The notes below the pieces were generated by a model that had not been told where the DNA came from, made no database searches, and saw only the letters and a program-made list of their open reading frames with translations. The position numbers were made by a program, and so were the translations under genes. This document shows, in pieces, positions 1-51,500 of a stretch of DNA of 51,500 nt. This DNA comes from an uncultured Clostridia bacterium (lineage in GTDB: Bacteria > Bacillota > Clostridia > Oscillospirales > Oscillospiraceae): positions 1-51,500 of the forward strand of contig CAMVKI010000002.1 of the NCBI GenBank assembly GCA_947168005.1. Reading direction: 5' to 3'. How positions within the stretch are numbered: position 1 is the stretch's first letter; each line of letters starts with the position of its first letter.

Positions 1-71
1 TTCCCCGTACGGACAAGGCAGCAGGCGTGGCCGTAGCGCCGGCAATCTGCCGGCCCGGTTCCCCGTACGGA

Positions 72-386
72 CAAGGGATCAGGGATCAAGGATCAGGGTG
101 GGGGAAAGGCACCCGCCCGTAGGGGCCGATGCCCACATCGGCCCTGTTTCCCCGCTTGAACAAGGGATCAGGGATCAAGGATCAAGGATCAGGGTGGGGG
201 AAGGGAACAGGGGCGAGGGGTCAGGGATACCCGCCTGTAGGGACGGCACTCTGCCATCCGTCTTTCCCCGCTCGGACAAGGGATCAGGGATCAAGGATCA
301 GGGTGGGGGAAGGGAACAGGGGCGAGGGGTCAGGGATGCCCGCCTGTAGGGACGGCACTCTGCCGTCCGTCTTTCCCCGCTCGGAT
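72..386. repeat. Three imperfect tandem units (~89, 116 and 109 bp) built on CAAGGGATCAGGGATCAAGGATCAGGGTGGGGGAA plus a GTAGGG(R)CGGCACTCTGCC palindrome
   Basis: Units begin at 72, 161 and 277. The 35-bp core is exact in units 1 and 3, and unit 2 carries an extra 7-bp ATCAAGG. Units 2 and 3 share GGGAACAGGGGCGAGGGGTCAGGGATRCCCGCCTGTAGGGACGGCACTCTGCCRTCCGTCTTTCCCCGCTCGGA. Confidence 0.9.
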
Positions 387-417
387 TAGGCAAGAGGCAA
401 CAGGAGACGGGGGATGC

Positions 418-452
418 GGATTGCCACGGGCCGTACCGGCCCTCGCAATGAC
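418..452. repeat. Palindromic intergenic repeat GGATTGCCACGGGCCGTACCGGCCCTCGCAATGAC
   Basis: Inner stem GGGCCG-TAC-CGGCCC. The ends ATTGCC..GCAATGAC resemble the third hairpin at 5338-5358. Confidence 0.6.
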
Positions 453-510
453 AAAATCGAGACCGTTTCCGCCGCAGGGGGCGGCGCCCTCGACGCTCCG
501 CACACCGTAG

Positions 511-545
511 GGGACGCGCTTATCCGCTCCGCGGATGCGCGTCCC
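511..545. repeat. Long hairpin GGGACGCGC-TT-ATCCGC-TCC-GCGGAT-GCGCGTCCC
   Basis: 15 paired positions with a 2-nt bulge, read directly. Confidence 0.8.
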
Positions 546-582
546 GGTCCGCCGCGGGCGGACAATTTGCCCCAGGCAAATC

Positions 583-620
583 CAGCCCGGTTCCGATTTA
601 TGGAGCCGGGCTGTTTTTTT
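583..620 (+). terminator. Rho-independent terminator
   Basis: CAGCCCGGTTCC-gattta(t)-GGAGCCGGGCTG followed by TTTTTTT. Confidence 0.75.
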
Positions 621-810
621 GCGCTTTCCGCTTATGACAATTGAATTTTCCCCCGCCTTGACAATTTGAATTATTCCCGTCTTTCCCTTGCATTTTCCAA
701 AAACTCTGATAAAATAATCCTGCCACATAATTCTATAATATTAACTCGCCGCTTGTGTTTTCCGTTTATCGGTAAAAACACAGGCTCTGGTTCACATACG
801 TCATTACGAG

Positions 811-936
811 ATCCCCGTGGCCTGGGCTTACGGATCGGGGATCACCACGGGAACCGGGGAGGGGACCTTCTCCCCCAACCAGACCTGCACCCGGGCGCAG
901 ATCGTGACCTTCCTCTACAAGGCCTACGCGGAGTAA
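811..936 (+). pseudogene. C-terminal fragment of an SLH (S-layer homology) domain protein
   Basis: In-frame translation IPVAWAYGSGITTGTGEGTFSPNQTCTRAQIVTFLYKAYAE*. WAYGSGITTGTG..TFSPN..CTRAQIVTFLY is a typical SLH motif. No N-terminal gene body in this window. Confidence 0.85.
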
Positions 937-1046
937 GAGGAAATCGGGGACGGGGAACTTCCCCATGGCCGCAATACCAAGAAAAAGGCACCCGCGAGGG
1001 CGGCACTTCGTAAGGAAGTGCCTCCTTCCCTTTGAAAGTAGGGTAG

Positions 1047-1075
1047 TTGACCACGAGGGCCAGAAATGGTACAAT
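1047..1075 (+). promoter_or_regulatory. Sigma-A-type promoter upstream of the M28 peptidase gene
   Basis: TTGACC (1047-1052), 17-bp spacer, TACAAT (1070-1075) with extended TGG just upstream. Confidence 0.7.
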
Positions 1076-1107
1076 GATTAAAACAAATCGGGATTTGAGG
1101 AACAGAA

Positions 1108-2316
1108 ATGGATATAATGGACCCCCTTTTCAGGAACAGCGCGCAAGCTGTTTCCTTTATGATCAAAGAGATCACCCATATCTGTCGGGACATGAAGAAA
1201 CGCGCACCCGGAAGTTCAGGAGAACGCGAAGCCGGGGAATACATGGCGAGTGTCCTGAAAATGGAATGCGGATGCGCGGATGTGAAGGTCGAACCCTTTG
1301 CGGAACACCCGGCCGCCTTCTACGGCTATTTCTGGTTTTCGGCGAGCTTAGACTGCCTCTGTGCGGTCTCATTCTTCTTGCGCCCCTGGCTCAGCATTGT
1401 TTTCGGCGCAGCGGCCCTGCTCCTGTTCCTCTTTCAGTTTGTGCTCTACAAGCAGATCATCGATCCTCTTTTTCCCGAGAACGTGAGCGTGAATGTGACG
1501 GCCGTCCGACCCTGTACGGGGGAAGTGAAGCGGCGGATCTTTTTGAACGGACATATCGATGCCGCTTGGGAATTCCCGCTGAATTATCATTTTGGCGGTG
1601 TTGTGTTTGAGATACCGGGTGTGGTGGCCGTAGTTGGCGTGCTGTTCTATATGGTGCTTGGAGTCTGTTGTCTTTGCGGTGCCGGGGGTTGGACACAAAC
1701 TGTTGGGCTTTGGGGCCTTTTGTTTGTCCCCTTTTTTCTGCTTGTTGGCTGCACCTACGATCCCAGGCAGGTGGTTGACGGTGCCAATGATAATCTGACC
1801 GGCTGCTATATGGGTATCGCGCTTCTGCGTGAGATGGAGCGCCTCGGTGTGAGACTGGAAAACACTGAGCTTGGGGTGATCCTCACCGGTTCCGAGGAAG
1901 CCGGCCTGCGCGGGGCAAAGGCCTGGTGCAAGGCGCATGGGAAAGAGTATCGTGATGTGCCGACCTGCATCATCAGCTACGACACGATCCATGACCCGGA
2001 GAAGCTCATGGTCAACATCAAAGATCTCAACAGTACCGTTTCATCCGATCAGGAGCTTGCTGCATGCTTTCTCCAGGCGGCGGAAGAAAACAAGGTCCCC
2101 TGCAGGAAAGGGCGTGTCCCACTGATGGGCGGCTCAACAGACAGCGCGGCGTTTACACAGGGTGGCTTTCGTTCCATCGGAATCACCGGGCTTAGCCACA
2201 AGCTGGAGGACTACTATCATACGCGCAGAGATTCTTATGACAATCTGAATGAAGCGGGGCTGGAGAACTGCTATCTGGCTACGATCCAATTCATTAGATG
2301 GATAGACGCGCAATAA
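1108..2316 (+). CDS. M28-family (Zn) peptidase with internal transmembrane segments
   Basis: 402 aa. LNGHIDAAWE, VDGANDNLTG, LTGSEEAGLRGAKAW and a late HTRRDSYDNL match M28 metal/catalytic motifs. Hydrophobic stretches lie between them. Confidence 0.85.
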   Translation: MDIMDPLFRNSAQAVSFMIKEITHICRDMKKRAPGSSGEREAGEYMASVLKMECGCADVKVEPFAEHPAAFYGYFWFSASLDCLCAVSFFLRPWLSIVFGAAALLLFLFQFVLYKQIIDPLFPENVSVNVTAVRPCTGEVKRRIFLNGHIDAAWEFPLNYHFGGVVFEIPGVVAVVGVLFYMVLGVCCLCGAGGWTQTVGLWGLLFVPFFLLVGCTYDPRQVVDGANDNLTGCYMGIALLREMERLGVRLENTELGVILTGSEEAGLRGAKAWCKAHGKEYRDVPTCIISYDTIHDPEKLMVNIKDLNSTVSSDQELAACFLQAAEENKVPCRKGRVPLMGGSTDSAAFTQGGFRSIGITGLSHKLEDYYHTRRDSYDNLNEAGLENCYLATIQFIRWIDAQ

Positions 2317-2424
2317 CAAAGACCGACGAATGCATCGTTCTATAAATTCCAGTTTGCCGAATAGGTCTCCTATTGTCCACAGTTATAACGAGCATCGGAT
2401 TATGCCCCACAAAACCCAAGAACA

Positions 2425-2456
2425 AAACTGGCGTGACCGCAACGGTCACGCCGGTT
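2425..2456. terminator. Bidirectional hairpin terminator downstream of the M28 gene
   Basis: AAACTGGCGTGACCG-CAA-CGGTCACGCCGGTTT inverted repeat with A/T flanks. Confidence 0.75.
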
Positions 2457-2612
2457 TCATATCCTTTTGAGCCGGTGATTGCCATCTCAAAACAGCTTCT
2501 TTACGGAGTACGCCCCGAGGGGTGCCTTTTTCTTGGTACGCCGGAAGGGACTCGGCTGCATTTCTGCCTGGGGCAGAAATAGAGGTATCCCCCAGTGTGC
2601 GCACTGGGGGAT

Positions 2613-2640
2613 GCAGCAGTCCGCCGGACTGCTGCTTTTT
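2613..2640 (+). terminator. Hairpin GCAGCAGTCC-GCC-GGACTGCTGC followed by TTTTT
   Basis: 10-bp perfect stem plus U tract. A second hairpin, TCCCCCAGTG-TGCG-CACTGGGGGA, lies immediately 5' (2588-2611). Confidence 0.65.
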
Positions 2641-2673
2641 GTGATTATTCGAGTCCCTTCCTCTGAGTCGGAA

Positions 2674-2718
2674 TACCAAAAAGACAGGCATCCACAAGGG
2701 ATGCCTGTCTTTTTGGTA
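2674..2718. terminator. tRNA-Arg terminator whose stem includes the tRNA 3' TACCA
   Basis: Perfect 20-bp inverted repeat TACCAAAAAGACAGGCATCC-acaag-GGATGCCTGTCTTTTTGGTA. Confidence 0.85.
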
Positions 2719-2790
2719 CGCCGGAAGGGACTCGAACCCCCGACCTACTGGTTCGTAGCCAGTCACTCTATCCAACTGAGCTACCGGCGC
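2714..2790 (-). tRNA. tRNA-Arg (anticodon ACG), CCA encoded
   Basis: Reverse complement GCGCCGGTAGCTCAGTTGGATAGAGTGACTGGCTACGAACCAGTAGGTCGGGGGTTCGAGTCCCTTCCGGCGTACCA. Anticodon loop CTACGAA, canonical T-arm GGTTCGAGTCC. Confidence 0.95.
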
Positions 2791-2818
2791 ATACCACGCT
2801 CTCTTGGAGCGCTTAGAT

Positions 2819-2847
2819 ATCATAACACAGGAGTTTGAAAAATGCAA
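2819..2847 (-). promoter_or_regulatory. Promoter of tRNA-Arg
   Basis: On the minus strand: TTGCAT, 17-bp spacer, TATGAT, extended TGT before the -10. Confidence 0.7.
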
Positions 2848-2961
2848 GCATTATTTTTGAAAAATCAAAAATTTTTTCAATTTTTCAGAAAAAATCAATG
2901 CCTGAACCGAAGCCTGAACCGAATCGCCGCTTCAAAGGCGGTTTCCGCTTCAAAGGTTGCG

Positions 2962-3753
2962 CTATTTCAGGATTCGGCGGATGATTTCGCGCCGGGCCCG
3001 GGCGGGGAGGGCGTTCAGGAGCAGGAGGAGGGGGTTGCGGTTGCAGGAATAGAGGTCCCGGGGATGGGGGACGGTCAGGATCTTTTGCACCAGCTCCGCC
3101 ACCCGCTCCGGCGGGATCCTCCGGGCCTCCACCCGGTTTACGATGCGGCGGAAGCGCGCCGCGTTGAGGGCGTAGTGCTCCGTGTGGGCGCAGAAGGCCT
3201 CGAGCCGGGCGGTGGAGACGTCCAGCAGGCCCGTGTCCACGGCGCCGGGCCGCAGGACGACGACCCGGTGGCCCAGGAGCTGGAGCTCCATGCGCAGGGC
3301 CGAGGCGTAGCGGTCCAGGGCGGTCTTGGTGACGGCGTAGAGGCCGGTGAAGGGCAGGGGGTCCAGGGGCGCAAGCTCGCTGGTGGTGATCAGGATCCGG
3401 GCCTGGGGCTCCAGTAGGGGCAGCAGGGCCCGGTTCACCCGCCAGGGGCCGAAGAGGTTGACCTGGAAGATCCGGTTCCAGGCCGCCTCGTCCAGCTCCA
3501 CCAGGGAGTCCAGATCATAGAGCCCGGCCAGGTGGACGACGGCGTTCAGCCGGACGCCCGCGGCCCCCAGGGCCTCGGCGGCGGCCTCCACCGAGGCCGG
3601 GTCCGTGAGGTCGGCCCGGAGGAAGCGCAGGCCGGGGAGCCCGGCGGGCTCCCGCAGGTCCAGACCCCAGACGGTCCAGCCCGCCTCCAGAAGCCGCCGG
3701 GCCGCGGCGCGGCCCATGCCGCCCGCGGCGCCGGTGATCAATACGGTTTTCAT
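2962..3753 (-). CDS. SDR-family NAD(P)-dependent oxidoreductase
   Basis: 263 aa. N-terminal VLITGAAGGMGRAAARRL Rossmann motif, VHLAGLYD, YAVTKTALDRYASALRMEL (YxxxK). Confidence 0.92.
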   Translation of the reverse strand: MKTVLITGAAGGMGRAAARRLLEAGWTVWGLDLREPAGLPGLRFLRADLTDPASVEAAAEALGAAGVRLNAVVHLAGLYDLDSLVELDEAAWNRIFQVNLFGPWRVNRALLPLLEPQARILITTSELAPLDPLPFTGLYAVTKTALDRYASALRMELQLLGHRVVVLRPGAVDTGLLDVSTARLEAFCAHTEHYALNAARFRRIVNRVEARRIPPERVAELVQKILTVPHPRDLYSCNRNPLLLLLNALPARARREIIRRILK

Positions 3754-3769
3754 GCGGCCGCTTCGGGGC

Positions 3770-5161
3770 TCAGCGCTCCGGCAGAGCCGGGAGGCTGGCG
3801 GCGGCGATGCTCTGGCCCACGCGGCGGGCCTTCTCGTCGGGCAGCATGACGGTGACCTTGGCGGCCAGCTCCGGGTATTCCTCCCCGAGGACCCGGTTGC
3901 ACTCGGCGATCAGAACGTCGCCGCCGACGCCGGAGGCCACCCGGCCCATGACCAGGACCCAGCGCAGGTCGTAGTACTTGGAATAGAGGGCCACGGTGTG
4001 GGCGAAGTAGACGCCGATGCTCCGGAAGATTTCCAGCGCGCCGGGATGTCCGGCCTCGGCCAGCTTCTGGACCTCCTTGAGCTTCTCCGCCAGGCTCAGG
4101 CTGTCGGCGAGGGCAATGCCCGCCCGGGGGGCCAGACGGATCACCGCGTCCTGGGAGAAATACTTGCAGCCCACGCCGCGGTCTGTGGACCACTCGTCCT
4201 GCTCGGCCGCGTCCTGGAGGTCCACCGGGGCGAAGGCCAGCTCGTTGAACCAGCCCAGGATCTTCCGGTCCGGGGTCACGTAGCCGCCGGCCTCGCTGGT
4301 GCCCATGGCAATGCCCATGACCGCGCCGGAATCCAGGCTCATGGAGCCCGCCAGAGCCGTCACGTCGCCGTCGTTGATGACCACGATGGGCACGTCGCCG
4401 ATCTCCTTCGCGGCCCGGTCATAGATGGAGTGGACCAGCTTCTTCTCGCTGCGGGGGATCTTGATAAAGAGGGAGCAGACCCGGGGCTCGTTGCCCACGA
4501 AGGTGCCGGCGGAGGAGACGCCGATGGCGTCCACCCGGGGCATCTTGGAGGCGGCGGTCCTGAAGGCCTCCACGATGCCGTTGTACTGATAGCTCAGATC
4601 CTCGGACTGCTTGGGGAACCAGACGACCTCCTCGGAGTAGACGGTCTTGCCGTCGATGACCGCAGAGACCTTCCGGTCGGAGCCGCCGGCGTCAAAGCCG
4701 ATGCGGCAGCCCTCCAGATGGCCGCCCACGGCCTTGGGCTGTTCGTTGGCGGCGGGGAACTCCGCCTCGTTCTCGCAGATGACGATCTCGAAGGGCCGGT
4801 CGAAGACGTCCTCCATAAAGTGGATGTCGAACTCCCGCACGCCGCCTACCCGGTAGGCGTCCAGGAGCTTCCGGGCGGTCTCCTCGCAGCCGAGGACCGT
4901 GACCCGCCAGCCGCCCACGCTCCAGAGCAGGAACTTCACGTAGCGCTCCAGATAGCGGTAGTTGGCCTCGGCGTATTCCTCGCCCCGGAGGAAGGAGGAG
5001 AAGACGGAGACGCTGCCGTGGTCCCGGGAGACGGCGACGCGGAAGGGGCGGTCGGCCTCCTTCAGAAAGGCCTCGGCCCAGACCTGGAAGGGGATGAACT
5101 CCGGCTCCAGGGAGGGCTTGTTCTTGTAGTCGTAGGAAATGCCAAGATAATTCATAATCAA
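3770..5161 (-). CDS. ROK-family protein
   Basis: 463 aa. RIGFDAGGSDRKVSAVIDG, IGVSSAGTFVGNE, VINDGDVTALAGSM, GIAMGTSEAGGYV resemble the ROK phosphate/sugar-binding core. Confidence 0.75.
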   Translation of the reverse strand: MIMNYLGISYDYKNKPSLEPEFIPFQVWAEAFLKEADRPFRVAVSRDHGSVSVFSSFLRGEEYAEANYRYLERYVKFLLWSVGGWRVTVLGCEETARKLLDAYRVGGVREFDIHFMEDVFDRPFEIVICENEAEFPAANEQPKAVGGHLEGCRIGFDAGGSDRKVSAVIDGKTVYSEEVVWFPKQSEDLSYQYNGIVEAFRTAASKMPRVDAIGVSSAGTFVGNEPRVCSLFIKIPRSEKKLVHSIYDRAAKEIGDVPIVVINDGDVTALAGSMSLDSGAVMGIAMGTSEAGGYVTPDRKILGWFNELAFAPVDLQDAAEQDEWSTDRGVGCKYFSQDAVIRLAPRAGIALADSLSLAEKLKEVQKLAEAGHPGALEIFRSIGVYFAHTVALYSKYYDLRWVLVMGRVASGVGGDVLIAECNRVLGEEYPELAAKVTVMLPDEKARRVGQSIAAASLPALPER

Positions 5162-5292
5162 ACCTCATTTTTATCTGCGTCCCGGCCGTCCTCCCGAAAG
5201 AGCGGCGCACCGCAGGTTCTACCTTGGATTGTATCTTAAATTCCCGCTTTTGTCAACAGTTGGATGCCGCCTTACGCATGAAGCCCTGATCC

Positions 5293-5385
5293 GTAGGGAG
5301 GCATCCCCTGATGCCTCCGCCGCTGCGGGGCAGCGGCGTCATTGCCGCCGGCAATGACAGGAGCGATGAGGGCATCGCTCCCTAC
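5293..5385. repeat. 93-bp element of four consecutive perfect hairpins enclosed by the inverted repeat GTAGGGAG/CTCCCTAC
   Basis: GGAGGCATC-ccct-GATGCCTCC; GCCGCTG-cgggg-CAGCGGC; GTCATTGCC-gcc-GGCAATGAC; GAGCGATG-aggg-CATCGCTC. Confidence 0.9.
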
Positions 5386-5443
5386 GAGATGGCCGCAGGG
5401 CTGTGCCGGAGCGGAAAACAAATCGCGGCGCGAGAAATGTATC

Positions 5444-5472
5444 TTGACAAAATGATGATTTTGTGGTATAAT
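5444..5472 (+). promoter_or_regulatory. Perfect consensus sigma-A promoter with extended -10
   Basis: TTGACA (5444-5449), 17-bp spacer, TATAAT (5467-5472), TGG immediately before the -10. Confidence 0.93.
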
Positions 5473-5599
5473 ACAGATAGTCCGGGAGGATAGTTTCTTT
5501 TAGAACAATAGTATCTTAGAAAGATGCAATCGGAAGCGGGGGGTGCTTTCGGGACGGGAGGCCGTTTTCCCGGAGATGAATGAAAACAGGAGGTACGAT

Positions 5600-5638
5600 A
5601 TGAAAACAGAAGCATGGAAGGGGAGGAGAACGGTATGA
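5600..5638 (+). CDS. Short leader ORF (12 aa, MKTEAWKGRRTV)
   Basis: AGGAGG 8-9 nt upstream. The stop overlaps the next start as ATGA (5635-5638). Confidence 0.45.
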   Translation: MKTEAWKGRRTV

Positions 5639-5982
5639 AGCCCTACGCAGTGCAAAGCTTTCGAAGTGACCGGGGAGAGGTGGCGGAGTGCCGGGTCCTG
5701 AAGCCCGGCGTCGAGAGCCTGCGGACCGAGGAAATCACCGGGACGGAGCTCACGCTGACGCCCAAGCCGGGTGTCCTCTACCGCTGCGGGGAGCTGCGCT
5801 TGCTGGACGTCAGCAGCTTCCCCGCCGCGGGCAGGCTCGTGATTTGGTTCACTTCCGGCGCCGCGCCGACCGCCACCGTGGGCATCGCCAACTTTGCCGC
5901 CGAGGCCAACAAGCGGTATCGCATCACGGTTGAGGACGGCTATGCCACCTACGATGCGTGGCCCGCAGGAGGTGTGGAATAA
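5635..5982 (+). CDS. Hypothetical protein, first full-length gene of a phage-tail-like cassette
   Basis: MKPYAVQSFRSDRGEVAECRVLKPG...; SD GGGGAGGAG upstream; stop overlaps next ATG (TAATG). Family not recognised with certainty. Confidence 0.65.
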   Translation: MKPYAVQSFRSDRGEVAECRVLKPGVESLRTEEITGTELTLTPKPGVLYRCGELRLLDVSSFPAAGRLVIWFTSGAAPTATVGIANFAAEANKRYRITVEDGYATYDAWPAGGVE

Positions 5983-6410
5983 TGCCGAATATCATTATGG
6001 CAGATAAGCCCACCGGGGTGAAGGTCACATCTTACGAAATCCCTGATGGGGTTTGGTCACTTGATGCGGCGTTTGCGAATGCAAACATACGGCTGATAGC
6101 GCAGAATGAAATCTTAATCTGGAACAACCGTGGAACCATACGGCAAAGCAGCGGCACAGCTGCCATAAAGTATGGCATGGCAGTCGTACAAAGCGGTGCA
6201 GCGAAGGAGAGCAAGAGCACACTGAAACGCATGGCATCTGTTGCTGCTCCGGATTCATCGACACCTGGAGCTTGGTCTAATTTTTCTGATGGTTATTCTA
6301 TCGAAAACGGCTGTTATAGGTGTACAAACAATTCTGCGGTTGCGCCTGGGAATGTGATAGATTTTATCCAAATCCCCTACAACATCGGGTGGGGCGCTTC
6401 GGAGGTGTAA
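5982..6410 (+). CDS. Hypothetical protein of the phage-tail-like cassette
   Basis: MPNIIMADKPTGVKVTSYEIPDGVWSLDAAF...; overlapping start/stop with the upstream gene. Confidence 0.65.
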   Translation: MPNIIMADKPTGVKVTSYEIPDGVWSLDAAFANANIRLIAQNEILIWNNRGTIRQSSGTAAIKYGMAVVQSGAAKESKSTLKRMASVAAPDSSTPGAWSNFSDGYSIENGCYRCTNNSAVAPGNVIDFIQIPYNIGWGASEV

Positions 6411-6413
6411 TCT

Positions 6414-6695
6414 ATGAATTATGCGAAGCTGAAAAACGGCCGCGTCTCCTACGCGCCCAACCCCATCCTCCGCAATGGCCTGTGGTACGGCAATCCTCCT
6501 GCCGCGGTGCTGGAGGCCGAGGGGTATAAACCCGTGATTTACACCGAGCCGCCCGATGTTGACCCCGGTTATATCCCGATTCCGCATTGGACGGAGCAGG
6601 AGGGAGCCATCGTGCAGATCTGGACGCAGGAGCCGGAGCCGGACGAGATCAGCGAGGACCGGGCCTGGCGCATTCTCACAGGGGAGGAGGAATAA
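6414..6695 (+). CDS. Phage-tail-associated protein (XkdW-like style)
   Basis: MNYAKLKNGRVSYAPNPILRNGLWYGNPPAAVLEAEGYKPVIYTEPP...WTEQEGAIVQIWTQEPEP resembles short proteins encoded after tail-fibre genes in Firmicutes prophages. Confidence 0.6.
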   Translation: MNYAKLKNGRVSYAPNPILRNGLWYGNPPAAVLEAEGYKPVIYTEPPDVDPGYIPIPHWTEQEGAIVQIWTQEPEPDEISEDRAWRILTGEEE

Positions 6696-6697
6696 GA

Positions 6698-7108
6698 ATG
6701 CCGAGCAAAGCGCATGTGAAAACACTGCGGCAGCACATGGAAAAAGGCACGGCTGCGCTGACCGACGGGGAGGCCCTGGAGGCTGTGGAGCTGTTCCCGG
6801 TCTGGAGACCCGAGCGCGACTATGTTCGGGGCGAGCGGCTGCGCTGGGAAGGACTGCTGTACAGGCTGATTCCGGAGACGCATCACAGTCAGGCGGACTG
6901 GCCCCCCGATCTGACCCCGGCTGTCTGGGCCAGGGTGGACGATCCCGCCGAGGAATGGCCCGTCTGGGTCCAGCCTCTCGGGCCCGAGGACGCCTATCCC
7001 GCCGGGGCCAGGGTGTCCCACAACGGGAAGCATTGGCGCAACACCCACGGCGACGGCAACGTCTGGGAGCCCGGCGTCTACGGCTGGACCCAAACAGAGA
7101 CGCCGTAA
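6698..7108 (+). CDS. Small protein with CBM5/12 (chitin-binding-type-3-like) C-terminal motif, phage-tail associated
   Basis: W..PLGPEDAYPAGARVSHNGKHWRNTHGDGNVWEPGVYGWTQ matches the aromatic CBM5/12 pattern. ATG at 6698 with GGAGGAATAAG SD; the longer ORF start at 6587 overlaps the upstream gene. Confidence 0.7.
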   Translation: MPSKAHVKTLRQHMEKGTAALTDGEALEAVELFPVWRPERDYVRGERLRWEGLLYRLIPETHHSQADWPPDLTPAVWARVDDPAEEWPVWVQPLGPEDAYPAGARVSHNGKHWRNTHGDGNVWEPGVYGWTQTETP

Positions 7109-7114
7109 AATTAT

Positions 7115-7156
7115 AAAAACGGGGTATGACACAGGCCGGTGTCATACCCCGTTTTT
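7115..7156 (+). terminator. Rho-independent terminator ending the phage-tail-like cassette
   Basis: AAAAACGGGGTATGACAC-aggccg-GTGTCATACCCCGTTTTT, perfect 18-bp stem. Confidence 0.93.
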
Positions 7157-7228
7157 TGCGGCCCCGACGCCCGAATCGGAGCTGTGCTGTTATTGGAATT
7201 TGTATGATTGAATAATCTAAAATATGAG

Positions 7229-7257
7229 TTGCCTTTTTCTGAATTTTATAATATACT
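7229..7257 (+). promoter_or_regulatory. Candidate promoter of the glycopolymer locus
   Basis: TTGCCT (7229-7234), 17-bp spacer, TATACT (7252-7257) in an AT-rich island (about 7160-7312). Confidence 0.5.
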
Positions 7258-7312
7258 ATAAGGTAGTGCTTGACAAGTTTTTCTATTGCGTATGTCATTT
7301 GGAAGGTATCAC

Positions 7313-8860
7313 ATGAAGAACAATATGCTCGACGCTTTCCTGAATAATGAGCCGAAGCTGGAGGATAAGCTGTACTGCAGAGGATTTCTGCTTACCGACG
7401 CCCCGGACTGCGAAACGCGGGCCCCGTTCCTGTGTCATTGGACGCGGCGGGAGCTTGGCACGGTGCGGATTTTCGTGCATCCGAAGCTGTCATTGCACAT
7501 CCGGGGGGAGTTCTGTCTGATCGGACACGCCTACGATCCGGTGTCTATGCTGCGTGACGAGTGTTCAATTCTGAAGTCTCTGTCGGAGGCGGAGGAGGAT
7601 TACCGGAGCTTCCATCAGCTCACCGGTGTTTTTACCCTGTTTCGCGTTACAGAGCGGGAGATCACCCTTTGGGGTGATCCCACCGGGATGCAGACAAATT
7701 TCTATGCCGTCCATGCCGGGAACCGCTATGTATCCTCCCACAGCACGCTGCTGGGCGAGCTGCTCGGGGCCCAGAGAGACCCCTATGTGGAGGCTTTGGC
7801 CCGCTACCGATTCTTTCCCCTTTTGGGGAACTCCCTGCCTGGGGATCTGACGCCCTATGTGGGGATCCGGCGCCTGGTGCCGAATCATCTGGTTCGGCTG
7901 AAGGCCTCCGGCGCGGAGACGGAACGCTTCTATACGCCGCACCGCTTGGAGCTCAGCAGGGAGGAGCTGACGGAGCGCTGCGCCGAGCTGCTCCGGCGGA
8001 ATCTTCAGCTGATTGCCGAGAAGTGGAAGCGGCCCGCCATCTCCCTGACCGGGGGCTGCGACAGCAAGACCACCCTGGCCTGCGCCGCGGGCTTTTATGA
8101 GCGTTTTTCCTATTTCAGTTATATCTCCTCCGACTCCGAACGAGTGGACGCGGAGGCGGCGGCGGAGATCTGTAAGGCCTTGGGCCTGCCCCATCGAATC
8201 TATCGGATCCCGGAGACGGACCGAGCGCTTCCCGGCACAGAGCAGGCTGCCCGTCTGCTGCGCTGGAATATGGGCGATCTGTGTGACTGCAACGCGAATG
8301 ACGTTCGGAAGCGCGTCTTCTTCGCGGACACCGCAGACTTTGATATCGAGGTCAAATCCTGGGCTTCGGAGGTCGGACGGGCCTACTATTCCAAGCGCTT
8401 CCACGGTCGGACGGATTTCGGTCCGGAGCCCACGCCGCGAGCCTGCACGGCGCTCTATAAATTCTTCCTGCACAATCGCCGCCTGGTCCGAAGGACCGAC
8501 CGGGTTTTCGCGGAGTACCTCGAACAATTCTTTGTGCAGGACAGGGAAAACCCGATTCCCTGGCAGGAGCAGTTTTTCTGGGAGCATCGAATGCCCAGCT
8601 GGAACGGGCTGGTCATTACCGGCGAGCATCGGTATTCCTTTGATATAACCATCCCCTATAACAACCGTCTGCTCCTGGAGCTCCTGCTGAGCGCGTCTGC
8701 GGAGGACCGCATCCATGATAATATTCATGCGGCGATCCGACAAAGCATGAATCCGGCAATCGACCAAACCGGGATCGCGGTCCAAAACCTGAAGCACACC
8801 GACAGGCGGGCAAAAATCGAATCCCTGTATTATTCCGCCATGACAAAGCTGCATTTTTGA
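7313..8860 (+). CDS. Asparagine-synthase-related protein (ATP-PPase domain, degenerate N-terminal Ntn-like domain)
   Basis: ISLTGGCDSKTTLACAAG (SGGxDS-like PPi loop). N-terminal GVFTLFRVTEREITLWGDPTGMQTNFYAV resembles the class II glutaminase fold, but no Cys2. ATG with GGAAGG SD. Confidence 0.8.
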   Translation: MKNNMLDAFLNNEPKLEDKLYCRGFLLTDAPDCETRAPFLCHWTRRELGTVRIFVHPKLSLHIRGEFCLIGHAYDPVSMLRDECSILKSLSEAEEDYRSFHQLTGVFTLFRVTEREITLWGDPTGMQTNFYAVHAGNRYVSSHSTLLGELLGAQRDPYVEALARYRFFPLLGNSLPGDLTPYVGIRRLVPNHLVRLKASGAETERFYTPHRLELSREELTERCAELLRRNLQLIAEKWKRPAISLTGGCDSKTTLACAAGFYERFSYFSYISSDSERVDAEAAAEICKALGLPHRIYRIPETDRALPGTEQAARLLRWNMGDLCDCNANDVRKRVFFADTADFDIEVKSWASEVGRAYYSKRFHGRTDFGPEPTPRACTALYKFFLHNRRLVRRTDRVFAEYLEQFFVQDRENPIPWQEQFFWEHRMPSWNGLVITGEHRYSFDITIPYNNRLLLELLLSASAEDRIHDNIHAAIRQSMNPAIDQTGIAVQNLKHTDRRAKIESLYYSAMTKLHF

Positions 8861-8864
8861 CGAT

Positions 8865-9848
8865 ATGAGATATACTGTCATTATTCCCATCTACAATTCC
8901 GAAGCCACCCTTCAACGCTGTCTGGACAGCCTGCTTTCGCAGCCCTGCCCGGACGCGGAGCTGCTGCTGATCAACGACGGCTCCACGGACCGCAGCGGGG
9001 AAATCTGTCAGGAGTACGCGCAGCGATACCCGAATCTCATCTGCCGGACGACGGAGAACCGCGGCGTATCCGCCGCCCGCAACCTGGGCCTGGAGCTGGC
9101 GCAGGGGACCTATATCCTCTTCGTGGACAGCGACGACTACGTCTCGCCGGACTACTTTCGGGCCATTGACCGGAGCCTGGCCCAGGGCGACCCGGAGCTC
9201 GTGATTTTTGCCCATCGGCTCTTCGGTCAGCGGACCTACGAGGTTCCGGTGGAGAATCGGACCGTGCGCGGCAGGGAGGAGACCCTGCGGGTTGTGGCGG
9301 ACTATCTGCGCAGGGGGGAGCTGAACACACTCTGGTCCAAGGTGTTCCGACGGGACCTCATCGAGGCGGAGGGCCTTCGTTTCAACGAGGCTCTGAGTAT
9401 CGACGAGGACATGAACTTTGTGTTCTCCTACAGCCTCCGGGTCAGCCGCATCAATATGATCGACGCGGTCCTCTACAACACCAGCCTGGAAAACGAGCAG
9501 TCCCTGACGAGAAAGCGCAGAGACTACCTCTGCGACCAGCTCCACGAGGCCGGCCTGCGGCGCTTTGCCATGCTCAAACGGCTTGCTCCGGCGGAGCAGC
9601 GCACGGGAAAGCTGGCCTCGACGGTGAGCTGGGTTTATTACCGGAGCGCCTATTCCTCGGCGGCGGAGCTCCTGAAGTATGCGCTGACGGGGAAGGAACG
9701 GAGAGGGAAGATCCGGGAGATCTGTGAGGTCTTCTCGGACTGTCCCCGGGACGTCCCCGCGCCGATTATGGCACTGCCCGTCCGTCTGCGGCTGACGGGG
9801 CTGATGGACCTGGCGGCAAAGGTCGCCGTCCGCAAGCGGAGAAGCTGA
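8865..9848 (+). CDS. GT2-family glycosyltransferase
   Basis: YTVIIPIYNSEATLQRCLDSLL, LLINDGSTDRSGEIC, VDSDDYVSPDYF. Confidence 0.93.
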   Translation: MRYTVIIPIYNSEATLQRCLDSLLSQPCPDAELLLINDGSTDRSGEICQEYAQRYPNLICRTTENRGVSAARNLGLELAQGTYILFVDSDDYVSPDYFRAIDRSLAQGDPELVIFAHRLFGQRTYEVPVENRTVRGREETLRVVADYLRRGELNTLWSKVFRRDLIEAEGLRFNEALSIDEDMNFVFSYSLRVSRINMIDAVLYNTSLENEQSLTRKRRDYLCDQLHEAGLRRFAMLKRLAPAEQRTGKLASTVSWVYYRSAYSSAAELLKYALTGKERRGKIREICEVFSDCPRDVPAPIMALPVRLRLTGLMDLAAKVAVRKRRS

Positions 9849-9877
9849 CAATCAACCAAAACGGGAGGAAGAGACGC

Positions 9878-10798
9878 ATGCCGTCTGAGATTACCCCGCG
9901 CCGCGGCTTCGTGACCATTGCCACGGGCAGCGAGCACTACTATCAGCTCGCCCTGAATCTGCTGCGCTCCTACCGCCGCAACGGCGGGGGAGGCGTCCCC
10001 TTCGCCATTATCGCCGAGGAGGAGAACCGATACACGGCGGAGTTCGACAAGGTCGTCCGGATGCCGTGCCCCGCCCACAGCTATCTGGACAAGCTGCGGC
10101 TCTTCGAGTGTCTGCCCTGGGAGGAGACGATCTTTATCGACGCCGACTGCCTGGTCTACGGCAGGATCGACGACTGGTGGGCGTATTTCGAGGATGCCGC
10201 CGACTTCTCCTGCTTCGGCTATGCCTACGAGGACCTGAACACGAAAAACGGCTGGTTCCGCTGGGAGGGCATGGGGGAGTTCAAGGAGCAGATCTCCTTT
10301 GTCCCCAGCTTCAGCGGCGGGATCTACTACGTTCGGAAAACGGAGACTGCGGGCCGGGTCTTTGCGCTGGCCCGATATGCCGCGGACCATTACGCGGAGT
10401 TCCCCTTCGCGATCTTTAACCGTCCGGCAGACGAGCCCGTCCTGGCCTTCGGCATGGCGGTCTGCGGGTGCAGGCCCGTGGACGTATCCGAGGTGGGCAT
10501 CTACGTCAAACGCCGGGACCTGCCCATGGACATTCTGGAGCCCCGGGCCAGCTGGACCTACAACGGCAGGACTTTCCCGGTCAAGCTGGTCCACTGGGGC
10601 AACTTCGGCACCATGAAGGCCCAGTACCTCCTGGAGGTCAAGCGGCTGGACCGGGAGCTGGCGGGGAAGCCGGCCATGACGCCCCTTGGCGAAAAGCTCC
10701 GCTACTGCCTGCTCCTGCGGCATGACTTTCTGACCCTGCTGAAACGGATCCGCCTGCGGCTCCGTCTGCTGGTGAAAACCGGGCACATGAAACCGTAA
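9878..10798 (+). CDS. Glycosyltransferase-like protein (nucleotide-diphospho-sugar transferase, GT8-like)
   Basis: GFVTIATGSEHYYQLALNLLRSYRRNG, ETIFIDADCLVYGRIDDWW (DxD). Confidence 0.7.
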   Translation: MPSEITPRRGFVTIATGSEHYYQLALNLLRSYRRNGGGGVPFAIIAEEENRYTAEFDKVVRMPCPAHSYLDKLRLFECLPWEETIFIDADCLVYGRIDDWWAYFEDAADFSCFGYAYEDLNTKNGWFRWEGMGEFKEQISFVPSFSGGIYYVRKTETAGRVFALARYAADHYAEFPFAIFNRPADEPVLAFGMAVCGCRPVDVSEVGIYVKRRDLPMDILEPRASWTYNGRTFPVKLVHWGNFGTMKAQYLLEVKRLDRELAGKPAMTPLGEKLRYCLLLRHDFLTLLKRIRLRLRLLVKTGHMKP

Positions 10799-10827
10799 AG
10801 GAACCGACGTTTGTCGGAGGAAACGAT

Positions 10828-11961
10828 ATGAAAATACTCTACACGGCCACCGTTCTGAGCCATATCTGCCAGTTCCACCTGCCCCACATGAAGCTGCTGC
10901 GGGAGCGGGGCTGGGAGGTCCACGTGGCCGCCCATGACAATCTGGCGGCGAAGAACGGCCTGCAATTGAAATACTGCGACAGATTCATCGAGACCCCCTT
11001 CTCCCGTTCCCCGAAAAGCCCGGACAATCTGCGGGCTTATCGGCAGCTCAAAAAGCTGCTGGGGTCGGAGCGCTATGACCTGATCCTCTGCAACACTCCC
11101 ATGGGGGGCATTGTCACCCGCCTGGCGGCGAAGAAGGCCCGGCGGCAGGGGACCAGGGTGGTCTATATGGCCCACGGCTTCCACTTCTTTAAGGGCTCCT
11201 CCGGGGCCGCCTGGCGGTTTTACTACCCCATCGAGAAGCACATGGCCAAGCGCTGCGACCTGCTGATCACCGTCAACGAGGAGGACTACGCCCTGGCGAA
11301 GGAGCGCTTCGCCGGACGCACGAAAATCGCCCATATCCACGGCGTAGGCGTGGACGAGACCCGCTATCATCCCGCCGGGCCGGAGGAGCAGCTTGCCCTG
11401 CGCCGGGCCGAGGGCCTGGCCCCGGAGGATTTTGTGATCCTCTGTACCGGCGAGCTCAACGAGAACAAAAATCAGAAGACCCTGATCTCCGCCGCGGCCC
11501 TGCTGAAGGACAAGCTTCCGAAGCTGAAGATCCTCCTGGCGGGCAACGGCCCGAAGGAGCAGGAGCTCCGGGCGCAGATCCGGGCGGAGAGCCTGGACAA
11601 AATCGTGAAGCTCTTGGGCTACCGCACGGACCTGGAGAAGGTCGTTCCGGCGGCGGATCTGATCGTCTCCTGCAGCCGCCGGGAGGGCATGCCTCTGAAC
11701 ATCATCGAGGCCATGCTCTGCAAAAAGCCCGTCGTCGCCTCCCACAACCGGGGCCACGACGAGCTGGTCCGGGAGGGGGAGACGGGCTTCCTCTTCGACG
11801 CGGGGGATGCCGAGCGCCTGGCCGCCCTGCTGCTGCGGCTCGCGGAGGAGCCGGAGCTGAGAAAGACCCTGGGCGAGGCCGGGGAGGCCGCCGCCCGGCC
11901 CTACGCCGTCCGCTCTACCCGGGAGGAGCTTTCCCGGCTGCTGAACGAGCTTGTACATTGA
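10828..11961 (+). CDS. GT4-family glycosyltransferase
   Basis: MKILYTATVLSHICQFHLPHMKLLRERGWEVHVAAHDN...; ILCTGELNENKNQKTLI; SCSRREGMPLNIIEAMLCKKPVVASHNRGHDELV. Confidence 0.93.
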   Translation: MKILYTATVLSHICQFHLPHMKLLRERGWEVHVAAHDNLAAKNGLQLKYCDRFIETPFSRSPKSPDNLRAYRQLKKLLGSERYDLILCNTPMGGIVTRLAAKKARRQGTRVVYMAHGFHFFKGSSGAAWRFYYPIEKHMAKRCDLLITVNEEDYALAKERFAGRTKIAHIHGVGVDETRYHPAGPEEQLALRRAEGLAPEDFVILCTGELNENKNQKTLISAAALLKDKLPKLKILLAGNGPKEQELRAQIRAESLDKIVKLLGYRTDLEKVVPAADLIVSCSRREGMPLNIIEAMLCKKPVVASHNRGHDELVREGETGFLFDAGDAERLAALLLRLAEEPELRKTLGEAGEAAARPYAVRSTREELSRLLNELVH

Positions 11962-11971
11962 AAGGACGCCT

Positions 11972-12844
11972 ATGAAAGCGGAAGCATATCAACTGACGGA
12001 TATTTGGGATGCGGAGCAATCCATTCTCAATGAGATCGACCGGGTTTGCCGGGAAAACCATCTGCGCTATTCCCTGGCCTACGGGACCCTGATCGGCGCA
12101 GTTCGCCACGGGGGCTTCATCCCCTGGGACGACGATATTGACCTGATGATGCCCCGGGAGGACTATGAGAGGCTGATCGCCCTCTGGCCCTCCGCCGCGT
12201 CAAAGGATTTTGTCGTGGACAACTGCGACGAGAACCCGGATTCGTTTAATAATTTTTCCAAAATCCGCAAGGACCACACAACATTTTTGCAGTTTGAGGT
12301 CGAGCGGACCCGACACTACCACAAGGGATTCTTTGTGGACCTGTTCCCCGGCGACCGGGTTGCGCCGGGACGCCTGTCCAGGAAGCTCCAATACCTGGAT
12401 TTCGCGTTGAATCTGCTGTTTAACCGAGGCTGCCGCAGCGGAAGCGGCGGCATTGTGGGACTCACGGAGCGGGTCCTGCTGCGCCTCGTGCCGAAAAAGC
12501 GCTATCACGCGGTCAGCCTCTATTTTGGCCGCAGAAGCCGGCGCTGGAACAAAAACGAAGAGGCGCAGTATGTCTTCCCCTCCACCATCGGCGAGTGCAG
12601 ACTGTATTATCCGGCGAAGCTCTTCGAGCAGCTGGAGCCGATCCGGTTCCGGGACAGGGAGTATCTTGCCGTAAAGGACAGGGACCTTGCCCTGCGGATC
12701 GAATACGGAGATTATATGCAGCTGCCCCCCGAGGAGAAGCGCGTTTGGAAGCATCACCCGATCCTTGTGGATTTCCACCGGAACTATGAGGAGCTAAGCC
12801 AAGAGGAGCAGATCAGTGAGAAGCACAGAGCGGAAGACAGCTGA
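11972..12844 (+). CDS. LicD-family protein
   Basis: LRYSLAYGTLIGAVRHGGFIPWDDDIDLMMPREDYERL is the LicD signature. ATG at 11972 after an AAAGGA SD. Confidence 0.93.
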   Translation: MKAEAYQLTDIWDAEQSILNEIDRVCRENHLRYSLAYGTLIGAVRHGGFIPWDDDIDLMMPREDYERLIALWPSAASKDFVVDNCDENPDSFNNFSKIRKDHTTFLQFEVERTRHYHKGFFVDLFPGDRVAPGRLSRKLQYLDFALNLLFNRGCRSGSGGIVGLTERVLLRLVPKKRYHAVSLYFGRRSRRWNKNEEAQYVFPSTIGECRLYYPAKLFEQLEPIRFRDREYLAVKDRDLALRIEYGDYMQLPPEEKRVWKHHPILVDFHRNYEELSQEEQISEKHRAEDS

Positions 12845-12857
12845 AGGGGATCATCCC

Positions 12858-13979
12858 ATGGGGAACAAGGTTCTGGAAATCTGCGCAAAGCTCAATATCG
12901 GCGGCGCGCAGCTTGTCGCTGCCAACATATCGAAATACGCGCCGGAGGGGCTTGCGATTACCTATCTGGTCTTTGGGGATGAGATCGGGGAATATGAGCC
13001 CGAGATTCTCGCCAGAGGGCACCGTGTCGTCCATATGCGGTCTCCGCGCGGCAATTCCCTGGGCTATATGCGCAGTCTGATTTCCCTCATGCGGAGCGAG
13101 GGCTTTGACGCGGTGCACTGCCACACGATGTTTTCCTCCGGGACGGCCATGCTTGCCGCCTGGCTGGCAGGGGTTCCGGGGCGAATCAGCCATTCCCACA
13201 CGGCGAAGGACGACGCCGGCCAGTCCCTCCCGAGAAGGCTTTACCGAAGGATGATGCGCGGCCTGATGCGCCTGTTCGGGACAGACTATCTCGCCTGCGG
13301 GGAGGACGCCGGAAGCGAGCTTTATGGGAAAAACTGGTTCCGGCGCCATGGACGCGTGATCAAAAACGGAATTGATACCGCCCTGTTTCGGTATGACCCG
13401 GCGGTCAGACAGAGCGTTCGCGCCCGGTATGGGGTGGAAGACAGCTTTGTCATCGGGCATGTCGGGCATTATGTCCCGGTCAAGAACCAGAGCTTTTTGA
13501 TTTCCCTGATGCCGGAGATCCTCCGGATCAGGCCCGACGCGGTGCTGCTGATGTTTGGGGAAGGAGAAGACCGGGAAAAGCTGCGGGCGGCCATTGACGC
13601 CGCGCAGCTGGGCAATGCGGCAAGGCTGATGGGGAATGTGCGCGACGTGTATCGCGTCCTTTCCGGCCTGGACGTGTTTGCCTTCCCCTCGCTGTTTGAA
13701 GGTACGCCCCTGGCGCTGATTGAAGCCCAGGCGAACGGCCTGCCCTGCGTGATCTCGGACCGGATTCCGAAGGACGCCTGTCTGACAGACTTGATTTCAG
13801 CGATCCCCTTGGAAAAACCGGAGGAATGGCTGCAAAAAATCTGTACAGCCACGAGAGAGCCCGAAACAAATTGGAGTGAGCTTTTGAGGCAAAACTATGG
13901 AACCGTGGAAAACTCTATGGAAAGCCTCTATCGCTTGTTCGGGCAATACCATAACAGGAAGCGGAGAGAAGCGTTATGA
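12858..13979 (+). CDS. GT4-family glycosyltransferase
   Basis: LEICAKLNIGGAQLVAANISKY; IGHVGHYVPVKNQSFLI; FAFPSLFEGTPLALIEAQANGLPCVIS. Confidence 0.92.
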   Translation: MGNKVLEICAKLNIGGAQLVAANISKYAPEGLAITYLVFGDEIGEYEPEILARGHRVVHMRSPRGNSLGYMRSLISLMRSEGFDAVHCHTMFSSGTAMLAAWLAGVPGRISHSHTAKDDAGQSLPRRLYRRMMRGLMRLFGTDYLACGEDAGSELYGKNWFRRHGRVIKNGIDTALFRYDPAVRQSVRARYGVEDSFVIGHVGHYVPVKNQSFLISLMPEILRIRPDAVLLMFGEGEDREKLRAAIDAAQLGNAARLMGNVRDVYRVLSGLDVFAFPSLFEGTPLALIEAQANGLPCVISDRIPKDACLTDLISAIPLEKPEEWLQKICTATREPETNWSELLRQNYGTVENSMESLYRLFGQYHNRKRREAL

Positions 13980-15286
13980 AGAAAGTATTGGTCATCATGA
14001 GCACCTTTGCGCCTCTTAACAGCTGCGGCTCGATCCCGAATACAAAATTGGTCAAATATCTGGCCCGGGAGGATACGGAGCTCACTTTGATCGCCTACAC
14101 GGCTCTGCCCCATGACCCCCAGGATGAAACGCTGCTTCCGAAGGAGATGGAACGGATCCGCAGCTTCCGGGTTCGGCACAGCCCGCTCTTTCTGAAAACC
14201 CTCAGCCGGAGCAGACAGGCAATCACCGACAGCGGCGTAAAGCAAAAAATGAAGGCCGACCAACGGCCTCTGCAGGCCTGGATCGTCTCCCATCTGAAGC
14301 GGGCCTATATCTCCGCCAGGAGCCGGGACTGGGCGCAAAGCGCGATTCGGATCATTCGCCGTGAGCTGAAAAACGAGCATTTTGACGCGGTATATTCCAG
14401 CTATCCCTCCTATGAGGCCCATCTTGCCGCCAGATATGCCCGGAAAAAACACCTGGCAGACAAATGGATCGCGGATTTTCGGGATCCGATGGGCTATGTG
14501 GGCTTCGACAAGTACGGATATAAGCGTGCGATTCGCAGGCAGCACAGGGTGGAACGCTGGGCGGACCGCATTACCGTCGTTTCGGAAGGCGCTCTGGACA
14601 AGTTTCGCTTCCCGGACGTTCCGGAGGAGAAGCTCAGCTATATTCCGAACGGATATGATCCGGAGGATTTCACGGTCTGCGCGAAGAAGCAGAACGAATC
14701 TGACCGGGTGCTCCGGCTCTTTTATGCCGGGATGCTGTATGAGGGAAGACGGGATCTGCGCGTCGTCTTTCGTGCCATCTCTGAGCTGATAGAGGAGGGG
14801 AGAGTGGCGCCGGAACGGATCTCGGTCGAATACGCCGGCAATGAATGGACGGTGCTGTGCGACTTCGCGGAAACCTATGGTCTGCGCGGGATCTGCAAGG
14901 AATACGGCTATGTTCCCAGACACCGGGTGATGGAGATTATGGAGCAGATCGACGTGACGCTGGTCTGCTCGGTAAACACCGCGGAAGATCACGGCGTCGT
15001 TACGGGGAAGGTATTTGAACTTCTCCTCGTGGAAAAGCCCATTGTGACGATTATCAACGGAGATCTGCCAAACAGCGAGCTCGCCGGGATCATCAGAGAA
15101 TGCAATGCCGGCGTCGTTTTTGAGGAGGCAACGCAGGAGCGCGACTATCCCGCGCTGAAGCAGTGGCTGCTGAGGGCCTACGAGAGCAAGCAGAAGACCG
15201 GAACGGTCCCCTCGGAGCTTGACCGGGCCAAACGCGAGCAATACTCCTACGCGCAGATCGCCGGGAAGCTTTTTTCCATATTATAA
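13976..15286 (+). CDS. GT4-like glycosyltransferase
   Basis: DRITVVSEGALDKFRF, SYIPNGYDPEDF, LRLFYAGMLYEGRRDLRVVFRAI; ATGA overlap with the upstream gene. Confidence 0.82.
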   Translation: MKKVLVIMSTFAPLNSCGSIPNTKLVKYLAREDTELTLIAYTALPHDPQDETLLPKEMERIRSFRVRHSPLFLKTLSRSRQAITDSGVKQKMKADQRPLQAWIVSHLKRAYISARSRDWAQSAIRIIRRELKNEHFDAVYSSYPSYEAHLAARYARKKHLADKWIADFRDPMGYVGFDKYGYKRAIRRQHRVERWADRITVVSEGALDKFRFPDVPEEKLSYIPNGYDPEDFTVCAKKQNESDRVLRLFYAGMLYEGRRDLRVVFRAISELIEEGRVAPERISVEYAGNEWTVLCDFAETYGLRGICKEYGYVPRHRVMEIMEQIDVTLVCSVNTAEDHGVVTGKVFELLLVEKPIVTIINGDLPNSELAGIIRECNAGVVFEEATQERDYPALKQWLLRAYESKQKTGTVPSELDRAKREQYSYAQIAGKLFSIL

Positions 15287-15322
15287 CATGTATCAGCAAA
15301 GGAATCTGCACGCCGGGAAGGG

Positions 15323-16066
15323 ATGAGATCGAATATGATTGACTTGAATAAAAGACGCAATCAGCTCCTGTATCGCGCCGTACAGGCATGGAGAAGCTGC
15401 GGCTTATACGCCTGGATTGACCGACGTATTTCCAGAAAAATGCAAAAGCGGCTGCATGTCGCGGACTTTACGATCCTGAGCTCCAACTGCATCGGAGGCA
15501 CGATTTATCACCGCTTCGGAAGGCAGTTCAAAAGTCCGACGGTCAACGTCTGTTTTACGCAGCCGGACTTCGCGCAGTTTGTCATCCATCTGGCGCATTA
15601 TCTTGCGCAGCCGCTGAGCTTCTTTGACGCCGGGACCCCTTATCCCACCGCGATTCTCAAGGGAGACAAGGCTGATATTCCGGATATCCGGATTGACTTC
15701 AACCATTACGCGGACAGGAAGACGGCCGAGGAGAAATGGGAAGAGCGCAAGAAGCGCATTGATTATGAGCATTTATATATCATCTTGTATAAGCTGGACG
15801 GGCTCAGCATGGAGCTCATCCGCAAGCTGGAAACGGTCCCATGCAGCAACAAGGTTCTGTTGACGGCAAAGCCGTTGCCGGAGGTCTCCTGGTCTTACTA
15901 TATCAAGCCGAATCCGCACCAGCAGTATTCCAGCGCTTACCTGGGGAAGGACCTTTTCGGAAGACGCTGGTACGAAAAACGCTTCGATGTGGCGGCATTC
16001 CTGAATCAAGGTGAAACACAAGGGCAATCCGCCGAAAAAACGGACTGCGATAATCACAACACATAG
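15323..16066 (+). CDS. DUF1919-family exopolysaccharide-associated protein
   Basis: FTILSSNCIGGTIYHRFGRQFKSPTVNVCFTQPDFAQFV shared with the ORF at 30730. Confidence 0.8.
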   Translation: MRSNMIDLNKRRNQLLYRAVQAWRSCGLYAWIDRRISRKMQKRLHVADFTILSSNCIGGTIYHRFGRQFKSPTVNVCFTQPDFAQFVIHLAHYLAQPLSFFDAGTPYPTAILKGDKADIPDIRIDFNHYADRKTAEEKWEERKKRIDYEHLYIILYKLDGLSMELIRKLETVPCSNKVLLTAKPLPEVSWSYYIKPNPHQQYSSAYLGKDLFGRRWYEKRFDVAAFLNQGETQGQSAEKTDCDNHNT

Positions 16067-16083
16067 GCTTCGCGGGGTTATGC

Positions 16084-16911
16084 ATGGAAGGCAATCAAAG
16101 AAACGAAGCGGGTCGTGCGCAGGCGTCGGTCAGCCTTTCCTTTGACGACGGAAGAGCGGACAACGCCGTTCTGTTCGACGAATTGTTGATTCCCGCCCGA
16201 ATCCCGGTGAGCTTGAACATTGCCACGGGCTATCTGGACGGGACCTGTCCGGCGGCGACGCGGCCGACGGAGAAGGCGCCGATGTCCGTGGAGGACCTTC
16301 AGCGCTTCGCGGCGAATCCGCTGGTGGAGATCGCCATGCACGGAGACGCCCACCGGAACACGGAGGAGGATATCCTTCGGGGCGAGGCGAAGCTGCGGAC
16401 CTGGCTGGGATTGGACCGGAAAATTCCGCTGGGCTTTGCGAGTCCGAACTCCGGGATGGACCTTTCCTTCTTTCGATCGCCCGCGGGGGAGGCCCTGCGG
16501 GAGCGGGTGGCCTATCTGCGAACAGGACCGCGCATCTGCTCCAAAAAAGCCCTCCGTCTGTTCTGCCGCAAGGTCGGCAGGGTCATCCGTCTGCCGCTCC
16601 TGTATCGGATCGCTTATCACGATACAATCATGACGGAGCGCGACGGGAAGATTCTCTACAGCGTCCCCGTCATGGGGAACACGAGCGTGCCCCAGGTCCT
16701 GGCGGCAGTCCGGGACTGTGTCAAGCGCCGGGGGGCCCTGGTGCTGCTGTTCCACAGCGTGGAGCCGAGCCCTGCGAAGGCGGACGTCTGGTCCTGGAGC
16801 GAGGAGAAGATGCGCCGCCTCTGCGACGCCCTGCTGGAGCTGCAGGAACGCGGCGTTCTGCGGGTCTGCACCAGCGCCGAACAGTTCAGGCTGCTGCGGG
16901 AACGAACATAA
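16084..16911 (+). CDS. Polysaccharide deacetylase (NodB-like) protein
   Basis: ASVSLSFDDGRADNAVLFDELL, IPVSLNIATGYLDG, VEIAMHGDAHRNTEE. Confidence 0.78.
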   Translation: MEGNQRNEAGRAQASVSLSFDDGRADNAVLFDELLIPARIPVSLNIATGYLDGTCPAATRPTEKAPMSVEDLQRFAANPLVEIAMHGDAHRNTEEDILRGEAKLRTWLGLDRKIPLGFASPNSGMDLSFFRSPAGEALRERVAYLRTGPRICSKKALRLFCRKVGRVIRLPLLYRIAYHDTIMTERDGKILYSVPVMGNTSVPQVLAAVRDCVKRRGALVLLFHSVEPSPAKADVWSWSEEKMRRLCDALLELQERGVLRVCTSAEQFRLLRERT

Positions 16912-16929
16912 ATCGAGAAGGAGAACCCT

Positions 16930-17988
16930 ATGGAAAACCCCCTGGTATCCGTTGTCATCCCCGTGTATAACGGCGCGGCCTTTCTGGAGCGGGCGGCGGC
17001 CTCCGTCCTGGGCCAGCCCCGGGCGGACCGGCTGGAGCTGCTGATCGTGGACGACGGCAGCACCGACGGCACCGGGGCCATCTGTGACCGCATCGCCGCG
17101 GAGCACCCCGCCCCGGCGGTCCGGGTCTTCCACCAGGCCAACGGCGGGGCCTTCTCCGCCCGAAACCTGGGCATCGAGGCGTCCCAGGGCGCCTATATCG
17201 GCTTTCTCGACGCCGACGACTGGTGGGAGGCGGACTTTTTCGACGAGGCCCTGTTGGCCCTGCTGGAGGAGGACTTCGACCTGTACCGCTTCTCCTACCA
17301 TGCCGTCAGCATGAACCGCCGCTGGGAAAAGCCCTACGCCCTGGAGGACGAGGCCCGGCGGGAGCTGCCGCCGGACCCGGAGCGGCCCTACACCCTGGGC
17401 TTCTGGTCCTGCCTTTACAACCGGAAGCTCCTGGACCGGCACGGGATTCGCTATCTGCCCGTGCGGATCAACGAGGACATCCCCTTCGCCCATCTGACCA
17501 CGGCCCTGGCGCAATCCATCCGGTACAGCAGCCGGGTCATGATGGGCTACTGGGTCAACCCGGCCAGCTGCATCCACACCCACAGCGAGCGGGAGATCCT
17601 GGAGACCTCCCGGAAGGCCTTCGAGCTGGAGGAGGCGGATTTCCGGGCGAAGGGCTTTGCCGACTACTCCACCAAGCGCCAGGAGCTGACCATGATCCTG
17701 GAAAAGCTCCCCCGGCTCTGCTGTGAGATGGGCTGGAAGGAGCTGAAGGCCTATCTGGACGGGCCGGACTTCGCCATCCTCCGCCAGGACGAAATTCGCC
17801 CCTGGCAGAGCGCCGAGCCGACCCTGGCCGCCTGGCGGACCCACCCCTTCCGCTTCTGGCTGCGGTCCAGGCTCCACCCCGGCCTTTCCCTGTTTTTGAA
17901 GCGCCGGCTCTTTTCCCTGCGGATTCTCCAGCCCGTCGTGAGCTGGTTCCAATACAAGCTGATGTTCCGGTGGAAGCGGGTGAGGTAA
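16930..17988 (+). CDS. GT2-family glycosyltransferase
   Basis: VSVVIPVYNGAAFLERAAASVL, LIVDDGSTDGTGAICD, FLDADDWWEADFF. Confidence 0.93.
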   Translation: MENPLVSVVIPVYNGAAFLERAAASVLGQPRADRLELLIVDDGSTDGTGAICDRIAAEHPAPAVRVFHQANGGAFSARNLGIEASQGAYIGFLDADDWWEADFFDEALLALLEEDFDLYRFSYHAVSMNRRWEKPYALEDEARRELPPDPERPYTLGFWSCLYNRKLLDRHGIRYLPVRINEDIPFAHLTTALAQSIRYSSRVMMGYWVNPASCIHTHSEREILETSRKAFELEEADFRAKGFADYSTKRQELTMILEKLPRLCCEMGWKELKAYLDGPDFAILRQDEIRPWQSAEPTLAAWRTHPFRFWLRSRLHPGLSLFLKRRLFSLRILQPVVSWFQYKLMFRWKRVR

Positions 17989-17990
17989 TT

Positions 17991-19103
17991 ATGGCAGTCA
18001 AGACCCTGTTTTTCATTGAGACCCTGCGGGGCGGCGGCGCGGAGAAGGTGCTCTGCGACCTGGTCAACGCCATGGACCCGGAGAAATTCGAGATCACGGT
18101 CCAGACCCTCTGGAAGGCGGACGCGGCCCGGTTTCTGAAGCCCTGGATCCGCTATCGGTACTGCTATGCCGCCCCCGGCAGGCTGAACAGCCTGCGCAGC
18201 CGCGCGGAGGCCGCCGCGGGCCTGACCTACCCCCTGCACATCCGGGACAATTACGAGCTCGAGGTCGCCTATTTGGAGTTCGGCTCCACGAAGATTCTGG
18301 CGGGCTCCACCAACAAAAAAGCAAAGAAGCTTGCCTGGGTCCACAGCGATTTGGAGCGGAAGCTGGACGGGAAGCCCGAGACCCGGGCGAAGCTCGCCCG
18401 GCAGTACGCGGCCTACGACCGGATCGTCTGCGTCTCCAACACGGCGAAGGAGAGCTTCGTCCGTCTGTTCGGACGGGAATCCGAGGTCTCGGTGCTGTAT
18501 AACACCGTGGACGATGCCGCCATCCGGGAGAAGGCGGAGCTGACCCTGCCCGCGCTGCCCGCAAAGCGGCGGCTGAGTGTCGCGGCGGTGGGCCGCCTGT
18601 CTGAGGAGAAGTGCTACGACCGGCTGATTCGGGTCCACAAACAGCTTCTGGACGCGGGACTTGCCCACGATCTCTGGATCGTCGGGGAGGGGGACCAGCG
18701 GGGTGTGCTGGAAGCTCTGATCGCGGAGCTCGCCCTGACGGACTCCGTGAAGCTCTTTGGCTTTCAGTCCAACCCCTACCCCTTTATGAAGGCGGCGGAC
18801 CTGCTGGTCTGCTCCTCCCGCTACGAGGGCCTGAGCACCTTCGTCACCGAGGGCCTGGTCCTCGGAAAGCCCATTGTGACCACGGAGTGCTCCGGCATGC
18901 GGGAGCTGCTGGGGGATTCGGAATACGGCCTGATCGTGGAAAATGAGGAAGAGGCCCTCCGCGAGGGTATGGAGCGGCTGCTGCGCGGCGCCGCCCTGCG
19001 GGAGCGCTTCGCCGCCGCCGCGGCGGTCCGGGGCCGGGACTTCTCCGCCAGAGCGCGTGCCGGGGAAACGGAAGGCTTTTTTATCGACCTTCTTAAGGAA
19101 TGA
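17991..19103 (+). CDS. GT4-family glycosyltransferase
   Basis: KTLFFIETLRGGGAEKVLCDLVNAM, SVAAVGRLSEEKCYDRLI, VCSSRYEGLSTFVTEGLVLGKPIVTTECSGMREL. Confidence 0.93.
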   Translation: MAVKTLFFIETLRGGGAEKVLCDLVNAMDPEKFEITVQTLWKADAARFLKPWIRYRYCYAAPGRLNSLRSRAEAAAGLTYPLHIRDNYELEVAYLEFGSTKILAGSTNKKAKKLAWVHSDLERKLDGKPETRAKLARQYAAYDRIVCVSNTAKESFVRLFGRESEVSVLYNTVDDAAIREKAELTLPALPAKRRLSVAAVGRLSEEKCYDRLIRVHKQLLDAGLAHDLWIVGEGDQRGVLEALIAELALTDSVKLFGFQSNPYPFMKAADLLVCSSRYEGLSTFVTEGLVLGKPIVTTECSGMRELLGDSEYGLIVENEEEALREGMERLLRGAALRERFAAAAAVRGRDFSARARAGETEGFFIDLLKE

Positions 19104-20198
19104 GTGATTATGGACTATTACCTGCTGCTCGTGGTGATGGTGCTCTTTACGGCGCTGATCATGCACGGGACCCGGGAAAAAAATCTCCAATATGTGATCG
19201 TCGCCTGTCTGCTCCTGTACGCGATTTACGGTCTGCGGAACACCTACGAGATCGGCGACGACGTCAGAACCTCCTACCTGGCGAACTTCCGGAAAATGGA
19301 GACAATGAGCTGGGACGGGATCATCAGCTTCACAGAGGGCCGGAACACCTTGTTTTATTTCTTAACCAAGGCCTTCGCCGTGTATATCAGCACGGACTAT
19401 CAGCTCTATATCTCTGTGATCGCGGCCTTCGTCACGATCTGCTTCGGGCGGATGGTCTATCAATACTCGCCCGACCCGCTCCAGAGCATCCTCTATCATT
19501 TCGGCCTGCTGTATTTTACCTTCCACTTTTCCGCCCTGAAGCAGAGCATCGCCATGGCCTTCCTGATGCTGGCCTTCGACGCGATCATAGAGAAAAAGCC
19601 CATTAAATTCATCGTGATCGTTCTGCTGGCGGGCCAGATTCACCTCCCGGCGATGATCTTCCTGCCGGCCTACTGGATCGCGAAGATCAAGCCCGGCCGC
19701 GCCTATCTGCTGTTGCTGGTGGGCCTGCTGGTGCTGACCTATGTGTTCCGCAACGAGATTATCAATTTCCTGATGAAATACTATAAGGACGAGGAAGCCA
19801 GCATCGATCTCTCGGATGTGACCTTCCTGCGCACCAAGGCGCTGATTATGATTGTGATCGTAGCGGCGGCGGTGGTGTTCCGGGTGCCTACGACGGAGGA
19901 TCGGGTGTATGTCATCCTGCTGCAGCTCTGCGCCATGGCCATCGTGTTCCAGACCTTCTGCGGCTACAACAACATCTTCGAGCGGCTGGCGGACTATTAT
20001 TTCCAGTTCTCCGTCATCTTTATCCCCATGGTCTTCGACAAAAACGCCAAGCGAAGATCCCTGATCAACTGGCGGCTTCTCCAGGCGGCGGATACCATAG
20101 CGCCCTATCTGTTCTGCGGCTTCGGCGTCTACCGCTTTTTGAACGTCGCCCGCGGCGACTGGCATCTCTATCCCTTCAAATTCTTCTTCCAACAGTAG
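19104..20198 (+). CDS. EpsG-family membrane protein (putative polysaccharide polymerase)
   Basis: Polytopic; YAIYGLRNTYEIGDDVRTSYLANFRKM..., HFSALKQSIAMAFLMLAFDAIIEKKPIKFI..IHLPAMIFLPAYWIAK typical of EpsG. GTG start at 19104 or ATG at 19110. Confidence 0.82.
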   Translation: MIMDYYLLLVVMVLFTALIMHGTREKNLQYVIVACLLLYAIYGLRNTYEIGDDVRTSYLANFRKMETMSWDGIISFTEGRNTLFYFLTKAFAVYISTDYQLYISVIAAFVTICFGRMVYQYSPDPLQSILYHFGLLYFTFHFSALKQSIAMAFLMLAFDAIIEKKPIKFIVIVLLAGQIHLPAMIFLPAYWIAKIKPGRAYLLLLVGLLVLTYVFRNEIINFLMKYYKDEEASIDLSDVTFLRTKALIMIVIVAAAVVFRVPTTEDRVYVILLQLCAMAIVFQTFCGYNNIFERLADYYFQFSVIFIPMVFDKNAKRRSLINWRLLQAADTIAPYLFCGFGVYRFLNVARGDWHLYPFKFFFQQ

Positions 20199-20221
20199 AG
20201 CATCCTGCGAGGTGATTCCCA

Positions 20222-21274
20222 ATGACTGTCAGCGTGATCATTCCGGCCTATCAGTGCAGGGCCACCCTCCGGGAGACGGTCTCCCGGGTCCTCGGCATCG
20301 GGCTCCCCCTGGCGGAGCTCCTGCTGATCGACGACGGCTCCACCGACGGCACGGCGGCGCTCTGCGACGCCCTGGCGGGAGAATATCCCGCGGTCCGCTG
20401 TGTCCACAAGCCCAACGGCGGCGTCTCCTCGGCCCGGAATCTGGGAATCGAGGAGGCCAGGGGCGACTATCTCTGGTTCGTGGACGCCGACGACGGGGCC
20501 CTGCCCCTGCCCGCGGCGGCCCTGGAGGAGCTGGAGCGCTCCCAGCCGGGCGTGGTTCTCTTCGGCATGGAGTTCCGCTATTTCCGGGGCGAGCGGCTGA
20601 TGAAGACCGAGGCCCTCCGCTTCGGGCAGCGGCTGCTGCTGGAGCGGAACGAGCTGGGCCCGCGGTTCGCGGAGCTCTTCCGCACGAATTACCTCTCCCC
20701 GGTGTGGAACAAGCTGTTTCGCCGCAGCCTGCTGCTCGAAGGCGGCGTCCGCTTCGACCGGGGGCTCACCAACTACGAAGATTTGGCTTTTTCTCTGGAA
20801 GCGATGGCCCACAGCGCCCGCTGTCTGGTGCTTCCGGAGATCTGCTATCAATACAATACCGACTACGACCACGACCGGACCGTGGACCGGATCGCCAAAA
20901 TCGACGCCGTGGCGGCCAATACGGACCTGATCGCCAAGCGCTTTTTCGATCTGGCAGAGCGCTGCGGCTTTGCAGGCGAGGACCGGGAGGCCCTGAAGGC
21001 AATCGTGCTCCAAATCTATCTGGATCTGTTTTGGGTCAAGATGCAGACCGCCCCCCTTGGGGAGGTCCGGAAGCACTGCGCGGAATTCGCGGCAAACCGG
21101 AATTTCCGGGAATGCGCGGAGGCGCTTCCCCGGCTCTCCGAGGGGAGCCGGCGGCTCTGCGGGCAGCTCGTCGCCGGAAAGGCCCTGCCCATCTGGAGCC
21201 GGGTCCGTTACCGGAGCGTCCGGGCCAGGGCCGTCCGGGCGGTCAAGCCCCTGCTGAAACGAGGCGGAATATGA
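20222..21274 (+). CDS. GT2-family glycosyltransferase
   Basis: VSVIIPAYQCRATLRETVSRVL, LIDDGSTDGTAALCD, GGVSSARNLGIEEARG..FVDADD. Confidence 0.93.
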   Translation: MTVSVIIPAYQCRATLRETVSRVLGIGLPLAELLLIDDGSTDGTAALCDALAGEYPAVRCVHKPNGGVSSARNLGIEEARGDYLWFVDADDGALPLPAAALEELERSQPGVVLFGMEFRYFRGERLMKTEALRFGQRLLLERNELGPRFAELFRTNYLSPVWNKLFRRSLLLEGGVRFDRGLTNYEDLAFSLEAMAHSARCLVLPEICYQYNTDYDHDRTVDRIAKIDAVAANTDLIAKRFFDLAERCGFAGEDREALKAIVLQIYLDLFWVKMQTAPLGEVRKHCAEFAANRNFRECAEALPRLSEGSRRLCGQLVAGKALPIWSRVRYRSVRARAVRAVKPLLKRGGI

Positions 21275-22164
21275 ATCCATTGCTGCAAAAGCTGTTTCTG
21301 ACGCACAGCTATTTTACCGTCGCCCTCCGCCCCAGAGCGGAGCGGAGCGTCCTGGAGGAACCGGGCTTTACCCCGGCCTTCGTCCTGCCCGCCGAGGCCG
21401 CCCGCTGGGCGGCGGACCCCATGCTGGCGGAGGAGGACGGAAGGACCTGGCTCTTCTATGAGGCCGTGGAGAACGACCACGGCCACATCGAGGCCGCGGA
21501 AGTTCTGCCGGACGGCTCCCTGGGAGAGCCCCGAGTCATTTTGAAAGACGAATGTCACTACTCCTACCCCTTCGTCTTCCGCTGGCAGGGCATCTGGTAC
21601 ATGATTCCCGAGTCCTCGGCGGCGAGGGAGCTCCGGCTGTACCAGGCGGAGGCCTTTCCCTACCGATGGAAGCTCCGGGAGGTCCTGCTCCGGGAGCGGG
21701 CCGTGGACACCACGGTCTATGAATGGGACGGCGGTCTCCGGCTGCTGAGCTTTTTGACGGACGGGAAGACCGAGCGGGTGACGCCCAGGGCCTACAGTCT
21801 GCGCTTGAGCGCCGCCGAAGCCGCTCTGGAGCCGCTGGACTGGAAAGAGTACGACGGCCTCCGGGTCCGGGGCGCGGGACCGGTCTTCGCCGAGAACGGC
21901 GTCCTGTACCGGCCCGTCCAGCGGAATCAGGAGCAGCGCTACGGCGACGCCGTGGAGCTCGTCCGCCTGCGGGATACGGAGCAGTCCCACGCCGAGGAGC
22001 CCGCGGGGCGCCTGCAAACACCGCTGGGAAAACTGGCCGGGATTTACGTGGACGGCGCCCACAGCTACTGCCGCTCCTCCCGCTTCGAGGCCGTCGATCT
22101 GCGCCTCAGGGACTTCGACCTCTGGAAGCTGCCCCGGCGGCTGATCCGCCGCTTGAAAGGATAA
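21271..22164 (+). CDS. Glucosamine inositolphosphorylceramide transferase-like (GINT1 N-terminal, beta-propeller-like) protein
   Basis: AADPMLAEEDGRTWLFYEAVENDHGHIEAAEVLPDGSLGEPRVILKDECHYSYPFVFRWQGIWYMIPESSAARELRLYQAEAFPYRWKL. Starts with ATGA overlap at 21271. Confidence 0.7.
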   Translation: MNPLLQKLFLTHSYFTVALRPRAERSVLEEPGFTPAFVLPAEAARWAADPMLAEEDGRTWLFYEAVENDHGHIEAAEVLPDGSLGEPRVILKDECHYSYPFVFRWQGIWYMIPESSAARELRLYQAEAFPYRWKLREVLLRERAVDTTVYEWDGGLRLLSFLTDGKTERVTPRAYSLRLSAAEAALEPLDWKEYDGLRVRGAGPVFAENGVLYRPVQRNQEQRYGDAVELVRLRDTEQSHAEEPAGRLQTPLGKLAGIYVDGAHSYCRSSRFEAVDLRLRDFDLWKLPRRLIRRLKG

Positions 22165-22174
22165 GGAGCAAGAC

Positions 22175-23176
22175 ATGGACATTGATATCGTAGTTCTCTG
22201 GGTGGACGGCAGCGATCCCGCCTGGCAGGCCCAGAAGGCGAAGTACCAGGGCAAGACCCTGACCGACGCCAATTCCGTCAACCGCTTCCGGGACTGGGGC
22301 CTCATGCCCTACTGGTTCCGGGGGATCGAGCGCTTCGCCCCCTGGGTGCGGACCGTCCATTTCGTCACCTGCGGCCACGTGCCGGAGTTCCTGAACCTGG
22401 ACGCCCCCAGGCTGCACCACGTCCGCCACAGCGACTATATCCCTGCGGAGTATCTGCCCACCTTCAGCGCCAACACCATTGAGATGAATGTCCACCGGAT
22501 CCCCGGCCTGGCCGAGCGCTATGTGTTCTTCAACGACGACATGTTCCTGCTGCGGCCCCAGCCGGAGACGAATTTCTTCCGGGACGGCCTGCCCTGCACC
22601 TTCGGCGGGGAGGTCCCCGCCGCCTTCCGGGGCGTCCCGGGGATCTGGCAGCATCTGATTGCCAACGACCTGCGGGTCATCAACAACCACTTCCATAAGC
22701 CGGAGCAGGTCCGAAAAAACGGGAAAAAATACGCAAACCGGGCCTACCCCTGGAAGGACAATCTCCGCACCAGGCTGCTGGAGCGGCTCTACCCGGAGAA
22801 CTTCCTGGGCTTCAAGAACCTCCACGCCCCCGCCGCCTTCCTGAAATCGACCATGGAGAGGATCTGGGCGGAGGAGCCGGAGCTGCTGGAGGCAACCACC
22901 GCCAGGCGCTTCCGCTCCAACGAGGACGTGAACCAGTGGCTGGCCCTCTGGTGGCAGGTGGCCGCGGGGGAATTCAGCCCCTTCATGACGGACAACGTGG
23001 TGGAGGACTGCAGCCCCGATACCGTGGACCGGCTCTGCGGCCTGATCCGCGGTCAGGAGCACGACATGGTGTGCATCAACGACCCCTCCGGGGACATCCC
23101 CTTCGAGGCCCTCGCCGCCGAGCTGAAGGCGGCCTTCGAGACCATCCTGCCGGAGAAGAGCAGCTTTGAAAAATAA
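22175..23176 (+). CDS. Stealth-family sugar-phosphate transferase
   Basis: DIDIVVLWVDGSDPAWQAQKAKY, RFRDWGLMPYWFRGIERFAPWV, RYVFFNDDMFLLRP: Stealth CR1/CR2 motifs. Confidence 0.93.
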   Translation: MDIDIVVLWVDGSDPAWQAQKAKYQGKTLTDANSVNRFRDWGLMPYWFRGIERFAPWVRTVHFVTCGHVPEFLNLDAPRLHHVRHSDYIPAEYLPTFSANTIEMNVHRIPGLAERYVFFNDDMFLLRPQPETNFFRDGLPCTFGGEVPAAFRGVPGIWQHLIANDLRVINNHFHKPEQVRKNGKKYANRAYPWKDNLRTRLLERLYPENFLGFKNLHAPAAFLKSTMERIWAEEPELLEATTARRFRSNEDVNQWLALWWQVAAGEFSPFMTDNVVEDCSPDTVDRLCGLIRGQEHDMVCINDPSGDIPFEALAAELKAAFETILPEKSSFEK

Positions 23177-23205
23177 GCGTATTCCAACAATCATGGAGAA
23201 TCGGA

Positions 23206-24195
23206 ATGAGTGAACGAAAAAACAGACTGGACTATATCGACCGGGCCAAGGGAATTCTGATTATCCTTGTGGTGATCGGCCACATCTGGCAGGCCGGCAA
23301 GGTCTTTAATACGATTTACGTTTTTCACATGCCCGCCTTCTTCGTCATCAGCGGCCTGCTGCTGGGGATTACGAAATCCTACCGAAAGGGCTTCGGAAGC
23401 TTCTTCCTGCGGCGTCTCTATGCCTTTGGCATTCCATTCGTGTTTATTGAATTGCTTGGGGTGCTGACGGATATTATCCGAAACGGCGTCACCTTAAACT
23501 GGAAGGGCTATCTCTTCAACACCCTGAGCCTCCGCTACAACGACCATAATCTGTGGTTTATTGTTTCGCTCTTCCTGGTGGAGCTGATCTTCGCGGCGCT
23601 GGCGCTTCTGCTGCGGAAAAAATGGGCCGTGTGCGCCGCCGCTGCCGCCCTGTTTTTTGCGTCCTTCCTTCCGCTGGGGGGAATCCCGGTTTTGTCCACC
23701 CTGGCCTCCTCTATGAAATACCTGCCCTATTTCGTCGTCGGCTTCTACGGACGGGAGCTCCTGGAGCAGCGGCGTATCTGGCTGATCTGTCTCTCCGGGG
23801 CAGCGGTGCTGGCGGCCGGGCTGCTCTTCGGCCACAAATTTGCTGATTTGCGGATTCCGTTCCAGCCGCTGAAATATCTCATCCAAATCTGCTTCGGCAT
23901 CCTCGGAACGTACTTCGTTCTGCAAATCTCCGGGCCTCAGCCGCCGGAGCCCTTCAACCGGATTCTGAGCGGGGCCGGAAGGAATTCCATCATCATTTTC
24001 GGCACGCACCACATCATTTACGCGGCTGTGGGGGTCTTGCTGGGCATTTCCGACTTCGGTACGACGCCGCTCTGGGCGGGCCTGATTATGCTGGCGGCGG
24101 TGGCCGTCCTGGAGCCGCCGATCATCTATATCATCAACCGCTGGCTGCCCTTCCTGGCCGGAAAGCATTACCCGAAGCGTACAGCCGGAAACTGA
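23206..24195 (+). CDS. Acyltransferase 3 (OafA-like) membrane protein
   Basis: RLDYIDRAKGILIILVVIGHIWQAGKVFNTIYVFHMPAFFVISGLLLG. Confidence 0.9.
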   Translation: MSERKNRLDYIDRAKGILIILVVIGHIWQAGKVFNTIYVFHMPAFFVISGLLLGITKSYRKGFGSFFLRRLYAFGIPFVFIELLGVLTDIIRNGVTLNWKGYLFNTLSLRYNDHNLWFIVSLFLVELIFAALALLLRKKWAVCAAAAALFFASFLPLGGIPVLSTLASSMKYLPYFVVGFYGRELLEQRRIWLICLSGAAVLAAGLLFGHKFADLRIPFQPLKYLIQICFGILGTYFVLQISGPQPPEPFNRILSGAGRNSIIIFGTHHIIYAAVGVLLGISDFGTTPLWAGLIMLAAVAVLEPPIIYIINRWLPFLAGKHYPKRTAGN

Positions 24196-24225
24196 ATTGA
24201 AACTATCTGCTTTACGGAGGCTTTT

Positions 24226-25239
24226 ATGAGCATCAGAGAAAAGCTGAAAAAGGTCCTGCCCTCCTACCGAACGGAGCGCAGGATGAAGGAAGCCATGGAG
24301 GAGCTGAGGCAGGAGCTCCGGGAGATGGACAAAAAGCAGGAATACCTGTTCTGGCTCTCCCAGACCCGGCCCGGCGAGACCATGCAGCAAGCGAAGGAAC
24401 GCCTCATGCCGCAGCTTCCCAGGGCCACGGGCCGCCTGCGGAACATCCAGCTGGCGGAGAACCATATCCTGCGGCGGGTCAAAGAACTCTGCGATGCCAA
24501 CGGTCTGGGCCTCTTTCTGATCGGCGGGACCCTGCTGGGCGCCGTGCGGCACAGGGGCTTCATCCCCTGGGACAACGACGTGGACGTGGGCATGCTGATG
24601 CCCGACTATCTGAAGCTGCGGGAGCTGCTTGCCAAGGACCCGGAGCTCAGCCTGGAGTATTACTACAACTACGAGGTCGGCCTGCGGATGTCCAAGGTCA
24701 AGTTCCGGGCCGTGGACGTGTTCTGGATCGACATCATCGTCTTTGACCGGATCGACGCGACTCCGGAGAAGGCCGAAGCGGTCTGGGAGGAATCGGTCCG
24801 GGTCAACACGGCCTTCAGCCGTCAGATCCGGGAGCTCACGGAGCCCCTGCGGGACTCCTATCCCGGCAGACCGACGCCGAACCCGGCGCTGGACGGCCGG
24901 ATTGCCGCTCTGGCGGCAGAGCAGGCGGCAGCCTTCCCCGGCATCGGGGAGGGAGCGTACTTCTTCGGGAGCCTGGACACCCCCTTCTGGGCCAGGGACC
25001 CCCGGGGAATCAAGCTGTACAGCCGCCATTTCCCCCTGTGCAAAAACGCGGTGGAGTTCGAGGGCGTTTTCTACGACGCCTGGGACCACTATGAGGAGGC
25101 CCTGACGGACTTCTACGGCGATTACTGGTCCCTGCCCCGGTCCATCTCCGAGCCCCATTCCACGGAGCTGGACGAGGGTCTGGAGGAGGGCTTCGCCTAT
25201 CTGCGGAGCCGCGGGATCATTCCCGCTGACGAAGGATAA
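24226..25239 (+). CDS. LicD-family protein with N-terminal helical extension
   Basis: GLGLFLIGGTLLGAVRHRGFIPWDNDVDVGMLMPDYLKL. Confidence 0.92.
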   Translation: MSIREKLKKVLPSYRTERRMKEAMEELRQELREMDKKQEYLFWLSQTRPGETMQQAKERLMPQLPRATGRLRNIQLAENHILRRVKELCDANGLGLFLIGGTLLGAVRHRGFIPWDNDVDVGMLMPDYLKLRELLAKDPELSLEYYYNYEVGLRMSKVKFRAVDVFWIDIIVFDRIDATPEKAEAVWEESVRVNTAFSRQIRELTEPLRDSYPGRPTPNPALDGRIAALAAEQAAAFPGIGEGAYFFGSLDTPFWARDPRGIKLYSRHFPLCKNAVEFEGVFYDAWDHYEEALTDFYGDYWSLPRSISEPHSTELDEGLEEGFAYLRSRGIIPADEG

Positions 25240-25251
25240 GGAGGAAAAACT

Positions 25252-25716
25252 ATGGTGATCGGATATACCACCGGCGTCTACGATCTGTTTCACGTCGGCC
25301 ATCTGAACCTGCTGAAAAACGCCAAGGGGCTCTGCGACAAGCTCATCGTAGGTGTGACCGTGGACGAACTGGTGCTCTACAAGGGCAAGAGAGCCATGAT
25401 CCCCTTTGAGGACCGGATCGAGATTGTCCGGAGCTGCCGCTATGTGGACGCGGCGGTGCCCCAGTATGACATGGACAAGCTCAGCGCCTGCAAGAAGCTC
25501 GGGGCCTCCATCCTTTTTGTGGGCGACGACTGGTACGGCACGGAAAAATGGAAGCAATACGAGGAGGACTTCGCCCGGGAGGGGATCAAAATCATCTACT
25601 TCCCCTACACCAAGGGCGTCTCCTCCACCAAGATCACCCAGGCGCTCCACGACGCCAGAGGCTGGAGCACCGAGGCGGCCCAAAAGCTGATGAGCGGAGG
25701 CGAAAACAATGGTTGA
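25252..25716 (+). CDS. Adenylyltransferase/cytidylyltransferase-family protein (TagD/GCT-like)
   Basis: GYTTGVYDLFHVGHLNLLKNAKGLCDKLIVGVT (HxGH) and late GVSSTKI. Confidence 0.88.
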   Translation: MVIGYTTGVYDLFHVGHLNLLKNAKGLCDKLIVGVTVDELVLYKGKRAMIPFEDRIEIVRSCRYVDAAVPQYDMDKLSACKKLGASILFVGDDWYGTEKWKQYEEDFAREGIKIIYFPYTKGVSSTKITQALHDARGWSTEAAQKLMSGGENNG

Positions 25717-26749
25717 CAAGAATTACTGCATGAGCTCCTTCCTGGCCCTGCGCTACGTGGAGAAGCCCGGCGTCAGCTTCACCGACACCCTGCCCTATCG
25801 CCGCCCGGAGCTGAAGGAGGGTGAAAAATACCGGGTCCGCACAGCTGCGGACGTTGGCGAGGCGATCCGGAAGCAGCTGGAGCCCCTGAAGCGGAAGTAC
25901 GGCAAAATCGGCCTGCTCCTCTCCGGCGGCATGGACTCCTCCATCCTCGCCTCCTATCTGCCCGGCTGCGAGGCCTACACCTTCCGCTTTTTAGGCGGCG
26001 CCTTCCAGGCGGAGGAGCTCCGCCGGGCGGAGGGCTTCGCCGCCCGCAACGGCATGAAGCTCCACTACGTGGATATATCCTGGGAGAGCGTGGAACAGAG
26101 CATTGAGCCCGTCATGCGCTCCAAGGGCGGCCCGGTCCACTCCATCGAGCCCCAGCTCTATTACGCCGCCATGCAGGCGAAGCGGGACGGCGTGGAGCTG
26201 TTGGTCTTTGGCGACGGGGCGGACTACGTCTTCGGCGGCATGGATCAGCTTCTGTCCAAAGACTGGACCTTCGACGCATACATGGCCCGCAGCATTTACG
26301 TGGAGCCTGCCGAGGTCCTGAGGGAGCCGGTCAGCATGCAATACCTCTTTGAGCGCTACCGCCAGGGGGAAAAGATCGACTTCATGCGCTTTTATGACGT
26401 CGTGGTTACCGAGGAGAGCTACGGCTCCTATGAGAATGCTTTCTCCGCGGCGGGGATCGAGGCCTTCGATCCCTACGAGGCCATGGAGCGGGCGGAGCCT
26501 CTGGATCTGAAACGGATCCGGAGCGGCGAGTCCAAGTATCTGATCCGCGAGCTCTTCCGGATGCGCTATCCGGAGCTCCCCGTGCCGGAGAAGCTGCCCA
26601 TGCCCCGGCCCGTGGACGCCTATTTCAAGGACTGGACCGGCCCGGTCCGGTCGGAATTCCGGACCGATATCGACATGTCCCGTTATACCGGCAACCAGAA
26701 ATGGCTGATCTGGTGCCTGGAGCGGTTTCTGAACATGATCGAAGCATAA
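25709..26749 (+). CDS. Asparagine-synthase-related ATP-PPase lacking a glutaminase domain
   Basis: IGLLLSGGMDSSILASYL (PPi loop), LLVFGDGADYVFGGMDQLL; only about 50 residues precede the synthetase domain. Confidence 0.8.
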   Translation: MVDKNYCMSSFLALRYVEKPGVSFTDTLPYRRPELKEGEKYRVRTAADVGEAIRKQLEPLKRKYGKIGLLLSGGMDSSILASYLPGCEAYTFRFLGGAFQAEELRRAEGFAARNGMKLHYVDISWESVEQSIEPVMRSKGGPVHSIEPQLYYAAMQAKRDGVELLVFGDGADYVFGGMDQLLSKDWTFDAYMARSIYVEPAEVLREPVSMQYLFERYRQGEKIDFMRFYDVVVTEESYGSYENAFSAAGIEAFDPYEAMERAEPLDLKRIRSGESKYLIRELFRMRYPELPVPEKLPMPRPVDAYFKDWTGPVRSEFRTDIDMSRYTGNQKWLIWCLERFLNMIEA

Positions 26750-26777
26750 TGGCCGCCTGGCCGGAAAGGAAAACGAC

Positions 26778-27752
26778 ATGCCGCAAATTTCCGTGATCGT
26801 ACCGGTCTACAAGGTGGAAGCCTATCTGCCCGCCTGTGTGGAGAGCATCCTGGGGCAGAGCTTTTCGGACCTTGAGCTGATCTTAGTGGACGACGGCTCG
26901 CCGGACAGCTGCGGCGCCCTGTGCGACGCCTATGCGGCCCGGGACCCCCGCATCCGGGTGATCCACCAGCCCAACGGCGGCCTCTCCGCCGCCCGAAACT
27001 CCGGCATGGAGATCGCTCAGGGGAAGTATATGACCTTCATCGACAGCGACGACTACGTGGCCCCGGATTATCTGGAGCTGCTGTATCGCAGTGTCGAGCA
27101 GTCCGGTGCGGAGCTTGCCGTCTGTCGGACCCGTGTTTTCGAAGACGGGCGGGACCCGGCGGCAGCTCCGTCCGCCGCCGAAGCGGACAGCAAGGTGCTG
27201 AGCGGGCGGGAGGCCGTGATTCTGCTCTACCGGGGCGACGACGCCGTTCCGGTGAACGCCTGGGGAAAGCTCTATCGCTCGGAGCTGATTGCCGATCTGC
27301 GCTTCCCGGTGGGGAAGCTCCACGAGGACCAGGCCTTTGTCCCCATCGCCTGCTGGCGGGCAAAAGCCGTGGCCGCGGTCAGCGCCGGGGCCTATTACTA
27401 CCGGGACCGCCCCGAGAGCATCACCTCTAAAAAGTTTTCCGTAAAGCGCTACGACGATATTTGGGGCGTAGACCAATGTCTGGCGTTTTTCCGACAGAAG
27501 GGCGAGACGGAGATCCTCCGGGCGGCGGAGGACAAGCGGAAGCGCCTCCTTTGCGTCTATGCGATCTACGCCAGGCGGGACGGCGTGACCGTCCCGGAGG
27601 AATACCGGGTCGGCACGTGGAAGGCCCTGCGCTATCTGCGGAGCCGGGTCTCGGAGGATAAGTACCAGTACTATCTGGCCCAGATCCATCCGAAGCTCGT
27701 CCGGCCGGACGCGGTTCTCCGGAAGCTCACTTCATTTTTTGGGAAGAATTGA
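26778..27752 (+). CDS. GT2-family glycosyltransferase
   Basis: ISVIVPVYKVEAYLPACVESIL, LVDDGSPDSCGALCD, FIDSDDYVAPDYLELL. Confidence 0.94.
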   Translation: MPQISVIVPVYKVEAYLPACVESILGQSFSDLELILVDDGSPDSCGALCDAYAARDPRIRVIHQPNGGLSAARNSGMEIAQGKYMTFIDSDDYVAPDYLELLYRSVEQSGAELAVCRTRVFEDGRDPAAAPSAAEADSKVLSGREAVILLYRGDDAVPVNAWGKLYRSELIADLRFPVGKLHEDQAFVPIACWRAKAVAAVSAGAYYYRDRPESITSKKFSVKRYDDIWGVDQCLAFFRQKGETEILRAAEDKRKRLLCVYAIYARRDGVTVPEEYRVGTWKALRYLRSRVSEDKYQYYLAQIHPKLVRPDAVLRKLTSFFGKN

Positions 27753-27760
27753 GGAAGAAT

Positions 27761-28378
27761 ATGAAAAAGATAAAACGCACGATCGGAAAGATCCTGTACC
27801 ACGCGATTGGCATCCATTTGCCCATGTCCAGCTCCAGGTTCAGCTTTGGCGCCAGGAAATTCCGGCAGTTTTGCGCGCACCTGATCCTGGAGGACTGCGG
27901 CAAGTGGGTCAACATTGACAAAGGCGCCACCTTTTCAGAGGACCTGAAGCTGGGCCACGGGGCCGGGATCGGAGCACGCTGTCAGATCCCCTCCGGCGTG
28001 ACCATCGGAAAACAGGGCATGATGGGGATCGACGTGCTGATGTTTACCACCGACCACCGGCACGACGATATCACCGTCCCCATGGGCCTCCAGGGCCGCA
28101 CGGAGATCAAGCCCATTGTAATCGGAGACGACGTCTGGATCGGCTCGCGGTCTCTGATTATGAAGGGCGTCCACATCGGAAACGGCGCCATCATCGCCGC
28201 GGGCTCCGTGGTGACCAAGGATGTGCCCCCCTACGAGATCTGGGGCGGCAACCCGGCGCATTTCCTCAAATCCAGACTCCCGCAGCCGGAGCACACCGGA
28301 GCGGCGGAAGAGCCGCCTGCAGCCTCGGACGCCGTGCGTGCGGAGGAGCGGGTGGCCTCGGAGCATTCCGAAGCCTGA
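27761..28378 (+). CDS. Hexapeptide-repeat O-acetyltransferase
   Basis: ARCQIPSGVTIGKQGMMGIDVLMFTTDHRHDD..VIGDDVWIGSRSLIMKGVHIGNGAIIAAGSVVTKDVPPYEIWGGNPAHFLKSR. Confidence 0.93.
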   Translation: MKKIKRTIGKILYHAIGIHLPMSSSRFSFGARKFRQFCAHLILEDCGKWVNIDKGATFSEDLKLGHGAGIGARCQIPSGVTIGKQGMMGIDVLMFTTDHRHDDITVPMGLQGRTEIKPIVIGDDVWIGSRSLIMKGVHIGNGAIIAAGSVVTKDVPPYEIWGGNPAHFLKSRLPQPEHTGAAEEPPAASDAVRAEERVASEHSEA

Positions 28379-28403
28379 TCACATCATAAACGGAGATCCG
28401 CAT

Positions 28404-30569
28404 ATGAAACCAACAGCACAGCCTTCCGGCAAGAAAACTGCAATTCTGACCTGCTGCTCCCTCGGCGCGCTTGTCGCCCTGCTGGTGTCCTTGAACCGGG
28501 TCAGGATCGCCGTGGTTGTCGGGTGTTTTCTCATCCTCTGTCTGGCGCTGCTTCTCACGGGGCGAAGACTTCGCTTTGGCAAACAGCAGCTGGCGCCGAC
28601 CGCAGCGATTCTGCTCTTTGCCGTCGGCCGATTTTATAATCGCTGGCAAAACGCCTCCTTAGTCAGAAGGCTTGCCTCGCAGATCTCGCTGTCATCGGGC
28701 GCCTTTCTCATTCTGGCAGGCTTCGCCCTGGCATTGTTGGCCTTCTATGGGTTGAATGTGTGTCTGAATGCCCTGGAGGGCTCGCGGACCTTTGGGCGTG
28801 TCTCCCGCAGTACAAAAGCGATAAGCGTCGTACTGCCGGTCGTGCTGTTCTTCCTGGAGCTTCTTCAGCTTCAGCGGAGCTGTCTGGATATGCTGGGAGA
28901 CTGCGTCCGCGTCCGGCCATTCTCGCTGCTGCTGAACCTTGGGATCCTTCTGCTTGTGTGGCTGCTGCTGTCTTTGCTTTCCCAGAGCCGCAGGCGCGGG
29001 GCCGTTCTGAGCTGCTGTCTTGTCGCCCTGCTTTCCATCGTCAACTACTATGTGATCGCCTTTCACGGAAGTCCGCTTTTCCCCAGTGAATTCGCAAACG
29101 CAAAGACGGCTATGAACGTGCTCGGCGCCTATTCCCTGTTCTTCGGACCGGAGATCGCGGAGATTCTGGGGCTCCTGCTCCTGGAGCTGTATCTGATCAG
29201 CCGCTTTCGGATGGAAGAGCCAAAGCGCCGTCTGCGTTGGAGCTTCCGTACCGCGTTGCTGCTTGTCCTCGACGCGGCCTTCCTCTATACGTTCCTGTAC
29301 AGCCCGATCGCCGTGGATCAGAGCGTGAAATTCTCCTGGCGCACCGCAATCAAGGAAAACGGCTATCTGTGCTGCTCGGCGGCGAATATTGAGCAGGTGC
29401 TTCATCCGATCCGCAGGCCCTCCGGCTATTCATCTGACCGCATCGAGATCCCGGAGGGGAAGGCCGGGACCGCAGAGCAGTTCCCGGATATCATCCTGAT
29501 TCTGAACGAATCCTTCTGTGATCTGTCCGACTACAGCGGAATCGAGACTGACCGGGACTATCTGGCGCCGTTCTACGGGATCGAAAATGCCTGCTACGGC
29601 AAGGCCTATTCGCCCAATGTGGGCGGCGGCACCAACAACACGGAGTTTGAGCTTCTGACCTCCTGCTCCATGTATCTGCTGCCAAACTATGCGCCGTTTA
29701 ATTACATCCGCTTCACGTCCCGGAACGCGACGCTGCCGACCTATCTCAAGGAGCTGGGCTATACGACGACGGCGCTGCACAGCAACGACGGGACGAACTA
29801 TTCCCGCCATATCGCCTTTCCCGCCATGGGCTTTGATCACGTCATTATGGGAAAGGGCAGCTTCTCCGAGATGCGGTACTATGGAAACCGACACATCCTG
29901 GACGAGGACGATTTCAAGGGACTGATCGAGAAATATGAAGCGGACCCCGGCGCGCATCGCTTCTGCTATCTGCTGACCTTCCAGAACCACGGCGGCTATG
30001 ACAGCAACGATCCCGCTCTGGATACGGTGCATGTGACGGAGGACCTGGGAGATATGACCGAAGAGGTGAACGAATATCTGTCCTCCGTGGCCCTGTCCGC
30101 GGAGGCCTTCCGGGACATGACGGACTATTTTTCCCGCAGCGAGCGTCCGGTCGTTATCTGCATGGTGGGGGACCACGCGCCGTCTTTCATCGGCCAAATG
30201 CCTTCGGCCTGCCCCAGAAGCGCCGAGGAGGACGATCTGATGAAGAAATGTGTACCCTTTGTGATTTGGGCAAACTATCCGGTCTCCTTCCCGGAGGAAC
30301 CCATTGAGACCTCCATGACCGACCTGCTCCCCCTCCTGCTGTCCTATGCGGGAATGCCGGAGACCCCCTTCTATCAAGGCGTCCTGGAGCTCCATGACCG
30401 TTTTCCGGTGCGGACCAGCAACGGAACCGTTCTCGACGCGGCGGGGACGATCAGTCAATACGATGAAAACGATCCCCGCTATGAATTGATTCAAAATTAC
30501 TACAATATGGAATATAATCTTCTCACGGACGGCGAGGATTATCTGGACGCTCTGACAGAGCTTCCGTAG
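28404..30569 (+). CDS. LTA synthase/phosphoglycerol transferase-family sulfatase-fold membrane protein
   Basis: Multiple TM helices, then DIILILNESFCDLSDYSG..., GGGTNNTEFELLTSCSMYLLP (catalytic Thr region), ALHSNDGTNYSRHIAFPAMGFD. ATG at 28404. Confidence 0.88.
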   Translation: MKPTAQPSGKKTAILTCCSLGALVALLVSLNRVRIAVVVGCFLILCLALLLTGRRLRFGKQQLAPTAAILLFAVGRFYNRWQNASLVRRLASQISLSSGAFLILAGFALALLAFYGLNVCLNALEGSRTFGRVSRSTKAISVVLPVVLFFLELLQLQRSCLDMLGDCVRVRPFSLLLNLGILLLVWLLLSLLSQSRRRGAVLSCCLVALLSIVNYYVIAFHGSPLFPSEFANAKTAMNVLGAYSLFFGPEIAEILGLLLLELYLISRFRMEEPKRRLRWSFRTALLLVLDAAFLYTFLYSPIAVDQSVKFSWRTAIKENGYLCCSAANIEQVLHPIRRPSGYSSDRIEIPEGKAGTAEQFPDIILILNESFCDLSDYSGIETDRDYLAPFYGIENACYGKAYSPNVGGGTNNTEFELLTSCSMYLLPNYAPFNYIRFTSRNATLPTYLKELGYTTTALHSNDGTNYSRHIAFPAMGFDHVIMGKGSFSEMRYYGNRHILDEDDFKGLIEKYEADPGAHRFCYLLTFQNHGGYDSNDPALDTVHVTEDLGDMTEEVNEYLSSVALSAEAFRDMTDYFSRSERPVVICMVGDHAPSFIGQMPSACPRSAEEDDLMKKCVPFVIWANYPVSFPEEPIETSMTDLLPLLLSYAGMPETPFYQGVLELHDRFPVRTSNGTVLDAAGTISQYDENDPRYELIQNYYNMEYNLLTDGEDYLDALTELP

Positions 30570-30729
30570 ACAAGCCTCGAAAAAAGGAAGGCAGATATGA
30601 CAGCGAATACGCAGACACAAAATCGACTGTCGGGCAGAGGGAAGCTTTCGGCTCCGGGGGCAAAGCCTGCGCCATTGCGGACAGCGGAAGAGGACGGGCT
30701 CCGGCCCGCCGGGGAAGGGCGTGACGCCC

Positions 30730-31404
30730 ATGGCTGAGGGCAGGGGAGGGGGCTTCTCCGGCAGGCTCCGCGACGTTCTCCTGAAGACCTGGCGCGGCCT
30801 GCGGAGACTGCGGCTGCGCAAGCGGGACTTCACCTTGATCACCAACAACTGCATTGCGGGCATCATTTATCACGACCTGGGCCTGCCATTTCTGACGCCC
30901 ACGGTCAATCTCTTCTTCGAGGACGAGGACTTCTTCCGCTTTGTGGGCAATCTGGAGCACTACTTGAGCTGCGGAATCGAGGAGGTCCATCGATCAGGAG
31001 TATCCTATCCGCTGGGCCTGCTGCGGCGCGGAGAGGAAAGCGTTACCGTCCATTTCATGCACTACGACAGCTTTCAACAGGCCGCCGCCAAGTGGAAGGA
31101 GCGGGCCGCCCGGGTGAACCTGAAAAACCTCTGTATTATCTTTGAATATCCCGGCCTGGACGCCGCGCCGGCGCGGCAGGAGGCCGTCAAGCGGCAGTTT
31201 GACGCCATCCCCTGGGAGCGGAAGGTCCTGCTGACCGGAAAGCGCTCCGCCCTGTCCGGGAAGAACGTCCGACGCCTGCGCTTCTATGACCGGGACTATT
31301 ACCCCGGCAAATTCGTCGCTCCGAACAAGCGCCTTCCCTTCCGAAGGTATCTGGACGAGTTCGACTATATTTCCTTCTTCAACCGTCCTCCGAAAGGGGA
31401 GTAA
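30730..31404 (+). CDS. DUF1919-family protein (second copy)
   Basis: FTLITNNCIAGIIYHDLGLPFLTPTVNLFFEDEDFFRFVGNLEHYL parallels the ORF at 15323. Confidence 0.8.
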   Translation: MAEGRGGGFSGRLRDVLLKTWRGLRRLRLRKRDFTLITNNCIAGIIYHDLGLPFLTPTVNLFFEDEDFFRFVGNLEHYLSCGIEEVHRSGVSYPLGLLRRGEESVTVHFMHYDSFQQAAAKWKERAARVNLKNLCIIFEYPGLDAAPARQEAVKRQFDAIPWERKVLLTGKRSALSGKNVRRLRFYDRDYYPGKFVAPNKRLPFRRYLDEFDYISFFNRPPKGE

Positions 31405-31405
31405 C

Positions 31406-32464
31406 ATGGAACAGGCAAAAGAAAACAAAAGGCCCCGGGTCAGCGTGATCGTCCCGGTCTACAAGGCCGAGGCCTTTCTGGACCAGTGCGTACAGAGTAT
31501 GCTGGCCCAGACCGAGCGGGACTTCGAGCTCCTGCTGATCGACGACGGCTCCCCGGACAATTCCCCGGCCATGTGCGACGCCTGGGCGGCCCGGGATGCC
31601 CGGATCCGGGTGCTCCACAAGCCCAACGGCGGCGTCTCCTCCGCCCGGAACGCGGGGCTGGACGCGGCCGGGGGGGAATTTATCGTCTTTCTCGACAGCG
31701 ACGACTGGGCGGAGCCGGACTATCTGGCGCGGCTGCTGGCCCTGCAAGCGCAGACCGCGGAGGAGGGCGTGCTGGTCATGACCGACTATCAGCCCTTCGC
31801 CCCGGAGGGCCCCGAGGCCCGGGACTTCCCGGCCCCCTTCACGGCCCGGCTGGACGGCCCCGACGCCGATCCCCAGGCCTTCCGGGACCTGATCTTCGGC
31901 TTCCGTCTCTTCCCGCCCTACTGCAAGCTCTACCGGCGGGAGCTGATCGAAGCCCTGAAGCTGCGCTTCGACACCTCCATCCGCACGGCGGAGGACTTCG
32001 ACTTCAATATGCGCTATCTCTCGGGGGTGAAGGCCGTCCGCTACGAAGCGGCGGCAACCTACCACTACCGGGTGGACTATAAACGCTACCGCCCCTCCAA
32101 CCACGGCGTCCTCGGGGACTCCGAGATCAGGAGCGCCCACATCATGGCCCACGGCATCACGGATCTGGCGAAGCGCATGGGCCAATACGAGACCCTCCGG
32201 CCCGAGATCGAGGCCTGGGCGGCCAACAAGCACTATTTCAACCGGATGCCCATGCTCTTCGCCCCCAGCGAGGCCGTGGGCAGGGCGGAGCGGAAGCAGC
32301 TCTACAGGCGGCTCATCGCGGATTCCGTCTACCGGGAGGCCGCCAGGGCCGGAGCCCGGCAGCTTCCGAAGAGCACCACCAGGCAGATCGCCCGCTTCGC
32401 GGACCGCTTCCCGGTGTGGAGCCTGTTCTATCAGCTCGTACACAAAGACACGGATAAGGAATAA
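31406..32464 (+). CDS. GT2-family glycosyltransferase
   Basis: VSVIVPVYKAEAFLDQCVQSML, LIDDGSPDNSPAMCDAW, FLDSDDWAEPDYL. ATG 31406. Confidence 0.94.
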   Translation: MEQAKENKRPRVSVIVPVYKAEAFLDQCVQSMLAQTERDFELLLIDDGSPDNSPAMCDAWAARDARIRVLHKPNGGVSSARNAGLDAAGGEFIVFLDSDDWAEPDYLARLLALQAQTAEEGVLVMTDYQPFAPEGPEARDFPAPFTARLDGPDADPQAFRDLIFGFRLFPPYCKLYRRELIEALKLRFDTSIRTAEDFDFNMRYLSGVKAVRYEAAATYHYRVDYKRYRPSNHGVLGDSEIRSAHIMAHGITDLAKRMGQYETLRPEIEAWAANKHYFNRMPMLFAPSEAVGRAERKQLYRRLIADSVYREAARAGARQLPKSTTRQIARFADRFPVWSLFYQLVHKDTDKE

Positions 32465-32506
32465 ACACTTCGGGAGCTGTTTCCCCGGCCGGTGACGCCC
32501 ATCGCC

Positions 32507-32539
32507 AGGGTCGGGAAGACCTCTATGGATACGGTGTGA
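32507..32539 (+). pseudogene. Vestigial 3' end of an ABC-2 permease gene (RVGKTSMDTV*)
   Basis: AGGGTCGGGAAGACCTCTATGGATACGGTGTGAGGTGA aligns to the intact permease end CGGGTCGAGAAGACCTTTATGGATACGGTGTGAGGTGA at 35620-35657. Confidence 0.85.
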
Positions 32540-32549
32540 GGTGATAAAA

Positions 32550-33845
32550 ATGGACGAATTAGCCATCAAAATCGAACACGTATCCAAGCAATACCGCCTC
32601 GGCGCCATCGGCGGCGGCACGCTGAAGGGCGATCTGCAATCCTGGTGGGCCCGGAAGCGGGGCAGGGAGGACCCCAACAGCAAAATCGGGTCCAGGACGG
32701 ACCTGAAGCCGGGAGACAAATTCCTGGCCCTGGACGACGTCTCCTTTGAGGTCAAGAAGGGCGAGGCTCTGGGCATCATCGGCCACAACGGCGCGGGCAA
32801 ATCCACCCTGCTGAAGCTCCTCTCCCGGGTCACGGCGCCGACCAGCGGCACCCTCTCCTACAACGGCCGCATTACCTCCATGCTGGAGGTGGGCACCGGC
32901 TTCCATCAGGAGCTGACAGGCCGGGAAAACGTCTATATGAACGGCGCGATCCTGGGCATGACCAAGGCGGAGATTGACCGTAAAATGGATCAGATCATTG
33001 ACTTTGCCGAAATGCGGCAGTTCATCGACACCCCGGTCAAGCGCTACTCCTCGGGCATGTACGTCAAGCTGGCCTTCTCCGTGGCCGCCCACCTGGACAG
33101 CGAGATTATGGTCATGGACGAGGTCCTGGCCGTGGGCGATATGAAATTCCAGCAAAAATGTCTTGGCCGTATGGGCAGCGCCGCCAACACGGAGGGCCGC
33201 ACCGTCCTCTATGTCAGCCACAACATGAATACCATCCGCCAGCTCTGCACCCGCTGCATTGTGCTGGATCACGGCAAGGTGGTTTTCGACGGCGATACGG
33301 AGAAAGCCATCAGCATCTATATGAACCGCAACAGCCGGATGCAGTTGTCCTATGACTGCGGCGGTGAACGGCCCTACAAGGATTTGGATGACTGGATGCG
33401 AATTTCCCGGATCAGCTTTCTGGATATTGCCTCCGAGCCTCTCTACCGAATGGGCGATACGCTGAAGCTGAGAGTCGATCTGAATTCCGGGAAGGACGAT
33501 CCGGAGATTGCGCTGCGAATCATGGTCCGAACGCTGGACGGAGTCCGCGTGGGCATGACCACCACCGCCCCGGTCCTGCACATCCGGCCGGGTCCGCAGT
33601 CCATGCGGGTAGAGCTCCCCCTGACGGGGCTTGCGCCGGGGTCCTACCAGCTTACCCTTGTGTACTATTCCATCAACGCATACGGAACCGACAAGGTGCA
33701 TGACCGGATTATGGATATCTGTTCCTTTGCCATTGACCAGGACCCCGCCGCCTTTAACCACAAGGAGTGGCTGCACGGGACCTGGGGCTATCTGACCCTG
33801 CCGGAGCTGAAGGTACAGGCTGTGAATTCTGTGACCGGGGAGTGA
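32550..33845 (+). CDS. ABC transporter ATPase, Wzt/TagH-like, copy 1
   Basis: GHNGAGKSTLLKLL, RYSSGMYVKLAFSVAAHLDSEIMVMDEVLAVGD, and a C-terminal extension of Wzt cargo-binding type. Confidence 0.94.
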   Translation: MDELAIKIEHVSKQYRLGAIGGGTLKGDLQSWWARKRGREDPNSKIGSRTDLKPGDKFLALDDVSFEVKKGEALGIIGHNGAGKSTLLKLLSRVTAPTSGTLSYNGRITSMLEVGTGFHQELTGRENVYMNGAILGMTKAEIDRKMDQIIDFAEMRQFIDTPVKRYSSGMYVKLAFSVAAHLDSEIMVMDEVLAVGDMKFQQKCLGRMGSAANTEGRTVLYVSHNMNTIRQLCTRCIVLDHGKVVFDGDTEKAISIYMNRNSRMQLSYDCGGERPYKDLDDWMRISRISFLDIASEPLYRMGDTLKLRVDLNSGKDDPEIALRIMVRTLDGVRVGMTTTAPVLHIRPGPQSMRVELPLTGLAPGSYQLTLVYYSINAYGTDKVHDRIMDICSFAIDQDPAAFNHKEWLHGTWGYLTLPELKVQAVNSVTGE

Positions 33846-33850
33846 TTGCC

Positions 33851-34738
33851 ATGCGCTTTACCGTTTTCACGCCGGCCTATAACCGGGGCTATTGCATCGA
33901 GAAGCTGTTTCGCTCCCTGCAGCGGCAGAGCTTTCGGGATTTTGAGTGGGTCGTCGTAGACGACGGCTCCACCGACGATACGGAGGCCCGGATCGCGGCC
34001 TTCCAGAAGGAAGAGCAGAGCTTTCCCATCCGCTATCAGAAGGTGGAGAACGGCGGAAAGCACCGGGCCAACAACTTAGGCGTCCGCCTGGCCCGGGGAG
34101 AGCTGACCGCCTGCGTCGATTCCGACGACTATCTGCTGGACGACGCCCTGGAGATCATCGACCGGGTGGAAAAGAGCATCCCGCCGGAGGAAAAGCCCCG
34201 GTTCGCGGGCGTCTGCGGCCAGAGATGCGGCCCGGATCTGCTTCCCCTGAAGGGCTCCTACACGGGCTCCGGCTATCTGGATATGACTTACATCGAACGC
34301 CTCCAAAAGAAGATCGTCGGCGACTGCGCAGAGGTCTTCTATACGGAGGTTTGGAGGAAGTACCCCTACGCGGAGTTCCCGGGGGAGAATTTCCTGACCG
34401 AAGCGACGGCCCTCTACAAGATGGCGGCGGACGGTCTCAGGATGCGATATTTTGACAGGGCGATCAAGCTTACGGAGTACCTGCCCGACGGCCTGACCGC
34501 CAGCAGCAAGGAGCGCTTCCGCAAAAATCCCCGGGGCTGGGGCCTGTACATCTACGACCGGATCCGATACGGCCAGCTCAAGGGCCCGGGCAAGTGGGAC
34601 GTGATCGGCGATTACTATCTGCTGTGCCTGGACCGGCTGAGCGTCCGGGAGATGGCGGAGATCCTGCATATAAATCCCGCCCTGTTCCGGGTCAAGCTCT
34701 CGGAGACCCTGCTCAAGTTTCGGCTCCATCTCCGATAG
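33851..34738 (+). CDS. GT2-family glycosyltransferase
   Basis: FTVFTPAYNRGYCIEKLFRSLQRQSFRDFEWVVVDDGSTDDT, CVDSDDYLLDDAL. ATG 33851. Confidence 0.92.
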   Translation: MRFTVFTPAYNRGYCIEKLFRSLQRQSFRDFEWVVVDDGSTDDTEARIAAFQKEEQSFPIRYQKVENGGKHRANNLGVRLARGELTACVDSDDYLLDDALEIIDRVEKSIPPEEKPRFAGVCGQRCGPDLLPLKGSYTGSGYLDMTYIERLQKKIVGDCAEVFYTEVWRKYPYAEFPGENFLTEATALYKMAADGLRMRYFDRAIKLTEYLPDGLTASSKERFRKNPRGWGLYIYDRIRYGQLKGPGKWDVIGDYYLLCLDRLSVREMAEILHINPALFRVKLSETLLKFRLHLR

Positions 34739-34800
34739 CTCGCCGCCCGACATCGGTTTTATCCTTGCGCACACAAATAATTGATTGAGGATTGATTCGT

Positions 34801-35652
34801 ATGGAAAACAACAGCACGCAGCAGTTCAGCACGGTCATCGTCCCGAAGACCAGGCTGCTGGACTTTCACCTGAAGGAGCTGGTCCGCTACCGGGACCTGG
34901 TCTTCCTCTTTGTCAAGCGGAACTTTGTGTCCCACTATAAGCAGACGGTCCTGGGCCCGGCCTGGGCTGTGATCCAGCCTCTGCTGACGACGGTGGTCTT
35001 CACCGTGGTCTTCGGCCGGCTGGCCGGTCTGGCCCCCGGGGGCGTACCCTCCTTCCTGTTCTTTATGAGCGGCAATATCGCCTGGGGTTATTTCGCCGGC
35101 TGCCTGACTTCCACAGCCAACACCTTCACGGGGAACGCCGCCATCTTCGGCAAGGTCTATTTCCCCCGGCTGGTGACGCCGATCTCCACGGTCCTCTCCC
35201 AGCTGATCGGCTTTGGGATTCAGTTTGTCATGTTCCTGGTCTTCCTGGTGATCTACTGGATCCGCGGTACGGTCCAGCCCACCCTCTACGCCCTGCTGCT
35301 GCCCCTGCTGCTGCTCCAGATGGCCATGCTCAGTCTCGGCGTCGGCGTCATCATCTCCTCCCTGACCACCAAGTACCGGGACCTGGTGATGCTTGTGGGC
35401 TTTGGCGTCCAGCTCTGGATGTACGGCACCCCGGTAGCCTACGACATCGGCATCGTTCCGGCAAAGTTTTTGGGCCTGTACATGCTCAACCCCATGACCC
35501 CGGTCATCAATACCTTCCGGCTGGCCTTCTTAGGGCTGGGCAGCTTCGACCTGCCCCACTATCTGCTCAGCTGGGCCGTGACCCTCGCGGTCCTGATGAT
35601 TGGCATCGTCCTCTTCAACCGGGTCGAGAAGACCTTTATGGATACGGTGTGA
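34801..35652 (+). CDS. ABC-2 polysaccharide/polyol phosphate exporter permease (Wzm/TagG-like)
   Basis: KELVRYRDLVFLFVKRNFVSHYKQTVLGPAWAVIQPLLTTVVFTVVFGRLAGL... Confidence 0.95.
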   Translation: MENNSTQQFSTVIVPKTRLLDFHLKELVRYRDLVFLFVKRNFVSHYKQTVLGPAWAVIQPLLTTVVFTVVFGRLAGLAPGGVPSFLFFMSGNIAWGYFAGCLTSTANTFTGNAAIFGKVYFPRLVTPISTVLSQLIGFGIQFVMFLVFLVIYWIRGTVQPTLYALLLPLLLLQMAMLSLGVGVIISSLTTKYRDLVMLVGFGVQLWMYGTPVAYDIGIVPAKFLGLYMLNPMTPVINTFRLAFLGLGSFDLPHYLLSWAVTLAVLMIGIVLFNRVEKTFMDTV

Positions 35653-35662
35653 GGTGAATCAT

Positions 35663-36934
35663 ATGGACGAACTGGCCATCAAAATCGAACACGTATCCAA
35701 GCAATACCGCCTCGGCGCCATCGGCGGCGGCACGCTGAAGGGCGATCTGCAATCCTGGTGGGCCCGGAAGCGGGGCAGGGAGGACCCCAACAGCAAAATC
35801 GGGTCCAGGACGGACCTGAAGCCGGGAGACAAATTCCTGGCCCTGGACGACGTCTCCTTTGAGGTCAAGAAGGGCGAGGCTCTGGGCATCATCGGCCACA
35901 ACGGCGCGGGCAAATCCACCCTGCTGAAGCTCCTCTCCCGGGTCACGGCGCCGACCAGCGGCACCCTCTCCTACAACGGCCGCATTACCTCCATGCTGGA
36001 GGTGGGCACCGGCTTCCATCAGGAGCTGACAGGCCGGGAAAACGTCTATATGAACGGCGCGATCCTGGGCATGACCAAGGCGGAGATTGACCGTAAAATG
36101 GATCAGATCATTGACTTTGCCGAAATGCGGCAGTTCATCGACACCCCGGTCAAGCGCTACTCCTCGGGCATGTACGTCAAGCTGGCCTTCTCCGTGGCCG
36201 CCCACCTGGACAGCGAGATCATGGTCATGGACGAGGTCCTGGCCGTGGGCGATATGGCCTTCCAGAAGAAGTGCCTGAGCAAAATGCGTCAGGCCGCCAC
36301 GCAGGAGGGGCGCACTGTCCTCTATGTCAGTCATAATATGAACACCATTCGTCAGCTTTGCTCCCGCGTCATTGTACTTGATCACGGAAGGGTCATTTTT
36401 AACGGAGAGGTGGAAAAGGGAATCGCGGTTTATATGGGCGGCGATACAGACATGCACAGTGACGTTACAATCCTTCCGTATATGCGAACGATCGAGTGCA
36501 AATCACCGATTAAAATGACTCGTTTCCGAACGAACAGAGAGGATTGCACCTTCCCCTTTGGGTCTGTGCTCCCCTTTGAACTCTACGTAAAAAGCGACGA
36601 TGCGGCAGCGCATGAATGCTATATCAGAGCGATCATCCATTCCATGAACGGAGACGCAATTTCCATGTGCAATACGGAACGGGCGATCAGCATTCAACCG
36701 AATGGAGAAACGGCGAAACGGTTCCGGATTGACATTTCCCAGCTTGTTCCCGGAGATTATTATCTGGATATCAGTATTTTTGAGGTGGGCGCGCTCGGCG
36801 CACAGGAACGCTTCGACGTGATCCAGAATCTGTACAGGTTCCGTATCATCGAGACGCCTGGCTTCAACCTGGATAAGCCATGGTATCCTGCAGGGTGGGG
36901 ATATATCAACAATGGCGTTATTTCTGAATTGTAG
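35663..36934 (+). CDS. ABC transporter ATPase, Wzt/TagH-like, copy 2
   Basis: First 198 aa identical to copy 1 (MDELAIKIEHV...VLAVGDM), then a divergent C-terminal region. Confidence 0.94.
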   Translation: MDELAIKIEHVSKQYRLGAIGGGTLKGDLQSWWARKRGREDPNSKIGSRTDLKPGDKFLALDDVSFEVKKGEALGIIGHNGAGKSTLLKLLSRVTAPTSGTLSYNGRITSMLEVGTGFHQELTGRENVYMNGAILGMTKAEIDRKMDQIIDFAEMRQFIDTPVKRYSSGMYVKLAFSVAAHLDSEIMVMDEVLAVGDMAFQKKCLSKMRQAATQEGRTVLYVSHNMNTIRQLCSRVIVLDHGRVIFNGEVEKGIAVYMGGDTDMHSDVTILPYMRTIECKSPIKMTRFRTNREDCTFPFGSVLPFELYVKSDDAAAHECYIRAIIHSMNGDAISMCNTERAISIQPNGETAKRFRIDISQLVPGDYYLDISIFEVGALGAQERFDVIQNLYRFRIIETPGFNLDKPWYPAGWGYINNGVISEL

Positions 36935-36964
36935 ACCGATGCGAAGGAGCGGTGGACAAAAAAC

Positions 36965-38071
36965 ATGAGCAAGTTGGTCAGTATTATTGTACCCGTCTAT
37001 AAGGTGGAAGCATACCTGGATGCCTGTGTCCGGTCTTTGATCGCTCAGACCTATCCCAATACAGAGCTCATCTTCGTGGATGACGGCTCTCCGGATCACT
37101 GCGGGGCTATGTTAGACCGATACAAGGAGTCAAATCCGGAGCTGATCGTGATTCACAAGCAAAACGGCGGTGTCTCCGCAGCCCGGAACGACGGTCTTGC
37201 GGCTTCCTCCGGGGAGTACATCATGTTTGTGGACGGAGACGATTATGTCGAACCGGACTACGTTTCCTACTTTGTCGCGCTGCTCGAAAAAGACAACTGC
37301 GATATGGCTGTCAGTACCCGCTGCTTCAAGCAGGGCATGCAGCCCCAGGATGCGGAGCGCTACCATGTGGCGGACGCCGCGGAGATTGTAGAGGCGATCT
37401 ATCTGAACCGGGTGGGCGTGGCGGTATGGAATAAGCTTTACCGCAGAAGCGTTCTGGAGGAAAACAAGCTCATCTTCCATACGGACTATTGGTTCGCGGA
37501 AGGAATGCTGTACAACATCTTATATCTGCAATACGTCAAGCGAGTCGCCGTGGGCAACCGCAGAGTGTATCACTTTGCGGACAACGACAACAGCGCGACC
37601 AGGCTGTTCCGGCTGGAAAGCTATCTCTGCGGCCTGCGCTCCATGGAGTATCAGCGGGATCACTGGGTCTACTCCAATGACCGGATCAAAATGGCCTGGG
37701 AATACCATTACAGACGCTATGCGGAGGTCATTCTGATCGGGCTCCTGCGGACCGATTCTGTTTCGGAGCACCGGGACGTTTTTGACGCCTGTCGGCGTGC
37801 GCTGAAAAGAAATCTGAAAATCCCGCTCCAGGTCGATATCAATATTTGGGCGCAAACAGCGGCAGTCTGCGCGATCATCGATCCGGTACGGACCTACTGC
37901 CCGAAATGCGCTTTGGCACAGCGGAAGGGATGGAAACAGCGTTGGAATCTGTTTTGGATCAAGGCTGTCAACAAAACGCCGGAGCGGCTGCGGCGATTCT
38001 GCTTTGACAAAATTAAAAAACACTGCAGAAAGCACTACAAACCGGTGTATCTGGAGAAGAAGCTCTTATGA
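36965..38071 (+). CDS. GT2-family glycosyltransferase
   Basis: VSIIVPVYKVEAYLDACVRSLI, FVDDGSPDHCGAMLD, FVDGDDYVEPDYV. Confidence 0.93.
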   Translation: MSKLVSIIVPVYKVEAYLDACVRSLIAQTYPNTELIFVDDGSPDHCGAMLDRYKESNPELIVIHKQNGGVSAARNDGLAASSGEYIMFVDGDDYVEPDYVSYFVALLEKDNCDMAVSTRCFKQGMQPQDAERYHVADAAEIVEAIYLNRVGVAVWNKLYRRSVLEENKLIFHTDYWFAEGMLYNILYLQYVKRVAVGNRRVYHFADNDNSATRLFRLESYLCGLRSMEYQRDHWVYSNDRIKMAWEYHYRRYAEVILIGLLRTDSVSEHRDVFDACRRALKRNLKIPLQVDINIWAQTAAVCAIIDPVRTYCPKCALAQRKGWKQRWNLFWIKAVNKTPERLRRFCFDKIKKHCRKHYKPVYLEKKLL

Positions 38072-39282
38072 AAACCGCTACGGTAACCTGGATCACATAC
38101 AACAATTATGGGACTGAGCTGCAGGCCTATGCGCTCCAGCAGTTTGTCAAGTCCCTTGGATACGCCAATTCAATCCTCTCAGACCGGGAGATATTGCGGC
38201 GGCACCGCGCGCTGCTGGCCGCCGAAAACCGGCAGCAAACGCCCCCGGCGCCCGTTCATGCGGACAATCCCCCCGCCCGTTCCCGCCGCGGCCTGATCGA
38301 CTATGTGAAGTGGCCGGTTCGCCGCTTCCGAAATGTGAGGCGGGAGCGCGCCCTCCGGCCTTACGCGGACTCCCAGGCCCGGTTTGAGGCCTTCAAGGAA
38401 CAGGCCCTGGACATCGACGGGGATGTGGACCCGGACAGGCTCCCGGAATTGGACGAGCGCTACGATTGCTTCCTATGCGGCAGCGACCAGATCTGGTCTC
38501 CGCTTCGAATCAATTTCAACGAGTATTATTATTTGGGCTTCTCCCGCAGACCCAAAATCGCCTACGCCCCGAGCTTCGGAACGGAGACGATCCCGGAGGA
38601 GAAGCGGGAAACGATCCGGGAACTGCTTCGGGGGTTCTCCGGACTGTCCGTCCGGGAGGAAATGAACCGGGCGCCGCTGGAGGAGCTCACGGGAATGCCG
38701 GTCTCCTTCGTCTGCGATCCGACTCTGCTGCTGGACGGCGAAGCCTGGTCCGGGTTTTGCTCCGCGGCAAAACGGCCGAGGGGATCTTATCTGGCCTGCT
38801 ATTTCCTGGAATCCAGGGAGTGGTATTTTGCCTATGCCCGGGCGCTTGCGAAGCAGCTCGGACTTCGCCCCGTGCTGATCCCGAGCCGGAAGGAGCACAC
38901 AGAGCGAAAAGCCTGCTGTTCCTTCCCGGTGGGTCCGGCTGAATTTGCGGCCATGCTCGAAGGCGCGGAGTTCGTATTGACCGATTCCTATCACGGCTCC
39001 ATTTTTTCCATGCTGTTCTCCAAGCCCTTCCTCTGCTTCAAGCGCTTTGACGACGACGCGCCGAACAACCAGAACAGCCGCGTTGTTTCGCTTTTTGCGA
39101 TGCTTGGACTGGAGCGGCATTTCATCCCGGAAAAAAGCTTTGAAGCCTCCGATCTCCAGCCGATTGATTACCCGGCGGTGCAGCGGAAGCTGTCCGCCTT
39201 CCGGGAGGCGTCCGAACGTTATCTGCGGGATAGGCTTTCCGAATGGGAAGCCCGCTGTGCCGCCGAAAAAAACGAGGAGTGA
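38068..39282 (+). CDS. Polysaccharide pyruvyl transferase family protein
   Basis: TWITYNNYGTELQAYALQQFVKSLGY, CFLCGSDQIWSPLRINFNEYYYLGF, KIAYAPSFG, FVLTDSYHGSIFSMLFSKPF. Confidence 0.93.
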   Translation: MKTATVTWITYNNYGTELQAYALQQFVKSLGYANSILSDREILRRHRALLAAENRQQTPPAPVHADNPPARSRRGLIDYVKWPVRRFRNVRRERALRPYADSQARFEAFKEQALDIDGDVDPDRLPELDERYDCFLCGSDQIWSPLRINFNEYYYLGFSRRPKIAYAPSFGTETIPEEKRETIRELLRGFSGLSVREEMNRAPLEELTGMPVSFVCDPTLLLDGEAWSGFCSAAKRPRGSYLACYFLESREWYFAYARALAKQLGLRPVLIPSRKEHTERKACCSFPVGPAEFAAMLEGAEFVLTDSYHGSIFSMLFSKPFLCFKRFDDDAPNNQNSRVVSLFAMLGLERHFIPEKSFEASDLQPIDYPAVQRKLSAFREASERYLRDRLSEWEARCAAEKNEE

Positions 39283-39287
39283 AAACC

Positions 39288-40073
39288 GTGATTCCGAAAA
39301 CCATTCACTATTGCTGGTTCGGCGGCAACCCCCTGCCGGAGCTGGCGAAAAAGTGCATCAAGAGCTGGAAAAAGTTCTGTCCAGATTTTGAGATCGTCGA
39401 GTGGAATGAATCCAACTTTGACCTGTCCACAGCCCCGCTCTACGTCCGGCAGGCCTGGGAGGCCAAAAAATGGGCCTTTGTGTCGGACTACGCCCGGCTG
39501 CGCATCCTCTATGAAAACGGCGGCATCTACTTCGATACCGACGTGGAGCTGGTGAAGAGTCCGGAGGCCCTGCTGGGCTGGTCGGCCTGGTTCGGCTTCG
39601 AGGACGAGACCCACGTCAACACCGGCCTGGGCTTCGGCGCGGAGAAGGGCAGCCCGATCCTGGCGGATATGCTGGCGGACTATCAGGACATCCCCTTCGT
39701 CCTGGAGGACGGCAGCTTCGACCTGACCCCCTGTCCGGTCCGGAACACCGAGGCCCTTGTCCGGCACGGGCTAATCTGCGACAACAGCCGCCAGCTCCTG
39801 CCCGGAAACCTGGCCGTCTTCCCCACAGACTGGTTCCGCCCCCTGGATTACCTGACCGGGGTCCTCAAAAAGACCGAAAACACCGTCTCCATCCACCGCT
39901 ACGCCTCCAGCTGGTACTCCGAAAAGGAGAAGGCCTGGTTCAGGCGGACCTCCGCGAAGATGAAAAAAGAGCTGCGCCGTGAGCGCTGGATCAACGGCCC
40001 GAAGCGCTTCCTGCGGAAGCTCATCGGGGAAAAGCGCTATGAAAAGCTCAAATCCGGCCTCCGGAAGCCCTGA
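39288..40073 (+). CDS. Glycosyltransferase with DxD sugar-binding region (GT32-like)
   Basis: IPKTIHYCWFGGNPLPELAKKCIKSWKKFCPDFEIVEWNESNFD, FVSDYARLRILYENGGIYFDTDVE. GTG start with GAGGAG SD. Confidence 0.9.
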   Translation: MIPKTIHYCWFGGNPLPELAKKCIKSWKKFCPDFEIVEWNESNFDLSTAPLYVRQAWEAKKWAFVSDYARLRILYENGGIYFDTDVELVKSPEALLGWSAWFGFEDETHVNTGLGFGAEKGSPILADMLADYQDIPFVLEDGSFDLTPCPVRNTEALVRHGLICDNSRQLLPGNLAVFPTDWFRPLDYLTGVLKKTENTVSIHRYASSWYSEKEKAWFRRTSAKMKKELRRERWINGPKRFLRKLIGEKRYEKLKSGLRKP

Positions 40074-40132
40074 TTTTGGTTTTTGGCTAAATTGGATGAA
40101 AGAATTGTGAAATAAAGAAGAGGTATGATGAC

Positions 40133-41344
40133 ATGACAGATTTACAGAGCGAAAAGGCAGTCTTGCAGGCGCCAACTCCGCGGGAAGGGCAGCGCAGGCC
40201 TCGCAACTCCGGTGTAGAGCTCCTGAAGATCATTGCTATGATGATGATCGTTTTATTTCATGTTGTTCAAACGCTGTCTTCAGACCCAAGTGAGTATCCA
40301 TTTCATGATTATGTGATGAAAATCGGCTCTTCGACTCAGAATGTCCAGCAGATCGTTCTCGCCTTGATTATTTTCTTTGGAAATATAGGAAATACAGTGT
40401 TTTTTGTCTGCTCGGCATGGTTTCTTCTGGATCAGAACCGGAGCGGCAAACAGAAAATACTTCAAATACTTCTGGACGTCTGGGTCGTTTCGATCTGCAT
40501 TTTGATTATTGTCTTAGTTTTAAAACACGGACAGCTTAGAGGTTCTCTGATTCTCAAGCAGTTATTCCCAACGTTGTTTGCCAATAACTGGTATACGACC
40601 TGTTATGTGCTGTTCCTAGGTCTGTACCCCTTCCTTAACCGGATGATTCGGCAGATCAGCCAAAAAACACATCTGCGTATCGCAATGGTATTATTCTTCC
40701 TTTACTCTGTTTGCGGCGGTATCAATCCGTTTATCAATCACTTCTTTGAAGCTCCGGGCTTTTTCTTCTCGTCAACGTTGATTGTCTGGACGATGATCTA
40801 TTTTATGATTGCCTATATGAAGCTGTATATGCCGAAAACGGCTGGTAATGGGAGAACGAACCGCATCTTCCTTGCCATCGGCTTATGCGGCTGGATCGGG
40901 ACTGTTCTGCTTACAAATGTGCTTGGTAGAAAAATCCCTCTGCTTGACGGTATGCTGATGGTGTGGAACACAGACAGTAATCCGTTTATCCTTATCATGG
41001 TGATTGCCGCGTTCAATTTGTTCCGAAACAGAGACTTTACAAATCAAACGATCAACTACGTTTCGAAGCTTACCCTGTTTATTTACATTATCCATGAGAA
41101 TCTTTTGCTGCGGAGGCTGTATCGTCCGGCGATGTGGCAATATGTATATCTGAAGTTCGGTTATTCGCAGGTTCTTTTGCTTGCGCTTTGTTTGGCGGCA
41201 ATTATCTTTGTATTTGCCCTTGTCGCAAGTATGCTGTATTATCACACACTGCACAAGCTGGTTGTGAAAGCCTGTGCCCGCTTGTATGTCATTCTTCAGA
41301 AAATCGTAAATCGAATGGAAAAAACACTGCTGCGGTTAAGCTGA
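40133..41344 (+). CDS. Acyltransferase 3-family membrane protein
   Basis: NSGVELLKIIAMMMIVLFHVVQTL..., polytopic; visibly more AT-rich than its neighbours. Confidence 0.82.
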   Translation: MTDLQSEKAVLQAPTPREGQRRPRNSGVELLKIIAMMMIVLFHVVQTLSSDPSEYPFHDYVMKIGSSTQNVQQIVLALIIFFGNIGNTVFFVCSAWFLLDQNRSGKQKILQILLDVWVVSICILIIVLVLKHGQLRGSLILKQLFPTLFANNWYTTCYVLFLGLYPFLNRMIRQISQKTHLRIAMVLFFLYSVCGGINPFINHFFEAPGFFFSSTLIVWTMIYFMIAYMKLYMPKTAGNGRTNRIFLAIGLCGWIGTVLLTNVLGRKIPLLDGMLMVWNTDSNPFILIMVIAAFNLFRNRDFTNQTINYVSKLTLFIYIIHENLLLRRLYRPAMWQYVYLKFGYSQVLLLALCLAAIIFVFALVASMLYYHTLHKLVVKACARLYVILQKIVNRMEKTLLRLS

Positions 41345-41400
41345 CTAAGAGGCTGTGAAGCAGGAACGCTTCGGATAATACGCATGATGAACATGATACG

Positions 41401-42288
41401 GTGATTTACGTGAAAAAAAGGAAAATTCTTCGGACCTTGGGCATTCTTCTGATCGTCCTGCTGGTCCTGATCGGAGTCGAGCTGCTGATCTCCAATTACT
41501 CAATTTCCGTCAGCCGCTACGCCCTTTCCTCGGAGAAGCTTAGCGCGCCGGTCCGGATCGTCTTCCTCTCCGACCTCCACGGCAGGGAGTTCGGGAAGGA
41601 CAACGCCAGGCTGCTGAACAAGATCTCGGAGCAGGAGCCGGACCTGATCGCCCTGGTGGGCGACATCTTCAACGAGAACGCCGAGGCGGCGGAGATCGAC
41701 GCCATGTGCGGCTTTATCCGGGCCTGCACGGAAATCGCTCCGTGCTATTTCGGCCTGGGCAACCATGAGACGAGCTATCTGGAAACCGACGCCGCCGGGC
41801 TTCTGGACCGGATTCGGGAGGCCGGGGCGGTCGTGGTGAACGACGAGTTTCAGGATATCAGCGTCAACGGCAATCCGATTCGCCTGGGCGGGTACATGGG
41901 CTATTATCCCTATCCCCATATGATGACCAAGGACCCGGAGCTGATTCAAAAGGAAAAAGACTTTTTCGGGGCCTTCAAGCGCACGGAGCGCTTCAAGCTC
42001 CTGCTCAACCACATCCCCACCGGCTGGCTGGATTGGCATTATATCGACAAGGACTCCATTGATCTGGTCCTCTCGGGCCACTACCACGGCGGCGTGGTCC
42101 GCATTCCCATCTTAGAGCAGGGCCTCTTCGCCCCCTACATCGGCAAATTCCCGCCCTATACCAAGGGCATGTTCGTGGGCGAGAAGGCGACCTGTATCCT
42201 GAGCACCGGCCTGGCGGGCAGCTACGGCCTGCCCCGCTTCTTCAACCCGCCGGAGCTCTGCGTCGTGGACCTGACGCCGGCCTCCTGA
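41401..42288 (+). CDS. Membrane-anchored metallophosphoesterase
   Basis: IVFLSDLHGREFG, LVGDIFNE, GLGNHE, LLLNHIP, LVLSGHYHGG. GTG start. Confidence 0.92.
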   Translation: MIYVKKRKILRTLGILLIVLLVLIGVELLISNYSISVSRYALSSEKLSAPVRIVFLSDLHGREFGKDNARLLNKISEQEPDLIALVGDIFNENAEAAEIDAMCGFIRACTEIAPCYFGLGNHETSYLETDAAGLLDRIREAGAVVVNDEFQDISVNGNPIRLGGYMGYYPYPHMMTKDPELIQKEKDFFGAFKRTERFKLLLNHIPTGWLDWHYIDKDSIDLVLSGHYHGGVVRIPILEQGLFAPYIGKFPPYTKGMFVGEKATCILSTGLAGSYGLPRFFNPPELCVVDLTPAS

Positions 42289-42354
42289 GCCGCCGCGCAA
42301 AGCGGAGCGGCGCTACCATTCTGAATACAATCCCTGAACGGGAGGATAGATACC

Positions 42355-42429
42355 ATGTCAAGCCTTGAAAACGCGACGCTGTTGATCACAGATTATGTAT
42401 ACGAATTGCAGGGCCGCAGCGTCCGATAG
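42355..42429 (+). pseudogene. 24-codon ORF MSSLENATLLITDYVYELQGRSVR*, possible remnant of a CapE/FnlA-type gene start
   Basis: GGGAGGAT SD. MSSLENATLLIT resembles the CapE N-terminus (..KDKTLLITGG), and the ORF directly precedes capG/capF. Confidence 0.4.
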
Positions 42430-42442
42430 GAGGGAAACGAAT

Positions 42443-43609
42443 ATGGCCGCCTTTCAAAACAACGGAAAGCTGAAGCTGCTGATTATCGTGGGTACCCGGC
42501 CGGAGATCATCCGCCTGTCCGCGGTCATCAAGAAGTGCCGCCGCTATTTCGACACGCTCCTGGTCCACACGGGGCAGAACTACGACTACAGCCTCAACGG
42601 CGTGTTCTTCAAGGACCTGGCCCTGGACCCGCCGGAGGTCTGCCTGGACGCGGTGGGGGAGAACCTGGGCCAGACCATGGGCAAAACCATTGCCCGGTCC
42701 TATGAGCTGATGGTCGAGACCAAACCGGACGCCGTCCTGGTTTTGGGAGACACCAATTCCTGCCTCTCGGTCATCGGAGCCAAGCGGCTCCACATCCCCA
42801 TCTTCCACATGGAGGCGGGGAATCGCTGCAAGGACGAGTGCCTGCCCGAGGAGACCAACCGCCGGATTGTGGACATCATCTCCGACGTGAACATGGCTTA
42901 CTCCGAGCACGCCCGCCGCTGGCTGGCGGACTGCGGTCTGCCCAAGGAGCGGAGCTTCGTCACGGGCTCCCCCATGGCTGAGGTCCTGCGGGCCAATCTG
43001 CCCCAGATCGAGGCCAGCGACGTCCTCACCCGGCTGGGGCTGGAGAAGGGCCGGTATATCCTGCTATCGGCCCACCGGGAGGAGAACATCGACACGGAGA
43101 AAAATTTCCGGTCCCTCTTTTCGGCGGTCAATAAGCTGGCCCAAAGCTACGATATGCCCGTGCTCTACTCCTGCCACCCCCGCTCCGCCAAGCGGCTGGA
43201 GCAAAGCGGCTTCGCCCTGGACCCCCGGGTGATCCGCCACGAGCCCCTGGGCTTCCACGACTACAACTGCCTGCAAATGCACGCCTTCGCCGTGGTCAGC
43301 GACTCCGGCACCCTGCCCGAGGAGAGCAGCTTCTTCACCTCCATCGGAAGGCCCTTCCCGGCAGTCAGCATCCGCACCTCCACCGAGCGCCCCGAGGCCA
43401 TGGACAAGGGCTGCTTCGTCCTGGCGGGCATCGACGAAACCGGCCTGCTCCAGGCCGTCCAAACCGCCGTGGAGATGGTGAAAAACGGCGACAACGGCGT
43501 CCCCGTGCCGGACTATCTCGACGAGAACGTGTCCGACAAGGTAGTCAAGATCATCCAGAGCTATACCGGCGTCGTAAACAAGCTGGTCTGGCGGAAGGAG
43601 AAGCTATGA
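42443..43609 (+). CDS. capG: UDP-sugar 2-epimerase, CapG/WbjD-like (WecB superfamily)
   Basis: VGTRPEIIRLSAVIKKCRRYFDTLLVHTGQNYDY, FHMEAGNRCKDECLPEETNRRIVDIISDVNMAYSEHARRWL; adjacent to capF. Confidence 0.85.
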   Translation: MAAFQNNGKLKLLIIVGTRPEIIRLSAVIKKCRRYFDTLLVHTGQNYDYSLNGVFFKDLALDPPEVCLDAVGENLGQTMGKTIARSYELMVETKPDAVLVLGDTNSCLSVIGAKRLHIPIFHMEAGNRCKDECLPEETNRRIVDIISDVNMAYSEHARRWLADCGLPKERSFVTGSPMAEVLRANLPQIEASDVLTRLGLEKGRYILLSAHREENIDTEKNFRSLFSAVNKLAQSYDMPVLYSCHPRSAKRLEQSGFALDPRVIRHEPLGFHDYNCLQMHAFAVVSDSGTLPEESSFFTSIGRPFPAVSIRTSTERPEAMDKGCFVLAGIDETGLLQAVQTAVEMVKNGDNGVPVPDYLDENVSDKVVKIIQSYTGVVNKLVWRKEKL

Positions 43610-44805
43610 ATATTCTGATTACCGGGGCCAAGGGCTTTTTTGGCCGGAATCTTGTGGAAAACCTGAAAACCCTCCGGGACGGAAAAAACCGCACCCGGCC
43701 CGGTCTCCGGATCGAAACCCTGTACGAATATGACCTGGATACGCCCCGCTCCGTCCTGGAGGAGGGCTGCCGGGAGGCGGATTTCGTCTTCCATCTGGCG
43801 GGCGTCAACCGCCCCAAGGACCCGGCGGAGTTTGAAAAGTACAACCTGGGCTTTTCCGTGGAGCTGCTGGACATGCTGAAGGCCGCGGGGAACCGCTGTC
43901 CGGTCATGCTCAGCTCTTCAATCCAGGCCAGCCTGACGGGGCGCTTCGGCGACTCGCCCTATGGCCGCTCCAGACTGGCGGTGGAGCAGCTCTTCTTCCG
44001 TTACGCCGAGGAGACCGGAGCCGAGGTCCTGGTCTACCGCTTCCCCAACCTGGCCGGGAAGTGGATCCGGCCCAACTACAACTCCGCCGTGGGGACCTTC
44101 TGCCACAACATTGCCCGCGATCTGCCCATCCAGGTCAACGACCCCAGGGTGGAGCTGGAGCTGCTCTTCATCGACGATCTGGTGGAGGCCCTCTATGACG
44201 CCCTGGAGGGGAAGGAGCGGCACTGCGGCTACGACGGTCTGACGCCCCTCCCCAAGGAAAACGGCCCCTATTGCTGGGCGCCTGTGACCCATAAGGCCAC
44301 CCTGGGCCGGATCGTGGAGCTGCTGTACAGCTTCCATGACCAGCCGAACACGATTTTGATGCCTCCGATCCCCGCCGGCTCCTTCGAGAAGAAGCTCTAC
44401 TCCATGTACCTCTCCTATCTGCCGAAGGAGAAGGTCGCCTTCGATCTCAAAATGAACGAGGACGCCCGGGGCAGCTTCACCGAGCTGCTGAAGACCGCGG
44501 ACCACGGCCAGTTCTCCGTCAATGTCTCCAGGCCCGGGATTACCAAGGGCCAGCACTGGCACAACTCCAAGTGGGAGTTCTTCATCGTGGTCTCCGGCCA
44601 CGGTCTCATTCAGGAGCGGAAGCTGGGGACGGAGGAGGTCCTGGAATTCGAGGTCAGCGGCGAACACATCCGGGCCGTCCATATGCTCCCCGGCTATACC
44701 CACAACATCATCAATCTGTCCGAAACGGAGAATCTTGTGACCCTCATGTGGGCCAACGAGCTCTTCGACCCGGCCCGTCCGGATACCTTCTACGAGCCGG
44801 TTTGA
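43606..44805 (+). CDS. capF: CapF/WbjC-like bifunctional SDR reductase with C-terminal cupin
   Basis: MNILITGAKGFFGRNLVENL, FHLAGVNRPKDP, C-terminal GITKGQHWHNSKWEFFIVVSGHGLIQ cupin. Confidence 0.9.
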   Translation: MNILITGAKGFFGRNLVENLKTLRDGKNRTRPGLRIETLYEYDLDTPRSVLEEGCREADFVFHLAGVNRPKDPAEFEKYNLGFSVELLDMLKAAGNRCPVMLSSSIQASLTGRFGDSPYGRSRLAVEQLFFRYAEETGAEVLVYRFPNLAGKWIRPNYNSAVGTFCHNIARDLPIQVNDPRVELELLFIDDLVEALYDALEGKERHCGYDGLTPLPKENGPYCWAPVTHKATLGRIVELLYSFHDQPNTILMPPIPAGSFEKKLYSMYLSYLPKEKVAFDLKMNEDARGSFTELLKTADHGQFSVNVSRPGITKGQHWHNSKWEFFIVVSGHGLIQERKLGTEEVLEFEVSGEHIRAVHMLPGYTHNIINLSETENLVTLMWANELFDPARPDTFYEPV

Positions 44806-44835
44806 TCCGGGAAAAAACGCTTTTCAGGTGAGACT

Positions 44836-45849
44836 ATGCTGCTTTTGCTCCATGCCGCCGCCCATCTGCTGGTGGACGCGGTCTGCGCCGCGGCCCTCTT
44901 CGGCCCCCTCAAGGGCGGGGCCGACGCCGCCTGGCGCTTCATGCTCTACAATACCCTGGCCTTCTCCACCCAATGCCTGGTGGGCCTGGCCGCGGACCGG
45001 ATCGGGAAGCACCGGATCTCCGCGGCGGCGGCCATGCTCTGCGTAGCCGCGGGCTTCGCCCTGCCCCTCCCGGTCCTTCTGCGTCTGCTGCTGATCGGCC
45101 TGGGGAACAGCGTCTTCCACGTGGCCGCCGGGACGGAGACCATCGAGGGCAGCGGGGGAAAGGCCGCGCCTCTGGGGGTCTTCGTGGCTCCCGGCGCCAT
45201 CGGCGTCACGGTGGGAAGCCTGTTTCCCGCCGCCGGGCCCTTCCTGGCGGGAGCGCTGGCCGTGCTCGGCGCCGCGTCCCTATTTGTCAAGGGAAGGCCG
45301 GAGCCCCGGACCGAGGGCCCGGGCCGCGCAGAACCGGAGAAGACAGTCCGAAGGCCCCTGCTGGCGGCGGTCCTGCTGACGGCGGCCGTGGGCGTGCGGG
45401 CCGTCGGCGGCGCGGCGGTCAGCTTCCCCTGGCAGACCGGCCCCGCGCTGATTCTGGTCACCACGGGCTTCGTCTTCGCGGGGAAGACCGCCGGCGGCTT
45501 CCTCTGCGACCGCCTCGGCCCGAGCCGCTCCGCCTGGGCCTCGGTGCCCGCGGCGGCGCTGCTCATCAGCTTCTGCGGGGCCTGGATGCTTCCGGCCCTG
45601 CTGGGGCAGTTTGCCCTGAATCTGACCATGCCCATCACCCTCTGGCTCCTCTGCCGGGCTCTGCCTGAGTCCCCGGCCTTCGCCTTCGGCCTGGCCGCCT
45701 CGGCCCTCTGGCCCGGGACCCTGGCCGGGAAATACATCCAGCTGACCGGCCCGGCCCGCTGGGCCCTGCTCCTGGCCTGCTTCCTCTTCGGCCTTTTCGC
45801 CATTTTGTACGCCGTCCCAAAGAGGAGGGAGCTCCGACAGGAGCGCTGA
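44836..45849 (+). CDS. MFS-like membrane transporter
   Basis: About 10 hydrophobic helices; GLAADRIGKHRISAAAAM and AGKTAGGFLCDRLGPSR (MFS loop motif). Confidence 0.75.
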   Translation: MLLLLHAAAHLLVDAVCAAALFGPLKGGADAAWRFMLYNTLAFSTQCLVGLAADRIGKHRISAAAAMLCVAAGFALPLPVLLRLLLIGLGNSVFHVAAGTETIEGSGGKAAPLGVFVAPGAIGVTVGSLFPAAGPFLAGALAVLGAASLFVKGRPEPRTEGPGRAEPEKTVRRPLLAAVLLTAAVGVRAVGGAAVSFPWQTGPALILVTTGFVFAGKTAGGFLCDRLGPSRSAWASVPAAALLISFCGAWMLPALLGQFALNLTMPITLWLLCRALPESPAFAFGLAASALWPGTLAGKYIQLTGPARWALLLACFLFGLFAILYAVPKRRELRQER

Positions 45850-45865
45850 GAATGAATCGAAAAAA

Positions 45866-45881
45866 TGTTTCACGTGAAACA
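45866..45881. promoter_or_regulatory. parS: parS, ParB/Spo0J-binding site
   Basis: Exact 16-bp palindrome TGTTTCACGTGAAACA in the intergenic gap between 45849 and 45908, identical to the B. subtilis parS consensus. Confidence 0.95.
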
Positions 45882-45907
45882 ATTGTTTGAGACGAAAGGA
45901 GAACGCC

Positions 45908-46087
45908 ATGAAAAAACTGCTCTGTCTGCTGTTGACGCTGCTCTGCTGCGCCGCCCTGGCGACGACGGTCTATGCCGATCTTGCCGTCAGCCCCTTTGAA
46001 AGCCCGTCCTTCTGGGTGCTGATCGTCGCCGTCCTGCCTGTTCTGGCCTTCCTGATCTATCTGTTTGTACATAAACCGAAAAAGTGA
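45908..46087 (+). CDS. Small exported/membrane protein (59 aa)
   Basis: MKKLLCLLLTLLCCAALATTVYADLAVSPFESPSFWVLIVAVLPVLAFLIYLFVHKPKK: signal peptide plus one C-terminal TM helix; AAAGGAGAA SD. Confidence 0.8.
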   Translation: MKKLLCLLLTLLCCAALATTVYADLAVSPFESPSFWVLIVAVLPVLAFLIYLFVHKPKK

Positions 46088-46114
46088 CGAACGAACGTCG
46101 AAAGGAGAAACGAC

Positions 46115-46429
46115 ATGAAAAAACTGATTTGCCTGCTGCTGGCCCTGCTCTGCCTCGCCGCCCTGACGACGACGGCCTTCGCCGATCTCATCTTCCCGCC
46201 CGAGGAAGGGACGGGAGAAAGCTATGAATTTACGGCGGATTCGACCTCGCCCACCCTCTCCGCCGAGGATCTGGCGGCGGCCCGGAGCGAGACCGTCCCG
46301 GCCACGGAGGCGCCCGCCGGTCCCGTTTCCGGCGGAGGCAGCTATCTGTTCCTCTATCTCGGCATCGGTGCGGCCGCCGTGGCTGCGGCCCTGGCCCTCT
46401 TCTTCCTGCTGCGGAAGAAGGCCAAATGA
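46115..46429 (+). CDS. Small exported/membrane protein (104 aa), paralog of the previous gene in its signal peptide
   Basis: MKKLICLLLALLCLAALTTTAFADLIFPPEEG...YLFLYLGIGAAAVAAALALFFLLRKKAK; AAAGGAGAA SD. Confidence 0.8.
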   Translation: MKKLICLLLALLCLAALTTTAFADLIFPPEEGTGESYEFTADSTSPTLSAEDLAAARSETVPATEAPAGPVSGGGSYLFLYLGIGAAAVAAALALFFLLRKKAK

Positions 46430-46740
46430 GCCGAATCGCCCTGGCCTGCCTGCTGACGGTGCTCATCGAGACCCCCTTCCTGGCCCTCTGGGGCTGGCGG
46501 GGGAGGCGGGAGCTTGCGGTGATCGTCTGCGCCAACGTGCTGACCAATCTGCTGCTGAACCTGAGCTTTCTGCTGGGCCTGCCCTACCGGCCCGGCTGGA
46601 TCGCCGCGGGGGAGCTCCTGGTCGTGGCTGCGGAATACGCGATCTACGCCCGTGCCTTCGGAGGGTCGCGGAGGCTCCTGCTTCTGACCCTCCTGGCGAA
46701 CTGTCTCAGCTTCGGCTTCGGGCTGCTGCTCCCGCTGTAA
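46426..46740 (+). CDS. Small polytopic membrane protein (104 aa)
   Basis: ATGA overlap with the upstream gene; MSRIALACLLTVLIETPFLALWGWRGRRELAVIVCANVLTNLLLNLSFLLG... Confidence 0.75.
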   Translation: MSRIALACLLTVLIETPFLALWGWRGRRELAVIVCANVLTNLLLNLSFLLGLPYRPGWIAAGELLVVAAEYAIYARAFGGSRRLLLLTLLANCLSFGFGLLLPL

Positions 46741-46774
46741 AGGGACGCCTGCGAAAGCGAGGAAAGGAAATCGG

Positions 46775-47416
46775 ATGGAAGAAACAATCCTGCAATACCT
46801 CCGGGACAAATACCGCCCCCTGGCGGTCATCATCTACGGCTCCTACGCCGACGGCACCAACGGGCCGGGCAGCGACTTTGACGCCCTGCTCATCGCCGTC
46901 GGGGAGAAGCGCCACGACGACACCGCCTTCGAGGGCGTGCCCCTGGACGTCTTCGTGGAGCCCCCCGAGAGCTTCCAGAAGGACTGGGACCCGGCGGACT
47001 ACCTCCGGCTCCTGGGCGGGCGGATCGCGGAGGACCGGGGCGGCCTGGCCGCCGGGGTCCTGGAGCGGGTCCGGGCCTGGGCGGCCCAGCTGCCCCGGAA
47101 GACCCGCTCCGAGCTCCGGGAGGAGCTGAGCTGGTGCCGGAAGATGCTGGAGCGGACCCGCCGCGGCGACGACGAGGGCCTCTACCGCTGGCACTGGCTG
47201 CTCACCGACAGCCTGGAGATCTTCTGCGATCTCGTGGGGGAGCCCTGGCTGGGGCCCAAGAAGGCCCTGCGCCGTATGGAGGCCTCCTACGGCCTGGCGA
47301 AGCGCGCCTACGGCCGGGCCCTCCGGGAGATGAACCCCGCGGCCCTGCGAGACTGGATCTCCTACCTGGAAAAGCTGGCGGAGATCGAAAGCCCCTGGGA
47401 TAACAAAAACAGTTAA
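46775..47416 (+). CDS. Nucleotidyltransferase-domain protein with HEPN-like C-terminal helices
   Basis: LAVIIYGSYADGTNGPGSDFDALLI (GSxxDG...SDxD) and a helical C-terminal half. Confidence 0.8.
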   Translation: MEETILQYLRDKYRPLAVIIYGSYADGTNGPGSDFDALLIAVGEKRHDDTAFEGVPLDVFVEPPESFQKDWDPADYLRLLGGRIAEDRGGLAAGVLERVRAWAAQLPRKTRSELREELSWCRKMLERTRRGDDEGLYRWHWLLTDSLEIFCDLVGEPWLGPKKALRRMEASYGLAKRAYGRALREMNPAALRDWISYLEKLAEIESPWDNKNS

Positions 47417-47492
47417 CCCTGCCGGGAATCCGGCTTTCCAAGCATAAGCAAAGCCTTCCCCTGCGAAAAAAAGAAAAAGGAGATGGACCCAA

Positions 47493-50132
47493 ATGAAACG
47501 GATTCTTGCACTGCTTCTCTGCGTTCTGATGCTCACGGGCCTCTTTGCCGGCTGCGTCAAGCCGGTGGACGGGCCGGGCATGGAGAACACCAGCGCCGCG
47601 ACGGGGGAGACCCCCGTCTCCACTGCGAACCCCGCAGCCCCCGCCACCGAGGAATATACCCTGGAGCGCGAGCCCGGCACCAACCAGATCAGCTTCTACT
47701 GGAAGGCTGACGGCGTGGACTATTCCAAGTGCGACATGTGGATCTGGTATCCCAATGCCGACGGCCGGGGCTATCTCTTCCACCCCTGCGAGTATGGCGG
47801 CAAGGTGGTTCTGAACGTCCCCGAGGAGATCACCGAGGTGGGCTTCATCGTCCGCCGGAACTGCTCCGACCCCGGCGGCACCAGCTGGGGCGACGCCGTC
47901 AAGGACTTTGAGGACGACCGCTTTGCCGTTATCACCGGCGAGACCACCGAGGTCTATCTGGTCTCGGGCGACGGCGCCCAGTACATCAGCACGGACGGAG
48001 GGAAGACCTTGAGCCAGAGCAGCAAATTCGAGCTGGCGGAGATCGTGGACCTGAACCAGATCCGCTACCATATCACCCCGGCGACCCGCTTCACGTCCCT
48101 GGACCAGTTCAAGGTTCTGGACGGCGACCGGGAGATCCCCATCGAGAGCGTATCCAGCCTCAACAACGAGGTCATCCTCGGCGTCATCACCCTGGCCGAG
48201 GAGCTGGACTTCTCCAAGACCTACAGCGTGCAACTGGAGGGCTTCGAGGCCCAGACTGCCGTTCCCACCAAGGTCTTCGACTCCGAGGCCTTTGTGGAGC
48301 GCTACGCCTACGACGGCGACGACCTGGGCGCCGTCATCGAGGGCGAGGTCACGAGCTTCAAGCTCTGGGCCCCCACTGCCGGCGAGGTAATCCTGAACCT
48401 CTTCGAGAAGGGCGACGGCGGCGAGGCCTACGAGCGGATTCCCATGACCAGAGGCGAGAAGGGCGTCTGGTCCGCCGCCTCCACCTGCGGCCACGGGACC
48501 TATTACACCTACACCGTCACCACCGCCGCGGGCACCCAGGAGGCCGTGGACCCCTACGCCAAGGCGGTCGGCGTCAACGGCGACCGGGGCATGGTCATCG
48601 ACCTGGCCTCCACCGACCCCGCGGACTTCGGGAAGGATGCGTATTACCAGAACCTGAACGCCTACAACGAGGCGGTGATCTGGGAGGTCCATGTCCGGGA
48701 CTTCTCCAACCGCATCGAGGGCAGCCAGTACCCCGGCAAGTATCTGGCCTTCACCGAGACCGGCCTGAAAAACGCCTCCGGCGAGGCCGTGGGCATGGAC
48801 TATCTGAAGGACCTGGGCGTGACCCACATCCACTTCCAGCCCATCTATGACTACGCCACCGTGGACGAGTCCAGCGACGAGGCCCAGTTCAACTGGGGCT
48901 ACGATCCCAAGAACTACAACGCCCCCGAGGGCTCCTACTCCACCGATCCCTTCCACGGGGAGGTCCGGGTCAACGAGCTGAAGCAGATGGTCCAGGCTAT
49001 CCACCGGAACGGCATGGCTGTGGTCATGGACGTGGTGTACAACCACACCTATGACATCAACTCCTGCCTGAACAAGGTGGTGCCCAACTACTACTACCGC
49101 TACAACGCCTCCGGCGCCCCCTCCAACGGCTCCGGCTGCGGCAACGAGACCGCCTCGGACCGGGTCATGTTCCGCAAGTACATGGTGGACTCCGTGTCCT
49201 ACTGGGCCAAGGAGTACCACATCGACGGCTTCCGCTTCGACCTCATGGCCCTCCACGATGTGGAGACCATGCAGGCCATCGAGGAGGCGGTCCACGCCAT
49301 CAACCCCAAGGCCATTCTCTACGGCGAGGGCTGGACCGGCGGCGCTACCCCCCTGAACGCCAATCTCCAGGCCACCCAGGCCAATATCTCCAAGATCCAG
49401 CCCAGCGGTGAGGGCATCGGCGCCGTGGCCGTCTTCAACGACGCCATCCGCGATGGCCTGAAGGGCAGCGTCTTTGACGCCAAGGACCAGGGCTACGCCA
49501 ACGGCAAGGCCAACGCCGGCACCGCCGCGGCGGTGATCTTCGGCATCGAGGGCGGCCGGAAGGGGACCGGCGCGAGCTGGTCCGTGGAGAACGACATGGT
49601 CATCAACTATGTGGCCTGCCACGACAACAACACCATCTGGGACAAGCTGCTCGAGTCCAACCCCGAGGCCTCCGACGAGGAGCGCTTTGCCATGAACCGG
49701 CTCTGCGAGGAGATCATCTTCCTGGGCAGGGGCACGCCCTTCATGCTGGCCGGCGAGGAGCTGCTGCGCACCAAGCAGGGCGATCACAACTCCTACAAGT
49801 CCTCCGACGAGATCAACAACCTCGACTGGGATTCCCTGACCCAGGGCAGCCTGCCCATGCGGATGCGGGACCTGATGCGGGAGCTCATCGCCCTGCGCCG
49901 GGATAATCTCTTCCTCACCAAGGCCGAGCCCGCCTGCGAGGTCCTGGAAAACAACGCCATCCGGGTCATCTGGACCATGGACGGCAAGACCGTGGCCGCG
50001 GCCCTCATCAACCCCAACGACGAGCCCATCTCCGCCGAGTTCCCCGAGGGCGCCTGGACCGTCCTCTTCGCCGGTGAGAGCTCCGACGAAGCCACCGTCG
50101 GCGCGAAGGACGTGCTGGTCGTCGCCCCGTAA
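47493..50132 (+). CDS. pulA: Type I pullulanase-like GH13 lipoprotein
   Basis: Lipobox LTGLFAGC. FNWGYDPKNYNAPEGSYSTDP, MAVVMDVVYNHTY, SGCGNETASDRVM, DGFRFDLMALHD, YGEGWTGG. Confidence 0.92.
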   Translation: MKRILALLLCVLMLTGLFAGCVKPVDGPGMENTSAATGETPVSTANPAAPATEEYTLEREPGTNQISFYWKADGVDYSKCDMWIWYPNADGRGYLFHPCEYGGKVVLNVPEEITEVGFIVRRNCSDPGGTSWGDAVKDFEDDRFAVITGETTEVYLVSGDGAQYISTDGGKTLSQSSKFELAEIVDLNQIRYHITPATRFTSLDQFKVLDGDREIPIESVSSLNNEVILGVITLAEELDFSKTYSVQLEGFEAQTAVPTKVFDSEAFVERYAYDGDDLGAVIEGEVTSFKLWAPTAGEVILNLFEKGDGGEAYERIPMTRGEKGVWSAASTCGHGTYYTYTVTTAAGTQEAVDPYAKAVGVNGDRGMVIDLASTDPADFGKDAYYQNLNAYNEAVIWEVHVRDFSNRIEGSQYPGKYLAFTETGLKNASGEAVGMDYLKDLGVTHIHFQPIYDYATVDESSDEAQFNWGYDPKNYNAPEGSYSTDPFHGEVRVNELKQMVQAIHRNGMAVVMDVVYNHTYDINSCLNKVVPNYYYRYNASGAPSNGSGCGNETASDRVMFRKYMVDSVSYWAKEYHIDGFRFDLMALHDVETMQAIEEAVHAINPKAILYGEGWTGGATPLNANLQATQANISKIQPSGEGIGAVAVFNDAIRDGLKGSVFDAKDQGYANGKANAGTAAAVIFGIEGGRKGTGASWSVENDMVINYVACHDNNTIWDKLLESNPEASDEERFAMNRLCEEIIFLGRGTPFMLAGEELLRTKQGDHNSYKSSDEINNLDWDSLTQGSLPMRMRDLMRELIALRRDNLFLTKAEPACEVLENNAIRVIWTMDGKTVAAALINPNDEPISAEFPEGAWTVLFAGESSDEATVGAKDVLVVAP

Positions 50133-50150
50133 CGCCGCAACGAAATGTAG

Positions 50151-50169
50151 TGCCGGCAATCTGCCGGCA
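50151..50169. repeat. Hairpin TGCCGGCA-ATC-TGCCGGCA, also present (truncated) at the window start
   Basis: 50151-50169 exact. GCCGGCAATCTGCCGGC also occurs near 38-54, in both cases preceded by GTAG. Confidence 0.75.
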
Positions 50170-50181
50170 AAAGGAGAAGCA

Positions 50182-51500
50182 ATGAGCATTGTAAAAGACA
50201 TGTCCCTGGCCGAATACGGCCGGATGAAAATTGCCTGGGTGCGGGACTTCATGCCCGCCCTGGGGGCCATCCGGGAGCGGATGGAACGCGAGAAGCCCTT
50301 TGCCGGGCTGAAGATCACCCTCTCCATCCATATGGAGGCCAAGACCGCCTACCTCGCCACCTGCCTCCAGGCGGCGGGGGCGGAGGTCCACGCCACGGGC
50401 TGCAACCCCCTGTCCACCCAGGATGACGTGGCCGCGGGCCTGGCCTCCCTGGGGGTGGAGACCTACGCCGTCCACGGCGTCAGCGCCCCGGAGTACAAGA
50501 AGCTCCTGGAGGCGGCCCTGGCCTGCCATCCCGATCTGATCATCGACGACGGCGGCGATCTGGTGGAGCTGCTGACCGGGGAGCGGGCCGACCTGGCCGA
50601 CCGCCTCATCGGCGGCGGCGAGGAGACCACCACGGGCATCCACCGGCTCAAGGCCCGGGCCAGGGCCGGGAAGCTGCCCTTCCCCATGATGAACGTCAAC
50701 GACGCCAAGTGCAAGCACTACTACGACAACCGCTACGGCACTGGACAGTCCGTCTGGGACGCCATTATGCACACCACCAACCTGCTCGTCGCGGGCAAGA
50801 CCGTGGTCGTGGCGGGCTACGGCTGGTGCGGCCGGGGCGTCGCCATGCGGGCCAAGGGCATGGGCGCCAACGTCATCGTCACCGAGATCGACCCCATCAA
50901 GGCCCTGGAGGCCTCCATGGAGGGCATGCGGGTCATGCCCATGGACCAGGCCGCCCCCCTGGGCGATCTCTTCATCACCACCACCGGCTGCCGGGACGTC
51001 ATCGTGGGCCGTCACTTCGCCGTCATGAAGGACAACGCCTTCCTTGCCAACGCGGGCCACTTCAACGTGGAGGTCAACGGCGAGGAGCTGGAGCGCATGG
51101 CGGTCCGGGTCTTCCCCCGCCGCCAGGAGATCGTGGGCTACGAGATGCCCGACGGAAGGACCCTGAACCTCCTGGCCGAGGGCCGGCTGGTGAACCTGGC
51201 CTCCGGCAACGGCCACCCGGCGGAGATCATGGATATGAGCTTCTCCATCCAGGCCCTGGCCCTGGAGTACATGAAGGACCATGGCCGCGCCCTGCCCCCG
51301 GACGTCTATGAGATCCCCCAGTCCATTGACGATGCCGTCTCCGCCCTGAAGCTCCGGGGCGTCGGCATGGAGATCGACAAGCTGACCCCCGAGCAGGAGG
51401 CCTACCTGGCGGGCTGGGAAGCCTCACCCCTTCCGCCCCCCCCCCCGGCTGAGCCCACCCCTGCCCCCCCAACCCCCCCTCCCCCACGCCCCGCGCTTCC
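50182..51500 (+). CDS. ahcY: Adenosylhomocysteinase (S-adenosyl-L-homocysteine hydrolase), 3' end not resolved in window
   Basis: MSIVKDMSLAEYGRMKIAWVRDFMPAL..., GYGWCGRGVAMRAKGMGANVIVTEIDP, LANAGHFNVE, LTPEQEAYLAGWE. No stop before the window end. Confidence 0.93.
   Translation, partial: MSIVKDMSLAEYGRMKIAWVRDFMPALGAIRERMEREKPFAGLKITLSIHMEAKTAYLATCLQAAGAEVHATGCNPLSTQDDVAAGLASLGVETYAVHGVSAPEYKKLLEAALACHPDLIIDDGGDLVELLTGERADLADRLIGGGEETTTGIHRLKARARAGKLPFPMMNVNDAKCKHYYDNRYGTGQSVWDAIMHTTNLLVAGKTVVVAGYGWCGRGVAMRAKGMGANVIVTEIDPIKALEASMEGMRVMPMDQAAPLGDLFITTTGCRDVIVGRHFAVMKDNAFLANAGHFNVEVNGEELERMAVRVFPRRQEIVGYEMPDGRTLNLLAEGRLVNLASGNGHPAEIMDMSFSIQALALEYMKDHGRALPPDVYEIPQSIDDAVSALKLRGVGMEIDKLTPEQEAYLAGWEASPLPPPPPAEPTPAPPTPPPPRPAL

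Follow-up and report, generated by a model that had tools for sequence, protein, structure and literature searches.

A four-gene cassette beside surface-glycan genes as the probable tail-tip locus of a dispersed, podovirus-type, GTA-like element

The window, meaning the whole 51,500-nucleotide stretch of DNA analysed here, contains a compact unit of four small genes (g1 to g4) with its own promoter and terminator, followed by a long surface-glycan locus. Its features are:

5439..5457, + strand: operator copy 1, GTATCTTGACAAAATGATG, overlapping the -35 and common to 37/37 perfect genus-wide matches
5444..5472, + strand: promoter TTGACA-17-TATAAT with extended -10 (TGG), read from the sequence
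5473..5509, + strand: leader insert from the -10 to the second operator, a degenerate hairpin in the window copy
5511..5526, + strand: operator copy 2, GTATCTTAGAAAGATG, 38 nt after TATAAT where 4 is usual
5600-5638, + strand: leader ORF of 12 codons plus stop, with an ATGA overlap with the g1 start
5635-5982, + strand: g1, 115 aa, predicted tail-fibre/adaptor protein
5982-6410, + strand: g2, 142 aa, hypervariable swap slot, predicted receptor-specificity protein
6414-6695, + strand: g3, 93 aa, conserved, between the swap slot and g4
6698-7108, + strand: g4, 136 aa, CBM5/12 carbohydrate-binding module protein
7115-7156, both directions: intrinsic terminator with a stem of 18 pairs
7313..45849, + strand: glycan locus with glycosyltransferases, LicD, an ABC transporter, and acyl- and pyruvyl-transferase type genes

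The first-pass annotation had described a perfect promoter, a short leader ORF, four small, tightly packed genes and a terminator with an 18-bp stem, and all were recovered at these coordinates. The promoter matches consensus at 12/12 positions (5444-5472, + strand) with TG before the -10, g1 and g2 overlap at a TAATG junction, and internal stops number zero in g1, g2, g3 and g4. The surface-glycan locus that it had placed beside the unit is also present, with a GT2 gene at 8865 and LicD at 11951. Two similar ABC-transporter ATPase genes with identical first residues lie near each other in this glycan locus (32541-33845 and 35654-36934). The MAG (2.58 Mb, 84% complete) holds one copy of the cassette. 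The leader ORF is not conserved in relatives across the upstream regions compared, and an Rfam search of the leader gave weak matches alone, below the gathering score. By inspection of the ORFs of the 51.5-kb window we saw no capsid, integrase, holin or lysin gene, in agreement with the earlier description, and the structural, lysis and integration genes of an intact prophage were not found around the cassette.

The assignment of g4 as CBM5/12-like is borne out by Pfam CBM_5_12 (E 4.7e-11, 43 bits against a curated cut-off of 26.2). It also matches the phage family phrog_18593 (E 4.1e-17), and its relatives in the PDB are CBM proteins, including chitinase A1. Significant Pfam matches were not obtained for g1, g2 or g3. 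The earlier suggestion that g3 is XkdW-like was dropped, as a Pfam profile search up to E 10 returned no match, XkdW included; g3 is possibly an assembly or chaperone-like factor. The AF2 model of g1 has a pLDDT of 76 and its Foldseek matches are viral tail-fibre-like, while the best hit in a fold search of the PDB, phage CBA120 tailspike TSP4, was not significant (E 0.04). Its N-terminus, MKxYVIQxFxSDxGE, is of a type common to four glycan-linked copies, and the protein also has a beta-sandwich domain that phage-located copies share. Single-sequence AF2 gave no usable model of g2 (pLDDT 29.7).

Homologues of g1, g3 and g4 occur in 8-10 of the 23 genomes of the genus, the window's own counted, and a homologue of g2 in 1/22 genus relatives. 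Among cassette pairs, g1 is alignable in 44/45, g3 in 21/21 and g4 in 28/28, against 1/55 over full length for g2. A receptor-specificity gene, the role predicted for g2, would be expected to vary in this way. A pattern scan for g4 across genome contigs found 5 loci, with patterns that were too narrow. Some relatives of the cassette lie in phage tail regions (L036, L039, L043 and L045) and others stand alone. The stand-alone copies of the window, L037, L047 and L048 have the common g1 N-terminus, which is unseen in most phage-located copies read; that of L049 is a distant version of it. No orphan-type g1 was confirmed in viral contigs. The C-terminus of g1 and the N-terminus of g2 in the window are closest to the prophage copies L036 and L045, and therefore modules have been exchanged. 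Intact four-gene cassettes occur outside prophages in several species, rather than solely within prophages with a broken copy here.

When the regions upstream of the stand-alone cassettes are aligned, they have in common TATCTTGAMA-N14-TGRTATAAT and, further downstream, a second GTATCTT site; L038 departs from the promoter pattern at two bases and L048 at one. The resulting composite operator is GTATCTTGAMAAA-n-GA; its usual repeat distance is 37 bp, with the second copy starting 4 nt after the -10 in 38/47 sites. Four orphan-type cassettes have a 34-35 nt insert between the operator copies, and in three of them it forms a strong hairpin (z of -1.87, -3.88 and -3.18 in L037, L047 and L048, compared with -0.70 in the window). 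We searched the 23 genomes of the genus for this operator and then read 43 loci. Among the loci read, 37/37 perfect matches precede phage-type modules, a count in which some module categories derive from the operator loci themselves, while capsid/portal and g1-g4 were defined independently. By module, 15 sites lie before the main operon, 11 before DUF6291, 5 before tip cassettes, 4 before primase/DUF5906 genes, 1 before tip plus lysis genes and 1 before DUF6291 plus an ATPase. The 33-bp promoter pattern was found at 17 sites in 9 genomes of the genus, compared with 7 perfect matches in 392 genomes from the rest of the family, and the reversed-pattern control gave 0 matches in all genomes. It is very likely, on this sequence evidence, that the cassette belongs to a phage-derived operator regulon.

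Other members of the regulon are more diverse. Single DUF6291 genes sit under the operator between host genes, in recurring places across species and next to polA/tRNA-synthetase-type or hydrogenase-type genes (L116, L117, L122-L125, L130, L133, L135, L137, L138, L145, L146, L148, L150, L152 and L154). At L121 (G005:C100, from 2634), tip-like, holin-like and endolysin-like genes are under the operator, in a layout resembling that described for FpGTA II. CHC2-zinc-finger primase-like and DUF5906 genes are under the operator at L115, L119, L126 and L141. Replication-type genes are unusual for a GTA and count against reading the regulon as GTA-like. They are not reported for FpGTA (PMC12946183); run-off replication in Bartonella offers a comparison (PMC2697382).

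The main operon encodes a P22-type portal, scaffold, major head protein, internal virion protein, TerS and TerL, and is flanked by divergent genes for an XRE repressor and an ImmA-like protease, as in the copy at L158 (G016:C27:5000-23621, 1119-13321). Profile matches include P22_portal (1.2e-25), phrog_1357 for the major head protein (1.8e-67) and phrog_511 for the internal virion protein (3.7e-38), along with TerL, Terminase_2, HTH_3, Peptidase_M78 and Amidase_2. The capsid gene is found in 20/23 genomes of the genus at 72-100% identity with no stops, and in 52/401 genomes of the family. No integrase was found in the main loci read, and pnp adjoins the main operon in 9/19 genomes. The window's own genome carries the capsid gene on contigs C181 and C223 (L227, L228) with the portal end, scaffold, TerS and TerL, so that main element and cassette lie on different contigs. 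The XRE/ImmA end is absent from this MAG at a contig break, and the regulator is seen in relatives alone. The cassette is therefore neither a self-contained unit nor just a mobile one: its promoter is that of a genus-wide phage-derived regulon, and this genome carries the capsid, portal and terminase genes of that regulon at other places.

Two observations connect the cassette with this main operon. In one genome (G015), g1-g4 are embedded in the main operon, with the portal gene on one side and the capsid gene on the other, so a tip of this kind is indeed found together with such a particle. The p117-p94 form of the main operon, which is without g1-g4, is the one present in all seven genomes that have a separate cassette, and the separate cassette is present in 7/11 p117-p94 genomes against 0/8 others (Fisher p = 0.013). 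One contig, L049 (G004:C68), carries a capsid gene of 77% identity together with g1/g3-like, holin-, lysin-, integrase- and replication-like genes. It is possibly a still-mobile relative, and some such elements may still be mobile. In G020, siphovirus tail genes and capsid genes meet at g1 on contig C27 (L039/L040/L041). Near-identical tip modules from two elements may have been mis-assembled there, and G020 was left out as key evidence.

Ratios of dN/dS are 0.18-0.25 for g4 and 0.23-0.37 for the capsid gene, with saturated values for g1; g4 is under purifying selection. At synonymous positions, divergence of the capsid, portal and XRE genes correlates with that of the flanking host gene pnp (Mantel r 0.49-0.65, p 0.002-0.04). 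No significant amino-acid co-divergence was seen between capsid or portal and the nuoE-like, glnS-like, hydrogenase and pnp proteins, in a comparison of few genomes and very conserved host genes.

The separate cassettes adjoin glycan genes in 6/7 cases, and three follow a related metallophosphoesterase gene at the locus end. Window glycan genes at 31406-42288 recur beside cassettes in other species. Four of the glycan-linked cassettes may go back to a single ancestral locus, and they do not count as independent. The window and L048 are the only cassette pair with related g2 (44% identity), and they also have the most alike glycan genes of any cassette pair (84-95% over several genes). As a single data point this is suggestive only. 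Their g1 and g2 are only 38-44% alike, so the cassettes did not travel recently along with that glycan block. At L046 (G008:C166), tip, holin-like and amidase-like genes lie beside a DltA/B/D-like surface-modification operon, names given by sequence look.

We consider the cassette to be the receptor-recognition (tail-tip) locus of a domesticated, dispersed, podovirus-type, GTA-like element, with a probability of roughly two in three. A tip role is likely on the sequence evidence, and for GTA activity of the element the balance tips slightly in favor. The sequence itself shows the shared operator, the main element in the same genome, the swap-slot pattern and the glycan-locus position in several species; we infer that the tip joins this particle and that host DNA is packaged in it and carried to other cells. 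The composite operator at each locus would place all of them under one common regulator, and the protein binding it would most likely be the XRE repressor working with the ImmA-like protease. Upon induction, all scattered loci would be switched on together. The g1 product would join the short tail, g2 would set receptor specificity, g3 would help assembly, and the CBM of g4 would hold the particle to a cell-surface sugar. With the tip locus kept among glycan genes, the range of recipients would be coupled to the type of glycan. Whether the displayed and the sought sugar are thereby inherited together, linking self-recognition to HGT, is a tentative proposal that we regard as rather doubtful.

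The suggestion of a domesticated, tail-derived sugar-binding unit survives in its main part, given the homologues at phage tail and tip positions, the CBM in g4 and the other copies at glycan loci. The unit is unlikely to act as a secreted, free-standing sugar binder, because virion proteins of this kind usually act within the particle.

Other readings of the same loci have to be weighed. The dispersed element could make PBSX- or tailocin-like particles that kill competitors and deliver no useful DNA, with the tip in the glycan locus letting the cell avoid or match its own sugar type. The genomic evidence for such killing particles equals that for a GTA-like element, lysis genes occur in the wider set, and the FpGTA study itself says that its particles might act like PBSX (PMC12946183). 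TerS and TerL are nonetheless intact and conserved, suggesting DNA packaging, yet PBSX also packages DNA; we find a killing role unlikely. We also think it quite improbable that the cassette is a prophage remnant or a reservoir of receptor-binding proteins, in which tail-tip pieces recombine into glycan loci as a hotspot for foreign DNA. The phage-located homologues (L036, L039, L043 and L045) and the exchanged modules agree with such traffic, but the operator is common to dispersed non-tail modules in many species, and the intact frames, the g4 dN/dS of about 0.2 and the g1 N-terminus particular to glycan-linked copies point to a maintained function. A plain prophage remnant was set aside as the main reading because of the shared operator and the intact genes. 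Least probable are glycan-binding proteins domesticated to serve the glycan locus in assembly, sizing or masking without a particle: the CBM5/12 module and the repeated glycan-locus position fit, but the cassette is driven by the phage regulon's promoter and not by one of the glycan genes, it has its own terminator, and in G015 the main capsid operon includes g1-g4.

If the cassette is indeed the tip locus of a GTA-like element, a receptor-binding gene placed in a surface-glycan locus bears on who receives packaged DNA, and hints at a way in which a gut-type relative of Clostridium might fit gene delivery to the sugar type of the cell surface. Because the operator tags the loci, a scattered element of this sort can be traced purely by sequence, and a candidate regulator can be named.

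Among known systems, P22-like podoviruses share the portal (Pfam P22_portal) and the head gene content, whereas here the genes are scattered, the main loci read have no integrase, and the capsid gene is near-universal in the genus. RcGTA of Rhodobacter capsulatus, which is siphovirus-like, resembles the present element in its dispersed loci and polysaccharide-binding tip proteins, but is alphaproteobacterial and has other regulators. We know of no report of an RcGTA receptor-binding gene inside a polysaccharide locus. The RcGTA spike and tail fibre bind capsule and extracellular polysaccharide (PMC10218006). The pairing of an XRE protein with an ImmA-type protease recalls ICEBs1, where ImmR and ImmA are an XRE repressor and an ImmA/IrrE-type metalloprotease, as described in PMC8960796; that pair controls one integrative element, whereas the candidate pair here would control genome-scattered loci.

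GTAs have been characterized by structural proteins derived from Caudoviricetes, endogenisation often at multiple loci, vertical inheritance and co-diversification with the host, and by encapsidation of random host DNA, a genome of their own that cannot be packaged whole, and delivery of DNA to other cells (PMC9662315). The present element has Caudoviricete-derived structural proteins and is endogenised as dispersed modules under one operator. GTA-like packaging was recently found to be widespread in gut Clostridia, with genes identified only for Faecalibacterium (PMC12946183). FpGTA of Faecalibacterium prausnitzii, a podovirus-like, GTA-like element whose 40-nm capsids hold 8-9 kb of host DNA and whose tail fibre, receptor-binding protein and lysis genes are in a separate operon (PMC12946183), is the closest described system by architecture, and was compared on architecture alone. 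Both have a podovirus-like portal, scaffold, capsid, TerS and TerL in one operon of ~10 kb and a separate tip operon, and both belong to gut Bacillota; FpGTA is present in every Faecalibacterium genome examined, as the capsid gene here is near-universal in its genus. They differ in gene order, the main operon here having the portal first and the terminase last, in the regulon, which here also takes in DUF6291 and primase/DUF5906 loci, and in the presence of a candidate XRE/ImmA regulator, where the text of PMC12946183 names no promoter or repressor. Here, moreover, the tip cassette lies in surface-glycan loci and shares its operator with the main operon.

Follow-up and report, generated by a model that had tools for sequence, protein, structure and literature searches.

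Does a perfect match to parS tell us that a locus lies near the replication origin? To our knowledge parS lies almost exclusively near the origin. A first-pass annotation of the DNA analysed here (the window, a stretch of 51,500 nucleotides that forms an entire contig of the genome under study, G000) took a single such match to suggest that its locus is close to oriC. We find that the palindrome is one of an unusual set of sites, probably gained recently, and does not by itself mark the replication origin.

The palindrome and its setting

The site lies between two genes on the same strand, with the following features:

44836-45849, + strand: upstream gene for a 337-aa hydrophobic, transporter-like protein (orthologue in a congener)
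45858-45888, no strand: AT-rich flanks of the palindrome, ...GAAAAAA on the left and ATTGTTT on the right
45866-45881, no strand: parS-type palindrome TGTTTCACGTGAAACA, which the genome holds in 15 exact copies
45908-46087, + strand: downstream small-protein gene, 59 aa with a signal-like N-terminus (orthologue in a congener)

A scan of the window finds TGTTTCACGTGAAACA, a perfect 16-bp palindrome, once; the runner-up (at 41402) carries 3 mismatches, and shuffled sequence gives 0.11 matches at ≤3 mismatches, placing the palindrome beyond chance. It agrees exactly with the 16-bp consensus of B. subtilis parS, TGTTNCACGTGAAACA, and stands between the stop codon of the upstream gene, 16 bp away, and the downstream ATG at 45908, 26 bp away; its description in the first-pass annotation as an exact, intergenic parS palindrome of the B. 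subtilis type is borne out. A Pfam search with the 337-aa upstream protein returned no match. In the congener G016, orthologues of both flanking genes occur in the same order, and the palindrome is absent between them. Downstream, two tandem genes for small secreted-type proteins (45902-46188) share 84% identity across their first 80 nt, and a nucleotidyltransferase-domain gene (46775-47416) lies 3' of the pair. The annotation also proposed that ParB spreading could influence the nearby small-protein genes.

Copies across the genome

The G000 assembly comprises 2.58 Mb in 297 contigs, at 84% completeness and 2.6% contamination. The annotation had seen no second copy of the palindrome, which holds for the window but fails for the genome: this 84%-complete assembly contains at least 15 exact copies of TGTTTCACGTGAAACA, each on its own contig, where a dinucleotide model trained on the sequences examined predicts about 1e-4 genome-wide and a reversed-pattern control gives 0 matches. 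Allowing ≤2 mismatches raises the number of sites to 21. Five of these carry one mismatch, and three of the five adjoin parA; outside the parA array there are just two one-mismatch sites and one two-mismatch site. The commonest one-mismatch variant, TGTTCCACGTGAAACA, occurs three times at parA and once elsewhere, the three parA copies forming a near-tandem series upstream of parA-parB, spaced 124 and 117 bp apart (contig C199; L036:323-579). Congeners read at the parA locus have TGTTTCACGTGAAACA where G000 has TGTTCCACGTGAAACA.

All but one of the 15 exact copies are intergenic, many of them no more than 65 bp past the end of a gene, and the neighbouring genes are tandem, convergent or divergent, with no shared orientation. 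The single coding copy (L032) lies in a gene for a radical-SAM activating-enzyme-like protein.

Around the core, 20 G000 sites provide 40 half-sites, in which T occupies outward position 2 in 39 and outward position 1 in 35; a weaker preference extends to position 6, and beyond ~6 bp the flanks are near-random. Five copies (L025, L026, L027, L028 and L029) share a one-sided flank of ~16-25 bp (GTTAAACAAA / TTCTGTATAATTGTATA), whereas most do not. A core that is exact in 15 copies within diverged flanks speaks for selection acting on the 16-mer and is the pattern expected of a sequence kept for protein binding. The variant TGTTCCACGTGAAACA is likewise informative: it stays within the consensus but its TGTTCC change would break a base pair of an RNA hairpin, and it therefore fits recognition of DNA.

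Among the sequences examined, a flank close to TTCTGTATAATTGTATA occurs solely beside parS. A separate intergenic repeat, GAATAATGAATAGTGAATAATTGTGGTATTTTTCAATTCTGCGAATTGAAAAATG, lies beside parS at L028:1871-1956 and L034:2049-2130, and is also found on the dnaA contig at L039:330-402 without parS. A long mobile element was considered and set aside, as the 125 bp of similarity that L028 and L034 share belong to an intergenic repeat which is found near dnaA without parS as well.

Absence from congeners and chromosomal position

All 22 congeners (22/22) have 0-2 exact copies each and only 1-3 sites when two mismatches are allowed, and these sites adjoin parA-parB wherever the parAB contig was read. 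Nine G000 site neighbourhoods, that of the window included, were aligned with 1-3 congeners, several of the intergenic stretches aligning poorly, and the palindrome appeared in none of the aligned congener stretches. Given this absence, the sites are most simply read as gains in the G000 lineage. In the L032 coding copy, the palindrome takes the place of the congener sequence with no indel and no change of length, and was therefore made by substitution or replacement, not by simple insertion.

To place the sites, relatives were searched with concatenated fragments of the flanking proteins (gene names are our reading of the proteins). In G020, the best-assembled congener (60 contigs), flanking-gene orthologues fall on ~8 contigs, and none of those detected is on the 128-kb contig that bears dnaA, parAB and the parS sites. 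In G267, a complete genome of the same family (one contig, ~2.2 Mb), sigG lies ~0.69, rsgA ~0.96, comEC ~1.06 and ribF ~0.21 Mb from dnaA; in G031, a complete 3.0-Mb genome of the same order, the distances are ~1.25 (sigG), ~1.38 (sbcD), ~0.77 (comEC) and ~0.75 Mb (rsgA), with a weak ribF match ~0.02 Mb away. Gene order is partly conserved among these relatives, and the mapping speaks to the whole set, not to single sites; on that scale it indicates a parS set that is probably dispersed over the chromosome. The right-end gene of the window, ahcY, is 67 kb from dnaA in G267, but in G020 and G018 it falls on contigs other than that of the origin, gene order not being conserved across the family; the window itself may thus lie near oriC or far from it. 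A link of the window to G018 through sigG was dropped, the match there being probably a paralogue.

Since the 15 exact copies each occupy a different contig, and the orthologues of their neighbours are spread and far from dnaA in relatives, the palindrome has no support as an origin marker. The annotation had itself named many scattered copies as the pattern that would count against an origin-proximal locus, and scattered copies are what the genome contains; we reject origin proximity deduced from the single site.

Segregation proteins

G000 encodes ParA and ParB on C199, DnaA, and SMC as an intact frame of ~1199 aa. Its ParB (L036:1509-2393) is 67-83% identical to congener ParB proteins and retains G170, K171, R173, N178, G201 and R204, residues whose roles are taken from PMC7383237; that paper reports R173 and G201 to be invariant among ParB orthologues. 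The ParB/Spo0J that the annotation had expected is accordingly present, beside ParA and with the R173/G201 contact residues of a cognate parS-type ParB, apart from one change: position 172, which contacts parS and is conserved in ParB and Noc (PMC7383237), is proline in G000 and serine in all 12 congeners read. The recognition helix reads GKPRPTIAN in G000 vs GK/RSRxAVAN in congeners, and S172P may have shifted the specificity of the G000 protein.

A Noc-like ParB paralogue, common to most congeners, is encoded beside dapA-dapB on C42 (L038:11592-12464), with P173, K179, K184 and R201; position 173, where it has proline, is a specificity position. The classical Noc site, ATTTCCCGGGAAAT, has 0 copies in the G000 genome.

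A second genome with many copies

A search of 297 genomes of the order for AATGTTTCACGTGAAACATT gave 16 matches in G273, 9 in G000, 5 in one further genome and 0-2 in the rest. G273, a 1.2-Mb partial genome from another family (L253-L264), has 35 exact 16-mers vs 1 in each of two congeners, laid out as a tandem array upstream of parB plus dispersed copies, many of them within a repeat that ends in TTTTGGGGGTGCGACATTTNGCGACATCGG. The dispersed repeat of G273 holds two GCGACAT boxes.

Interpretation

We consider it probable that TGTTTCACGTGAAACA is a ParB-binding parS, one of a species-specific set of at least 15 dispersed sites that would have been gained recently, with the three-copy TGTTCCACGTGAAACA array kept at parA-parB. 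This reading draws on observed copy number, exactness, intergenic placement, absence from congeners and presence of ParA, ParB and SMC, and on a dispersal over the chromosome that is deduced from relatives; the same derivation of site positions, together with the fragmented, 84%-complete assembly, weighs against it. We infer ParB occupancy, SMC loading and a selective reason for the sites. Most likely, ParB-CTP clamps would load at each dispersed site, slide along nearby DNA and either bring in SMC or form bridges with other ParB complexes, so that ParB would act at many chromosomal positions and not at the origin alone.

The copies could also owe their number to a short repeat carrying the parS core that spread through intergenic DNA, in which case they might bind ParB with no selected role. 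Spread by repeats is a demonstrated layout in G273, in which a clear dispersed repeat (AAAA-parS-TTTTGGGGGTGCGACATTTNGCGACATCGG) holds many of the 35 exact copies. It is a live alternative in G000, where five copies share flank beyond the core and short-repeat spread may therefore explain some of them. Most G000 copies, however, have little in common outside the core except a few A/T positions; a decaying repeat should leave many near-misses, of which only the three named above lie outside the parA array; and the L032 copy arose without an indel. As an account of the whole set we judge it unlikely. Pooling of contigs from several organisms would suit an assembly of this fragmentation and estimated contamination, but at least 8 site-bearing contigs have flanking-gene orthologues at 60-92% identity in congeners and no congener carries many copies, making a binning artefact highly improbable.

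Two further readings assign the palindromes to something other than ParB. As operators of another DNA-binding protein, such as the C42 paralogue, they would make up a Noc-like nucleoid-occlusion set; the dispersed, intergenic layout resembles that of Noc sites, and the genome, which lacks the classical site, encodes the Noc-like protein, with its K179, K184 and R201. Most congeners nevertheless have the same protein and none has dispersed sites, R201 prefers the C that the Noc site has at position 6 (PMC7383237) to the A of these palindromes, and their sequence differs from the ATTTCCCGGGAAAT core. We regard this reading as very unlikely and reject a Noc set, the gene being common to site-less congeners and the Noc site missing. 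That the copies are intergenic transcription terminators or RNA hairpins is scarcely credible: many do lie shortly past a gene end, their flanks are T-rich on both strands, and the hairpin folds, but its 6-bp stem is A/T-rich, unlike the stable G+C-rich stem and following U tract of an intrinsic terminator, the window copy has no folding advantage over shuffled sequence (z -0.31), although some other copies do, loop and stem are without compensatory variation, TGTTCC breaks a pair, and copies also occur upstream of divergent genes. The weak fold and the absence of compensatory change led us to reject it.

Returning to a dispersed ParB-binding set, a stronger version is tentative and on balance doubtful: that the centromere sequence was multiplied and kept by selection both here and, as a separate event, in a distantly related genome of the order, with ParB (its recognition helix changed in G000) serving as a genome-wide SMC loader or nucleoid organiser and not as an origin marker.

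Comparison with known systems

In most bacteria parS sites are few and clustered, scattered sets being restricted to few lineages in the account that PMC8357415 gives, citing Livny 2007. A genome-wide set is unexpected because extra, origin-distant parS sites make SMC complexes collide in B. subtilis (PMC8357415) and harm Caulobacter, which tolerates a second cluster best when it lies in the ~500 kb around the origin (PMC5815017). A limited search of the literature found no species-specific genome-wide expansion of parS. With one of its species having moved from ~2 to at least 15 dispersed sites, the genus would serve as a natural experiment in the usual confinement of parS, the tolerance of SMC collisions and the spread of centromere sequences. 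The G000 palindrome is more interesting as part of a dispersed, lineage-specific set than as a lone origin mark, and a single parS match cannot serve to call a locus origin-proximal.

G000 resembles the Spo0J/ParB system of B. subtilis in its consensus (TGTTNCACGTGAAACA), in the presence of ParA, ParB and SMC, and in having several sites; it differs in that B. subtilis has eight sites over ~0.75 Mb (PMC8357415), whereas G000 has at least 15 exact sites, whose neighbours have orthologues across most of the chromosome of relatives, and belongs to a genus with ~2 sites as the usual number. Bacillus Noc-binding sites, too, are palindromes dispersed in the genome and recognised by a protein of the ParB family, but the G000 sequence is parS and not ATTTCCCGGGAAAT. 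Myxococcus xanthus likewise has a high number (22 parS sites), listed as 22/22 in a review table (PMC7022226), which we take to mean that all are origin-proximal, unlike those of G000. Genome-wide ParB targets are also known from P. aeruginosa, where half-parS sites are proposed to shape chromosome topology (PMC7022226); these are hundreds of 7-bp half sites, in contrast to the full 16-bp palindromes of G000.
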